From positions 1 to 43,410 of the forward strand of contig JAIXPC010000011.1 of the NCBI GenBank assembly GCA_027486415.1: 43,410 bases of DNA. The letters are read 5' to 3'. Origin of the DNA: Sphingomonadales bacterium (GTDB lineage Bacteria > Pseudomonadota > Alphaproteobacteria > Sphingomonadales > Sphingomonadaceae). The notes below the pieces were generated by a model, which did no database searches, was not told the DNA's origin, and saw nothing but the letters and a program-made list of their open reading frames with translations. The translations under genes and the position numbers were made by a program. Every line of letters begins with the position of its first letter. Within the stretch, counting starts at the first letter, position 1. This document shows positions 1-43,410 of the stretch, in pieces.

Positions 1-864
1 ACCCAGGCCGACGTCGAGGTGCAGGATTGCTACCACGACAAATATGGCAGCGTGTTCAAGCCGACCGAAGTCAAGATGATGCTGACGTCGTTCTCCAACA
101 TGGAAACGATCCACATCGCGGCCTATTCGCACCTGCTCGACACGATCGGCATGCCCGAAAGCGAATATAGCGCCTTCCTCAACTACAAGGAAATGCGCGA
201 CAAGCATGATTACATGAACACCTTCGGCGTGAGCAGCAACGAGGATATCGCCAAGACACTGGCGATGTTCGGCGGCTTCACCGAAGGCCTGCAGCTGTTC
301 GCCTCGTTCGCCATGCTGATGAACTTCCCGCGCTTCAACAAGATGAAGGGCATGGGCCAGATCGTCAGCTGGTCGGTGCGCGATGAATCGCTGCACTGCG
401 AAGGCATCGTGAAGCTGTTCCACGCCTTCTGCGCCGAAACCGGCGTCCTCACCAGCCGCATCCGCGACGACATCGCCGACGTGTGCCAGCGCACCGTGCG
501 CCTGGAAGACGCGTTCATCGATCTGGCCTTCGAACAGGGCCCGGTCGCCGGCATGACGCCCAAGGATATCAAGCGCTACGTCCGCTACATCGCCGACTGG
601 CGCCTGAAACAGCTCGGCCTCGCCCCGATCTACATGATCGAGGAACACCCGCTGCCGTGGCTGACCCCGCTCTTGAACGGTGTCGAACACGCCAACTTCT
701 TCGAAGCCCGCGCCACCGAATATTCCAAGGCCGCCACCAAGGGCGACTGGAAGGACGTGTGGAGCGCCTTCGACGCCCGCAAGGCCGCCAAGCTGGCCAG
801 CGAAGCCCAGCCTGCCAACGGCGACGACGCCCAGGGCGGTCTGCTGGGAGTGGCTGCGGAGTAA
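1..864 (+). CDS. nrdB: Ribonucleoside-diphosphate reductase, beta subunit (class Ia), 3' part
   Basis: The gene enters from the left edge, so its start lies outside the window and 287 codons are visible. NrdB holds the di-iron centre and tyrosyl radical that drives reduction of ribonucleotides to deoxyribonucleotides by NrdA. Visible family landmarks are the ligand motif ETIH followed by the Tyr of AAYSH (the radical Tyr position), the Glu in EGLQLFASF, and the Glu/His pair in RDESLHCEG. The Tyr and ligands seen here are intact, so this is a normal tyrosyl-radical enzyme rather than a Mn or Tyr-less variant. The tail after about residue 265 is Ala-rich and variable. A strong terminator follows at 961. 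nrdA is presumably upstream, outside the window. Confidence 0.95.
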   Translation, partial: TQADVEVQDCYHDKYGSVFKPTEVKMMLTSFSNMETIHIAAYSHLLDTIGMPESEYSAFLNYKEMRDKHDYMNTFGVSSNEDIAKTLAMFGGFTEGLQLFASFAMLMNFPRFNKMKGMGQIVSWSVRDESLHCEGIVKLFHAFCAETGVLTSRIRDDIADVCQRTVRLEDAFIDLAFEQGPVAGMTPKDIKRYVRYIADWRLKQLGLAPIYMIEEHPLPWLTPLLNGVEHANFFEARATEYSKAATKGDWKDVWSAFDARKAAKLASEAQPANGDDAQGGLLGVAAE

Positions 865-960
865 CAGGCAGCCTCCGGCGGGCAGGGACGCAATCCCTGC
901 ACCCGTTCGTTTTCGGGCGGTGCCTTGGCCGGGGATCTGGTCCAGTTGGATTGGCATGAT

Positions 961-989
961 GGCCTGTCGCCTTTGGCGGCAGGCCTTTT
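961..989 (+). terminator. Rho-independent terminator after nrdB
   Basis: An 11-bp stem (ggcctgtcgcc pairing with ggcggcaggcc, one G-U pair) with a 3-base loop is followed directly by four T. It lies 97 bases after the nrdB stop codon on the same strand. Confidence 0.75.
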
Positions 990-1033
990 GCTTTGATTTC
1001 CCCGTCAGGCCTCTGCGGCGAAGGTCAGGCGGG

Positions 1034-1054
1034 GCCCCGGACCGCGTCCGGGGC
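1034..1054. repeat. Short perfect palindrome (REP-like)
   Basis: gccccgga and tccggggc form a perfect 8-bp stem around ccgcg. Palindromes of this general sequence are common between genes in GC-rich alphaproteobacteria. No T-run follows, so it is not a terminator. Confidence 0.45.
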
Positions 1055-1180
1055 GACGTCCAGCGTAATGGGCGACCCAAACAAACGGGTGCAGGGACTG
1101 CGTCCTGCCCGCCGGAGGGCCCTGCCTTCAGCTTCCTGCGTTAACGAAGGCAAATTCCTTTTTGATGCCTGTTTGTCCCA

Positions 1181-1858
1181 TCATGTGAGTTTGCGCCCGA
1201 CCCACACCACGCGGCCGATGATGGTGATGGCGGCGGGGTCGCAATCGGGCCAGCTGGGGTAGGCATCGTTGTCGGATGTGATGGTGATGCGGCGGGTGGC
1301 CGGGTTGGGGGAGAGGCGTTTGACGAGCAGCACGTCGTCGAGGCGGAGCACGTAGATGCCGTCGCGCAGGCGGCCGGGGTCGGCGGTGTCGATCAGGATC
1401 TGATCGCCATCGGCCAGGGTGGGCAGCATCGAATCGCCTTCCACGGTCAGGATGGCGAGTGCATCGGCCGGGCTGTTGGCGATGTCGCGCACGAAGCCGG
1501 CCTGGAAGGCGATGCTGGCCGAGGGTGTTTCCGAATCGGCGAGGGCGCCTGGCCCGGCGGAGGCGCGCACCTGGTATTGCGGGATCAGCACATAATCATC
1601 GGCGGCGCGGGCGAGGCCGGGGCGGGAGAGGGTGATGCGGTCATCGGGTGGTGGCCCGCCGAGCAGATGTTCGGCGATGCCGAAGTGGCCGGCGAGGATG
1701 CGCCGGTCGCTTTCCGACAGGCGTCGCGGCACACCGCGCTTGATGAACTGCTGGATGTAACTGGCGTTGCGCCCAAGCCGCCGTGACAGCGAGGCATAAT
1801 CCTCACCGCGAGAGGCGATCAGCGCGTCCAGCCGTGCCCGGATGGCGGTGCTGTCCAT
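1181..1858 (-). CDS. S24 (LexA-like) peptidase-type transcriptional repressor with XRE-like helix-turn-helix
   Basis: The 225-residue protein has an N-terminal helix-turn-helix (about residues 5-60; ASLSRRLGRNASYIQQFIKR resembles an XRE recognition unit). Its C-terminal S24 domain carries the Ser-Lys dyad: Ser143 in EGDSMLPTL and Lys180 in DVLLVKRL. Such proteins bind operators, and some inactivate themselves by cleavage when RecA is activated. I do not see a clear Ala-Gly cleavage site in the linker, so self-cleavage is uncertain. It is divergent from two small genes at 2013 and 2224, with a palindrome in the shared intergenic region that is a candidate operator. It is too unlike LexA at the N-terminus to be LexA itself. 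No phage genes are nearby. Confidence 0.85.
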   Translation of the reverse strand: MDSTAIRARLDALIASRGEDYASLSRRLGRNASYIQQFIKRGVPRRLSESDRRILAGHFGIAEHLLGGPPPDDRITLSRPGLARAADDYVLIPQYQVRASAGPGALADSETPSASIAFQAGFVRDIANSPADALAILTVEGDSMLPTLADGDQILIDTADPGRLRDGIYVLRLDDVLLVKRLSPNPATRRITITSDNDAYPSWPDCDPAAITIIGRVVWVGRKLT

Positions 1859-1911
1859 AATGACGGGCCTCCCTTCCTGGCCCGCCGACGAGCCTATAAC
1901 AGTAGTTTTTT

Positions 1912-1927
1912 TCCTAGACTAGTAGGA
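1912..1927. promoter_or_regulatory. Candidate operator between the S24 repressor gene and the divergent small genes
   Basis: TCCTA-N6-TAGGA forms a 5-bp inverted repeat inside an unusually AT-rich patch (about 1900-1935). It sits about 55 bases upstream of the repressor start. On the minus strand a TATAGG -10-like hexamer lies just downstream, so a bound repressor would overlap that promoter. The assignment rests on position and symmetry only. Confidence 0.35.
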
Positions 1928-2012
1928 TTTTAACCGGAATAAACCTGTGTATCAGCCGAATCGCGAGGGAAAAGGCTGATAACGTGTCCATAAAGAACCG
2001 GGAGTGAACGGC

Positions 2013-2240
2013 ATGAGCCTGTTGCCTGTCGTTGAACGCCATCTGCGCGTTCACAGAGTACCGCCCTCGCGCTTTGGCCGGCTGGTCGCCGGCGATCCGC
2101 GATTCGTTTTCGATCTTCGGCGCGGCCGCGAACCGCGCCAGGCCACCAGGGATCGGGTGCTGGCCCACATCGCCCGCACCGAATCCCAGGCGCGCCTTGC
2201 CAACAGCCGGATGGAGGGTCCCCATGCGACCGCATTGTGA
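2013..2240 (+). CDS. Small conserved hypothetical protein, possible DNA-binding fold
   Basis: Starting at the ATG at 2013 gives 75 residues; an in-frame GTG at 2004 would add three. The central part (FGRLVAGDPRFVFDLRRGRE) looks like short proteins I recall from sphingomonads. Its pattern of short helices with a basic RRGREPR turn resembles a lambda-repressor-like helix-turn-helix, but I cannot prove a DNA-binding role. It is divergent from the S24 repressor and overlaps the next gene by 17 bases, so the two are probably co-transcribed and translationally coupled. The overlap, the strong arginine content and the fixed neighbourhood favour a real gene. Confidence 0.6.
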   Translation: MSLLPVVERHLRVHRVPPSRFGRLVAGDPRFVFDLRRGREPRQATRDRVLAHIARTESQARLANSRMEGPHATAL

Positions 2241-2547
2241 TCGTGCCCAGGCCGCCATCCTGCGCGCCGTGTCGGCCATTGCCGCGCCGCTGGGCGCCCG
2301 CCTTGTCATCGAGGAGCTGCGCGCCCGCGACTGGGCCAGCCTGACGCTGACCGGCATGCGCCACGAACTTGATGTCAGGCTGGACGGGGCAGGGGCGGCC
2401 GCCGCGCTGGCGGCACTGTCGGCACGCCTGCCCACTGAAGCCATCGCCATTTCGGGCCAGATCCTCGCCGAGATCGTCGTCGAGCCCGGCACCGCCGATG
2501 ATGATGGCATCGCCATGACCCTGTGTGCCTTGGTGATCAACGACTGA
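2224..2547 (+). CDS. Hypothetical protein of 107 residues
   Basis: The gene starts at the ATG inside the last codons of the preceding small gene (17-base overlap, different frame). It encodes a soluble protein with no signal peptide, membrane segment or metal motif. The composition is Ala/Leu-rich with alternating charged residues, as in a small alpha/beta domain: an N-terminal helix (AQAAILRAVSAIAAPLGA), a strand-like stretch (SLTLTGMRHELDVRLDG), another Ala-rich helix, then the strand ILAEIVVEPG and an acidic loop TADDDG. I do not recognise the family. Its pairing with the previous gene, next to an S24 repressor, suggests a shared regulatory or stress role, but nothing in the sequence specifies it. 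Confidence 0.6.
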   Translation: MRPHCDRAQAAILRAVSAIAAPLGARLVIEELRARDWASLTLTGMRHELDVRLDGAGAAAALAALSARLPTEAIAISGQILAEIVVEPGTADDDGIAMTLCALVIND

Positions 2548-2742
2548 TCGCCATGTCTGCCATCTTGCCCAGGCGTCCGGGGGGAGCGCTGGGCACGGTG
2601 GCCGGTTGCCGCACAAGCTGAGTGCGGCTCAATTACCCGCTTGTCATCCCTGCCGCCCGCAGGCACAATCTGAGCCACAATCAAATCTGCCCCGACACGG
2701 CCCGGCGATCAGCGTGATCTCCCCAGCCGGTGCGGTGGCAGC

Positions 2743-2774
2743 GGCCAATCTGGGGCCAATCTGGGGCCAATCGG
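2743..2774. repeat. Three tandem 11-bp repeats before the efflux adaptor gene
   Basis: The unit ggccaatctgg occurs three times head to tail, the third copy lacking the t. It lies in the 240-base gap between 2547 and 2788, just upstream of the RND adaptor. An 11-bp period places the copies on one DNA face, so it could be a regulator site, or simply slippage. Confidence 0.5.
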
Positions 2775-2856
2775 GGCGAGCGGGCGCATGACGAGATCGA
2801 ACCGGGCGGCACGGCTGCCTTTACTCCCTTTCTGCGATGATGTGCGCCGGCACCTG

Positions 2857-3930
2857 ATGGGTGGCCGGCTTTTGGCGTGTTCGGCGCTGGCCCTTCTTGC
2901 TGCCTGTGGTGACAGCGCCGCGCCGCCGCCCGCCATCCCGCCGGCCCAGCCGGTGCGCGTGGTGACGGCCGCGCCGGCCAGCGCCACCACCGAACTCGCC
3001 ATTGCCGGCACCGTGCGCCTGAAGCGCGAAACGCCGCTCGCCTTCAATTCGCCCGGCCGCATTGCCAGCATCAGCGTGCGCGAGGGCGATGCCGTCGCTG
3101 CCGGGCAGGTGCTGGCCCGGCTCGACACCACGTCGCTGGGCGCGGCGCAAGGATCGGCGGTCGCCGAAGTCACCCGCGCCGAAGCCGAGGTGAAGCGCAC
3201 CGAGGCATTGTTTGCCAAGGGCTGGGTGACGGCGCCGCGCGTCGAGCAGGCGCGCGCCACGCTGGCCGCCGCCCAGGCCCGGATGCGCGCCACCGGTTTC
3301 GATCTGGCGCTGGCGGTGCTGCGTGCGCCCACGTCCGGCGTCGTGCTCGCCCGCCCGGCCGAACCCGGCCAGATCGCCCAGCCCGGCCAGACCATCCTCA
3401 CCATCGGCGAACGCGGCCAGGGCTTTGTGCTGCGCCTGCCAATGGCCGATCGCGACGTGGCACGGGTGCGCCCCGGCCAGGTGGCGCGGGTCACCATCCC
3501 GGCGCTGGGCGGGCAGGAACTGGTGGGCCAGGTCAGCGAGGTCGGCGCGCGCGGCGACGATGGCACCGGCACCTTCCGGGTGGAGGTGCGCCTGCCAGCC
3601 GATGCACGGCTGGCATCGGGCCAGATCGGCAACGCCCGCCTGCAACTGGGCGCAGCGCAGCCCGGCGCGCCCATCGCCGTGCCGGCCACCGCGGTGTTTT
3701 CGGCGCGCGCCGATGAAGGCTTTGTCTATGTTCTGGAGCCGACCACCCGGCGCGTGCGCCAGCGGCTGGTGGCGCTGGGGGCGGTGGGCAGCAGCGGCGT
3801 GGTTGTCACCGCCGGCCTGAAGGCGGGGGAGCAGGTGGTGACCACCGGCGTTGACCGGCTGCGCGACGGGCAGGTGGTGGAATTGGCCCAAGGTCCGGCC
3901 CAGGGTCAGGCCCAAGGTCCGGCGAAGTGA
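2857..3930 (+). CDS. RND efflux periplasmic adaptor subunit (membrane fusion lipoprotein)
   Basis: This is the periplasmic linker between an inner-membrane RND pump and an outer-membrane channel. From the ATG at 2857 the protein has 357 residues and starts with a lipoprotein signal (LLACSALALLAAC, lipobox Cys at residue 18). An in-frame ATG at 2788 would add 23 residues and give an unusually long n-region, so the shorter form is preferred. Next come a biotinyl-lipoyl-like hairpin half (SPGRIASISVREGDAVAAG), a short coiled-coil segment, the second lipoyl half (LRAPTSGVVLARPAEPGQ) and beta-barrel and membrane-proximal domains. The C-terminus is a low-complexity repeat (AQGPAQGQAQGPAK). The stop overlaps the pump gene start (GTGA), so the two are one operon. 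No outer-membrane factor gene is adjacent. Substrate unknown. Confidence 0.9.
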   Translation: MGGRLLACSALALLAACGDSAAPPPAIPPAQPVRVVTAAPASATTELAIAGTVRLKRETPLAFNSPGRIASISVREGDAVAAGQVLARLDTTSLGAAQGSAVAEVTRAEAEVKRTEALFAKGWVTAPRVEQARATLAAAQARMRATGFDLALAVLRAPTSGVVLARPAEPGQIAQPGQTILTIGERGQGFVLRLPMADRDVARVRPGQVARVTIPALGGQELVGQVSEVGARGDDGTGTFRVEVRLPADARLASGQIGNARLQLGAAQPGAPIAVPATAVFSARADEGFVYVLEPTTRRVRQRLVALGAVGSSGVVVTAGLKAGEQVVTTGVDRLRDGQVVELAQGPAQGQAQGPAK

Positions 3931-6900
3931 CCGGCATCATCCGCTTTGCCATCCTGCGCTGGCAGATCACTTTGGTGATCTTCCTGGCGCTGGCGGCGCT
4001 GGGGCTTTCGGCGTTCTTCACCATTCCGCGATCAGTTGATCCGCATTTCCCGTCGCCGTTCATCAGCGTGATCGCCACCGTGCCGGGCGCCGAGCCGGCC
4101 GACATGGAAACCACCATCGCCAAGCCGATCGAGGACGTGATCCAGGGCCTGGACGGCATCGTGAAGGTGGAATCGCGATCGACCGATTCCACCGCCATCA
4201 TCACCGGGGAATTCAGCTGGGATGGTGATCCGGAGAAGAATTACGACGAGATCGTGCGCGAGGTGAACGCCATCCGGCAGACCCTGCCCAGCGCGCTGAC
4301 CCGGCTGGAATTCCAGAAATCGCGCACCACCGAAGCCGCCGTGCTGCAGTTCGCGCTGGTATCGGACACCGCCAGCTATCGCCGGCTGGAGAAGCTGGCC
4401 AAGGACTTGCGCGAGCGGCTGATCCGCGTGCCCGGTGTGCGATCGGCACGGGTGTTCGCCTTGCCCGCGCCGGAAATGCGGGTGGCGCTGGATACCGGCC
4501 GCATGGCGCAACTGGGCATTCCGGTCACCGCCGTCACCGATGCCCTGCGCGGCGGTGGCCAGGATCTGCCGCCGGGGGCCGTGCAGGTGGGCGAGGCGCG
4601 GCTGAACGTGCAGGCCGGCGGCGCATACAAGACGCTTGACGACGTGGGCGATGAGCCCGTGCGCGCCCGCGATGGCCGGATCGTGCGGGTGAAGGATATC
4701 GCCAGTGTGGGCTGGGCTTACGAGGAACAGCCGCATTTCGCCCGTTACAACGGTAAGCGGGCGGTGTGGGTGACGATGACCCAGAAGGATGGGCTCAACG
4801 TGCTCGACATCCGCAACGGCGCGGTGGCTGCGGCGGACGAATATCGCAAGCTGCTGCCACCCGATGTGCAATTGCATGTGGCCTTTGACCAGAGCGACGA
4901 CATCGCCCGCAAGCTGGGGCAACTGGGCCGCGATTTCGGCATCGCGCTGGGCCTGGTGCTGATCACGCTGCTGCCGCTGGGCTGGCGCGCGAGCATCGTG
5001 GTGATGGTATCGGTGCCGCTCAGCCTCGCGATGGGTGTGGCGGTGCTGAGCTGGAGCGGGTTCACGCTCAACCAGCTGGCCATTTCCGGCTTCATCATCG
5101 CGCTGGGCCTGCTGGTGGACGACAGCATCGTGGTGACGGAAAACATCGCCCGCCACCTGCGGATGGGCAAGACCCGCGAACAGGCCGCCATCGAAGGCAC
5201 CACCCAGATCGCCGTTGCGGTGATCGGCTGCACCTTCGTGCTGCTGTTTGCCTTCCTGCCGCTGACCATGCTGCCCGAAGGCGCCGGCAAGTTCACCCGC
5301 AGCCTGCCGGTGGCGGTGCTTGGCACGGTGGCCGCCTCGCTGCTCGTCAGTCTCACCATCGTGCCGTTCCTGGCCAGCCGCATCCTGCCGCGCGAGGAAA
5401 GCGAGCATGGCAACCGCTTCCTGCAGGCGGTCAACAGCGGCATCCACCGTTTCTATCAGCCGGTGCTGCACTGGGGCCTCACGCATCCGTGGCGGGCGAT
5501 GGCGGCGTCCACGCTGCTGATCGTGTCGGGCTTTGGCCTGGTGCCCCTGATCGGCTCCAGCCTGTTTCCGCCGGCCGAAACCCCCTATTTCACCGTGCAG
5601 GTAACGGCCAGCGAAGGCACCGCCATTCCCGCCACCACCCGCGCCGTTCTGGCGGTGGAGGAAGCGTTGAAAGGCGAACCGAACGTGACCGGCATCGCCA
5701 GCAACATCGGCCGCGCCAATCCGCGCATCTTTTACAATCAGGTCAACAATGATCAGCGCAGCAACATCGGCGAAGTGCTGGTGACGCTGAAAGCCTGGGA
5801 GAAGCCCGGCAGCCCGGAGATGGTGGAGCGGCTGCGCGCCAGGCTGGCGACGATCCCCGATGCCCAGTACGTGGTGAAGATCTTCCAGAACGGCCCGCCC
5901 ATCGATGCGCCGATCCAGCTGCGGATCATCGGGCCGGAACTGGACGTGCTGAAACGGCTGGCCGCACAGACGGAAGCCGTGATGCGGACCGTGCCGGGCA
6001 CCCGCGACGTGCGAAACCCGGTGGCGGTCGACACGCCGCGGCTCAACCTTGGGCTGGACGGTAACAAGGCCGCCCTGCTGGGGGTGGCGCCGGGCGCACC
6101 GCGCCGGGTGCTGCGGCTGGCGCTGGCCGGTGAGACGGCCGGGCGGTTCCGCGACGTGGAAGGCGACAGCTACAATGTCGTCGTGCGCCTGCCGCTGGCA
6201 GAGCGGCACGACATCAGCGTGCTCGATGATATCTACCTGCCCGGCAGCCAGGGCGCGGTGCCGCTGCGCGAGATCGCGACGCCGTTCCTCGATTCGGCGC
6301 CGCCGCGCATCAACCGATCCCGCCAGAGCCGGGTGGTCTATGTCGATGCCCAGGTGCAGGAGGGCTATCTGATCGCCAAGGTGAACGATGCGGTGGTGAA
6401 GGCCGTGCAGAGCAAGGTGACATTGCCCGAAGGCTATCGTTTCGAAGTGGGCGGAGAGGCGGAGACGGCAGCGCGCAGCTTTGGCGGCCTCGGGCCCATC
6501 ATCGCCTTGGCCGTGTTCGGCATATTGGCCGTTCTTGTCATCGAATTCGGCCGGTTCCGCGAGACGCTGGTGGTGGCCGGAGTCATTCCCTTGGGCCTGT
6601 TCGGCGGGCTGGTGGCGCTGTTCCTCACCGGCAATTCGCTCAGCTACACCGCCGTCATCGGTTTCGTCGCGCTGATCGGGATCGAGATCAAGAACAGCCT
6701 GCTGCTCGTCGATTTCACCACCCAGTTGCGCGCCGCCGGCCGGCCGCTGCGTGACGCGATCGAAGAGGCGGGGGAAGTGCGCTTCCTCCCCGTGCTGCTC
6801 ACCAGCGTCACCGCCATCGGCGGGCTGCTGCCGCTCGCCCTGTCCGGCTCCGGCCTTTATGGCCCGCTGGCCTGGGTGATCATTGGCGGCCTGGTGTCGT

Positions 6901-7007
6901 CCACGCTGCTCAGCCGTGTCGTCACGCCGGTGATGTATCTGCTGATCGTCCAGAACGCGCCGGTCGATACCCCGGATGACACTTTGCCCATGCAAAGCAG
7001 CGCTTGA
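3927..7007 (+). CDS. RND efflux pump permease subunit (AcrB/MexF-like)
   Basis: The 1026-residue protein is a full-length inner-membrane RND transporter that exchanges protons for substrate export. It has TM1 at about residues 12-32, a large periplasmic loop, a membrane block at about 335-540, a second loop and a final block at about 850-1010. The proton-relay residues of the HAE/AcrB type are present: the Asp pair at 398-399 (GLLVDDSIVV) in TM4 and Lys922 (GIEIKNSLLLVDF) in TM10. The translation start is a GTG overlapping the adaptor stop codon. The periplasmic loops are much less like AcrB than the membrane parts, which fits the large group of uncharacterised RND pumps in sphingomonads. Substrate cannot be told from sequence. 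Confidence 0.95.
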   Translation: MTGIIRFAILRWQITLVIFLALAALGLSAFFTIPRSVDPHFPSPFISVIATVPGAEPADMETTIAKPIEDVIQGLDGIVKVESRSTDSTAIITGEFSWDGDPEKNYDEIVREVNAIRQTLPSALTRLEFQKSRTTEAAVLQFALVSDTASYRRLEKLAKDLRERLIRVPGVRSARVFALPAPEMRVALDTGRMAQLGIPVTAVTDALRGGGQDLPPGAVQVGEARLNVQAGGAYKTLDDVGDEPVRARDGRIVRVKDIASVGWAYEEQPHFARYNGKRAVWVTMTQKDGLNVLDIRNGAVAAADEYRKLLPPDVQLHVAFDQSDDIARKLGQLGRDFGIALGLVLITLLPLGWRASIVVMVSVPLSLAMGVAVLSWSGFTLNQLAISGFIIALGLLVDDSIVVTENIARHLRMGKTREQAAIEGTTQIAVAVIGCTFVLLFAFLPLTMLPEGAGKFTRSLPVAVLGTVAASLLVSLTIVPFLASRILPREESEHGNRFLQAVNSGIHRFYQPVLHWGLTHPWRAMAASTLLIVSGFGLVPLIGSSLFPPAETPYFTVQVTASEGTAIPATTRAVLAVEEALKGEPNVTGIASNIGRANPRIFYNQVNNDQRSNIGEVLVTLKAWEKPGSPEMVERLRARLATIPDAQYVVKIFQNGPPIDAPIQLRIIGPELDVLKRLAAQTEAVMRTVPGTRDVRNPVAVDTPRLNLGLDGNKAALLGVAPGAPRRVLRLALAGETAGRFRDVEGDSYNVVVRLPLAERHDISVLDDIYLPGSQGAVPLREIATPFLDSAPPRINRSRQSRVVYVDAQVQEGYLIAKVNDAVVKAVQSKVTLPEGYRFEVGGEAETAARSFGGLGPIIALAVFGILAVLVIEFGRFRETLVVAGVIPLGLFGGLVALFLTGNSLSYTAVIGFVALIGIEIKNSLLLVDFTTQLRAAGRPLRDAIEEAGEVRFLPVLLTSVTAIGGLLPLALSGSGLYGPLAWVIIGGLVSSTLLSRVVTPVMYLLIVQNAPVDTPDDTLPMQSSA

Positions 7008-7042
7008 TTGCGCCGCGGCACGCGCCGCATTATCGCCAAGCC

Positions 7043-8251
7043 ATGAAACGCACCGCCGGCCAGAACCCCGATATCGTCAAGACATGGCGCCCCGCCACCC
7101 AGATGGTGCGCGGCGGCACCATGCGGACAGAGGTTGGCGAGACGTCCGAAGCCATCTTCATGACCTCCGGCTATTGCTACGACAATGCCGAGGAAGCCGC
7201 CGCCCGCTTCCGCGGCGAACGGCCGGGCATGACCTACAGCCGCCTGCAGAACCCGACCGTGGAGATGCTGGAACGCCGCATCGCCCTGATTGAAGGGGCA
7301 GAGGCTGCCCGCGCCACCGCCAGCGGCATGGCGGCGATGACGGGGATGCTGCTTTCCACCCTGTCGGCCGGCGATCACCTGGTGGCGGGCCGGGCGCTGT
7401 TCGGATCGTGCCGCGTGCTGGTCGATTCGATCCTGCCGAAATTCGGCATCGAAACCACCACGGTCGATGCCCGCGACACCGATGCCTGGGCCAGGGCGCG
7501 CCGGCCCAACACCAAGGCCTTCTTCCTCGAAACGCCGACCAATCCCGGCCTTGATCTGTGCGATATCCGGGCGATTGCCGATATCGCCCACGATGCCGGC
7601 GCGCTGGTGATGGTCGATAACGCCTTTGCCTCGCCCATCGTTCAGCGCCCGCTGGACCATGGCGCCGATATCGTCGCCTACAGCGCCACCAAGCTGATGG
7701 ACGGGCAGGGCCGGGTGCTTGCCGGCGCGGTGGTCGGCAGCGAACAATGGATCAACGACACCTATCTGGCCTTCGCGCGCCACACCGGGCCCAACCTGTC
7801 GCCGTTCAACGCCTGGGTGGTGCTGAAAAGCCTGGAAACGCTCGATCTGCGCGTGCGCCAGCAGTGCGCCAATGCGTTGAAGGTCGCGACGTTCCTCGAA
7901 GGCCGGGTGCCGCGCCTGATGTATCCGGGGCTGAAAAGCCACCCGCAGTTCGAACTCGCCCAGCGCCAGATGGCGGCCGGCGGCACCATCATCGCCATGC
8001 ATCTTGATGGCGGCCGCCGCCAAGCGCAGGCGCTGCTGGATGCGCTGGCCATCATCGACATCAGCAACAACCTGGGTGACAGCCGCAGCCTGATGACCCA
8101 CCCGGCCAGCACCACCCACGCCAGCGTATCCGATGCCGTGCGCGCCGAAATGGGCATCTCCGAAGGCATGCTGCGCCTGTCCATCGGTCTTGAAGATGCC
8201 GATGATCTGGTGGATGATCTGGATCAGGCGCTGAAAGCTGCGGGCCTGTAA
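7043..8251 (+). CDS. metZ: O-succinylhomoserine sulfhydrylase
   Basis: This is a PLP-dependent enzyme of the Cys/Met metabolism family, 402 residues. It makes homocysteine directly from O-succinylhomoserine and sulfide in methionine synthesis. The PLP-binding Lys is Lys217 in YSATKLMDGQGRVLAG; TYSRLQNPT near the N-terminus and MTHPASTTHA near the C-terminus are typical of the family. The GYCYDNAEEAAARF opening and the GRVLAG segment point to MetZ rather than MetB or MetC. The ATG at 7043 is chosen because upstream residues overlap the pump gene and are not conserved in type. The apaG and LysR genes follow with gaps of 5 and 11 bases, so the three probably form one transcript. Confidence 0.9.
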   Translation: MKRTAGQNPDIVKTWRPATQMVRGGTMRTEVGETSEAIFMTSGYCYDNAEEAAARFRGERPGMTYSRLQNPTVEMLERRIALIEGAEAARATASGMAAMTGMLLSTLSAGDHLVAGRALFGSCRVLVDSILPKFGIETTTVDARDTDAWARARRPNTKAFFLETPTNPGLDLCDIRAIADIAHDAGALVMVDNAFASPIVQRPLDHGADIVAYSATKLMDGQGRVLAGAVVGSEQWINDTYLAFARHTGPNLSPFNAWVVLKSLETLDLRVRQQCANALKVATFLEGRVPRLMYPGLKSHPQFELAQRQMAAGGTIIAMHLDGGRRQAQALLDALAIIDISNNLGDSRSLMTHPASTTHASVSDAVRAEMGISEGMLRLSIGLEDADDLVDDLDQALKAAGL

Positions 8252-8256
8252 CCGGC

Positions 8257-8667
8257 ATGATGGAGCAATTCTTCCCCTTTGCGGAAACCACGGGCGGGAT
8301 CACCGTGCGCGTGGCGCCGCATTATTTGCCGGATCAATCCGATCCGGCGCGGGGATATTTCGTCTGGGCCTATCATGTCCGCGTCGAAAACGGCAGCGCC
8401 ACGCCGGTGCGCCTGATGGCGCGGCGCTGGCTGATCACCGATGGCGAAGGCCGCACCGAACAGGTGGAAGGCGATGGCGTTGTGGGCGTCCAGCCGCTGA
8501 TCGCACCGGGCGGCGCCTATGATTATGTCTCGGGCTGCCCGCTCGCCACCCCGTCGGGCCGGATGCAGGGCCGTTACGTGATGATGGGCGAAGACGGCGT
8601 GCGCTTTTCGGTGGTGATCCCGGCCTTCGTGCTGGAACTGCCCGGCAACCGCCCGCAAGTTCACTGA
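8257..8667 (+). CDS. apaG: ApaG domain protein
   Basis: The 136-residue protein matches the ApaG family over its whole length, with the immunoglobulin-like beta-sandwich pattern: ITVRVAPHYLPDQSDP at the start, the YFVWAYHVRVEN strand, RRWLITD, VVGVQPLIAPGG and the GRYVMM strand. ApaG is linked to metal resistance and Ap4A phenotypes in enterobacteria, but its biochemical role is still unsettled. It is a cytoplasmic protein with no signal peptide. It sits 5 bases after metZ and 11 before the LysR gene, an arrangement I recall from related bacteria. The annotation is by family, not by proven function. Confidence 0.92.
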   Translation: MMEQFFPFAETTGGITVRVAPHYLPDQSDPARGYFVWAYHVRVENGSATPVRLMARRWLITDGEGRTEQVEGDGVVGVQPLIAPGGAYDYVSGCPLATPSGRMQGRYVMMGEDGVRFSVVIPAFVLELPGNRPQVH

Positions 8668-8678
8668 CACTTGCGCCC

Positions 8679-9485
8679 ATGAAGCGCACCCATCTGCCCT
8701 TGAACGCCCTGCGCGTGTTCGAAGCCGCCGCGCGCCACCTGTCGTTCACCCGCGCGGCCGATGAACTGGCCGTCACGCCGGCTGCCGTTGGCCAGCAGAT
8801 CCGCGCGCTGGAGGAATCGCTGGGTGTCGTCCTCTTCCGCCGTCTCACCCGCACGCTGGAATTGACGCCAGAGGCCGAACAGGCGCTGCCGGCGCTGCAG
8901 ACGGGCTTTCGCGCCTTTGAAGACAGTGTGCGCCTGATGCAGGCCGGGCAATCCAGCCGCGTCCTGTCGATCGCCGCGCCGCGCGCCCTGATGGCAAAGT
9001 GGCTGGCCGGCCGGCTGGCCGAATATGGCCGCGCCAACCCCGATCTGCGCTTTGCCATCAGCACCCACGATGATGGCGAGGTGGATTTCACCCAGGCCAA
9101 TCTCGATCTCGCCTTCCATTTCGGCGGGGAGCCGACGGCCGAAGCCATCCACGGCCGCACGCTGGGCGACGAACGGCTGCTGATGGTTGCCGCACCGGGC
9201 GCGTCCGCCGATGCCCCCTGCATCGCCCACCCGCTCGATCCCGAAACCATCTGTGTCGAAAGCAGCCTCACCGTGGCCGATGCCGGGCTGGCCATCGATG
9301 CCGCCGCCGCCGGGCTGGGCAAGACGCGGGTGCCGGCGCTGCTGGCCGCCGCCGATCTGGCCGCAGGGCGCATCGTGGCGCTGGACGGTGGCGAGCCGGC
9401 GGCCGGCGCCTGGTGGTTGACCGCGCCTACCCCGCAATGGCGGCAGGCCAAGGTGCGCGCCCTCATCGCCTTCCTGATCGATTGA
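8679..9485 (+). CDS. LysR-family transcriptional regulator (GcvA-like)
   Basis: At 268 residues it is shorter than the usual 290-310. The N-terminal winged helix (about residues 4-62: LNALRVFEAAARHLSFTRAA, AVTPAAVGQQIRALEE, LFRRLTRTLELT) is clear and of the GcvA type. The C-terminal substrate-binding domain is present but compact and ends soon after a final helix. It is co-directional with metZ and apaG (11-base gap), so it may autoregulate that transcript or act elsewhere. LysR genes are usually divergent from their targets, so this placement gives no clear target. No T-N11-A box is obvious in the short gap. Confidence 0.9.
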   Translation: MKRTHLPLNALRVFEAAARHLSFTRAADELAVTPAAVGQQIRALEESLGVVLFRRLTRTLELTPEAEQALPALQTGFRAFEDSVRLMQAGQSSRVLSIAAPRALMAKWLAGRLAEYGRANPDLRFAISTHDDGEVDFTQANLDLAFHFGGEPTAEAIHGRTLGDERLLMVAAPGASADAPCIAHPLDPETICVESSLTVADAGLAIDAAAAGLGKTRVPALLAAADLAAGRIVALDGGEPAAGAWWLTAPTPQWRQAKVRALIAFLID

Positions 9486-9503
9486 GCGGCCACCCCGGCA
9501 CAT

Positions 9504-9520
9504 TGTCGGGAAATTTGACA
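9504..9520. promoter_or_regulatory. Palindrome TGTC-N9-GACA, distal copy (candidate enhancer site)
   Basis: TGTCGGGAAATTTGACA is a 17-bp imperfect palindrome just after the LysR gene. A second copy, 15 of 17 bases identical, lies 181 bases downstream at 9685. Both precede a sigma-54 promoter at 9776, so they are candidate binding sites for a sigma-54-dependent activator. Confidence 0.5.
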
Positions 9521-9537
9521 CGAACCTGATCGCGTCA

Positions 9538-9571
9538 GGGCGAAAGCGGGCCAGATCGGTGCCTTTCGCCC
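9538..9571. other. Hairpin after the LysR gene
   Basis: gggcgaaag and ctttcgccc form a perfect 9-bp stem with a 16-base loop, 53 bases after the LysR stop. It lacks a T-run, so it may be a weak or Rho-assisted end of the metZ-apaG-LysR transcript. Confidence 0.35.
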
Positions 9572-9684
9572 GGCTTTGCCGCGCCATTGCGCGCCAGCCA
9601 GCCCCGTTTTCTGCCCTCGCGCCCCCAAAGCGAACCGGTTCTGCTGCCCTTCGCTGGCAGACATGCGGCGAATGGCGGCAAAAC

Positions 9685-9701
9685 TGTCGGAAAAATTGAC
9701 A
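9685..9701. promoter_or_regulatory. Palindrome TGTC-N9-GACA, proximal copy (candidate enhancer site)
   Basis: TGTCGGAAAAATTGACA is the second copy of the 17-bp palindrome. It lies 75 bases upstream of the sigma-54 -24 element, within the usual range for enhancer sites of NtrC-type activators. The embedded TTGACA could also be read as a -35 box, but no convincing -10 follows at 16-18 bases. Confidence 0.5.
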
Positions 9702-9775
9702 AATGATGAACGGAAGGAAAAATTAACCTAATCGCAAGCTTCTGGAATCTCTCGGAAACTTAAAAATTCATTAAT

Positions 9776-9793
9776 TTGGTATGAAGATTGCAT
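9776..9793 (+). promoter_or_regulatory. Sigma-54 (-24/-12) promoter of the first PEP-CTERM gene
   Basis: TTGGTATGAAGATTGCAT matches the sigma-54 consensus: GG and GC are exactly 10 bases apart and the -12 element is TTGCAT. It lies 64 bases before the ATG at 9857, inside an AT-rich patch (about 9690-9795). Sigma-54 control of PEP-CTERM genes through the PrsK/PrsR two-component pair is known in exosortase-bearing bacteria. Confidence 0.65.
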
Positions 9794-9856
9794 CGCTTTC
9801 CGCGACCGGGGGGTCCGTTGCACCGGCCAAGGGTTTTCCAAGAGGAGTTTCTGGAA

Positions 9857-10597
9857 ATGCGCAAATATCTGCAAACAGCCATCGTCGCCGCCGCGATCGC
9901 GGTGATGCCGTCGGCCGCCCACGCCATGCGGACGGCCTCGATCGTCAGCTTCACCGCCAACCAGTCTGGCCCGAACCTCACCTACACCGACAACGGTTCG
10001 TCGGGCTGGACGCTGACCACTGCCACGCCGAAGAACGTGCTGGTGAGCCTCGAGGATTTCGACGGCAACTTCGTCTCGGGCGTTGCCGCGCAGCTGAGCT
10101 TCACGGGCACCGGCACCGGCTTTGCCATGAACACCGCCGGCAATCTGTGGACGCAGATGTTCACCGGCGGTTCGGTGTCGTTCACGGCGGTCAATGCCGT
10201 CACCATCGGCAGCCGCAGCATCGCTGCCGGCGGCAACATCCTGACGCTCAATTTCTCCGGCGGCGACCTGTCGGCCGCGGTGCCCGGCACCTCGGGCAAC
10301 GCCCTGGTGTCGATCCCGGGTGACGGCTTCAGCAACGTGTCGAGCGGTTTCATCGATTTCCCGCCGGTCACGCTGACCGACTTCTCGATCAGCCTTGGCA
10401 ACGTTTCGCCGGGCTTCAGCATCGGGTCGGGCGGTCTGGGCACGCAGTCCAATGCCCGCTTCACCAATTTCACCGCGCGCGGTTCGGGCGATTTCACCGC
10501 CGCCGTGCCGGAACCGCAGACCTGGGCCATGCTGGTGCTGGGCTTTGGCCTCGTCGGCTTTGCCCGTCGTCGTCAGCTGCGGACGATTGCGGCCTGA
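9857..10597 (+). CDS. Exported PEPxxWA-CTERM sorting-domain protein
   Basis: The ATG at 9857 gives 246 residues with a classical signal peptide (MRKYLQTAIVAAAIAVMPSA, predicted cut after AHA). A purine-rich ribosome site (agaggag) lies 9 bases upstream. The mature part is Thr/Ser/Gly-rich, beta-strand-like and almost free of Cys, and I do not recognise a domain. The C-terminus is the sorting tag PEPQTWAMLVLGFGLVG followed by ARRR. This tag is recognised by an exosortase, which cleaves it and releases or anchors the protein at the cell surface, often in bacteria that make exopolysaccharide. A sigma-54 promoter and two palindromes lie upstream and a terminator follows. No exosortase gene is in the window. 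Confidence 0.88.
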   Translation: MRKYLQTAIVAAAIAVMPSAAHAMRTASIVSFTANQSGPNLTYTDNGSSGWTLTTATPKNVLVSLEDFDGNFVSGVAAQLSFTGTGTGFAMNTAGNLWTQMFTGGSVSFTAVNAVTIGSRSIAAGGNILTLNFSGGDLSAAVPGTSGNALVSIPGDGFSNVSSGFIDFPPVTLTDFSISLGNVSPGFSIGSGGLGTQSNARFTNFTARGSGDFTAAVPEPQTWAMLVLGFGLVGFARRRQLRTIAA

Positions 10598-10662
10598 TCG
10601 GGATCATCCGGCCGGCGACTGTGTCGTCGGCCGCTGTTCTTGTGCGTTTCAGGAATTTGCAG

Positions 10663-10688
10663 GCACCCGGCACGGCCGGGTGCCTTTT
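10663..10688 (+). terminator. Terminator after the first PEP-CTERM gene
   Basis: A 9-bp stem (ggcacc-ggc with gcc-ggtgcc, one bulged C), loop acg, then TTTT. It lies 65 bases after the stop codon at 10597 and separates the two PEP-CTERM genes into different transcripts. Confidence 0.65.
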
Positions 10689-10786
10689 CATGGGGCGGCG
10701 ACTGTTGGCGTTGCTCGCTCCGCTGAATGAACTTGCTGTATAAAAGATTAACATTTGCATAATTCACCTTGAGGCGATGTTAATAT

Positions 10787-10805
10787 TCTGGCAATCAGAT
10801 TGTCA
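10787..10805 (+). promoter_or_regulatory. Possible sigma-54 promoter of the second PEP-CTERM gene
   Basis: The sequence tctggcaatcagattgtca has TGGCA at -24 and ATTGT at -12, with the two dinucleotides 10 bases apart. The -12 pair is GT rather than GC, a weaker match. It lies 51 bases before the ATG at 10856, close to the distance seen for the first PEP-CTERM gene. No TGTC-N9-GACA palindrome is visible here. Confidence 0.35.
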
Positions 10806-10855
10806 GAAGGTTCCGGGGGCGGGTGGATTGGCCCCCTTTTGCGAGGAGGACCAAA

Positions 10856-11590
10856 ATGCAGATGAAGATGCTGATGGCCGTGGCCACGGCAGCCGTGCTG
10901 AGCACGGTGCCGGCAGCCGCCGCCGTTCCGCTGGTGAATTCGCCGATCACGGTGACGACAGCCGATATTGGCCGGGCGTTCACCTACAATTTCAATGGCA
11001 TCGTTGATGAAGTGACGCAGCCCGGACTGGCCGCTGCCATCACCTTCAAGCTGACCGGCGTTGCCGGCAACACCTGGACCTTTTCGGCAGACATCAACAA
11101 CAACCTGCCGGGAACGCCGGTCGCTGGCCGTATCACCAGCTTTGGCTTCAACAGCATGCCCGATATCACGGCGGTGACGCCCCTTTCGGGCCCGTTCATG
11201 AACGCCCAGCTTGATGGCAGCTTCCCGCAGACGGGTGGCGGCACCAGCATTGCCTTCTGCCTTGAAGATCAGGCGGGCGGCGGTTGCGGCGGCGGCGGCA
11301 ACGGCGTGTTCAACAACACGACGGCGCTCCAGACATTTTCGCTCACGCTGGGCGGCGCGCCGACGACCTCGGCAACGTTCAACAATTTCATCCTGCGCTG
11401 GCAATCCGTGTCCGGTCCGTTCAACGGCACCTCGGGCATCGGCATGGGCACCAATGGTGGTGGTGACGACGGTTTTGATCCGGGCGGCGGCGTCGTGCCG
11501 GAACCGGCGACCTGGGCGATGCTGATTGCGGGTTTCGGCCTTGTCGGCGTGGCATCGCGCCGTCGTCGCACGGCGGTGGTCGCATCCTGA
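10856..11590 (+). CDS. Exported PEPxxWA-CTERM sorting-domain protein
   Basis: The ATG at 10856 follows a strong ribosome site (aggagga, 5 bases away) and gives 244 residues. The signal peptide (MKMLMAVATAAVLSTVPAAA) is followed by a beta-rich domain with Thr, Asn and Gly. A Cys-bearing loop (FCLEDQAGGGCGGGG) and a Gly/Asp-rich linker (GGGDDGFDPGGG) precede the tag PEPATWAMLIAGFGLVG and a basic SRRRR end. The two Cys could form a disulfide in the periplasm. It shares the sorting tag and general build with the gene at 9857, but the mature domains are not obviously alike, so a recent duplication is not supported. It ends at a strong terminator shared with the converging gene at 11663. Confidence 0.88.
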   Translation: MQMKMLMAVATAAVLSTVPAAAAVPLVNSPITVTTADIGRAFTYNFNGIVDEVTQPGLAAAITFKLTGVAGNTWTFSADINNNLPGTPVAGRITSFGFNSMPDITAVTPLSGPFMNAQLDGSFPQTGGGTSIAFCLEDQAGGGCGGGGNGVFNNTTALQTFSLTLGGAPTTSATFNNFILRWQSVSGPFNGTSGIGMGTNGGGDDGFDPGGGVVPEPATWAMLIAGFGLVGVASRRRRTAVVAS

Positions 11591-11622
11591 TCGCGGCCTG
11601 ATCCGCGCTTGCGGTCATGATG

Positions 11623-11654
11623 ACGGCGGCAGCCCTTCGGGTTGCCGCCGTTTT
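11623..11654 (+). terminator. Terminator after the second PEP-CTERM gene
   Basis: A 13-bp stem (acggcggcagccc with gggttgccgccgt, one G-U pair) with a ttc loop is followed by TTTT. It lies 33 bases after the stop codon. Confidence 0.8.
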
Positions 11655-11662
11655 CATGCCGG

Positions 11663-12133
11663 CTATGCGCCGGAAATCAACGGTCGGCCGATCAGGGCCA
11701 GATCGCCGCGCGTCAGGCTGCGGATCTCGCCGCTGATCGGGTGGCGCAATTGCATCCTGTCTCCGGCCACGCCCGTCACCAGCCACCAGCTGCCATCGCC
11801 ATCCTGCGCGATGCCGGGCAGCCCGCGCGCCAGGTCGCGGCCCAGCAGCGGCCACGCCGGGGTTTCGGCACCCGCCGCCCAGACGATCTCGACAGCGGTT
11901 TCCACCTCGTCGCCATCGGCGCTGATCGTGGCACCGGCCACGGCCAGCAGTGCCGCGCGGCCGCCGCGTCCGCCGATCCGCGCCATCACGTCAGGGGCGA
12001 CAAAGCGCACGCCCCGTGCCGTCCACGCTTCCGCCAGCGCCGTTGCCAGCGGGTCGCCGGCATCGGCGGCGGAAAGGGCAGCCGGCAGGGCCAGCAACAG
12101 GGGCAGGGTGATCAGGGTTCGGCGATTGATCAT
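11663..12133 (-). CDS. Exported hypothetical protein of 156 residues
   Basis: The protein begins with a signal peptide (MINRRTLITLPLLLALPAAL, predicted cut near LSAA). The remaining ~135 residues are Ala/Gly/Arg-rich, with a stretch SWWLVTGVAGDRMQLRHPIS followed by EIRSLTRGDL. The latter looks like a small beta-barrel motif in which a value is checked against an allowed layout. I do not recognise the family. It converges on the PEP-CTERM gene terminator and is divergent from the ABC-F gene, with 48 bases between starts. It is transcribed alone. Function unknown; location periplasm or outer membrane by inference from the signal peptide. Confidence 0.65.
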   Translation of the reverse strand: MINRRTLITLPLLLALPAALSAADAGDPLATALAEAWTARGVRFVAPDVMARIGGRGGRAALLAVAGATISADGDEVETAVEIVWAAGAETPAWPLLGRDLARGLPGIAQDGDGSWWLVTGVAGDRMQLRHPISGEIRSLTRGDLALIGRPLISGA

Positions 12134-12181
12134 CCCAGCAGCCTAGCCGGCTTGGCCGCATCCTGCTAGGCGGCTGCCATC

Positions 12182-14050
12182 ATGCTCTCGGTCCAGAATC
12201 TCGTCGTCCGCCTTGGCGGCCGTGCCATCATCGACGGGGCGTCGGCCACGCTGCCGCCGCGCGGCTGTGTTGGCCTGATTGGCCGCAACGGCGCTGGCAA
12301 ATCGACGATGATGAAGGTGCTGGCCGGCATCATCGAACCCGATGGCGGCAGCGTCGATCGCCCGCGCGGATCGCGGCTGGGCTGGCTGAAACAGGAAGCC
12401 CCGGCGGGGCTGGGCACGCCGTTCGAAACCGTGCTCGCCGCCGATACCGAACGCGCCGCCCTGCTGGCCGAGGAAGCGGCTGGTGCTGCGCCCGAACGCG
12501 TGGCCGACATTCACGAACGGCTGATCGCCATCGATGCCCACACCGCCCCGGCGCGGGCCGCGCGCATCCTTGTCGGCCTTGGCTTTGACGAGGAAATGCA
12601 GGGCCGCCCGCTCGACAGCTATTCCGGCGGCTGGCGGATGCGCGTGGCGCTGGCGGCGCTGCTGTTCACCCGGCCCGATGTGCTGCTGCTCGACGAACCG
12701 TCGAACCACCTCGATCTGGAATCGGCGCTGTGGCTGGAAAATTTCCTGAAATCCTATCCCGGCCTGATCGTGCTGATCAGCCACGAACGGGATCTGCTCA
12801 ACCGCGTGGCCACCATGATCCTGCACCTCGAAGGCGGCAAGGTGCAGCTTTACACCGGCAATTACGACAGTTTCGAACGCCAGCGCGCCGAACGCCTGGC
12901 CCAGCTGGAAGCCGCGCGCACGGCGCAGGCCCAGCAGCGCGCCAAGCTGCAGGATTATATCGCCCGCAATTCCGCCCGCGCGTCGACCGCCAAGCAGGCG
13001 CAGAGCCGCGCCAAGGCGCTGGCCAGGATGCAGCCGGTGGCTGAAGCCGCCGCCGATCCGTCGATGAAGTTCGATTTCCCCAGCCCGCAACCGTTGCGCC
13101 CGCCGCTGGTGACGCTGGATCATGCCGACGTTGGCTATGATGGCCGGGCGATCCTCAATGATCTCGACATTCGCCTCGATCCCGATGACCGGCTGGCGCT
13201 GGTGGGCCGCAACGGCAACGGCAAGACGACGCTGGCCCGCCTGATGATCGGCCAGTTGCCGACGATGGCCGGCAGCCGGGCCGCCTCGGGCAAGCTGAAG
13301 GTGGGTTACTTCACGCAATATCAGGTGGAAGAGCTGGATGGCGACGCCACGCCGGTGCTGATGATGAGCCGGGCCATGAAGGGGGCAACGCCGGGCGCGG
13401 TGCGCGCCCAGCTGGGGCGGTTCGGCTTCACCGGGCCGGTGGCGGAACAGCGCATCGGCACCATGAGCGGCGGCGAAAAGGCCCGGCTGGCGCTCGCGCT
13501 CGTCACCCGCGACGCGCCGCACCTGATCGTGCTCGACGAGCCGACCAACCACCTTGATATCGACAGCCGCGAGGCGCTGGTGCAGGCGCTGGCCGGTTAT
13601 GAAGGCGCCGTCGTCGTCGTCAGCCACGATCGCCATGTGATCGAGGCCAGCGCCGATCGGCTGGTGCTGGTCGATTCCGGCCGCGCCAGCCCGTTCGATG
13701 GCAGCATCGACGATTACGAGGCGCTGATTCTGGGCGGTGCCGGCAGCAGCAGCACGGCCGCCGCGCCGGCCGCAAAGGCACCGCGCATCGATCCCAAGGA
13801 AGCCCGCCGCCAGGCCGCCGCCCGCCGCGAAGCCGCCAAGCCGCTGCGCCAGGCCATGCTGAACGCCGAAGCGCAGATGAACCGCCTGATCGCCGAGCGC
13901 GAGGCCATCGACGAGCAGATGACCCACGCCCCGGCCGACATCACCGCCCTGATGCAGCGCCGCGGCGTGCTTGATGCCGGCATCCAGGCCGCCGAGGACG
14001 CCTGGGCCGCCGCCAGCGAAGCCTATGACGCGGCGGTGGCCGCCCCGTAA
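12182..14050 (+). CDS. ABC-F family ATPase (YheS/ABCF3-like)
   Basis: The 622-residue protein has two ABC ATPase domains in one chain and no membrane segments, which defines ABC-F proteins. Walker A motifs are GRNGAGKST (about residues 36-44) and GRNGNGKTT (about 342-350). Signatures are YSGGWRMRVALAALL and MSGGEKARLALAL, and Walker B motifs are LLLLDEPSNHLDLE and LIVLDEPTNHLDID. The linker between the domains is rich in Gln and Arg. A C-terminal charged helix (about 560-620) is predicted to form a coiled coil. ABC-F proteins bind the ribosomal E-site and relieve stalled translation; some protect against antibiotics. The short inter-domain linker and coiled-coil tail point to the housekeeping YheS-like group rather than a resistance type. 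The 3' end overlaps the converging hydrolase gene by 28 bases. Confidence 0.93.
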   Translation: MLSVQNLVVRLGGRAIIDGASATLPPRGCVGLIGRNGAGKSTMMKVLAGIIEPDGGSVDRPRGSRLGWLKQEAPAGLGTPFETVLAADTERAALLAEEAAGAAPERVADIHERLIAIDAHTAPARAARILVGLGFDEEMQGRPLDSYSGGWRMRVALAALLFTRPDVLLLDEPSNHLDLESALWLENFLKSYPGLIVLISHERDLLNRVATMILHLEGGKVQLYTGNYDSFERQRAERLAQLEAARTAQAQQRAKLQDYIARNSARASTAKQAQSRAKALARMQPVAEAAADPSMKFDFPSPQPLRPPLVTLDHADVGYDGRAILNDLDIRLDPDDRLALVGRNGNGKTTLARLMIGQLPTMAGSRAASGKLKVGYFTQYQVEELDGDATPVLMMSRAMKGATPGAVRAQLGRFGFTGPVAEQRIGTMSGGEKARLALALVTRDAPHLIVLDEPTNHLDIDSREALVQALAGYEGAVVVVSHDRHVIEASADRLVLVDSGRASPFDGSIDDYEALILGGAGSSSTAAAPAAKAPRIDPKEARRQAAARREAAKPLRQAMLNAEAQMNRLIAEREAIDEQMTHAPADITALMQRRGVLDAGIQAAEDAWAAASEAYDAAVAAP

Positions 14051-14682
14051 GCCTTGCAGGCTGCCGCCCGGTAAGGCGCCAGCGCCGCATCGATCCGGGC
14101 ATAGGCAGCGGGGTTGAAGTGGACATGATCACTGCGCCCGTCCGCGCCGATCAGGGCGCTGGTGTCGAGCCTTGTCACGCCCGCCGGCAGGCGTGTTGCC
14201 GCCTCGATCGCCGCCATCGCCGCCGCCTGCCGCCCGCCGATCAGCAGCGCCCGCCACCACGGCTGGTTGGCCGGCGGCACCAGCCCCAGCACGACCACGC
14301 TTGCGCCGCTGGCCTGCCCGGCGCGGGCCAGCGCGGAGATGCGGGCGGCACTGCGGGCGATTTCGGCGCGGCGGCGCTCTCCCCCCAAAAAGGCGATGCC
14401 GGCCGCATCATTGCCGCCGGCGTTGATGATGATCAGGTGAGGGCGGACGGCGGCAATGGCGGCGCGGGCCGGGCCGGCGATGGCGGCGGTGGTGGCGCCG
14501 GGGAACCCCATGCGTTTCAGCTGCCATCCCGGCGGCGGTCGCAGCGGCCAGCGCGATATGCCGCTGTCGCCAACCAGCAGCGCGACACAGCGGGCAGCGT
14601 TGGTCTGCACGATCCGCGCAGGGGCCGGCGGGGCATCAAGATTGGTCACCCGGATGGCAGCATAGGCCAGCGCCGCCAGCAC
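14023..14682 (-). CDS. SGNH/GDSL hydrolase, uncertain start
   Basis: The protein has the SGNH blocks: VGDSGISRW (catalytic Ser), the Gly in FPGATTA, INAGGND (Asn) and SDHVHFNP (Asp/His pair). SGNH enzymes remove or transfer acyl groups on glycans, lipids or esters. The only standard start codon after the LuxC-like stop (14720) is GTG at 14682. It falls in the middle of a hydrophobic stretch, because in-frame codons upstream continue as RWLALLALTPV before LAALAYAAIRV. The real product is therefore probably longer, with an N-terminal anchor, starting at a non-standard codon or affected by a base error. It closes the minus-strand LuxC/LuxE cluster, which suits an esterase that edits or completes the acyl modification. 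Confidence 0.75.
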   Translation of the reverse strand: MLAALAYAAIRVTNLDAPPAPARIVQTNAARCVALLVGDSGISRWPLRPPPGWQLKRMGFPGATTAAIAGPARAAIAAVRPHLIIINAGGNDAAGIAFLGGERRRAEIARSAARISALARAGQASGASVVVLGLVPPANQPWWRALLIGGRQAAAMAAIEAATRLPAGVTRLDTSALIGADGRSDHVHFNPAAYARIDAALAPYRAAACKAYGAATAAS

Positions 14683-14719
14683 GGGCGTCAGCGCCAGCAG
14701 GGCCAGCCAACGGAACGCC

Positions 14720-15925
14720 CTACACCTCGATGGCGACGATGCGGGTCAGCGCGGTGAGCAGGTTGACGCCATCCCACACATGACCAAAGGCCAGCGCCTG
14801 GCCGAAATTGACCACCCGATCGATGCCATGTGGTCGACCCAGCGTCATGAATTCACGCCAATCGTCAGCGGAGACCCCGAAACTGGCGATGGTCTGCCAA
14901 TCGCGGGCGACCATGGCGGCAAGGTCGGACAGGTCATCGATGCGCCGTTCGACGAAGAAGCCATCGCCCGCGGTGCGCGTCAGTCGACCCAGGTCGGGTA
15001 CGGTTGTCACCCGCAGGCGATAATCGGCAGTATCCCGGTGCTGCGCCGGCCCGGCCGCCGCAAGCATTTGTTCTGCCAAGAGTTTGTCGACAGCCGCGCG
15101 CGCCGCGAACGGCTCGCCCGCCGCCGCGATGGCGCTCTCCACCAGCGGCCAGAATGACGCCTGCGCCGCCGCAACCACATCGGCATCCCCCCGCCAGAAC
15201 AAGGCCAGCGGCGATGAGCAGGCCTGCTGCCCGAAGGTGATGGCATCCAGGGCAAATCGCCGTGCCTGTTCCGGCTGGTCCGTCGCCGCTGCCCAAGCTC
15301 CCGCGTCGATCACGGCGGCGGACACTTTCGACGGGAAGGTCAGCTCGGTCGCATGCGGCGGCAACGGGCTGGCCCGCACCTCGCGTACCGTCTCGTCCCC
15401 GCCCCAGATCACCCGCATGTCCACCCGTGCCGACAGCGCATCATTCACTGGTTTTTCAGCGGGATAGCGCACGACAGCCAAGCAATCCCGCACCTCGGCC
15501 GGCAGCCCCGCCAGCGCCTCGTTCAGCAGTTGCAGCAGCAGTTGCAACGCATCGGATTCGCGCCCCGAAACCCTCACGATGTTCACATTGCCCGCCAGCA
15601 CCGACAGCAATGCCGAATAAAGGAACATCGTGTCGACATTGCCCGGCGCGATGTGCAGCACCGCCCCCCGCGCCACCTGCGTGTGCCCGTCCAGCGTCTC
15701 GGCCAGCCGGGCCAGATTGGCGCTGCGCGCCCAATAGGCCAGCGCCACCATCTCCGGCCGGCTGCGCGCTTGTGGATGGGCGAGGATCGCCTTTCTGACG
15801 GCATCGACCAGCGCCAGCCGTTCCGGCGCGAAGGGGGCTGCGCGCGGGGCGGCCAGCGTCGCGGCAATGCTGCCGCCGGCGGGCGCCATCACGCTGATCT
15901 TGTTGTTGATATCTGCAGTCAGCAT
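14720..15925 (-). CDS. Acyl-CoA/acyl-protein reductase, LuxC-like
   Basis: The 401-residue protein matches the LuxC acyl-CoA reductase family (aldehyde dehydrogenase fold). In luminous bacteria LuxC reduces an acyl group passed from LuxE to a fatty aldehyde with NADPH. Visible signs are the HIAPGNVDTMFLYS and NIVRVSGRES segments of the nucleotide-binding region, and the probable catalytic Cys236 in FGQQACSSPLALFW. The start is the ATG at 15925, whose first base is the last base of the LuxE-like stop codon (TGATG), so the two are translationally coupled. No luxA or luxB is present in the window. The aldehyde is therefore probably used in another reaction, such as modification of a sugar or lipid. 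Confidence 0.85.
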   Translation of the reverse strand: MLTADINNKISVMAPAGGSIAATLAAPRAAPFAPERLALVDAVRKAILAHPQARSRPEMVALAYWARSANLARLAETLDGHTQVARGAVLHIAPGNVDTMFLYSALLSVLAGNVNIVRVSGRESDALQLLLQLLNEALAGLPAEVRDCLAVVRYPAEKPVNDALSARVDMRVIWGGDETVREVRASPLPPHATELTFPSKVSAAVIDAGAWAAATDQPEQARRFALDAITFGQQACSSPLALFWRGDADVVAAAQASFWPLVESAIAAAGEPFAARAAVDKLLAEQMLAAAGPAQHRDTADYRLRVTTVPDLGRLTRTAGDGFFVERRIDDLSDLAAMVARDWQTIASFGVSADDWREFMTLGRPHGIDRVVNFGQALAFGHVWDGVNLLTALTRIVAIEV

Positions 15926-17013
15926 CACGCCGCCCGGCTGGTGTGCGTATCGGAACAGCCGCGCATTTCGGCCGCCGGGATGCGGCCCAGCACCCGGAAG
16001 GTCTTGCCCCTGCGGCCGCACGGGCAGTCATCCTCGCCGGTCAGCACGCCGCGATCCTCGGTCAGCAGGCTGTGGCCGGGGTAGGAGAGCGGGATGGCCG
16101 ACACGACCTGGATGATGCCCTCGGCGCCGACGGGCAGCACCCGCCAGTCGAGCGGATCGCGGACCAGCACATCGGCAAAGCCCGGTGCGTGCAGGCGGCC
16201 ATGCTCGCACTCCATGAACACCGATCCGACCTGTTCGACCATGCCATAGAAATTGTGCACGAATTCGAACCCGGCACGATGGCGGGCGACGGATTTGAAA
16301 TGATCGTTCGAAACCGCCTCATCCTCCAGCTTCTTCCAGCCGCCGGAATGGATCAGCACGCTGCCCGGAAAATCGAGCGTGATGTCAGCCGCTTGCAAGG
16401 CCGAGAGGAAATACTTCCACACCATGAAAGTGAAGCCGAAGGCAAAGATCGGCTTGCCGGCGTGCGTCTCGGCAAAGGCGCGGATGGCATCCAGGTTCAG
16501 CCCCATGTCCTCATCGTTCAGCGCGTATGTGTGCGCTCGGCCATAGGTCATCATGCCCAGGATGCCGGCCCCGCGCGCCGAGAAGCTGGTGCGATCACGG
16601 ACCACGCCGGGGTGATCGATGATCAGCATCGGCCGGCGATCCTTGCCGATGAAATTGGTGGTGATGGCGGCCAGCGCCCGCGATTGGGCCTGTGCGGTGG
16701 CGGTGTCGAGGAAGATGCGCGACGGCACCTGGCCCGTAGTGCCGGACGAGGTCAGCGTCTTGAAAATCTGATCGTCGGGGATCGACTTCAGCGCCAGCTC
16801 CTTGAAAAGCCTGACCGGCAGGAACGGCACGTCACTGATGCCGGCCGGCACACCCGCGCGCTCGGCGGCGAGGATACGGCCATATTCCGGGCAATTGGCG
16901 GCGTGATGTGCCGTCAGTTCTACCAGTGCCGCACCAAGCAGTCGGCCCTTTTCCGCCGCGTCCAGCGCGAAGGGGTGGGCCGCCAGCACCGCGTCGCGTG
17001 CGTCCATGCTCAT
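15925..17013 (-). CDS. Acyl-protein synthetase, LuxE-like
   Basis: The 362-residue protein belongs to the LuxE family, which activates a fatty acid with ATP, holds the acyl group on its own Cys and hands it to LuxC. Key features are TLTSSGTTGQVPSRIF (adenylate-forming loop), the FVHNFYGMVEQVGSVF block, the DCPCGRRGKTFRVLGR motif and a C-terminal RGCSDT. The Cys at residue 353 in that last motif is at the place where LuxE carries its acyl-accepting Cys. The ATG at 17013 is chosen because it overlaps the upstream ligase stop (ATGA). Neighbours are an ACP, an AMP ligase and a LuxC-like reductase, so it may take its acyl group from that ligase/ACP pair instead of a free fatty acid. Confidence 0.85.
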   Translation of the reverse strand: MSMDARDAVLAAHPFALDAAEKGRLLGAALVELTAHHAANCPEYGRILAAERAGVPAGISDVPFLPVRLFKELALKSIPDDQIFKTLTSSGTTGQVPSRIFLDTATAQAQSRALAAITTNFIGKDRRPMLIIDHPGVVRDRTSFSARGAGILGMMTYGRAHTYALNDEDMGLNLDAIRAFAETHAGKPIFAFGFTFMVWKYFLSALQAADITLDFPGSVLIHSGGWKKLEDEAVSNDHFKSVARHRAGFEFVHNFYGMVEQVGSVFMECEHGRLHAPGFADVLVRDPLDWRVLPVGAEGIIQVVSAIPLSYPGHSLLTEDRGVLTGEDDCPCGRRGKTFRVLGRIPAAEMRGCSDTHTSRAA

Positions 17014-18386
17014 CCCGCGGCCTCCCACGCCTGGCCCAGCGCGCCATAAAGCAGTTTGCCCGACGCGGCGCGGGGCAGGGCCCCCTGTTTCACCGCCAGC
17101 CCGCGCGGGGGGAAGGAGAAGGCCGCGACCAGCGCGGCCCGTACCGCGTCTGCCTCGCCGCCTTCGATCAGCACGCGCAACTGGTCATCCTGCCCGAACG
17201 CCACGCCGGCCACATCGATGCTGGCCAGATGCGCGTCGATATCGTCCAGGTTCACGCGGGTTCCGAACAGCTTGATCATGCGGCTGGCGCGGCCGGTGAT
17301 GGTCAGGATGCCAGCATCATTGCGGGCGGCAAGATCGCCCGTCATCAGCACGCCGCCCAGCTCGTCGCCGCGCGACAGATCATCGGCATCCAGTGCATAG
17401 CCCATCATCACGCCGGGCGACGTGCAGCGCATCTCGCCTGCCACACCGGGTTCGCCGATCACCGCGCCATCCGGCCCGATCAGATCGATGGTCACGCCCG
17501 GGATCGGCAGGCCGATGGCACCGGCATTGCCGGCCAGATGCTCCGGCGGCAGCCAGGTCAGGCGCGGGCCGGCTTCCGTCTGGCCATACATGGTGATGAA
17601 GCGCCGGCCGTTAGCGGCAGCCCATTCGGCATAGCGCGCCGCCACCGGCGCAGGCAGCCTGCCGCCGGCCTGGGTGAGCGTGGTGAGCGTCGGCGTCGCC
17701 AGCCGGTCCAGCCCCAGCCGGCGGATCGCGTCATAATGGAAGGGCACGCCCGACAGGCTGGTGGCCCCGCGCGCTGTCAGCCCGTCCCAGAATTCGGCCT
17801 GCATCACGCCGCGGGCAGTCACTTCGATGCAGGCGCCCACCAATGCGTGGCTGTTGATGATGCTCATGCCATAGGAATAGCTGGTGGGCAGGCACAGCCA
17901 CGGGCGCTCCCCAGCGGTCAACTCCAGATAGGCGGCAATCGCCTTGGCGTTGGCGAGGAGGGCGGCGGCGGTGAAGCGCGCCAGCTTGGGGCTGCCGGTG
18001 CTGCCCGAGGTGGACAGCAGCACGGCCAGATCGGGGTGGAGCGTGGTGCCGCCCGGACCGGGGGCGAGGGAATGGCCACCCTGTGGATCGATGATGGCAT
18101 CGGGGCGATAGCGTGCCACCAGCGCTGCCAGCCGCTCGGCCGGCAGATCATGCTCGATTGCCAGCACGGCATGGCGGCTGGCCAGCAGCGCCAGCCACGC
18201 AGCGACCGAGGACGCCGTGTTGGCGGTGCGGACGAAGACGAGACTGCGTTTGCCCAGAGCGGCATCGACCTGCGCCGAAAGCGCACCGATATCGGAATAG
18301 GTCAGGACATCGCCATCATCGCCGCGCACCGCCGGTGCCACGCCGTGGCCGGCGATGATCTGCGCCCAGGGGTTGCCGCCGGTCAT
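17010..18386 (-). CDS. AMP-forming acyl ligase (ANL superfamily), likely ACP-charging
   Basis: The 458-residue protein is a member of the acyl/aryl-CoA ligase and NRPS adenylation superfamily. Motifs are the P-loop STSGSTGSPKLA (residues 125-136), MYGQTEAGP, TGDLAARNDAGI, the hinge-region GRASRMIKLFGTRV and the C-terminal catalytic Lys444 in PRAASGKLLY. It is about 50-100 residues shorter than many acyl-CoA ligases, closer in size to DltA, which loads an amino acid on a carrier protein. It lies 16 bases after the gene for a 76-residue ACP and overlaps the LuxE-like gene. The inferred job is to activate a carboxylic acid and load it on that ACP. The substrate cannot be read from the sequence. 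Confidence 0.85.
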   Translation of the reverse strand: MTGGNPWAQIIAGHGVAPAVRGDDGDVLTYSDIGALSAQVDAALGKRSLVFVRTANTASSVAAWLALLASRHAVLAIEHDLPAERLAALVARYRPDAIIDPQGGHSLAPGPGGTTLHPDLAVLLSTSGSTGSPKLARFTAAALLANAKAIAAYLELTAGERPWLCLPTSYSYGMSIINSHALVGACIEVTARGVMQAEFWDGLTARGATSLSGVPFHYDAIRRLGLDRLATPTLTTLTQAGGRLPAPVAARYAEWAAANGRRFITMYGQTEAGPRLTWLPPEHLAGNAGAIGLPIPGVTIDLIGPDGAVIGEPGVAGEMRCTSPGVMMGYALDADDLSRGDELGGVLMTGDLAARNDAGILTITGRASRMIKLFGTRVNLDDIDAHLASIDVAGVAFGQDDQLRVLIEGGEADAVRAALVAAFSFPPRGLAVKQGALPRAASGKLLYGALGQAWEAAG

Positions 18387-18402
18387 GGTGCGGCGGCCGC
18401 GA

Positions 18403-18633
18403 TCAGGCCGTCACGTCATATTTGGCCAGGATCTCGCGCACCTTGGCCACGCTCGACATGGCGACAATATCGTCCGCGTCCAGCATGATCTCGTAATTGT
18501 CCTCCAGCGCGGTCACCAGCACCATGTGGGCGACCGAATCCCATTCCTTGATCGACTGGTAGGCCAGATCATCGGTGACACTGGCGGCATCGATCATCAG
18601 CGATTCGGCAAAAACATCAGCAAGCGGTTTCAT
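18403..18633 (-). CDS. Acyl carrier protein of the LuxC/LuxE cluster
   Basis: The 76-residue acidic protein has the carrier-protein fold, with the phosphopantetheine-attachment Ser33 in EWDSVAHMVLV. The usual DSL is DSV here. Helix IV-like sequence VAKVREILAKY follows. It is separate from the fatty-acid AcpP, whose attachment motif is ADSLD-like, so it serves one pathway. The ligase downstream is 16 bases away, consistent with a dedicated pair. Upstream there is an 85-base gap with a palindrome and AT-rich stretch, which may contain a second promoter. A partner phosphopantetheinyl transferase is not in the window. Confidence 0.85.
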   Translation of the reverse strand: MKPLADVFAESLMIDAASVTDDLAYQSIKEWDSVAHMVLVTALEDNYEIMLDADDIVAMSSVAKVREILAKYDVTA

Positions 18634-18682
18634 GATGGGGCGTCCGCAGATAAAGGAAGGTAAAATTCAATAACCGATGGGT

Positions 18683-18704
18683 TGGCGCGGAAGCAAGCGC
18701 GCCA
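18683..18704. other. Hairpin and AT-rich gap between the SDR and ACP genes
   Basis: tggcgcg and cgcgcca form a 7-bp stem with an 8-base loop. An AT-rich stretch lies next to it at about 18655-18680, between the hairpin and the ACP gene. No T-run follows the stem on the minus strand. The gap of 85 bases is the largest within the cluster and may mark an internal promoter for the ACP-to-SGNH half. Confidence 0.35.
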
Positions 18705-18718
18705 CCGGTCGACCCGGG

Positions 18719-19462
18719 TCACATCGCCATCGCGCCATCAACACCGATCACCTGCCCGCTGATGTAACGGGCGCCATCGCCGGCTAGGAACAGCACCAGC
18801 GGAGCGACATCATCAGGCTGGCCGCCCCGGCCCAGCGCGATGCGGTCGACAAGTGCGCCAAGCTTCTCGGCGGGGATACCGGCGGTCATGTCGGTTTCGA
18901 TATAGCCAGGGGCGACGGCATTCACGCGGATGCCGCGCGCGCCAACCTCGCGCGCCAGGCTGAGGGTGAGGCCAATCACGCCGGCCTTGGCGGCACCATA
19001 GGCGGTGTGGCCCGGATAGCCGACGCGGCCGATGATGGAGGTGAGGTTGATGATCGATCCGCCGCCACCGCGCGCCATCAGCCGCACGGCATATTGGCAG
19101 CAGCTGAGCACGCCCGACAGGTTGATCGCCAGCGTATCGGCCATCAACTGCGTGCTGGTCATCTCGATCACGGCATCCTTCAGCATACCGGCGTTGTTGA
19201 CCAGGATGTCGAGCCGCCCGGCCTGTTTCTGGATGGCCATGAAGGCGGATTTCACCGCGGCGGCATCGGCCACGTCGAAGGGCAGGGGGTGCAGACGATC
19301 GGCGCAGCCGCTGCTGGCGATCATCCCGGCCACGGCAGCCTCGCTGCGGCCGCCGACGAACACGGTGGCGCCGGCGCCGGCCAGCGCCAGCACGATGGCC
19401 CGGCCGATGCCGCGCGTGCCCCCGGTGACGAGCGCGACCCGCCCGGAAAGTTCGCCTGCCAC
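18719..19462 (-). CDS. Short-chain dehydrogenase/reductase, FabG-like
   Basis: The 247-residue protein has the classical SDR features: nucleotide-binding TGGTRGIG at 14-21, NNAG, the catalytic Ser in LTSIIGRVG, YGAAK (Tyr/Lys pair) and the C-terminal GQVIGVDGAM. Its closest type is 3-oxoacyl-ACP reductase. In this cluster it may reduce a 3-oxo group on the ACP-bound acyl chain, giving a 3-hydroxyacyl product before transfer. The stop lies 85 bases before the ACP gene, and the acyltransferase gene is 4 bases upstream, so the SDR is in the same transcript as the upstream genes. It is not the housekeeping FabG, which is normally next to fabD and acpP. Confidence 0.88.
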   Translation of the reverse strand: MAGELSGRVALVTGGTRGIGRAIVLALAGAGATVFVGGRSEAAVAGMIASSGCADRLHPLPFDVADAAAVKSAFMAIQKQAGRLDILVNNAGMLKDAVIEMTSTQLMADTLAINLSGVLSCCQYAVRLMARGGGGSIINLTSIIGRVGYPGHTAYGAAKAGVIGLTLSLAREVGARGIRVNAVAPGYIETDMTAGIPAEKLGALVDRIALGRGGQPDDVAPLVLFLAGDGARYISGQVIGVDGAMAM

Positions 19463-19466
19463 CGCC

Positions 19467-19970
19467 TTACTCCGCTGCGGCGGCAGGGGCCGCGGCCGGA
19501 GCGGCGGCCTCTACGGCGCGCTTGCTCTCGCGGTCGAGGATCAGGCCCCATTTGCCGGTGACAATGCCGGTTTCCAGCACGCGCGCCGGATTGCCGAACA
19601 CGATGCTGCCCGGCGGCACGTCGCGCATCACCACGCTGCCCATCGAAACGATGCTGCCATCACCCACCGTCACGCCCGGCATGATGATGCTGTGCGCGCC
19701 GATGCTGCACCGGCTGCCGATCCGGGTGTCGATGTGCAGGTTGCGCGTCATGTCGTGTGACAGGATGGTGGCGCCGAACACGATGGCCGTGTCCTCGCCA
19801 ATGTGGATGCCGGCGGGGTTGGTCTTGTCGAGCTTGGCCGAAAAGCTGACGGCGCTGCCCTTGCCGATGTTCATGCCCCACACGCTGTTGAAGTACCACC
19901 GCCGCCATTCCATGATGGCGTTGCGAAAATCGCGGCGCAGCCGGGCCAGGGTGTTCTTGCGCTTTGCCAT
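19467..19970 (-). CDS. Hexapeptide-repeat acyltransferase (CatB/LbH type)
   Basis: The protein (167 residues from ATG 19970; a GTG at 19976 that overlaps the upstream stop is the alternative) has a left-handed beta-helix core: repeated I/V-G-x steps such as IHIGEDTAIVFGA, RIGSRCSIGAHSIIMPGV and VGDGSIVSMGSVV. It then has the DVPPGSIVFGNPARV end typical of this group. Such enzymes transfer acetyl or other acyl groups to sugars. The N-terminal ~35 residues are basic and helical and could bind a membrane or partner. The C-terminus is a low-complexity Ala/Pro tail. In the cluster it is the best candidate for transferring the ACP-linked group to a sugar, since it lies 4 bases from the SDR gene and next to the FkbM-type gene. 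Confidence 0.85.
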   Translation of the reverse strand: MAKRKNTLARLRRDFRNAIMEWRRWYFNSVWGMNIGKGSAVSFSAKLDKTNPAGIHIGEDTAIVFGATILSHDMTRNLHIDTRIGSRCSIGAHSIIMPGVTVGDGSIVSMGSVVMRDVPPGSIVFGNPARVLETGIVTGKWGLILDRESKRAVEAAAPAAAPAAAAE

Positions 19971-19972
19971 GG

Positions 19973-20770
19973 TCACTTGTGCCGGAACATGGTCACGAAA
20001 TTGCGCCGCTCCATCGTGTGGGTGGCGGCCAACGGGTTGGTTTCAAACGGATATTCCACCACGACGAAATCAATCTTTTGCGACAGTTCGGCCGGGATCC
20101 GGCTGGTGACAGCGGCTTCCATCGTTTCGATGTCGATCTTCAGCGTGTTGATGCGGCCGTGCCTGGCGATCACGTCGGCCAGCATCTCGTTGCTGTCGGC
20201 GCATGGCACCTCGATCCAGGTGCCGGTGTCGCGTCCAACACCGCCATAACGACCGGTCGGCTCCCAACCGAACTGCACCATGCCGTTTTCGGTGCCCACC
20301 GCCGTTTCGTGCAGGGTCACCCGGTCACCGAACTGGGCCAGGTTCTTCTTCAGCCGCTCCACGTTGCGCGGCACGGGTTCGTGGCAATAGATCACCGAAT
20401 CCGGCCGGCGTGACAGGAACCAGGCCGCCGAAATCCCGATGTTCGATCCGAAATCGACGATCACCTGGCCGGCTTCCGGCACATCATAATCGCCGCGCAG
20501 GAAGATCTCGTTGATGGTCTGCACGTCGTCGGGGGAATAGGTGGTCAGCGTGATCGGGCCCTGCGGCGTTTTCACGGTGATATCCGCCGGATACTGCCCA
20601 CCGTTCGAGACATAACGCTTCAGAAAATCGATGGGGGCATCCACCCGTGCCAGCGCATTGGCGGCGGCAACATAGTGGCGACGCTCGAACAGGGCCTTCA
20701 GGATGACACTGGCCGACCGCCTGTGGCGTACCACGGAATCAAACGATTGTTCGGTCTCGCCCGTCTGCAT
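19973..20770 (-). CDS. FkbM-family methyltransferase
   Basis: The 265-residue protein contains the SAM-binding FkbM fold: VIVDFGSNIGISAAWFL is motif I, YCHEPVPRNVERLKKN the acidic loop, and LKIDIETMEAAV the second metal/SAM-side loop. FkbM-type enzymes methylate hydroxyl groups, including those on sugars and polyketides, and are frequent in surface-polysaccharide loci. The ATG at 20770 is favoured because a gggag ribosome site lies 6 bases upstream; a longer frame to 20812 lacks one. Its stop is 2 bases before the next gene's ATG. It follows the flippase after a 66-base gap. Confidence 0.85.
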   Translation of the reverse strand: MQTGETEQSFDSVVRHRRSASVILKALFERRHYVAAANALARVDAPIDFLKRYVSNGGQYPADITVKTPQGPITLTTYSPDDVQTINEIFLRGDYDVPEAGQVIVDFGSNIGISAAWFLSRRPDSVIYCHEPVPRNVERLKKNLAQFGDRVTLHETAVGTENGMVQFGWEPTGRYGGVGRDTGTWIEVPCADSNEMLADVIARHGRINTLKIDIETMEAAVTSRIPAELSQKIDFVVVEYPFETNPLAATHTMERRNFVTMFRHK

Positions 20771-20836
20771 CGCACACTCCCAAGGAACCGCAGGCTTGGG
20801 GCAGCGGAACAATTGTTGTCAACAAATAACCGCGCA

Positions 20837-22138
20837 TCAACCTGTTGCCGAATCTACGCGGGGGTAAAGGATGCGCCGCACCAGCCACCAGCCATGCGCC
20901 ACACGCAGCACGTGGCCGGCGGCATAGGCAACGGCCAGCCCGGCCATGCCCAGCGCCGGTACCAGCAGCAGCGCCAGCACCAGCATCAGCCCGGCGGAAG
21001 CGACCAGCACCGGCAACGTGTCGCGGCTGCGGCCGGCCATGGTGATCACCGCGCCCGATGCACCGGCCAGGATGGCGATCATGTTGCTGCCCACCAGCCA
21101 CTGCAGCAACGGCGCCGTGTTGGCGAAATCCGGGCCAAACAGGAATTGCATGATCGGCTGCGGCCAGATCAGCAGCGGCAGCGCCACCGGCAGGCTGACG
21201 GCCAGTGTCGCCCAGCGGTTGCGGCGCAGACGGCGGTGCGCGGCTTCTGGCTTGCCTTCGCGCAGGTCGCCGGCCACGTTGGCCGAAATCATCATCTGTG
21301 CCGTGGTGTGGATCACCGCGAACGGCATCGCCAGCTGCCACGCCGCACGAAACGCCCCGGCATCGCCGGCATCGCCCAGCGTTCCGGCCAGGAATTGCGG
21401 CAGCCACTGGCCAAAGAACATCAGGAAGGAAATCACCATCATCGGTGATCCTTCGCGCCACGGGGAGGGCGGCGGCGTTTCGGCAGCACTGCCCCAGTCG
21501 CGCATCTGCTGCCACACCAGCCAGAACAGCACGGCCATGGTCGCGATCAGGCAGGTGGTGGCAGCCAGCACCGCCGTCGTCGCCCCGATCTGCCCGCCGG
21601 CCAGCAGCACGCCTCCCAGCCCCAGCGCCAGCGGCACCATGAACAGCCCGTCAAAGGCCTGCGCCCGCACCGGATTGCCCAGCCCGCGCACGATGCCCAG
21701 GCCCATCAGATACAAGGCGTTGGCCGCGACAAAGCCCGTTGCCGCGATCAGCGCGCCATCCTGTGCCGCATCCAGCCCGGCCTGCCCCAGCGCCCACACG
21801 CCGCCGGCAAAGGCCAGTGTGATCGCTGCGGCCAACGGCGCCACAAAGCGCAGGTAATGGCCGACATGGTGCCTGGCCGTCGCCTTGTCGCCCAGCCGCA
21901 GATGGGACGCCACCTCGCGCAGGGCGAGCTGGTCGCAGCCGACAATTGCCAGGATGGAGACCAGCTGCGCCGTCTGGATGGCCATGGCATAACTGCCCAA
22001 CACATCGGCGCCGCCGGCCCGCGCCAGCAGCAACGTCACCACGAAACCGGCGGCGATATTGCCGCCCTTGATGCCCATCACGCTGGCAAAGCGCAGGCCC
22101 GGCGCGATCAGCGCCCGCCAGGGCCGCGCGTCACGCAT
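20837..22138 (-). CDS. Polysaccharide/lipid flippase (Wzx/MOP-superfamily)
   Basis: The 433-residue protein is almost entirely hydrophobic, with about 12 predicted transmembrane helices, and matches the polysaccharide-export (MOP/Wzx-like) fold. The start (FASVMGIKGGNIAAGFVVTLLLARAGG) and the middle block with MMISANVAGDLREGK are typical. Such proteins move undecaprenol-linked oligosaccharides across the inner membrane. The first 8 bases overlap the parE stop region, so it is expected to be co-transcribed with parE. It heads a cluster of sugar and acyl modification genes, yet no glycosyltransferase or polymerase is next to it, so the glycan it carries is assembled elsewhere. Substrate unknown. 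Confidence 0.88.
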   Translation of the reverse strand: MRDARPWRALIAPGLRFASVMGIKGGNIAAGFVVTLLLARAGGADVLGSYAMAIQTAQLVSILAIVGCDQLALREVASHLRLGDKATARHHVGHYLRFVAPLAAAITLAFAGGVWALGQAGLDAAQDGALIAATGFVAANALYLMGLGIVRGLGNPVRAQAFDGLFMVPLALGLGGVLLAGGQIGATTAVLAATTCLIATMAVLFWLVWQQMRDWGSAAETPPPSPWREGSPMMVISFLMFFGQWLPQFLAGTLGDAGDAGAFRAAWQLAMPFAVIHTTAQMMISANVAGDLREGKPEAAHRRLRRNRWATLAVSLPVALPLLIWPQPIMQFLFGPDFANTAPLLQWLVGSNMIAILAGASGAVITMAGRSRDTLPVLVASAGLMLVLALLLVPALGMAGLAVAYAAGHVLRVAHGWWLVRRILYPRVDSATG

Positions 22139-24122
22139 CGATGGCGTCGGCCTCGATCGACGTGGCGTGGCTCTGGATGAAGTGGAAGCGATGTTCGGGG
22201 TTGCGCCCCATCAGCCGTTCGACGAGGTCGGCCACGTCGGCCCGGCCATCCACGTCTTCGGGCAGTTTCACCCGGATCAGGCTGCGCCGCGCCGGATCCA
22301 TGGTGGTCTCCTTCAGCTGCGCCGGGTTCATCTCGCCCAGGCCCTTGAAACGGCTCACTTCCACCTTGGTCTTGCCGGCAAACACCGTCTTCATCAGCTC
22401 GGCCCTGTGGGCATCGTCGCGGGCATAGGCGACGGTGCCGCCCGCCGCGAGGCGATAAAGCGGGGGCTGTGCCAGATACAGGCGGCCATCGCGCACCAGC
22501 CCCGGCATCTCGCGGAAGAAGAAGGTCATCAGCAGCGTCGCGATATGGGCGCCGTCCACGTCGGCATCGGTCATGATGACGATGCGTTCATAACGCAGGG
22601 CTTCCGGGCTGTACTTGTCGCGCGTGCCGCAACCCAGTGCCTGGATCAGGTCGCCAATCTCGTTGTTGCCGCCGATCTTGGCGGTGTTGGCGCTGGCGAC
22701 GTTCAGGATCTTGCCGCGGATCGGCAGGATGGCCTGGGTGTTGCGATCGCGCGCCTGCTTGGCACTGCCGCCGGCGGAATCGCCTTCGACGATGAACAAT
22801 TCGGTGCCCACCGCGTCATCCCGGGCGCAGTCGGTCAGCTTGCCGGGCAGGCGCAGCGATGATTTGCTGGTCGCCGTCTTGCGCTTGACCAGCGCTTCCT
22901 GCCGCCGCCGCAGCCGGTCTTCCATCCGCTCGACCACGAATGCCAGCAGGCTCTTGCCGCGCTCGCCGCTGGCCACCAACCAGTGATCGAAATGATCCTT
23001 GATGGCGTTTTCCACCAGCCTTGTCGCTTCCGGGCTGGTCAGCCGGTCCTTGGTCTGGCTCTGGAACTGCGGGTCGCGGATGAACAGCGACAGCATGATC
23101 TCGGCACCGGCAAACACGTCCTCGCCGGAAAGATCGGCGGCGCGCTTGTTGCCGGTCAGTCCGGCGAAACTCTTCAGGCCGCGGGTCAGTGCCAGGCGCA
23201 GGCCGGCTTCGTGCGTGCCGCCATCGGGGGTGGGAATGGTGTTGCAGTAAAAGCTGGCCGATCCTTCGCCATATTGCGGCCAGGCACAGGCCCATTCCAC
23301 CGCGCCCATCGGCTTGCCATCGGGGCCGGCGGCGAGATCGGCCCTGCCGGCAAACAGGTCGGGCACCACCAGCGGCCGGTTGTCGAGCCGTTCCTTCAGG
23401 TGATCGGCAAGGCCACCGGGGAAGGTGAAGACGGCGCTTTCCGGGATGTCGCCGCCAGCCAGTTCGGCCGCGCAGCGCCAGCGGATCTCGACACCGCCGA
23501 ACAGATAGGCCTTGGACCGCGCCAGCTTGTAGAGCCGCGCCGGCTTGAAGCGGGCATCCTCGCCAAAGATTTCGGCATCGGGGTGAAACTTCACGCTGGT
23601 ACCGCGGCGGTTGGGCGTCGGGCCCAGCTCCTCGATCTTGCCTTGCGGGATGCCACGCGAATAGCGCTGGCGATACAATTGCTTGTTGCGCGCGACTTCC
23701 ACCACCGTCTCGTCGGAAAGCGCGTTGACCACGCTGATGCCCACCCCGTGCAGGCCTCCGCTCGTGGCATAGGCCTTGCCGCTGAACTTGCCGCCCGAAT
23801 GCAGCATGGTCAGGATCACCTCCAGCGCCGACTTGTCGGGAAAGCGCGGGTGCGGATCAACCGGGATACCGCGGCCATTGTCGGTGATGGTCAGGCTGCC
23901 ATCGGCGGCCAGTTCGACCTCGATGCGGCTGGCGTGGCCGGCCACGGCTTCATCCATGGCGTTGTCGAGCACTTCGGCGGCGAGGTGGTGCAGTGCGCGC
24001 TCGTCGGTGCCGCCGATGTACATGCCGGGGCGGCGGCGGACGGGCTCCAGCCCCTCCAGCACCTCGATATGGCTGGCATCATAATCGGCAGAGCTTTGCG
24101 TGGCGGCGAACAGATCGGACAT
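22131..24122 (-). CDS. parE: DNA topoisomerase IV subunit B
   Basis: The 663-residue protein (ATG at 24122; a GTG six bases upstream is the alternative) is the ATPase subunit of topoisomerase IV, which separates daughter chromosomes. Visible features are the GHKL ATPase blocks (AAEVLDNAMDEAVAG, DNGRGIPVD and GGLHGVGISVVNALS) and the TOPRIM region with EGDSAGGSAKQ, the metal DxD in DADVDGAHI, and the ILPIRGKILNV stretch. The length and the missing GyrB-specific insertion favour ParE. Because its 3' end overlaps the flippase gene by 8 bases, an essential gene stands at the head of the surface-modification cluster. A 519-base gene-free stretch lies upstream. Confidence 0.92.
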   Translation of the reverse strand: MSDLFAATQSSADYDASHIEVLEGLEPVRRRPGMYIGGTDERALHHLAAEVLDNAMDEAVAGHASRIEVELAADGSLTITDNGRGIPVDPHPRFPDKSALEVILTMLHSGGKFSGKAYATSGGLHGVGISVVNALSDETVVEVARNKQLYRQRYSRGIPQGKIEELGPTPNRRGTSVKFHPDAEIFGEDARFKPARLYKLARSKAYLFGGVEIRWRCAAELAGGDIPESAVFTFPGGLADHLKERLDNRPLVVPDLFAGRADLAAGPDGKPMGAVEWACAWPQYGEGSASFYCNTIPTPDGGTHEAGLRLALTRGLKSFAGLTGNKRAADLSGEDVFAGAEIMLSLFIRDPQFQSQTKDRLTSPEATRLVENAIKDHFDHWLVASGERGKSLLAFVVERMEDRLRRRQEALVKRKTATSKSSLRLPGKLTDCARDDAVGTELFIVEGDSAGGSAKQARDRNTQAILPIRGKILNVASANTAKIGGNNEIGDLIQALGCGTRDKYSPEALRYERIVIMTDADVDGAHIATLLMTFFFREMPGLVRDGRLYLAQPPLYRLAAGGTVAYARDDAHRAELMKTVFAGKTKVEVSRFKGLGEMNPAQLKETTMDPARRSLIRVKLPEDVDGRADVADLVERLMGRNPEHRFHFIQSHATSIEADAIDA

Positions 24123-24247
24123 GGCCACTGTATAGGGCGGCAGGTCGCGGCCCGCCAGACGCCTGTTCAGCCCGGCTCCCTGCGCGCTTTTGCCCCGCGG
24201 CTACGCGATTTCCCCCATTGCGGCGCTTCATTGTGCAGTGCAATAGA

Positions 24248-24315
24248 GACGCGCCAACATGGCGATCCTCCCCAAGGATTTACTGGGGCCGGGCAGACGC
24301 CCGGCCCCTTTTTTT
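24248..24315 (+). ncRNA. Candidate small RNA, MmgR/alphar8-like layout
   Basis: A compact transcript of about 68 bases is predicted on the plus strand. It has a 5-bp hairpin at 24252-24264 (cgcca/tggcg), a second 5-bp hairpin at 24265-24279 (atcct/aggat) with loop cccca, and a 10-bp terminator stem followed by seven T. Upstream, TTGCGG (24218) and caatag (24241), 17 bases apart, may be a weak promoter. No plus-strand gene ends near this terminator, so it is not an mRNA end. The CCTCCCC element at 24267-24273 spans the second stem and loop and could pair with ribosome sites, as in the alphaproteobacterial MmgR family. The family match is from memory and unchecked; the structure itself is seen. 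Confidence 0.5.
24285..24315 (+). terminator. Strong Rho-independent terminator of the candidate small RNA
   Basis: ggggccgggc and gcccggcccc form a perfect 10-bp stem around agac, followed by seven T (24309-24315). The orientation is plus, opposite to both flanking genes (parE and glnA), so it must end a separate plus-strand transcript. Confidence 0.8.
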
Positions 24316-24457
24316 ATGCGTTTTGCGCGGGTTGGGGGGAGGTCTGGCCTCGTGGCGCTGGTTTGCGCCATTTTGGTGCGATGCACAAAATTGGTTCGCC
24401 TCCTGCTTGTGGGAGGGGTTGGGGGTGGGCGTGTGGCCCACGCGTTCCGATAACGGC

Positions 24458-24579
24458 CGGCGGCGGAGCCGCCGAGTCCGGTGCGCTGGCGGCACGGAGT
24501 GCAAGGACGAAGGGAAGGGGCGTGGCGGAGCCACGTCGTCGGACGAGTCAAAAAGGGGCGGCTGCGGGGCCGCCCCTTT
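24458..24579 (-). repeat. Structured repeat, copy A (downstream of glnA)
   Basis: Reading on the minus strand: a terminator hairpin (ggggcggc/gccgcccc), then tttttgactcgtccgacg, a hairpin cgtggctccgccacg, a C/T-rich spacer, a small hairpin gcactccgtgc and a hairpin ggcggctccgccgcc. The same order occurs in copy B at 42051-42159, reading on the plus strand, with tct loops replacing tcc. Both copies follow a gene's 3' end. The 24123-24641 region holds only this repeat, the small RNA and the hairpin at 24611. Confidence 0.7.
24549..24579 (-). terminator. Terminator after glnA (part of repeat copy A)
   Basis: An 8-bp GC stem (ggggcggc with gccgcccc, extended by three A-T pairs) is followed on the minus strand by five T. 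It lies 63 bases after the glnA stop codon. Confidence 0.7.
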
Positions 24580-24610
24580 CTGCTCGCCGTCCGAGCGCGA
24601 CGCGAGTCGG

Positions 24611-24633
24611 CCCGTAACGCTGCGCGTTACGGG
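24611..24633. other. Perfect hairpin right after glnA
   Basis: cccgtaacgc and gcgttacggg pair perfectly over 10 bp with loop tgc, 8 bases beyond the glnA stop codon. No T-run follows, so it may protect the 3' end or pause transcription ahead of the terminator at 24549. Confidence 0.4.
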
Positions 24634-24641
24634 CACGCCGC

Positions 24642-26051
24642 TTACGCGCTGTAATACATATCGAATTCGACCGGCGCGGGGGTCATCTCCCAGCGCAGCA
24701 CCTCTTCCATCTTGATCTCGATGTACGAATCAATCTGGTCGTCGGTGAACACGCCGCCCTTGGTGAACACGGCGCGGCTCTTGTCGAGTGCGGCGAGGGC
24801 TTCACGCAGGCTGGCGCACACGGTCGGCACCTTCTTCAGTTCGCGCGGCGGCAGGTCATACAGGTTCTTGTCCATCGCCGGGCCGGGGTGGATGCGGTTT
24901 TCGATGCCATCAAGGCCCGCCATCAGCAGCGCGGTATAGGCCAGGTACGGGTTGGCCAGCGCATCCGGGAAGCGCACTTCGACACGCTTCGACTTGGCGC
25001 CGCTGCCATAGGGGATGCGGCACGAGGCCGAACGGTTGCGGCTGGAATAGGCCAGCAGCACCGGGGCTTCGAAACCGGGGACCAGGCGCTTGTAGCTGTT
25101 GGTGCCGGGGTTGGTGAAGGCGTTGCAGGCCTTGGCGTGCTTGATGATGCCGCCGATAAAGAACAGCGCGGTCTCGCTCAGGCCGGCATACTGGTCACCG
25201 GCAAACAGCGGGGTCTTGCCGTTCCAGATGCTGAAGTGGGTGTGCATGCCGCTGCCGTTGTCGTCCTTGATCGGCTTGGGCATGAAGGTCGCCGTCTTGC
25301 CATAGGCGTGGGCAACCTGGTGCACGACGTACTTGTACACCTGCATCCGGTCGGCGGTTTCCACCAGCGAACCATAGGTCAGGCCCAGCTCGTGCTGCGA
25401 TGCGGCCACCTCGTGGTGGTGCTTGTCGCAGGGCAGGCCCATTTCCAGCATGGTGGCGACCATTTCGCCGCGCAGATCGACCGCCGAATCCACCGGCGCC
25501 ACCGGGAAATAGCCGCCCTTGGCGCGCGGGCGGTGGCCCATGTTGCCCTGTTCATAGGAACGGCCGCTGTTGGTCGGCAGTTCGATGTCATCAAGGTGGA
25601 AGAAGCCTTCGTTGTAGCCGAGGCCGAAGCGCACGTCGTCGAACACGAAGAATTCGGCTTCCGGGCCGACATAGACGGTGTCGCCGATGCCGCTGGCCTT
25701 CAGATAGGCTTCGCCGCGCTTGGCGGTCGAACGCGGATCGCGGCCATAGAGCTGGCCGGTCGACGGTTCGACGATATCGCACACCAGGATCAGCATCGGC
25801 GTGGCCGAGAACGGATCGATATAGGTCGCGCCCAGATCCGGCATCAGGATCATGTCGCTTTCGTTGATCGCCTTCCAGCCGGCGATCGACGAGCCGTCGA
25901 ACATGAAGCCATCGTTGAGCATGTCCTCATCGATCACGCTCGACACCATGGTGAGGTGCTGCCACTTGCCCTTGGGATCGGTGAATCGCAGATCGACCCA
26001 CTCGATGTCCTTTTCCTTGATCATGGCAAGAATGTCTGCCGCAGTCGCCAT
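24642..26051 (-). CDS. glnA: Glutamine synthetase type I
   Basis: The protein has 469 residues, the usual length of GSI-beta. It makes glutamine from glutamate, ammonia and ATP. Landmarks are [14 protein letters not shown], the metal-binding [21 protein letters not shown], and [10 protein letters not shown], which carries the Tyr that GlnE adenylylates in related enzymes. Regulation by adenylylation and by GlnB is therefore expected. The start is the ATG at 26051 with an AGGGAAGAG ribosome site; the frame remains open upstream only by chance. glnB lies 70 bases upstream on the same strand, the standard alphaproteobacterial glnBA pair. Repeat copy A follows. Confidence 0.97.
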
Positions 26052-26121
26052 CTGGCTCTTCCCTCGTTGATGGTGCGTTGATTGGTGATGTGGTGATGCT
26101 GGGATCGCTGTGTGTGGCCGA

Positions 26122-26532
<411 letters not shown>

Positions 26533-26559
26533 TCATGCGCTCTTTGGCAGGGGCGCGCC

Positions 26560-26604
26560 ACCGGTATTTTCCCCATATCGCTGCAATGCAGCGCCGGTTT
26601 TTTT
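26560..26604 (+). terminator. Plus-strand hairpin with seven T, orphan
   Basis: A compound stem (accgg/ccggt outside, cgctgc/gcagcg inside with loop aat) ends in T at 26598-26604. It points plus, while the flanking glnB and SDR genes are both minus. It could end an unseen plus-strand transcript or be part of the glnB promoter region by chance. Confidence 0.3.
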
Positions 26605-26627
26605 GAGAGGGTGCGGGCGGGCCGCGA

Positions 26628-27398
26628 TCAGACCGTGGTGGCGTAACCGCCGTCGGCGGTGATGACGCTGCCACACAGGAAATCGCTGGCCCGGCTGGAC
26701 AGGAACAGCGCCACGCCCGCCATGTCGTCGGCATTGCCCCAGCGCTGCATTGGCGTTGCGGCGCGGAAGGCTTCGCGGAATTCCTCGGCGATGCCGGCCG
26801 TCATCTTCGACGGGAAGAAGCCCGGCGCAATGGCGTTCACCGCGATGTGCCGTTTGGCCAGGAACTTGGCCATCATGCGGGTGAGGTGGAGGACGCCGGC
26901 CTTGGACGCGGCATAGGAGTAGGTTTCCAGATCTGACACGTGCTGGCCATCGATGCTGCCGATGTTGATCACCTTGGCGAGGCGGCCGGGCGCAGCGGCG
27001 GCCTCCAGCAGCGGCATCAGCTTCTGGGTCAGGAAGAAGACGGACTTCACGTTGATGTCCATCACCTTGTCCCACCCCGATTCGGGGAAGGCATCGAAAT
27101 CGGCACCCCACGATGCGCCGGCGTTGTTGAACAGGATATCCACCTTGGGCGTCTGCGCGGCGACGGCAGTGGCAAAACGCTCGATCTCCGCCATTTGCGA
27201 CAGGTCGGCGGGAATCGCGGTGCAGTTGGGGCCAAGCTGGGCGGCCAGGCCTTCGCAATCGGCGATCTTGCGACTGGTGATGATCACGCGGGCGCCGTTC
27301 TCGATCAGGGCGCGGGCGATCATCTCGCCAATGCCGCGGCTGCCACCGGTGACGACCGCCACCTTGCCCACGACGCTGAACAGGTCGGTGATGTTCAT
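26628..27398 (-). CDS. Short-chain dehydrogenase/reductase
   Basis: The 256-residue protein has TGGSRGIG at 17-24, FNNAG, the Tyr/Lys pair in TYSYAASKAGV, an NAIAPGFFPSKMT segment and a C-terminal CGSVITADGG. It is a classical SDR with no clue to a unique substrate. The ATG at 27398 has an AGGAG site 7 bases before it. It lies 11 bases after the MFS transporter gene, so the two form an operon. The MFS-plus-SDR pair suggests uptake and oxidation or reduction of a small organic compound. SDRs with a related FFPSKMT turn are common in sphingomonad degradation loci. Confidence 0.88.
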   Translation of the reverse strand: MNITDLFSVVGKVAVVTGGSRGIGEMIARALIENGARVIITSRKIADCEGLAAQLGPNCTAIPADLSQMAEIERFATAVAAQTPKVDILFNNAGASWGADFDAFPESGWDKVMDINVKSVFFLTQKLMPLLEAAAAPGRLAKVINIGSIDGQHVSDLETYSYAASKAGVLHLTRMMAKFLAKRHIAVNAIAPGFFPSKMTAGIAEEFREAFRAATPMQRWGNADDMAGVALFLSSRASDFLCGSVITADGGYATTV

Positions 27399-27409
27399 GG
27401 CACAACTCC

Positions 27410-29032
27410 TCAGATGGTTTCGCCGGCGGCGCGGGCGCGATCGATGCGGCTGGCCTCCGCGGCGGGCAGGGCGCGGAACACGAAGAACAATGCTCCCACC
27501 GTGAACGGTGCCATCAGCAGCAGCGCCAGCACGCCGGTGCCAAGGCTGCCGGTCAGCGCCGAGACAAAGCCGGTAAACCACGGCCCGAGGCCGAGGCCGA
27601 ACAGGGTGGTGCCGATGAAGAAGGTGGCCGTCGCCGCCCCGCGCATCCGCGGCAGCACCAGATCCTGCGTGGTGGCCGCCGCCACGCCGACATACATCGA
27701 TCCGAACACCGTCGTCGGCGCAAAGCACAGAAAGAAGGTGGCAAGATCGGTGGTGGTATACTGCAGCCAGATGAAGGGGGCGGGCACCAGCGTGGCGAGG
27801 CTGCCGACGATGATGCGGCCCGATGGATGGCGCTTCTTGGCAGCATCGCCGAGCACGCCGCCAAGAATGGTGCCGACAAAGCCGCCCAGCGCGCCGCCAC
27901 CGCCCAGGATGAAGGCCACGGCCTCCCTCGTGCCATACCAGGGCACCACGCCGCCACTCGCCGCCAGCGGCTCCACGAATGTCCGCATGGCATAAGGCGC
28001 CGCCCAGAAGCCGACGGAGTATCCGACGAAGCTGATGCTGCCAAAGCCGAGGATGGTGAAAACGAACGCCGGGGTGCCCCAGATCATTTCGTAGGTCGGC
28101 TTGTCGCGCCGCTTGATCGACTGCGCCCAGCTGATCACCGCGTAAAGCCCGGCACCAACTGCCACGAATTGCGGTATTTCGCCCGTCAGATGCACCAATA
28201 TGGCCACCAGGCCACCAACAAGTGCCAACGCGGCGATGTTTTCGGCCAGCGCCTTGCGGCCCAGCAGCGCCATGTTGATCAATGTCAGGGGCGGGATGAC
28301 GCTGGCCAGATCGGCAAGGAAATTGCGGACTATGGTGCCGCCCGGCAGCTTCTCAGGCGGCGGCAGGCCATCGGCACGGCCGCGGATCGGCTCGATCAGC
28401 GTCGCCACCCACAGCGCCAGCAGCAGGCCGGGAATGCCGACAGCCATGAACGCCGCCTGCCAGCCCACCAGCCCCAGCGGGCCACCGCCCGGATAGGCCG
28501 TGTTCCACCCCTTCACGATCACGGCACCGATCAGCAGTGACACGCCGCCACCGAGGTAAAGTCCTGCGGCATATATGGAAAGTGCCGTCGCCCGCCGCGC
28601 TTTCGGAAACCAGTCCGATATCATGGAATAGGCAGAGGGGCCGGCCGTTGCCTCGCCCACGCCCACCCCGATGCGGGCCAGCGACAGTTGCAGGAAGTTG
28701 CTGGACAGGCCTGAAAGCGCCGTCATTCCCGACCAGAGCGTCAGGCCCAGGGCCAGCAGCCGCGTTCGCACCCAATTGTCCGCCAACCGCCCGATCGGCA
28801 CCCCAAACAGCGCATAAAACACTGCAAATGCAGTGCCATAGAGGAAGCCCAGCTGTGCGTCGGTCAACCCCAGATCGCGTTTGATGTCCTCGGCCAGGAT
28901 CGACAATATCTGCCGATCAATGAAATTCATCACATAGACGAGGACCAGCAGCGCCAGCACATACCAGGCGTAGGGTCCGCCCACTGGCGGTACCGGTTTG
29001 CCGTCTGTATCGCTGCGATCGGGATCTGCCAT
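27410..29032 (-). CDS. MFS transporter, spinster-type
   Basis: The protein has 540 residues from the ATG at 29032 and 12 predicted membrane helices. Its first block, NFIDRQILSILAEDIKRDLG followed by LTDAQLGFLYG and FGVPIGRLAD, is the signature of the spinster-like MFS group. A cytoplasmic loop and extra segments after helix 6 make it longer than the usual 430-460 residues. Spinster-like proteins in bacteria are mostly of unknown substrate; some move sphingolipid-like or aromatic molecules. The next gene (SDR) is 11 bases downstream. The frame runs further upstream (to 29122), but residues there lack conserved character. Confidence 0.88.
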   Translation of the reverse strand: MADPDRSDTDGKPVPPVGGPYAWYVLALLVLVYVMNFIDRQILSILAEDIKRDLGLTDAQLGFLYGTAFAVFYALFGVPIGRLADNWVRTRLLALGLTLWSGMTALSGLSSNFLQLSLARIGVGVGEATAGPSAYSMISDWFPKARRATALSIYAAGLYLGGGVSLLIGAVIVKGWNTAYPGGGPLGLVGWQAAFMAVGIPGLLLALWVATLIEPIRGRADGLPPPEKLPGGTIVRNFLADLASVIPPLTLINMALLGRKALAENIAALALVGGLVAILVHLTGEIPQFVAVGAGLYAVISWAQSIKRRDKPTYEMIWGTPAFVFTILGFGSISFVGYSVGFWAAPYAMRTFVEPLAASGGVVPWYGTREAVAFILGGGGALGGFVGTILGGVLGDAAKKRHPSGRIIVGSLATLVPAPFIWLQYTTTDLATFFLCFAPTTVFGSMYVGVAAATTQDLVLPRMRGAATATFFIGTTLFGLGLGPWFTGFVSALTGSLGTGVLALLLMAPFTVGALFFVFRALPAAEASRIDRARAAGETI

Positions 29033-29232
29033 GCGACCTGTCCGCCCCCTGTAATCTGGGGCATCTGCGGGCCCCGGCCATCGTCTGGCCAAAGACTTAT
29101 CAGCCGGTCCTGCCCCTGTCACTCGCCACTTGGGTAGCCTGTCGTGCGACGTGACGACCCTTGTCCGCCTGCGCCAGCGTGCCTATCTGGACGGCGTTGG
29201 CCGTTGCGGCCTGTCTGTCACGAGGGTCTCCC

Positions 29233-29769
29233 ATGTCTCACGATGTTGCCATCATCGCCGGCGGCTGTTTCTGGTGCACCGAAGCGGTGTTCAACGAGCT
29301 GCAAGGCGTTGAATCGGTGGAGTCCGGCTACATCGGTGGCTCCAGGGACAACCCGACCTATGAGCAGGTGTGCAGTGGCAGCACCGGCCACGCCGAGGCT
29401 GTGCGGATTGTCTATGACCCCTCGGTCATCAGCTATGCCGAACTGCTGGACATCTTCTTCCACACCCATGATCCGACGACGCTGAACCGCCAGGGTGGCG
29501 ACGTTGGCACCCAGTATCGTTCGGCCATCTTCCCGCAGAACGGCGTGCAGGCCGGCGAGGCGGAGGCCGCCATCGCCCGCAACCAGGCGAGCTGGGACAA
29601 TCCCATCGTGACCAAGGTCGAGCCGAACGCACCGTGGTGGCCGGCTGAGGCCTATCACCAGCGCTATTTCGAGAACAATGGCACGAAGAACGGCTATTGC
29701 GTGGCGGTCGTTGGTCCCAAGCTGGCCAAGTTCCGCAAGGGCTATGCGGCGCGGCTGAAGAGCCGCTAA
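29233..29769 (+). CDS. msrA: Peptide-methionine (S)-S-oxide reductase
   Basis: The protein has 178 residues from the ATG at 29233. The catalytic motif GGCFWC (Cys12) is near the N-terminus, followed by the MsrA sequences GYIGGSRDNPTYEQVCSG and HAEAVRIVYDP, plus FFHTHDPTTLNRQGGDVGTQYR. It repairs oxidised methionine in proteins using thioredoxin as electron source. No signal peptide is seen, so it is cytoplasmic. No MsrB domain is fused. It is divergent from the MFS gene (200-base gap) and ends one base before the converging glmS gene. Confidence 0.96.
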   Translation: MSHDVAIIAGGCFWCTEAVFNELQGVESVESGYIGGSRDNPTYEQVCSGSTGHAEAVRIVYDPSVISYAELLDIFFHTHDPTTLNRQGGDVGTQYRSAIFPQNGVQAGEAEAAIARNQASWDNPIVTKVEPNAPWWPAEAYHQRYFENNGTKNGYCVAVVGPKLAKFRKGYAARLKSR

Positions 29770-29770
29770 G

Positions 29771-31594
29771 TCACTCCACTGTAACGGATTTCGCGAGGTT
29801 GCGCGGCTGGTCGACGTCGGTGCCCTTGGCCACGGCGACGTGATAGGCAAGCAGCTGGATCGGAATGGCGCTGATCAGCGGGCTGATGAACGGATCGACG
29901 GCGGGCAGGGCGATCGCCGCCGCCGTACCCTGGCCGTGGCTGGCGATGCCGTCTGCATCACTGAGCAGCACGACCTGCCCACCTCGCGCCATCACTTCCT
30001 GCATGTTCGAAACGGTCTTTTCGAACCGCGGGCCTGACGGGGCGATCACGATCACTGGCACATGCTCGTCGATCAGCGCGATCGGTCCGTGCTTCAGTTC
30101 GCCCGCAGCATATCCTTCGGCGTGGATGTAGCTGATTTCCTTCAGCTTCAGCGCGCCTTCCAGGGCCATCGGATAGTCGGGTCCGCGGCCGATGTAGAGG
30201 ATGTCGCGCGCCTTGGCCAAGGTGGGTGCCAGCCCGGCGATTGCTTCTTCAAGCCGCAGCGCGCCATTCATGGCAGCGGGCACTTCGGTCAGCAGGTGTA
30301 CCAGGCGCGCTTCCTCGCCGGCGTCGACCCGGCCCTTCGCCTTGCCAAGCGCGATTGCAAAGGCAGCGAGGACCGCCAACTGGCAGGTGAAGGCCTTGGT
30401 CGAAGCGACGCCCACCTCCGGGCCGGCGTGCGTGGGCAGCAGCAACTGTGTCTCACGCGCCATGGTGGAGGTGTCGACATTGACGACTGCTGCCACCATC
30501 TGCCCGCCGGCCAGCGCATGGCGCAACGCCGCCAGCGTGTCAGCCGTCTCACCAGATTGGCTGATGAACAGGCAGAGGCCGCCGTCTTCATAAACGGGAT
30601 CGCGATAGCGATATTCCGAGGCATTCTCGATGCTTACCGGCACCCGCGCCAGTTGTTCCAGCCAGTAGCTGGCAACATGGCCGGCCAGAAGCGCCGTGCC
30701 GCAGGCGACGATCTGGACGCGCTTCACTGCGGCGAGATCGAACGGCAGGCCCGGCAGGGCGACCGTTTCGGCCAGTGGATCGAGATAGGCGCCCAGCGTC
30801 TGGGCCACCACGATCGGCTGTTCGTGGATCTCCTTCTCCATATAGTGGCGATGGTTGCCCTTTTCGATCACCGCGGCGCTGGCGGAGGAGGTGATGAAGG
30901 TGCGGGTCACCGGCTGGTCGGCGGCATCAAAGACGGCAGTGCCGTTGGCGGTCAACCGCACCCAGTCACCTTCTTCCAGATAGGCGATGCGGTTGGTGAA
31001 AGGTGCGAGACCCAGCGCATCCGATCCCAGAAACATTTCGCCATCGCCCTTGCCGACGACCAGCGGTGAGCCGCGGCGGGCGCCATAGATCACGTCCGGA
31101 TGGTTGCGGAACAGGATGGCGAAGCTGAAAGCGCCGTGCAGGCGCTTCAGGGTGCTGGCCACCGCGTCATCAGGCGATGCCCCAGTGGCCAGCGCCATTT
31201 CCAGCAGATGGGCCACCACCTCGGTGTCGGTGTCGCTTGACAAGGTTCGGCCGGCGGCCAGCACCTCTTCACGCAGCGGCTTGAAATTCTCGATGATGCC
31301 ATTGTGAACAAGGCAAACATTCTCGGTGGCGTGCGGGTGCGCGTTGTCGCGTGTGGGGGCGCCGTGGGTGGCCCAGCGCGTGTGGGCGATGCCAATGCTG
31401 CCAGGCAGGGGCTGACTTGCCAGTTCCCGGGCCAGATTGGCCAGCTTTCCGGGTGCCCGGCGGCGATCCATTACGCCATCGTGGATGGTGGCGATGCCGG
31501 CGCTGTCATAGCCCCGATATTCCAGCCGCTTGAGACCGTCGACCAGCCGGTCAGCCACCGCCTCGGCAGAGATGATGCCGATGATTCCGCACAT
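29771..31594 (-). CDS. glmS: Glutamine-fructose-6-phosphate aminotransferase (isomerizing)
   Basis: The protein has 607 residues from the ATG at 31594, the usual length. Its N-terminal glutaminase domain starts with the catalytic Cys2 (MCGIIGIIS), and the isomerase half has two SIS domains. Further clues are RGYDSAGIA in the first domain, the SGETADTLAALRHA sugar-phosphate site and the AKSVTVE C-terminus. It makes glucosamine-6-phosphate, the first step to UDP-N-acetylglucosamine for peptidoglycan and LPS. It lies one base after glmU. In Gram-positives glmS has a ribozyme upstream; here there is no space for one. Confidence 0.97.
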   Translation of the reverse strand: MCGIIGIISAEAVADRLVDGLKRLEYRGYDSAGIATIHDGVMDRRRAPGKLANLARELASQPLPGSIGIAHTRWATHGAPTRDNAHPHATENVCLVHNGIIENFKPLREEVLAAGRTLSSDTDTEVVAHLLEMALATGASPDDAVASTLKRLHGAFSFAILFRNHPDVIYGARRGSPLVVGKGDGEMFLGSDALGLAPFTNRIAYLEEGDWVRLTANGTAVFDAADQPVTRTFITSSASAAVIEKGNHRHYMEKEIHEQPIVVAQTLGAYLDPLAETVALPGLPFDLAAVKRVQIVACGTALLAGHVASYWLEQLARVPVSIENASEYRYRDPVYEDGGLCLFISQSGETADTLAALRHALAGGQMVAAVVNVDTSTMARETQLLLPTHAGPEVGVASTKAFTCQLAVLAAFAIALGKAKGRVDAGEEARLVHLLTEVPAAMNGALRLEEAIAGLAPTLAKARDILYIGRGPDYPMALEGALKLKEISYIHAEGYAAGELKHGPIALIDEHVPVIVIAPSGPRFEKTVSNMQEVMARGGQVVLLSDADGIASHGQGTAAAIALPAVDPFISPLISAIPIQLLAYHVAVAKGTDVDQPRNLAKSVTVE

Positions 31595-31595
31595 G

Positions 31596-32939
31596 CTATT
31601 TGCCCTTCTTGGCCGCCTGGAGTGCGCGGAACCGAGCCGCCCAGCCAGGTTTCGCCGCCTGATCCGGCCGTACAAGTGCCAGCGCGTCGGCGGCGACATC
31701 GCGGGTGATGGTGCTGCCGGCAGCCACGATGGCACCTTCGCCGATCGTCACCGGTGCGACCAGCGCGCTGTTGGAGCCAATGAAGGCACCGGCGCCGATA
31801 ACTGTCTGGTATTTGAAGAAACCATCATAGTTGCAGGTGATGGTGCCGGCGCCGATGTTGGCCCTGGCACCAACGGTCACGTCACCAAGATAGGTCAGGT
31901 GATTGGCCTTGGCACCATCGCCCAGCACCGCCTTCTTCGTTTCGACGAAATTGCCGATCTTCGCGCCCTTGCCCAGCACGGTGCCGGGGCGCAGCCGGGC
32001 GAATGGCCCGACTTCGCAGTTTTCTGCAATAACGGCGCCTTCGATGTGGCTGTGGGCCCGGATGCGGGTGCCGCCGGCGATGGAAACGCCGGGGCCGAAC
32101 ACCACGAACGGCTCGATCTCTACATCGGCGGCGATCTGCGTGTCGGCCGCCAGGAACACGGTTTCAGGGGCCTGCATGGAAACGCCGGCCGCCATCAGTT
32201 CGGCGCGGCGGCGGCGCTGGAATATGGCTTCCAGATCAGCGAGTTCGGCACGGCTGTTGGCGCCTGCAACATCATCAGCGGCCGTTTCGATCACCACGCA
32301 GCGGCGACCATCGGCCAATGAAAGGCCAACAATGTCTGGCAGGTAATATTCGCCAGCGGCGTTGTTGTTGGTGACTCGAGCCAGCAGGGGGAACAGGTCA
32401 CTGGCGCGCACCGCCATCAGGCCACTGTTGCACAGCGTCTCTGCGCGCTCGGCTGGCGAGGCGTCCTTGTACTCCACCATCCTGGTGATCGCGCCGCCCT
32501 CAGCAATGATGCGGCCATAGGCGCCGGGGTTTGCGGGGCGGAAACCCAGCACCGCCACCGCGACGTCGTCGCCCAGCGCATCCAGCAGGCGGGTCATTGT
32601 GGTGGCCGGCACCAGCGGGGCATCGCCGTACAAGATCAACACCTTGCCATCGAAATCTGACAGAGCGACCGAAGCTTGCTGCACCGCATGGCCGGTGCCG
32701 AGCTGCGGCTGCTGCACCACCACATCGGCCTTGCCGGCCACTTCGGCCTCCACCTGTTCCTTCAGCGCGCCGACCACCACCACGGTGCGGGCGGGGCTGA
32801 GTGTGGCGAGGCTGTCGGTCAGGTGGCGCAGCATCGGTTTGCCGGCGATGGGGTGCAACACCTTGTGGCGCGCGGATTTCATGCGGGTGCCCATTCCCGC
32901 GGCAAGGATGATGGCGGCGAAAGGCGCGTTGCTGGTCAC
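31596..32939 (-). CDS. glmU: Bifunctional UDP-N-acetylglucosamine pyrophosphorylase/glucosamine-1-phosphate N-acetyltransferase
   Basis: The protein has 447 residues from a GTG at 32939, close to the family norm of about 450. The uridylyltransferase half has LAAGMGTRMKSARHK and GTGHAVQQA; the left-handed beta-helix acetyltransferase half has FARLRPGTVLGKGAKIGNF, NIGAGTITCNYDG and SNSALVAPV. It makes UDP-GlcNAc from GlcN-1-P. The two genes are separated by one base, so this is a glmU-glmS operon on the minus strand. The start 18 codons downstream of the longest open frame is preferred because the extra residues are not family-like. Confidence 0.96.
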   Translation of the reverse strand: MTSNAPFAAIILAAGMGTRMKSARHKVLHPIAGKPMLRHLTDSLATLSPARTVVVVGALKEQVEAEVAGKADVVVQQPQLGTGHAVQQASVALSDFDGKVLILYGDAPLVPATTMTRLLDALGDDVAVAVLGFRPANPGAYGRIIAEGGAITRMVEYKDASPAERAETLCNSGLMAVRASDLFPLLARVTNNNAAGEYYLPDIVGLSLADGRRCVVIETAADDVAGANSRAELADLEAIFQRRRRAELMAAGVSMQAPETVFLAADTQIAADVEIEPFVVFGPGVSIAGGTRIRAHSHIEGAVIAENCEVGPFARLRPGTVLGKGAKIGNFVETKKAVLGDGAKANHLTYLGDVTVGARANIGAGTITCNYDGFFKYQTVIGAGAFIGSNSALVAPVTIGEGAIVAAGSTITRDVAADALALVRPDQAAKPGWAARFRALQAAKKGK

Positions 32940-33030
32940 GTCGCTGCCCTGCCACAGCCCGCTGGGCTTGAAAAGTGGCGCAACCCGGCGCAACCGGGTG
33001 TCAACCGCTGCAAGACAGGCCGCCCGTCAC

Positions 33031-33702
33031 GTGACCTTGCCCCGTTCCATATTGTTCGATCTCGACGGCACTCTGGTGGACACCGCGCCTGATCTGGCGG
33101 CCGCGATGAATCACGTGCTGACATCAGTTGGCCGACCGCCGGTTCCGGTTGACCATGTGCGTGGTCTGGTTGGCCACGGCGCCCGCGCCCTGATCGCGCG
33201 CGGGCTGGCGACAACGGGCGATCCCCGGCCCGACCTGATCGAAGCCTCGATGCCGGTCTTTCTTCAGCATTATGCCGCCAACATTGCCGCCGGTTCGCGA
33301 CCGTTTGCAGGCGTCGAGGCGGCGCTGGATGCGCTGGCCGATGCCGGCTGCCGGCTGGCGATCTGCACCAACAAGCCGACCCACCTGGCCCGGCTTCTGG
33401 TCGAGGCGCTGGGATGGAGCGGGCGGTTTCACGCGGTGATCGGCGCGACCAGCGTTCCGGCGGCCAAGCCCGATGCCGGCCACGTGCTCGCCGCGCTGGC
33501 GGCGGCGGGTGGAGAGGCAGGGCATGCCGCCTTCGTGGGCGATTCGGCGACAGACGTGGGGGCGGCGCGCAATGCCGGCCTGCCGGTGGTGGTCGTCAGT
33601 TTCGGATACACCGATATCCCGCCGCACCAATTGGGCGCTGATGTGGTGATCGATCATTATGATGCGCTGGTGCCGGCGCTGTGCGGATTGCGGGCATGGT
33701 GA
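33031..33702 (+). CDS. gph: Phosphoglycolate phosphatase-like HAD hydrolase
   Basis: The protein has 223 residues from a GTG at 33031. It is a HAD-family phosphatase with motif I FDLDGTLVDT, motif II Thr in CTNKP, the Lys in AAKPDAGHV and motif III in GDSATDVGAARNAG. The cap region matches phosphoglycolate phosphatase, which clears 2-phosphoglycolate made by DNA repair or oxygenation. The start is divergent from glmU with 91 bases between. The 3' end overlaps the phoR start by 7 bases, so gph and phoR may be co-transcribed. Confidence 0.85.
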   Translation: MTLPRSILFDLDGTLVDTAPDLAAAMNHVLTSVGRPPVPVDHVRGLVGHGARALIARGLATTGDPRPDLIEASMPVFLQHYAANIAAGSRPFAGVEAALDALADAGCRLAICTNKPTHLARLLVEALGWSGRFHAVIGATSVPAAKPDAGHVLAALAAAGGEAGHAAFVGDSATDVGAARNAGLPVVVVSFGYTDIPPHQLGADVVIDHYDALVPALCGLRAW

Positions 33703-34841
33703 CGGCCATCGAGATCGCCTTGCTGGCGCTGGCGGCGCTGTTCATCGGCTTCGTCATGGGCCGGGTCAGTGCGCCGGATGCGCCCCTGCCGCCGCCCCCG
33801 CCGCCGCCGACCCCCGATGCCGTGCCCCTGCCGGCGGCTGACCGTATCGGCATCGAAAGCCTGAACGACGCGGCGCTGGTCACGCGCGGGCCGTGGGTGG
33901 AGGCGGCCAATGCCGAGGCGCGCCGCCTGTTCGGTGACCGGGTGGTGGGCAGCGACCTCAGGTTGACCGTGCGCCACCCCGCCGTACTGGATGCCGTCGA
34001 CGCCGTCATTGCCGGCCGCGCCGCCGAGGATCGCGAGATCGCCGGCATCGGCAAGCGCAACCGCAGTTTCCGCGTGCGTGCCGTCAGCGATGGCGATGGC
34101 CGCTGCCTCGTCATGCTGGACGACATCACCCAGGCCAAGATCGCCGAGCGCCAGCGCGTCGATTTCGTTGCCAACGCCAGCCACGAACTGCGGACCCCGC
34201 TGGCGACGCTGACCGGCTTCATCGAGACATTGCAGGGCCCGGCTGCCGACGACACGCCGGCGCGGCAACGGTTCCTTGCCATCATGGCGACCGAGGCCGA
34301 TCGCATGCGCCGGCTGATCGATGACCTGATGAGCCTGTCGCGCATCGAGCTGGACAAGTTCATCCGGCCCACCCAGCCCGTCGATCTGAAGAGCATTGTT
34401 GCCGAGGTCGGCAGCACGCTGGCCATGCGGCTGGAGCGCGACCAGCGCCAGTTGGTCGTCGAGCAGCCCGATGACCTGCCGCAGGTGATCGCCGATCGTG
34501 ACCAGATCCTGCAGGTGCTGCACAACCTCGTGTCGAACGCGCTGAAATATGGCCGCTCCGGCACGCCGATCCGCGTCAGCCTGGCCCCGGTGGCGAATTC
34601 GCCGGGGGGCAGTGTCAAGGTGGCGGTGGCCGACGAGGGCGACGGCATCGCACCCGAACATCTGCCGCGCCTGACCGAGCGTTTCTATCGCGTCGATTCG
34701 CAGCGCAGCCGCTCGCTGGGCGGCACCGGGCTAGGGCTGGCCATCGTCAAGCATATCGTCGAGCGGCACCGCGGCCGGCTGGCCATCGAAAGCCGGCTGG
34801 GCGAGGGCACCACGGTGTCGTTCCTGCTGCCACAGGCCTGA
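33696..34841 (+). CDS. phoR: Phosphate regulon sensor histidine kinase
   Basis: The 381-residue protein (ATG at 33696, GTG at 33699 alternative) has one N-terminal membrane helix (about 4-22) and a Pro-rich linker (residues 31-40). A PAS-like region follows (about 50-145), then the dimerisation/phosphoacceptor domain with His163 in NASHELRTPL and an HATPase domain (NLVSNALKYG, DEGDGIAPEHL, GTGLGLAIVK). It lies directly upstream of the pst operon and pairs with phoB at its end, so it is PhoR by context. The usual control is repression by PstSCAB-PhoU when phosphate is plentiful. Confidence 0.9.
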   Translation: MVTAIEIALLALAALFIGFVMGRVSAPDAPLPPPPPPPTPDAVPLPAADRIGIESLNDAALVTRGPWVEAANAEARRLFGDRVVGSDLRLTVRHPAVLDAVDAVIAGRAAEDREIAGIGKRNRSFRVRAVSDGDGRCLVMLDDITQAKIAERQRVDFVANASHELRTPLATLTGFIETLQGPAADDTPARQRFLAIMATEADRMRRLIDDLMSLSRIELDKFIRPTQPVDLKSIVAEVGSTLAMRLERDQRQLVVEQPDDLPQVIADRDQILQVLHNLVSNALKYGRSGTPIRVSLAPVANSPGGSVKVAVADEGDGIAPEHLPRLTERFYRVDSQRSRSLGGTGLGLAIVKHIVERHRGRLAIESRLGEGTTVSFLLPQA

Positions 34842-34850
34842 TGCAGGCAG

Positions 34851-34879
34851 CGTCACATATCTGTCATTGAAACGTCATA
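34851..34879 (+). promoter_or_regulatory. Pho box upstream of pstS
   Basis: Three 7-bp units (cgtcaca, tgtcatt, cgtcata) repeat every 11 bases, separated by 4-base spacers. A weaker fourth unit (gctcacg) follows at 34884. This is the layout bound by PhoB dimers. It lies between phoR and pstS, 86 bases before the pstS start. Confidence 0.85.
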
Positions 34880-34964
34880 AGCGGCTCACGCAGCACGGCT
34901 AGGGCAAGGCCGTGGGCAACAGGGCAACGGGCCGAATCACCCGTTGAAACACCCGCAAAGGACG

Positions 34965-36026
34965 ATGGTGACACACAGGTTGACTCTGAAGGCCGCTGCC
35001 GGGGCAGGCGTGGTGGCCATGCTGGCGGGCACGCTGGTTGCCTGCACGGGCGGCAGCCGCACCCAGATTCGCATTGTCGGATCGTCCACCGTCTACCCGT
35101 TCACCACGGCGGTTGCCGAACAGTTCAAGCGCAAGTGGCAGGAATTTCCCGCGCCCATCGTCGAATCGACTGGCACTGGCGGCGGCATCAAGCTGATGTG
35201 TGCCGGGCTGGGCGCGCAGTTTCCCGACGCTGCCAACGCGTCGCGCCGCATCAAGAAAAGCGAGCTCGAGGATTGCGCCAGGCATGGCGTGAAGGGCCTG
35301 ATCGAATTGCAGGTCGGCATCGACGGGCTGGTGATCGCCCAGGCGCGCGAGGCGAATTTCCCGTCGCTGACCGAACGTGACGTCTACCTGGCGCTGGCTG
35401 CCAATCCGTTCGGCAAGGGCCCCAACCGCGCCCGCACCTGGAAGGATGTGAACCCCGCGCTGCCCGACATCCGCATCGAGGTGATCGGTCCGCCGCCGAC
35501 ATCGGGCACGCGTGACAGCTTCAACGAGCTTTACATGTTGAAGGGCTGCAACAGCGAGCCGGCGATGAAGGATCTGAAAAAGAGCGACGAGGCCGCGCAC
35601 AAGACGATCTGCGAGCAGGTGCGCGAGGACGGCGCCTATGTCGAAGGCGGCGAGAACGACAATCTGATCGTGCAGAAGATCGCTGCCAATCCGCAGGCGC
35701 TGGGCGTGTTCGGCTTTTCGTTCATGGAGGAAAATGCCGATCGCGTGAAGGACGTGCCCTTGTCGGGCGTCACCGCCACCTATGAAAATATCGCCAGCGG
35801 CAGTTTCCCCGCGTCGCGGCCGCTGTATCTTTACGTGAAGGTACAGCACGTGCCGGCGGTACGCGGCATGCGCGAGTTTCTGGGCGAATATGCCCGCGAA
35901 TCGACCTGGGGCCGGGACGGCTACCTCGCCCGCAAGGGTCTGGTGGCAGCGCCGGAACCGATCCGCCGCGCCGGGGAGGCCATCGCCCGCGACCTCACCC
36001 CGCTCGATGAAGGCACGGTGAAATGA
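34965..36026 (+). CDS. pstS: Phosphate ABC transporter substrate-binding lipoprotein
   Basis: PstS captures phosphate in the periplasm for the PstCAB permease. The start is the ATG at 34965, with a GTG three bases later and a TTG at 34944 also possible. The signal ends at a lipobox (LAGTLVAC, Cys at residue 27), so the protein is a lipoprotein. RIVGSSTVYPFTTAVAEQFK and ESTGTGGGIKLMCAG form the phosphate site, as does the TSGTRDSFNEL loop. It has 353 residues. The Pho box is upstream and the stop overlaps pstC (ATGA). The STG-type site and length are typical of alphaproteobacterial PstS. Confidence 0.95.
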   Translation: MVTHRLTLKAAAGAGVVAMLAGTLVACTGGSRTQIRIVGSSTVYPFTTAVAEQFKRKWQEFPAPIVESTGTGGGIKLMCAGLGAQFPDAANASRRIKKSELEDCARHGVKGLIELQVGIDGLVIAQAREANFPSLTERDVYLALAANPFGKGPNRARTWKDVNPALPDIRIEVIGPPPTSGTRDSFNELYMLKGCNSEPAMKDLKKSDEAAHKTICEQVREDGAYVEGGENDNLIVQKIAANPQALGVFGFSFMEENADRVKDVPLSGVTATYENIASGSFPASRPLYLYVKVQHVPAVRGMREFLGEYARESTWGRDGYLARKGLVAAPEPIRRAGEAIARDLTPLDEGTVK

Positions 36027-37417
36027 GGCTGCTGATCGCCTTTGCGCTGGTCATCGGGCTTGCCGGCATCGCCTATCTGATGGGCAGGGCCCGCGCCGGC
36101 CGCATGGTCGCCGCCGCCGGCGCCGGGATTGGCGCAGTCCATTCGCGCCCGGTCTATCACGGCGCCTATGTGGCGGTGCTGGCGCTCACCCCGGCGCTGC
36201 TGGTGCTGGCCGGCTGGGGCATTGCCGGCGAGCGCGTGATCGAGGCGCAGGTGCTGGGCAGCTTGCCCGCCGCCGAACGTCCGGCGACGCCCAATGACGC
36301 GCAGGCGCTGATGAACGAGGTGCGCGGGCTGGTGCGCCAGGATCTGCCGCAGGCGTTCAACCCGCTCGCGCCGAAACTCACCCCCGTTTACGAGGCGGCA
36401 TCGTCCAATGGCGACCTGCTGGCCGGCGCGCTGGCCGTCGCCCTGCTGGCGATGGGCGGGCTGTGGGGCCTTTCCCGGCTGCGCCCGGATTTCCGTGCCC
36501 GCAACCGCGTCGAAAGCCAGGTCCGCATCCTGCTGCTGCTGGCATCGGCCGTGGCGATCCTCACCACCTTTGGCATCGTGCTGTCGCTGATCTTTGAATC
36601 GCTGCGCTTCTTCCAGATGGTGTCCCCGGTCGAATTCCTCACCGGCCTGCAATGGAGCCCGCAGACGGCCATTCGCGCCGATCAGGTCGGCTCCACCGGT
36701 GCGTTCGGGGCGGTGCCGCTGTTCTGGGGCACGATCTTCATCGGCGCCATCATTGCCATGGCCGTCGCCATTCCGCTCGGCCTGATGTCGGCCATCTATC
36801 TGACCCAATATGCCCAGCCGCGCCTGCGCCGCTGGCTGAAGCCGATCCTGGAGCTGCTCGCCGGCGTCCCCACCGTGGTCTATGGCTTCTTCGCCGCGCT
36901 GACGGTGGCGCCGCTGGTGCGTTCTCTCGCCTTGGCGCTGGGGATGACCGACGCCTCGTCGGACAGTGCGCTCGCTGCCGGCCTGGTGATGGGCGTGATG
37001 ATCATCCCGTTCGTCTCGTCGATGGCGGACGACAGCCTGGCCGCCGTGCCGCGCGCCATGCGCGATGGCAGCTTGGCGATGGGGGCCACCATGTCGGAAA
37101 CGGTGAAGAAGGTGCTGGTGCCCGCCGCCTTGCCCGGCATCATCGGCGGTGTGCTGCTGGCCGTGTCCCGCGCCATCGGCGAAACCATGATCGTGGTGAT
37201 GGCGGCCGGGTTGGCTGCCAACCTGACCGCCAACCCGTTTGACAGTGTCACCACCGTCACCACCCAGATCGTCGCGCTTTTGACTGGCGACCAGGAATTC
37301 GACAGCGCCAAGACGCTTTCGGCCTTCGCGCTGGGGCTGGTGCTGTTCGTGATGACCCTGATCCTCAACATCTATGCGCTGGCCGTGGTGAAGCGGTACC
37401 GCGAGGCCTATGAGTGA
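36023..37417 (+). CDS. pstC: Phosphate ABC transporter permease PstC
   Basis: The 464-residue protein is longer than E. coli PstC (319) because it has an N-terminal extension with extra membrane helices (about residues 1-150). The core permease domain occupies about 240-455 and contains the EAA loop (AAVPRAMRDGSLAMGATMSE). It forms one half of the channel for phosphate import. ATGA overlap with pstS and a 1-base overlap with pstA indicate one operon. The long form is normal for alphaproteobacteria. Confidence 0.95.
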   Translation: MRLLIAFALVIGLAGIAYLMGRARAGRMVAAAGAGIGAVHSRPVYHGAYVAVLALTPALLVLAGWGIAGERVIEAQVLGSLPAAERPATPNDAQALMNEVRGLVRQDLPQAFNPLAPKLTPVYEAASSNGDLLAGALAVALLAMGGLWGLSRLRPDFRARNRVESQVRILLLLASAVAILTTFGIVLSLIFESLRFFQMVSPVEFLTGLQWSPQTAIRADQVGSTGAFGAVPLFWGTIFIGAIIAMAVAIPLGLMSAIYLTQYAQPRLRRWLKPILELLAGVPTVVYGFFAALTVAPLVRSLALALGMTDASSDSALAAGLVMGVMIIPFVSSMADDSLAAVPRAMRDGSLAMGATMSETVKKVLVPAALPGIIGGVLLAVSRAIGETMIVVMAAGLAANLTANPFDSVTTVTTQIVALLTGDQEFDSAKTLSAFALGLVLFVMTLILNIYALAVVKRYREAYE

Positions 37418-38727
37418 TGGCGAGCATGTCTGACTCCCGGCCCCCGAAGGCCGAACGCCAGCCGACGGACTGGACGACGGCGGCGATGCAGCGCCGCATT
37501 GCCGCGCGTTACCGGGGCGAGCGCAATTTCCGCCGGCTGGGCGCGGCGGCGCTGGTGATCGCTGCCGGTTTCCTCGCCTTCCTGCTGTTCACCATCGTCC
37601 GCGACGGGGCGAGCGGCTTCCTGCGCACCGAAGCGCGGATCGACGTGACGTTCGACGCCACGACGCTGGGGGTGGATCCCGCCGCTATTGCCGGCCCGAA
37701 CGGCAAGGCGGTGCTGGCGCGGGCGGATTATCCGGGGCTGCTGCTGAAGGCTGCCGAACAATTGGGGCCGGCGGAGGGCACGCTGTCGGATGCGGCGTGG
37801 CTTGACCTGCGCGCGGCGCTGCTGGCCGATCCGTCGCTGCTGGGCAAGCGGGCGACCCTGTGGGTGCCGGTGCGATCGCAGATCGATCTTCTGGCCAAGG
37901 GCAAATATGATCTGGCCGCCCCGGCCGACAGCCGCGGCGTGTCGGACCGGGAGGTGGCGAACTGGCGCTGGCTCGACAGCCGCGGCCTGCTGCGGACCGG
38001 GTTCAACAGCGCGTTCCTGACCGGCGCGGATTCGACCGAACCGGAACTGGCCGGCATCGGCGGCGCGGCACTGGGATCGTTGCTGACCGTGCTGGTGACG
38101 ATTGCCATCGCCTTCCCGCTGGGCGTGCTGTCGGCGGTGTGGCTGGAAGAATTCGCGCCCAGGGGCCGCATCGCCGACATCATCGAACTGTCGATCAACA
38201 ATCTCGCCGCCGTGCCGTCGATCATCTTCGGCCTGCTGGGCCTGGCGTTCTTCCTGAACTTTGCCGGGATGCCGCGATCGGCGCCACTGGTGGGCGGCAT
38301 CACGCTGGCGTTGATGATCATGCCGGTGATCGTGATTGCCTCGCGCGTGGCGATCAAGGCGGTGCCGCCGTCGATCCGCGATGCGGCGCTGGGCATCGGC
38401 GCCTCGCCCATCCAGGTGGTGTTCCACCATGTGCTGCCGCTGGCGCTGCCCGGCATCATGACCGGCACCATCATCGGTGTTGCCCGTGCGCTGGGCGAAA
38501 CCGCGCCGCTGCTGCTGATCGGCATGCGCGCCTTTGTCACCGACGTGCCGCAGGGTTTCACCCAGCCGGCAACCGTCTTACCGATGCAGGTGTTCCTGTG
38601 GTCGGACGACGTGCAGCGCGGCTTTGTCGAGAAGACCTCGGCGGCCATCATCGTGCTGCTGGTCGTGCTGATCGCGATGAACAGCCTGGCCATCTATCTT
38701 CGCAACCGCTTCGAAAGGCGCTGGTAA
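37417..38727 (+). CDS. pstA: Phosphate ABC transporter permease PstA, long form
   Basis: The 436-residue protein has an N-terminal DUF3333-type domain (about residues 20-200, with YRGERNFRRLGAAALVIAAG), then the permease core with its EAA loop (KAVPPSIRDAALGIGAS). The N-terminal extension is the alphaproteobacterial form; E. coli PstA lacks it. The ATG at 37417 shares one base with the pstC stop (TGATG); a GTG at 37414 is the alternative. PstC and PstA make the inner-membrane channel energised by PstB. Confidence 0.95.
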   Translation: MASMSDSRPPKAERQPTDWTTAAMQRRIAARYRGERNFRRLGAAALVIAAGFLAFLLFTIVRDGASGFLRTEARIDVTFDATTLGVDPAAIAGPNGKAVLARADYPGLLLKAAEQLGPAEGTLSDAAWLDLRAALLADPSLLGKRATLWVPVRSQIDLLAKGKYDLAAPADSRGVSDREVANWRWLDSRGLLRTGFNSAFLTGADSTEPELAGIGGAALGSLLTVLVTIAIAFPLGVLSAVWLEEFAPRGRIADIIELSINNLAAVPSIIFGLLGLAFFLNFAGMPRSAPLVGGITLALMIMPVIVIASRVAIKAVPPSIRDAALGIGASPIQVVFHHVLPLALPGIMTGTIIGVARALGETAPLLLIGMRAFVTDVPQGFTQPATVLPMQVFLWSDDVQRGFVEKTSAAIIVLLVVLIAMNSLAIYLRNRFERRW

Positions 38728-38730
38728 GCC

Positions 38731-39510
38731 ATGAATACCGCCGCGGGCAGCCCCGTGCCCAAGATGACAGCGCGGAACGTCAACGTCTTTTATGGCCAGA
38801 AGCAGGCCATCAAGGACGTGTCGATCGACGTGAGCCGGGAGCACGTGACGGCCTTCATCGGCCCGTCGGGCTGCGGGAAATCGACCTTCCTGCGCTGTCT
38901 CAACCGCATGAACGACACGGTTGATGGCGCGCGCGTCGAAGGCCGCATCGAACTCGATGGGCAGGACATCTATGCCAGCGTCATGGACGTGGTGCAGCTG
39001 CGCGCCCGCGTTGGCATGGTGTTCCAGAAACCCAACCCGTTCCCCAAGTCGATCTATGAGAATGTGGCCTATGGTCCGCGTCTGCACGGCCTGGCGCGCA
39101 GCCGTGCCGACATGGACGAGATCGTGGAAAGCGCGCTCAGGCGCGCTGGCCTGTGGGACGAGGTGAAGGACCGGCTGGGCGAAAGCGGCACCGCCATGTC
39201 GGGCGGGCAGCAGCAGCGGCTGTGCATCGCGCGCGCCATCGCCGTTGATCCGGAAGTGATCCTGATGGACGAGCCGTGCTCGGCGCTCGATCCCATCGCC
39301 ACCGCCCGCATCGAGGAACTGATCGACGAGCTGCGCGGCCGCTATGCCATCGTGATCGTCACCCACAACATGCAGCAGGCGGCGCGCGTCAGCCAGAAGA
39401 CGGCGTTCTTCCACCTCGGCACGCTGGTGGAATATGATGACACGTCGGCGATCTTCACCAACCCGAAAGCGACGCGGACCAAGGATTACATCACCGGCCG
39501 TTACGGCTGA
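38731..39510 (+). CDS. pstB: Phosphate ABC transporter ATPase PstB
   Basis: The 259-residue ATPase has Walker [10 protein letters not shown], signature [15 protein letters not shown], Walker [14 protein letters not shown] and the H-loop in [13 protein letters not shown]. It powers PstCA. The start ([20 protein letters not shown]) is 3 bases after the pstA stop. With PhoU it also transmits phosphate status to PhoR. Confidence 0.97.
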
Positions 39511-39530
39511 GTTGTCGAAAGGCTTGCCCC

Positions 39531-40241
39531 ATGGCTGAGAACGCTGCCCATACCGTCAAGAGCTTTGACGAGGATATCGCCCAGCTGCGCGCGGTGATCA
39601 CCCGCATGGGCGGGCTGTGCGAAACGCAGATCGCCGACGCGGTGGACGCGCTGGTGGCCCGCAATGTCGAGGCCGCAGCCCGCGTTGTGGAGCAGGACAA
39701 GCGCATGGACGCGCTGGAGACCGAAGCCGAGGCGCTGGCGCTGAGGATCATCGCCCTGCGCGCGCCGCTGGCCGACGATCTGCGCGAAGTGGTGGCCGCG
39801 ATGAAGATCGCCGGCGTGATGGAGCGCATCGGCGATTATGCCAAGAACATCGCCAAGCGCACGCCGGTGGTGGCGCAGTCGCAGCCGATCGGCCCGGCGG
39901 TGATCGTGCCGGAAATGGCCCGCGCCGTGATCGAGATCATCCGCGACACGCTGGACGCCTTTGTGGATCGCGATGCCGAAAAGGCGCTGGCCATCCTGCA
40001 ACGCGACCAGCAGGTGGACGAATATTACAACTCGCTGTTCCGGGCGCTGCTGACCTTCATGATGGAAAATCCCAACACCATCACGCCGTCGACGCACCTG
40101 CTGTTCGTGGCCAAGAACCTGGAACGCATCGGCGATCACGCCACGTCGGTGGCCGAGATGGTGCATTTCACCGCCACCGGCCAGCGCCCGGCCGAACGCC
40201 CCAAGACTGATTCCACATCGAGTGTCTATACCCCCCACTGA
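39531..40241 (+). CDS. phoU: Phosphate signalling protein PhoU
   Basis: The 236-residue protein is all-helical with the two PhoU repeats (about residues 15-105 and 120-220). Repeated E/D-rich metal-binding helices include VMERIGDYAKNIAKR and KNLERIGDHATSVAEM. PhoU connects PstB to PhoR and keeps the regulon silent under high phosphate. It sits between pstB (20-base gap) and phoB (21 bases), in the normal order. Confidence 0.96.
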   Translation: MAENAAHTVKSFDEDIAQLRAVITRMGGLCETQIADAVDALVARNVEAAARVVEQDKRMDALETEAEALALRIIALRAPLADDLREVVAAMKIAGVMERIGDYAKNIAKRTPVVAQSQPIGPAVIVPEMARAVIEIIRDTLDAFVDRDAEKALAILQRDQQVDEYYNSLFRALLTFMMENPNTITPSTHLLFVAKNLERIGDHATSVAEMVHFTATGQRPAERPKTDSTSSVYTPH

Positions 40242-40262
40242 CCCCCACCAGGAGCCTGACCG

Positions 40263-40979
40263 ATGCGTGCCAAGATCCTGCTTGTCGAAGATGATGCCAG
40301 CCTTGTCGAACTGGTGACCTACAATCTGGAAAAGGAAGGGTTTGACGTCGTCCGCACCGATGATGGCGAGGATGCGCTGACCCTGGCGGAGGAGGAAAAG
40401 CCCGACCTGGTGGTGCTGGACTGGATGATCGCCAACCTGTCGGGGATCGAGGTCTGCCGCCGCCTGCGCCGCGCGCCGGCCACGGCCAACCTGCCCATCG
40501 TCATGCTGACGGCGCGCGGCGATGAGGCCGATCGCATCCGCGGGCTGGAAACCGGCGCCGACGACTACATGACCAAGCCCTTTTCCCCGCGCGAACTCGT
40601 CGCCCGCATCCGTGCCGTGCTGCGCCGCCTGCGCCCGGCGCTGCAGGGCGGCCAGCTGGAATTTGCCGGCATCACCATGGACACGACGGCCCACCGCGTC
40701 ACCCGCGATGGCCACAATGTGCAGCTGGGGCCGACGGAATTCCGCCTGCTGCGCCATTTCCTGGAGCATCCGGGCCGGGTGTTCAGTCGCGAACAGCTGC
40801 TGGACGCGGTGTGGGGCCGCGATGTCTATGTGGAGCAGCGCACGGTCGACGTGCACATCCGCCGGCTTCGCAAGGCGATCAACGCCGGCTCCGATGGCCG
40901 CGAGCTGCCCGATCTGGTCCGTACCGTGCGGTCGGCCGGATACTCGCTGGATGCGACGTCGTCGGCGCAAGCGGCCTGA
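40263..40979 (+). CDS. phoB: Phosphate regulon response regulator PhoB
   Basis: The 238-residue regulator has a receiver domain (phosphoacceptor Asp53 in LVVLDWMI; MLTAR Thr; Lys in MTKPFSPREL) and an OmpR-type winged helix (about 130-232, ending with VRTVRSAGYSL). An AGGAG site precedes its ATG. PhoB binds Pho boxes such as 34851-34879, so the operon is expected to be autoregulated. Its length and the winged-helix sequence RTVDVHIRRLRKAIN are typical of PhoB. Confidence 0.97.
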   Translation: MRAKILLVEDDASLVELVTYNLEKEGFDVVRTDDGEDALTLAEEEKPDLVVLDWMIANLSGIEVCRRLRRAPATANLPIVMLTARGDEADRIRGLETGADDYMTKPFSPRELVARIRAVLRRLRPALQGGQLEFAGITMDTTAHRVTRDGHNVQLGPTEFRLLRHFLEHPGRVFSREQLLDAVWGRDVYVEQRTVDVHIRRLRKAINAGSDGRELPDLVRTVRSAGYSLDATSSAQAA

Positions 40980-41105
40980 TCTCGAACGCGGACAGCCCGT
41001 TCCGATTGCAGTGCTGTCATGTCCGCAGAATCACTTTGCACGCCGGTCCGGCTTGGTTAAACGGCCTCGGGTCTTGATTCCAATCTTGCGAGGGGCGCTT
41101 TTCCG

Positions 41106-42002
41106 ATGACCATCAGCTTTGAAGGCCGTGTTGCGATCGTTACCGGTGCCGGCGGTGGGCTGGGCCGCGCCTATGCGCTGGATCTGGCGCGGCGCGGGGC
41201 CAAGGTGGTGGTGAACGATCTGGGCGGCGCCCGCGATGGTTCGGGTGCGTCGCTGTCGGCCGCGCAGGCCGTGGTGGACGAGATCGCGGCCTTTGGCGGC
41301 GAGGCCATGGCCAATGGCGCCAGCGTCACCGACATGGCCGCCGTTGAAAAGATGGTCGCCAACGTCAAGGAACGCTGGGGCCGCATCGACATCCTGATCA
41401 ACAACGCCGGCATCCTGCGCGACAAGACCTTCGCCAAGATGACCCTGGATGATTTCCGCACCGTGCTGGACGTGCACCTGATGGGCAGTGTCAACTGCAC
41501 CAAGGCGGTGTGGGACCTGATGCGCGAACAGGCCTATGGCCGCATCCTGATGACCACCAGCTCGACCGGTCTCTATGGCAATTTCGGCCAGGCAAACTAT
41601 GGCGCGGCCAAGCTGGGCCTCGTCGGCCTGATGAAGACGCTGGCGCTGGAAGGCGCCAAGTATAATGTCCACGTCAACACCATCGCGCCGCTGGCTGCGA
41701 CCCGCATGACCGAGGATCTGATGCCCCCGGCGCTGCTGGAGAAGATGGGCCCGGAAACCGTGGTGCCGGCGTCGGTCTATCTCGTGTCGGAACAGGCGCC
41801 GACCAACGTCATCCTGAACGCCGGTGCCGGCGGCATCGAGCGGGCCTATGTGACACTGACCCGCGGCGTCCACCTTGGCGCGGACGAGCTGACCGCCGAA
41901 GCCGTGGCGGCGCGTTTCGACGAGATCAGCGACCGCACCGGCGAACTGACGCCGGACAATGGCGGCGCGCAGGCGCAGGTGGCGCTGAGCGGGGCGCGCT
42001 GA
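41106..42002 (+). CDS. SDR, (3R)-hydroxyacyl-CoA dehydrogenase type (MFE-2-like)
   Basis: The 298-residue protein resembles the dehydrogenase domain of peroxisomal multifunctional enzyme 2. It has TGAGGGLGRAYALDLARRG, the NDLGGARDGSG loop, NNAGILRDKTF, the Tyr/Lys pair in NYGAAKLGLVG and NTIAPLAATRMTEDL. It probably oxidises a hydroxyl on an acyl-CoA or steroid-like substrate. The C-terminal ~70 residues after the core add a helix not in minimal SDRs. It is separate from phoB (126-base gap, no clear promoter seen) and followed by repeat copy B with its terminator. Confidence 0.88.
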   Translation: MTISFEGRVAIVTGAGGGLGRAYALDLARRGAKVVVNDLGGARDGSGASLSAAQAVVDEIAAFGGEAMANGASVTDMAAVEKMVANVKERWGRIDILINNAGILRDKTFAKMTLDDFRTVLDVHLMGSVNCTKAVWDLMREQAYGRILMTTSSTGLYGNFGQANYGAAKLGLVGLMKTLALEGAKYNVHVNTIAPLAATRMTEDLMPPALLEKMGPETVVPASVYLVSEQAPTNVILNAGAGGIERAYVTLTRGVHLGADELTAEAVAARFDEISDRTGELTPDNGGAQAQVALSGAR

Positions 42003-42050
42003 CAGCGCGCAGCGCAGTCAGCCGACTCCCGCGAAGCCGGCCAGCGAACG

Positions 42051-42079
42051 AAAAAGGCGGCTCTCAAGCCGCCTTTTTT
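42051..42079 (+). terminator. Terminator after the SDR gene (part of repeat copy B)
   Basis: aaaaaggcggct pairs perfectly with agccgccttttt (12 bp) around ctca, and a T-run ends at 42079. The flanking A-run also makes it work for the minus strand, where DUF2794 transcripts would arrive. Confidence 0.85.
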
Positions 42080-42159
42080 GACTCGTCTGACGGCGTGGCT
42101 CTGCCACGCTCTTCCTTCTCTGCCTGCCCGGATTGGCAGACTCGGCGGCTCTGCCGCCG
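42051..42159 (+). repeat. Structured repeat, copy B (downstream of the SDR gene)
   Basis: After the terminator hairpin come gactcgtctgacg, hairpin gcgtggctctgccacgc (42093-42109), a C/T-rich spacer, a weak hairpin (tgcc/ggca, 42121-42138), then hairpin cggcggctctgccgccg (42143-42159). The order and spacer words match copy A at 24458-24579 in reverse orientation. Loops are tct here and tcc there. Confidence 0.7.
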
Positions 42160-42167
42160 GCTGCCGC

Positions 42168-42509
42168 TCAGCCTTCCACCGCCTTCAACAGCCGCCGCTC
42201 CACCACCGCCAGCACGCCGGCCAGCTCGTGGCCGCGCTTCAGCACCACGCCGCCTTCGCCATAAAGCACCCATTCGCCCTGCCGCGCCCGCAGTGAAGGA
42301 TCCTTCACCAGCCGCACCTCAGGGTTCTCGGCGGCGCGGCGATAGGCGGAAAAGCTCGCCACTTTCGTCCCCAGTTCCAGCGCGTAATCGCGCCACAGGC
42401 CGGCGGCGACCATGCGGCCATAGAGCGACATGATGCGGTCAAGCTCGATCCGGGTGAAGGCGATCTGGCGGGTGCCGGGGGCGGGCGCCAGCGGGATGAT
42501 GTTGGTCAC
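42168..42509 (-). CDS. DUF2794 domain protein
   Basis: The 113-residue cytoplasmic protein matches the DUF2794 family found in alphaproteobacteria: ITFTR-like FTRIELDRIMSLYGRMVA, LWRDYALELG, FSAYRRAAENPEVRLVKDPSL and the GVVLKRGHEL end. No function is known. It is separate from the serine acetyltransferase gene by 31 bases on the same strand, so the two may be co-transcribed. Its 3' end abuts repeat copy B. Confidence 0.9.
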   Translation of the reverse strand: MTNIIPLAPAPGTRQIAFTRIELDRIMSLYGRMVAAGLWRDYALELGTKVASFSAYRRAAENPEVRLVKDPSLRARQGEWVLYGEGGVVLKRGHELAGVLAVVERRLLKAVEG

Positions 42510-42540
42510 GCCCTTGGTGTGACGCGCGCCGGCAGGCAGG

Positions 42541-43227
42541 TCAACCCGAAGCTGAGGAGTTGCGCGGGCGGCGCTGTTCGTCGCGGGCGAGGGCCTCGAT
42601 CTGTGCCTTCAGCACCTCGATCTCGCAGCGCAGCAGTTCCAGCTTCTGCGTTTCCGGATCGAATTTCTGGGCGCAGGGCGTGCCATAGGGCAGGAACGGC
42701 TTCACATATTCATCGGCCGCCATCACCACCGGCTTGGCCGGGATGCCGACCATGGTCGCCCCTTCGGCGACATCGCGGGTGACAACGGCATTGGCGCCGA
42801 TGCGCGCGCCGGCCCCCACCGTGATCGGCCCCAGCACCTGCGCGCCTGATCCGACGATGGCGCCATCGAGGATGGTCGGGTGGCGCTTGCCACCACGGCC
42901 GCCGGCCGGATCGGTGCCGCCCAGCGTCACGCACTGATAGATGGTCACGTCATCGCCGATCTCCGCCGTTTCCCCGATCACCACGAAGCCGTGATCGATG
43001 AAGAAATTGCGCCCGATGCGCGCACCGGGGTGGATGTCGATGGCGGTCAGCATCCGGCTGACATGATTGATCAACCGCGCCAGAAAGAAGAAGCGTGCCG
43101 AAAACAGCGCGTGGGCAATGCGGTGAAAGCCCAGCGCCCAGACGCCGGGATAGGTGAGGATTTCCCAGCGCGAACGCGGTGCCGGGTCGCGGCGTTTCAC
43201 CGAATCGAGATAGGTGATGAGGCCCAT
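42541..43227 (-). CDS. epsC: Serine O-acetyltransferase, EpsC-type
   Basis: The protein has 228 residues from the ATG at 43227. Its N-terminal helical part ([20 protein letters not shown], then [20 protein letters not shown]) and the left-handed beta-helix ([55 protein letters not shown]) match the short EpsC type of CysE. It makes O-acetylserine for cysteine synthesis. The C-terminal helix after about residue 190 is charged. The longer open frame to 43395 crosses a terminator and is not coding there. Confidence 0.92.
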
Positions 43228-43290
43228 GGCTGTTCTCCAGCGCGCCGGGGGCGGGCTCGCGATTTGAGCCGAACTTAGTCGCTTGGCAGC

Positions 43291-43328
43291 AAAAAGGCCA
43301 GCCATCCCGGCCGGGATGACTGACCTTT
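43291..43328 (-). terminator. Minus-strand terminator upstream of epsC
   Basis: A 15-bp stem on the minus strand (aaggtcagtcatccc with gggatggctggcctt, two G-U pairs) around ggcc is followed by TTTTT. It ends a gene that enters from the right edge. Confidence 0.8.
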
Positions 43329-43348
43329 CATCTTGCCGGCTTTGGCGA

Positions 43349-43410
43349 TCAGAGCGCCTGCAGCGTGCGCGCCACGGCGTGGACGACGGCAGCAATGCGA
43401 ACCGCGGCCT
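43349..43410 (-). CDS. C-terminal end of an unidentified gene (partial)
   Basis: Nineteen codons and a TGA (43351-43349) read [19 protein letters not shown] on the minus strand, an amphipathic helix that looks like a true protein end. The frame is inferred because a strong terminator starts 21 bases beyond the stop. The gene's identity cannot be told from so little sequence. Confidence 0.45.

Follow-up and report, generated by a model that had tools for sequence, protein, structure and literature searches.

What do LuxC- and LuxE-like enzymes make in a sphingomonad gene cluster that has no luciferase among its nine genes? The cluster lies in a window of 43,410 nucleotides (the whole stretch of DNA that was analysed) from a genome of the genus Sandarakinorhabdus, labelled G000 here. 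A sequence-only reading had described nine tightly packed minus-strand genes that would place an unusual acyl group on their own carrier protein for a surface glycan. That outline is supported, but the nine genes do not hold together as one pathway unit: their core comprises five genes and an acyltransferase, and the SGNH hydrolase, flippase and methyltransferase vary.

Layout of the locus

All nine open reading frames at 14023-22138 were found, are open and matched their expected families (Table 1). Neighbouring genes lie -8 to +85 nt apart, and the ATG of the flippase overlaps the stop of parE. Three starts were revised: LuxE more likely begins at 17013, overlapping the ligase by 4 nt, and FkbM and HEX at 20770 and 19970. 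The carrier protein had no Pfam match in the profile search. On the opposite flank, the product of 12182..14050 is presumably an ABC-F ATPase, a name given by eye without a family call.

Table 1. Genes of the cluster and its two flanks, in window coordinates
Feature	Position	Strand	Family evidence
parE, one flank of swap site	22131..24128	-	
Flippase (FLIP), Wzx-like, MOP superfamily	20837..22138	-	MatE 27.0 bits
FkbM-family methyltransferase	19973..20770	-	TIGR01444 60.0 vs cut-off 37.7
HEX, hexapeptide acyltransferase	19467..19970	-	PF00132/PF14602
FabG-like SDR	18719..19462	-	NF009466 FabG 235.4 vs cut-off 222
Acyl carrier protein (ACP)	18403..18633	-	weak NCBIfam ACP matches, 4'-PP Ser33
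AMP-forming ligase (LIG), presumed carrier loader	17010..18386	-	PF00501 121.7 bits
LuxE-like acyl-protein synthetase	15925..17013	-	PF04443 169.8
LuxC-like acyl reductase	14720..15925	-	PF05893 111.3
SGNH/GDSL hydrolase, hydrophobic N-terminus	14023..14682, start tentative	-	PF13472 43.4 bits
ABC-F ATPase, opposite flank of swap site	12182..14050	+	named by eye

A conserved five-gene cassette

The conserved core consists of the carrier protein, FabG-like SDR, AMP ligase, LuxE and LuxC. Among the best 80 of at least 506 related LuxE loci, which span many phyla, the ligase is present in 78, LuxC in 77, and ACP and SDR in 72 each, but FkbM accompanies the cassette in only four and the flippase in three, all Sandarakinorhabdus. 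In G000 the five genes are adjacent on one strand in the order ligase-LuxE-LuxC, with SDR before ACP, an arrangement shared by six gammaproteobacterial loci (L047, L054, L058, L061, L064 and L074). The arrangement in G000 is not due to chance, because relatives keep the same order. Of 298 family genomes, 7 carry a LuxE with 38% identity or more. FkbM relatives occur at 84-86% in G167 and G214 and at 57% in G113.

Alignments of relatives show the ligase C-terminal Lys in 78/78 sequences, the SDR Ser-Tyr-Lys in 75/75, the ACP phosphopantetheine Ser33 in 72/72, LuxC Cys236 in 73/73 and the LuxE C-terminal Cys in 75/76, the remaining one being a gap. As judged from these alignments, the presumed catalytic residues of the G000 cassette are intact. 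Against PDB 7xc6, LuxE matched its LuxE counterpart (E 6.9e-18) and LuxC, with profile A1, the reductase (E 1.2e-8).

The SGNH gene is missing at the equivalent place in L018, L019 and L024, the three other readable Sandarakinorhabdus cassette loci (L027 ends at LuxC, so that the place is not readable there). SGNH relatives (45-48%) occupy the same site in G020 and G313, beside two other hexapeptide genes; the hydrolase occupies the site independently of the cassette and lies outside the conserved core. With SGNH, flippase and FkbM all varying, a single conserved nine-gene operon is ruled out, and the co-occurrence expected of the full set is found for the five-gene core alone.

Many of the cassette loci that were read are surface-glycan loci, flagellin islands among them. 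The names PseB/C/F/G/H/I, NeuD, Maf, RmlA/C/D, Wzc and BY-kinase are presumptive and were assigned by inspecting representative sequences. A bchI gene seen by eye beside the cassette in L022 and L041 was judged merely a local neighbour, and a link to photosynthesis was set aside.

Known relatives and a proposed pathway

That LuxC/LuxE sets with ACP and SDR occur in flagellar-glycan loci, as the sequence-only reading stated, is borne out in print. Excerpts of the sources describe orf1-3, luxE and luxC, with pseH directly upstream of orf1, in the Aeromonas Group II flagellin glycosylation islands (PMC7874193), and Acp, FabG, CaiC, LuxE and LuxC in enterobacterial flagellin islands (PMC4875605). 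Both share all five families with G000. The Aeromonas islands, however, carry linked pse genes and the GT2 gene fgi-1 where G000 has HEX, FkbM, a flippase and no NeuB, and their SDR/ACP order is inverted relative to G000. The enterobacterial islands, some of which do include FkbM methyltransferases, differ in their flagellar context and local glycosyltransferases. Shewanella sfmABCDE was considered as a characterised cassette and rejected; in the available part of the source only SfmC, a 3-oxoacyl-ACP reductase, resembles it.

Rather than bioluminescence, the closest understood pathway appears to be the Vibrio cholerae O1 tetronate operon. This operon, given in excerpts of PMC12208996, PMC9201469 and PMC4772473 as RfbK, RfbL, VC0250, RfbN and VC0252, acylates a surface glycan and shares with G000, at the family level only, a carrier, ligase, LuxE/LuxC and acyltransferase. 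It uses an iron alcohol dehydrogenase, whereas G000 has an SDR and no such dehydrogenase among the nine genes, and its acceptor is perosamine, whereas G000 has no full-length DegT for an amino-sugar acceptor. In the literature searched, no link was found between the flagellin-island cassette and tetronate.

With about an even chance of being right, we propose that these genes form the arm of a surface-polysaccharide pathway that handles acylation and flipping, in which a short hydroxyacyl group is made, moved to a lipid-linked glycan and exported. LuxE would act on a small (di)carboxylic acid, activating one of its carboxyls, and hand the acyl group via the LuxE Cys to LuxC for reduction to an aldehyde; the SDR would turn the aldehyde into an alcohol, and the ligase would load the remaining carboxyl onto the carrier. 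HEX would then place this hydroxyacyl group, which would resemble tetronate (e.g. dihydroxybutyryl), on a sugar within an undecaprenyl-linked repeat unit. Methylation by FkbM and export of the unit by the Wzx-like flippase would follow. Several lines of evidence underlie this proposal: the gene families, the conserved residues and order, the adjoining acyltransferases, the module swap, the HEX-carrier fusions and a polysaccharide locus in which no flippase was seen.

The SDR exceeds the FabG subfamily cut-off and suits a 3-hydroxyacyl-ACP at least as well as it suits aldehyde reduction. It could instead act as a FabG on an activated 3-oxoacid, yielding a 3-hydroxyacyl carrier (e.g. 3-hydroxybutyryl) for the same transfer by HEX, while LuxE and LuxC relay the acyl group or make a separate aldehyde. 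A 3-hydroxybutanamido sugar on a Pseudomonas syringae flagellin, described in an excerpt of PMC3958885, favours this route. We nonetheless regard it as unlikely: the cysteines of both LuxC and LuxE are kept in relatives and their genes nearly always occur together, so that reduction seems essential, and there is no ketosynthase among the nine genes.

Acyltransferases and the swap site

Transfer of the acyl group, as in the proposed hydroxyacyl pathway, agrees with what adjoins the cassette. Across 78 loci, 51 of 57 acyltransferase-cluster genes adjoin it directly (8.4 expected; reached in 0 of 5000 permutations), and the 70 genes just 5' of it include at least 29 GNAT and 13 hexapeptide genes. 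Counting against the proposal, 28 of the 78 loci have no adjoining member of the three acyltransferase clusters. The HEX-type cassettes group in a single clade (100/99) and HEX His74 is kept in 12/12; the predicted HEX model (pLDDT 51.8) was too poor for use. HEX alone was ruled out as a cassette marker, since at E 1e-15 it occurs in 24 of the 298 family genomes, against the seven with LuxE.

Among 27 HEX matches (three places appear twice), a carrier is fused or nearby in nine, L155 and L173/L215 included, and absent in 18. Outside LuxE/LuxC loci, a carrier accompanies seven of the eight matches of at least 49% identity, L156 being the exception; the one near HEX in L159 is on the opposite strand. 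The majority of distant HEX relatives have no nearby carrier, which also counts against the proposal. In G219, G252 and, by eye, G040, HEX and a carrier domain form one protein, which in G219 terminates in an LnmK-like part (E 5.9e-5).

The interval between parE and ABC-F in Sandarakinorhabdus is a swap site. In the sister genome G306 it keeps FLIP (73%), HEX (57%) and ACP (44%) and carries a GNAT and an amino-acid-type ligase (331.8 vs an adenylation cut-off of 317.4) in place of SDR/LuxE/LuxC. FLIP relatives (56-73%) occupy this position in five other genomes, and three other genomes (G219, G252 and G040, above) have the transferase joined to a carrier domain. The core enzymes occur widely and are known in part, but the module exchange at this spot seems to be new.

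A broader and more tentative idea is that HEX represents a family of small hexapeptide acyltransferases fed by a dedicated carrier, and that sphingomonads diversify their surface polysaccharide by swapping the acyl-building module. LuxE/LuxC would supply a hydroxyacyl group, amino-acid ligase plus GNAT an N-acylaminoacyl group and an LnmK-like fused carrier a propionyl-type group; a further module would pair a carrier with AsnB/NadE-like proteins, names presumed by eye. The transferase would stay constant through the swaps, as would the flippase within Sandarakinorhabdus, making a plug-in system that tags one glycan with different acids.

The flippase and the likely acceptor glycan

The top PDB match of the predicted flippase model (mean pLDDT 64) is WzxE (E 1.2e-5), followed by MurJ, and this moderate-confidence model suggests an MOP fold. 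About 65 kb away on the same contig lies an exosortase-V (XrtV) exopolysaccharide locus, in which a search for a flippase matched none. The glycosyltransferases that would serve the cassette are probably encoded there, in trans, and its exopolysaccharide is the likeliest acceptor, on a link that is correlative. In G106, a single case, the cassette is reduced to a LuxC stub, and there was no match for the polysaccharide transferase (E 1e-30), GT2 (1e-20) or FLIP (1e-8).

Three observations count against this link. The polysaccharide transferase occurs in 22 of 24 genus genomes but a parE-linked FLIP in only six; the genomes of Sphingomonas trueperi and S2M10 contain the cassette but not the GT2; and among the distant flippase-like genes, 16 in 15 genomes, no more than three are found within 14 kb of the polysaccharide transferase. 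A whole-genome PF01943 search of G000 gave a single match, on contig C14, which we take to be MurJ. FLIP itself did not rise above E 0.001, so further flippases may exist. An excerpt of PMC11340318 reports that deleting a predicted Wzx in another Sphingomonas was silent.

NeuB (PF03102) had no match in G000, G167 or G214, and full-length DegT aminotransferase (PF01041) none, with partial matches only; a pseudaminic or DegT-type amino-sugar acceptor is ruled out for these three genomes, and the acceptor in G000 would therefore be unlike the amino sugars of the precedents. These absences also weigh against decoration in trans of flagellin or a KPS-type capsule instead of the exosortase-V polysaccharide, which seems improbable. 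G000 does encode a 722-aa flagellin and what we take, by eye, to be a KPS-like capsule locus; no modification genes were seen by eye beside the flagellin, however, and ABC-type capsule export requires no Wzx flippase.

Excerpts of PMC7874193 and PMC4875605 suggest that the cassette yields a long-chain product, a fatty aldehyde or a fatty acyl group, for a "liposugar". We find this quite improbable: LuxC scores 35.5 bits and LuxE 56.3, far under the long-chain equivalog thresholds of 750 and 550, and the linking sugar of Aeromonas AH-3, a cassette-bearing Group II strain, is a pseudaminic acid derivative of merely 376.14 Da. Pseudaminic acid with one acetyl replaced by C4H6O3 has a computed mass of 376.148, which favours the proposed hydroxyacyl pathway; this formula also fits O-methylglyceryl, and the match comes from one strain. 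The same scores rule out bioluminescence: the G000 LuxC and LuxE are related to the luminescence proteins over most of their length, but are partnered by a carrier, ligase and SDR.

Implications

Hundreds of genomes carry the LuxE/LuxC cassette, whose product has so far been guessed to be a lipid. The tetronate precedent, the adjoining acyltransferase and the natural module swap turn an open annotation into a testable proposal, and they suggest a modular origin for non-acetyl acyl groups on bacterial glycans.

The nine genes and their cassette

The sequence-only reading had placed nine genes in the window: a flippase (FLIP), FkbM, a hexapeptide acyltransferase (HEX), an SDR, a carrier protein (ACP), an AMP ligase (LIG), LuxE, LuxC and SGNH. 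All nine are there with open reading frames, at intergenic distances of -8 to +85 nt, and each family was borne out by Pfam and NCBIfam; ACP gives weak family matches, and a residue check found its phosphopantetheine serine. The genome of the window (G000; 2.7 Mb, 97.5% complete) has one LuxE copy. We term ACP, SDR, LIG, LuxE and LuxC the "cassette". Just past the ABC-F gene lie two PEPxxWA-CTERM proteins, presumed exosortase-V clients.

Locations of features in the window, elsewhere in G000 and in other loci
Feature	Source	Position	Strand	Value
Nine-gene run	window	14023-22138	-	
First PEPxxWA-CTERM protein	window	9857-10597		
Second PEPxxWA-CTERM protein ("cistern family PEP-CTERM")	window	10856-11590		
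GT2 glycosyltransferase	G000, contig C13	91761-92750		
Exosortase V	same C13 locus			375 vs 313
EpsI type V	same C13 locus			258 vs 228
Undecaprenyl-phosphate glucose phosphotransferase	same C13 locus			487 vs 411
Long flagellin (722 aa)	G000, locus L112	7433-9601		
Cassette adjoining bchI of photosynthesis gene cluster (by eye)	Sphingomonadaceae MAG, L022 (also L041)	1-1040		
Phosphopantetheinyl-transferase-like gene (by eye)	Coriobacteriia, L082	12287-12718		

Distribution of the cassette

LuxE matches (E 0.001) occur in 15 of the 298 genomes of the family, seven of them at 38% identity or more over most of LuxE. The order FLIP-FkbM-HEX-SDR-ACP-LIG-LuxE-LuxC is the same in G167, of the same genus (Sandarakinorhabdus), and in G214; a Sphingomonadaceae MAG (G113) has FkbM-HEX-ACP-SDR-LIG-LuxE-LuxC, and SGNH has no match beside these three cassettes. 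A wider scan, with one genome per species, gave at least 506 relatives among the 590 candidates listed. Among the best 80 of these loci, LIG is present in 78, LuxC in 77, and ACP and SDR in 72 each, contig ends accounting for some missing partners; FkbM occurs in 4 and FLIP in 3. Hosts among the matches listed include Alpha-, Beta- and Gammaproteobacteria, Campylobacterota, Bacillota, Actinomycetota, Bacteroidota, Ignavibacteriota, Thermodesulfobacteriota and Nitrospirota. The presumed catalytic cysteine is conserved in LuxC (73/73 relatives) and LuxE (75/76, the remaining one a gap), as are the ACP serine (72/72), the SDR serine, tyrosine and lysine (75/75 each), the ligase lysine (78/78) and the HEX histidine (12/12).

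In Thermaurantiacus tibetensis (L021/L031) the cassette is decayed: a transposase-like gene (by eye) separates HEX and LuxE, LuxE has an internal stop, and an SGNH gene adjoins HEX. The bchI gene in the table adjoins a cassette, and the phosphopantetheinyl-transferase-like gene immediately follows LuxC. Paenibacillaceae cassettes (L052, L065) are accompanied by DegT, Rml, a DPM-type GT2 and a small multidrug-type membrane gene, by eye resembling an undecaprenyl-linked amino-sugar route.

Acyltransferases and carriers

PseI, PseG and PseH (labels by eye) are found in 33 to 35 of the best 80 of at least 506 loci. On the 5' side, 70 genes next to the cassette were usable, and among them at least 29 encode GNAT and 13 hexapeptide proteins; directly 3' there are 68 genes, and the 46 same-strand ones scanned include 6 hexapeptide proteins. 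For three acyltransferase clusters in 78 loci, among which related ones are not independent, 51 of 57 genes are immediate neighbours against 8.4 expected (0/5000 permutations); 50 loci have such a neighbour and 28 do not. Partner groups track the LuxE tree (5 changes vs 18.4 shuffled; 0/200), and the HEX-type cassettes fall into a single sphingomonad clade (support 100/99), which also contains one row that belongs to no group. The cassette is therefore best read as the acyl supply for an acyltransferase.

HEX itself appears to work with a carrier. A phosphopantetheine domain is fused to a HEX relative in G219 and G252 and, by eye, in a third genome (G040). Part of the remainder of the G219 fusion protein matches LnmK (E 5.9e-5), a methylmalonyl-CoA:ACP acyltransferase/decarboxylase. 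HEX lies within HEX-carrier-ligase-SDR runs (SDR by eye) in G262 and G101, and after a second HEX of G219 come genes for an AsnB-like protein, a carrier and a NadE-like protein (by eye). A carrier is fused or close by in 9 of the 27 HEX matches read and absent from 18; outside LuxE/LuxC loci, it accompanies seven of the eight matches of at least 49% identity.

Exchange between parE and the ABC-F gene

ParE was found in all 24 genus genomes searched, and the interval behind it, which holds the nine genes in the window, was read at least partly in 22 (G312 and G315 left out). Five carry the cassette (G000, G167, G214, G317 as far as LuxC, and G319, where the contig ends after FLIP-FkbM). One (G306) has FLIP-HEX-ACP-GNAT-ligase, with a DltA-like ligase whose score exceeds the cut-off for amino-acid adenylation, and one (G106) the 3' part of LuxC only. 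Four have two other hexapeptide genes (G020, G313, G307, G318), two are empty (G316, G252), and seven hold unrelated genes, as do G309 and G320, where no ABC-F match was reached. From this survey we read G306 as having retained flippase, HEX and carrier with different acyl-building enzymes. SGNH looks like an older resident, because relatives 45-48% like it sit beside the other hexapeptide genes of G020 and G313.

Product and acceptor

The tetronate genes of V. cholerae O1, as named in the available portions of PMC12208996, PMC9201469 and PMC4772473, match the enzyme set of the cassette. According to the available text of PMC3441752, tetronate N-acylates perosamine and wbeL deletion leaves O1 antigen absent. 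LuxE and LuxC with a dehydrogenase would convert a carboxyl to an alcohol, and ligase and carrier would activate the resulting product, so that every cassette enzyme would have a role. The Group II (cassette) strain AH-3 has a 376.14 Da pseudaminic acid derivative that persists in the fgi-1 mutant (PMC7874193, in part). Pse5Ac7Ac with one acetyl exchanged for C4H6O3 has a computed mass of 376.148, a match in one strain that an O-methylglyceryl isomer fits equally. A. caviae Sch3, whatever its island group, has plain Pse5Ac7Ac (PMC9290775, in part). The product is probably a carrier-bound acyl for a surface glycan; that the acyl is a short hydroxyacyl we suggest tentatively, at slightly under even chances.

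NeuB has no match, and full-length DegT aminotransferase was not found, in G000, G167 and G214. No modification genes were seen around the long flagellin. Elsewhere, HEX modules come with a linked GT2; its relative in G000 (55%) lies in a locus with rml genes, an EpsD-like gene, two GT2, export genes and the exosortase-V (XrtV) set of the table. The phosphotransferase of this locus occurs in all six genomes with a parE-linked FLIP; G106 (99% complete), which has only the LuxC stub, gave no match at the applied thresholds to the phosphotransferase, to GT2 or to FLIP. The predicted FLIP model (pLDDT 64) best matches WzxE, and the XrtV regions of G000, G214, G167 and G306 gave no flippase-like match of note (best E 0.34, short). 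A PF01943 search of G000 gave one match, on a contig other than C13, and missed FLIP itself, so the genome may hold further flippases. Against the link, the phosphotransferase is in 22 of 24 genus genomes, most without the cassette, and GT2 in 16 of 19 genomes searched, cassette-less ones among them. GT2 was not found in the cassette carriers S. trueperi and S2M10, and Sphingobium DEHP117 has only a partial match (36%). Among 16 distant FLIP-like genes, two lie inside the polysaccharide locus (G252, G309), one beside the phosphotransferase (G310) and 13 elsewhere. The exosortase-V polysaccharide is a candidate acceptor, at slightly under even chances.

The cassette is already in print in flagellin islands, where the available text of PMC7874193 and PMC4875605 guesses a lipid product. 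As far as our literature searches show, its breadth, the tendency of acyltransferases to lie next to it, the swapping of acyl modules at a single site and the HEX-carrier fusions are new, as is the possible link to exosortase-V polysaccharide.
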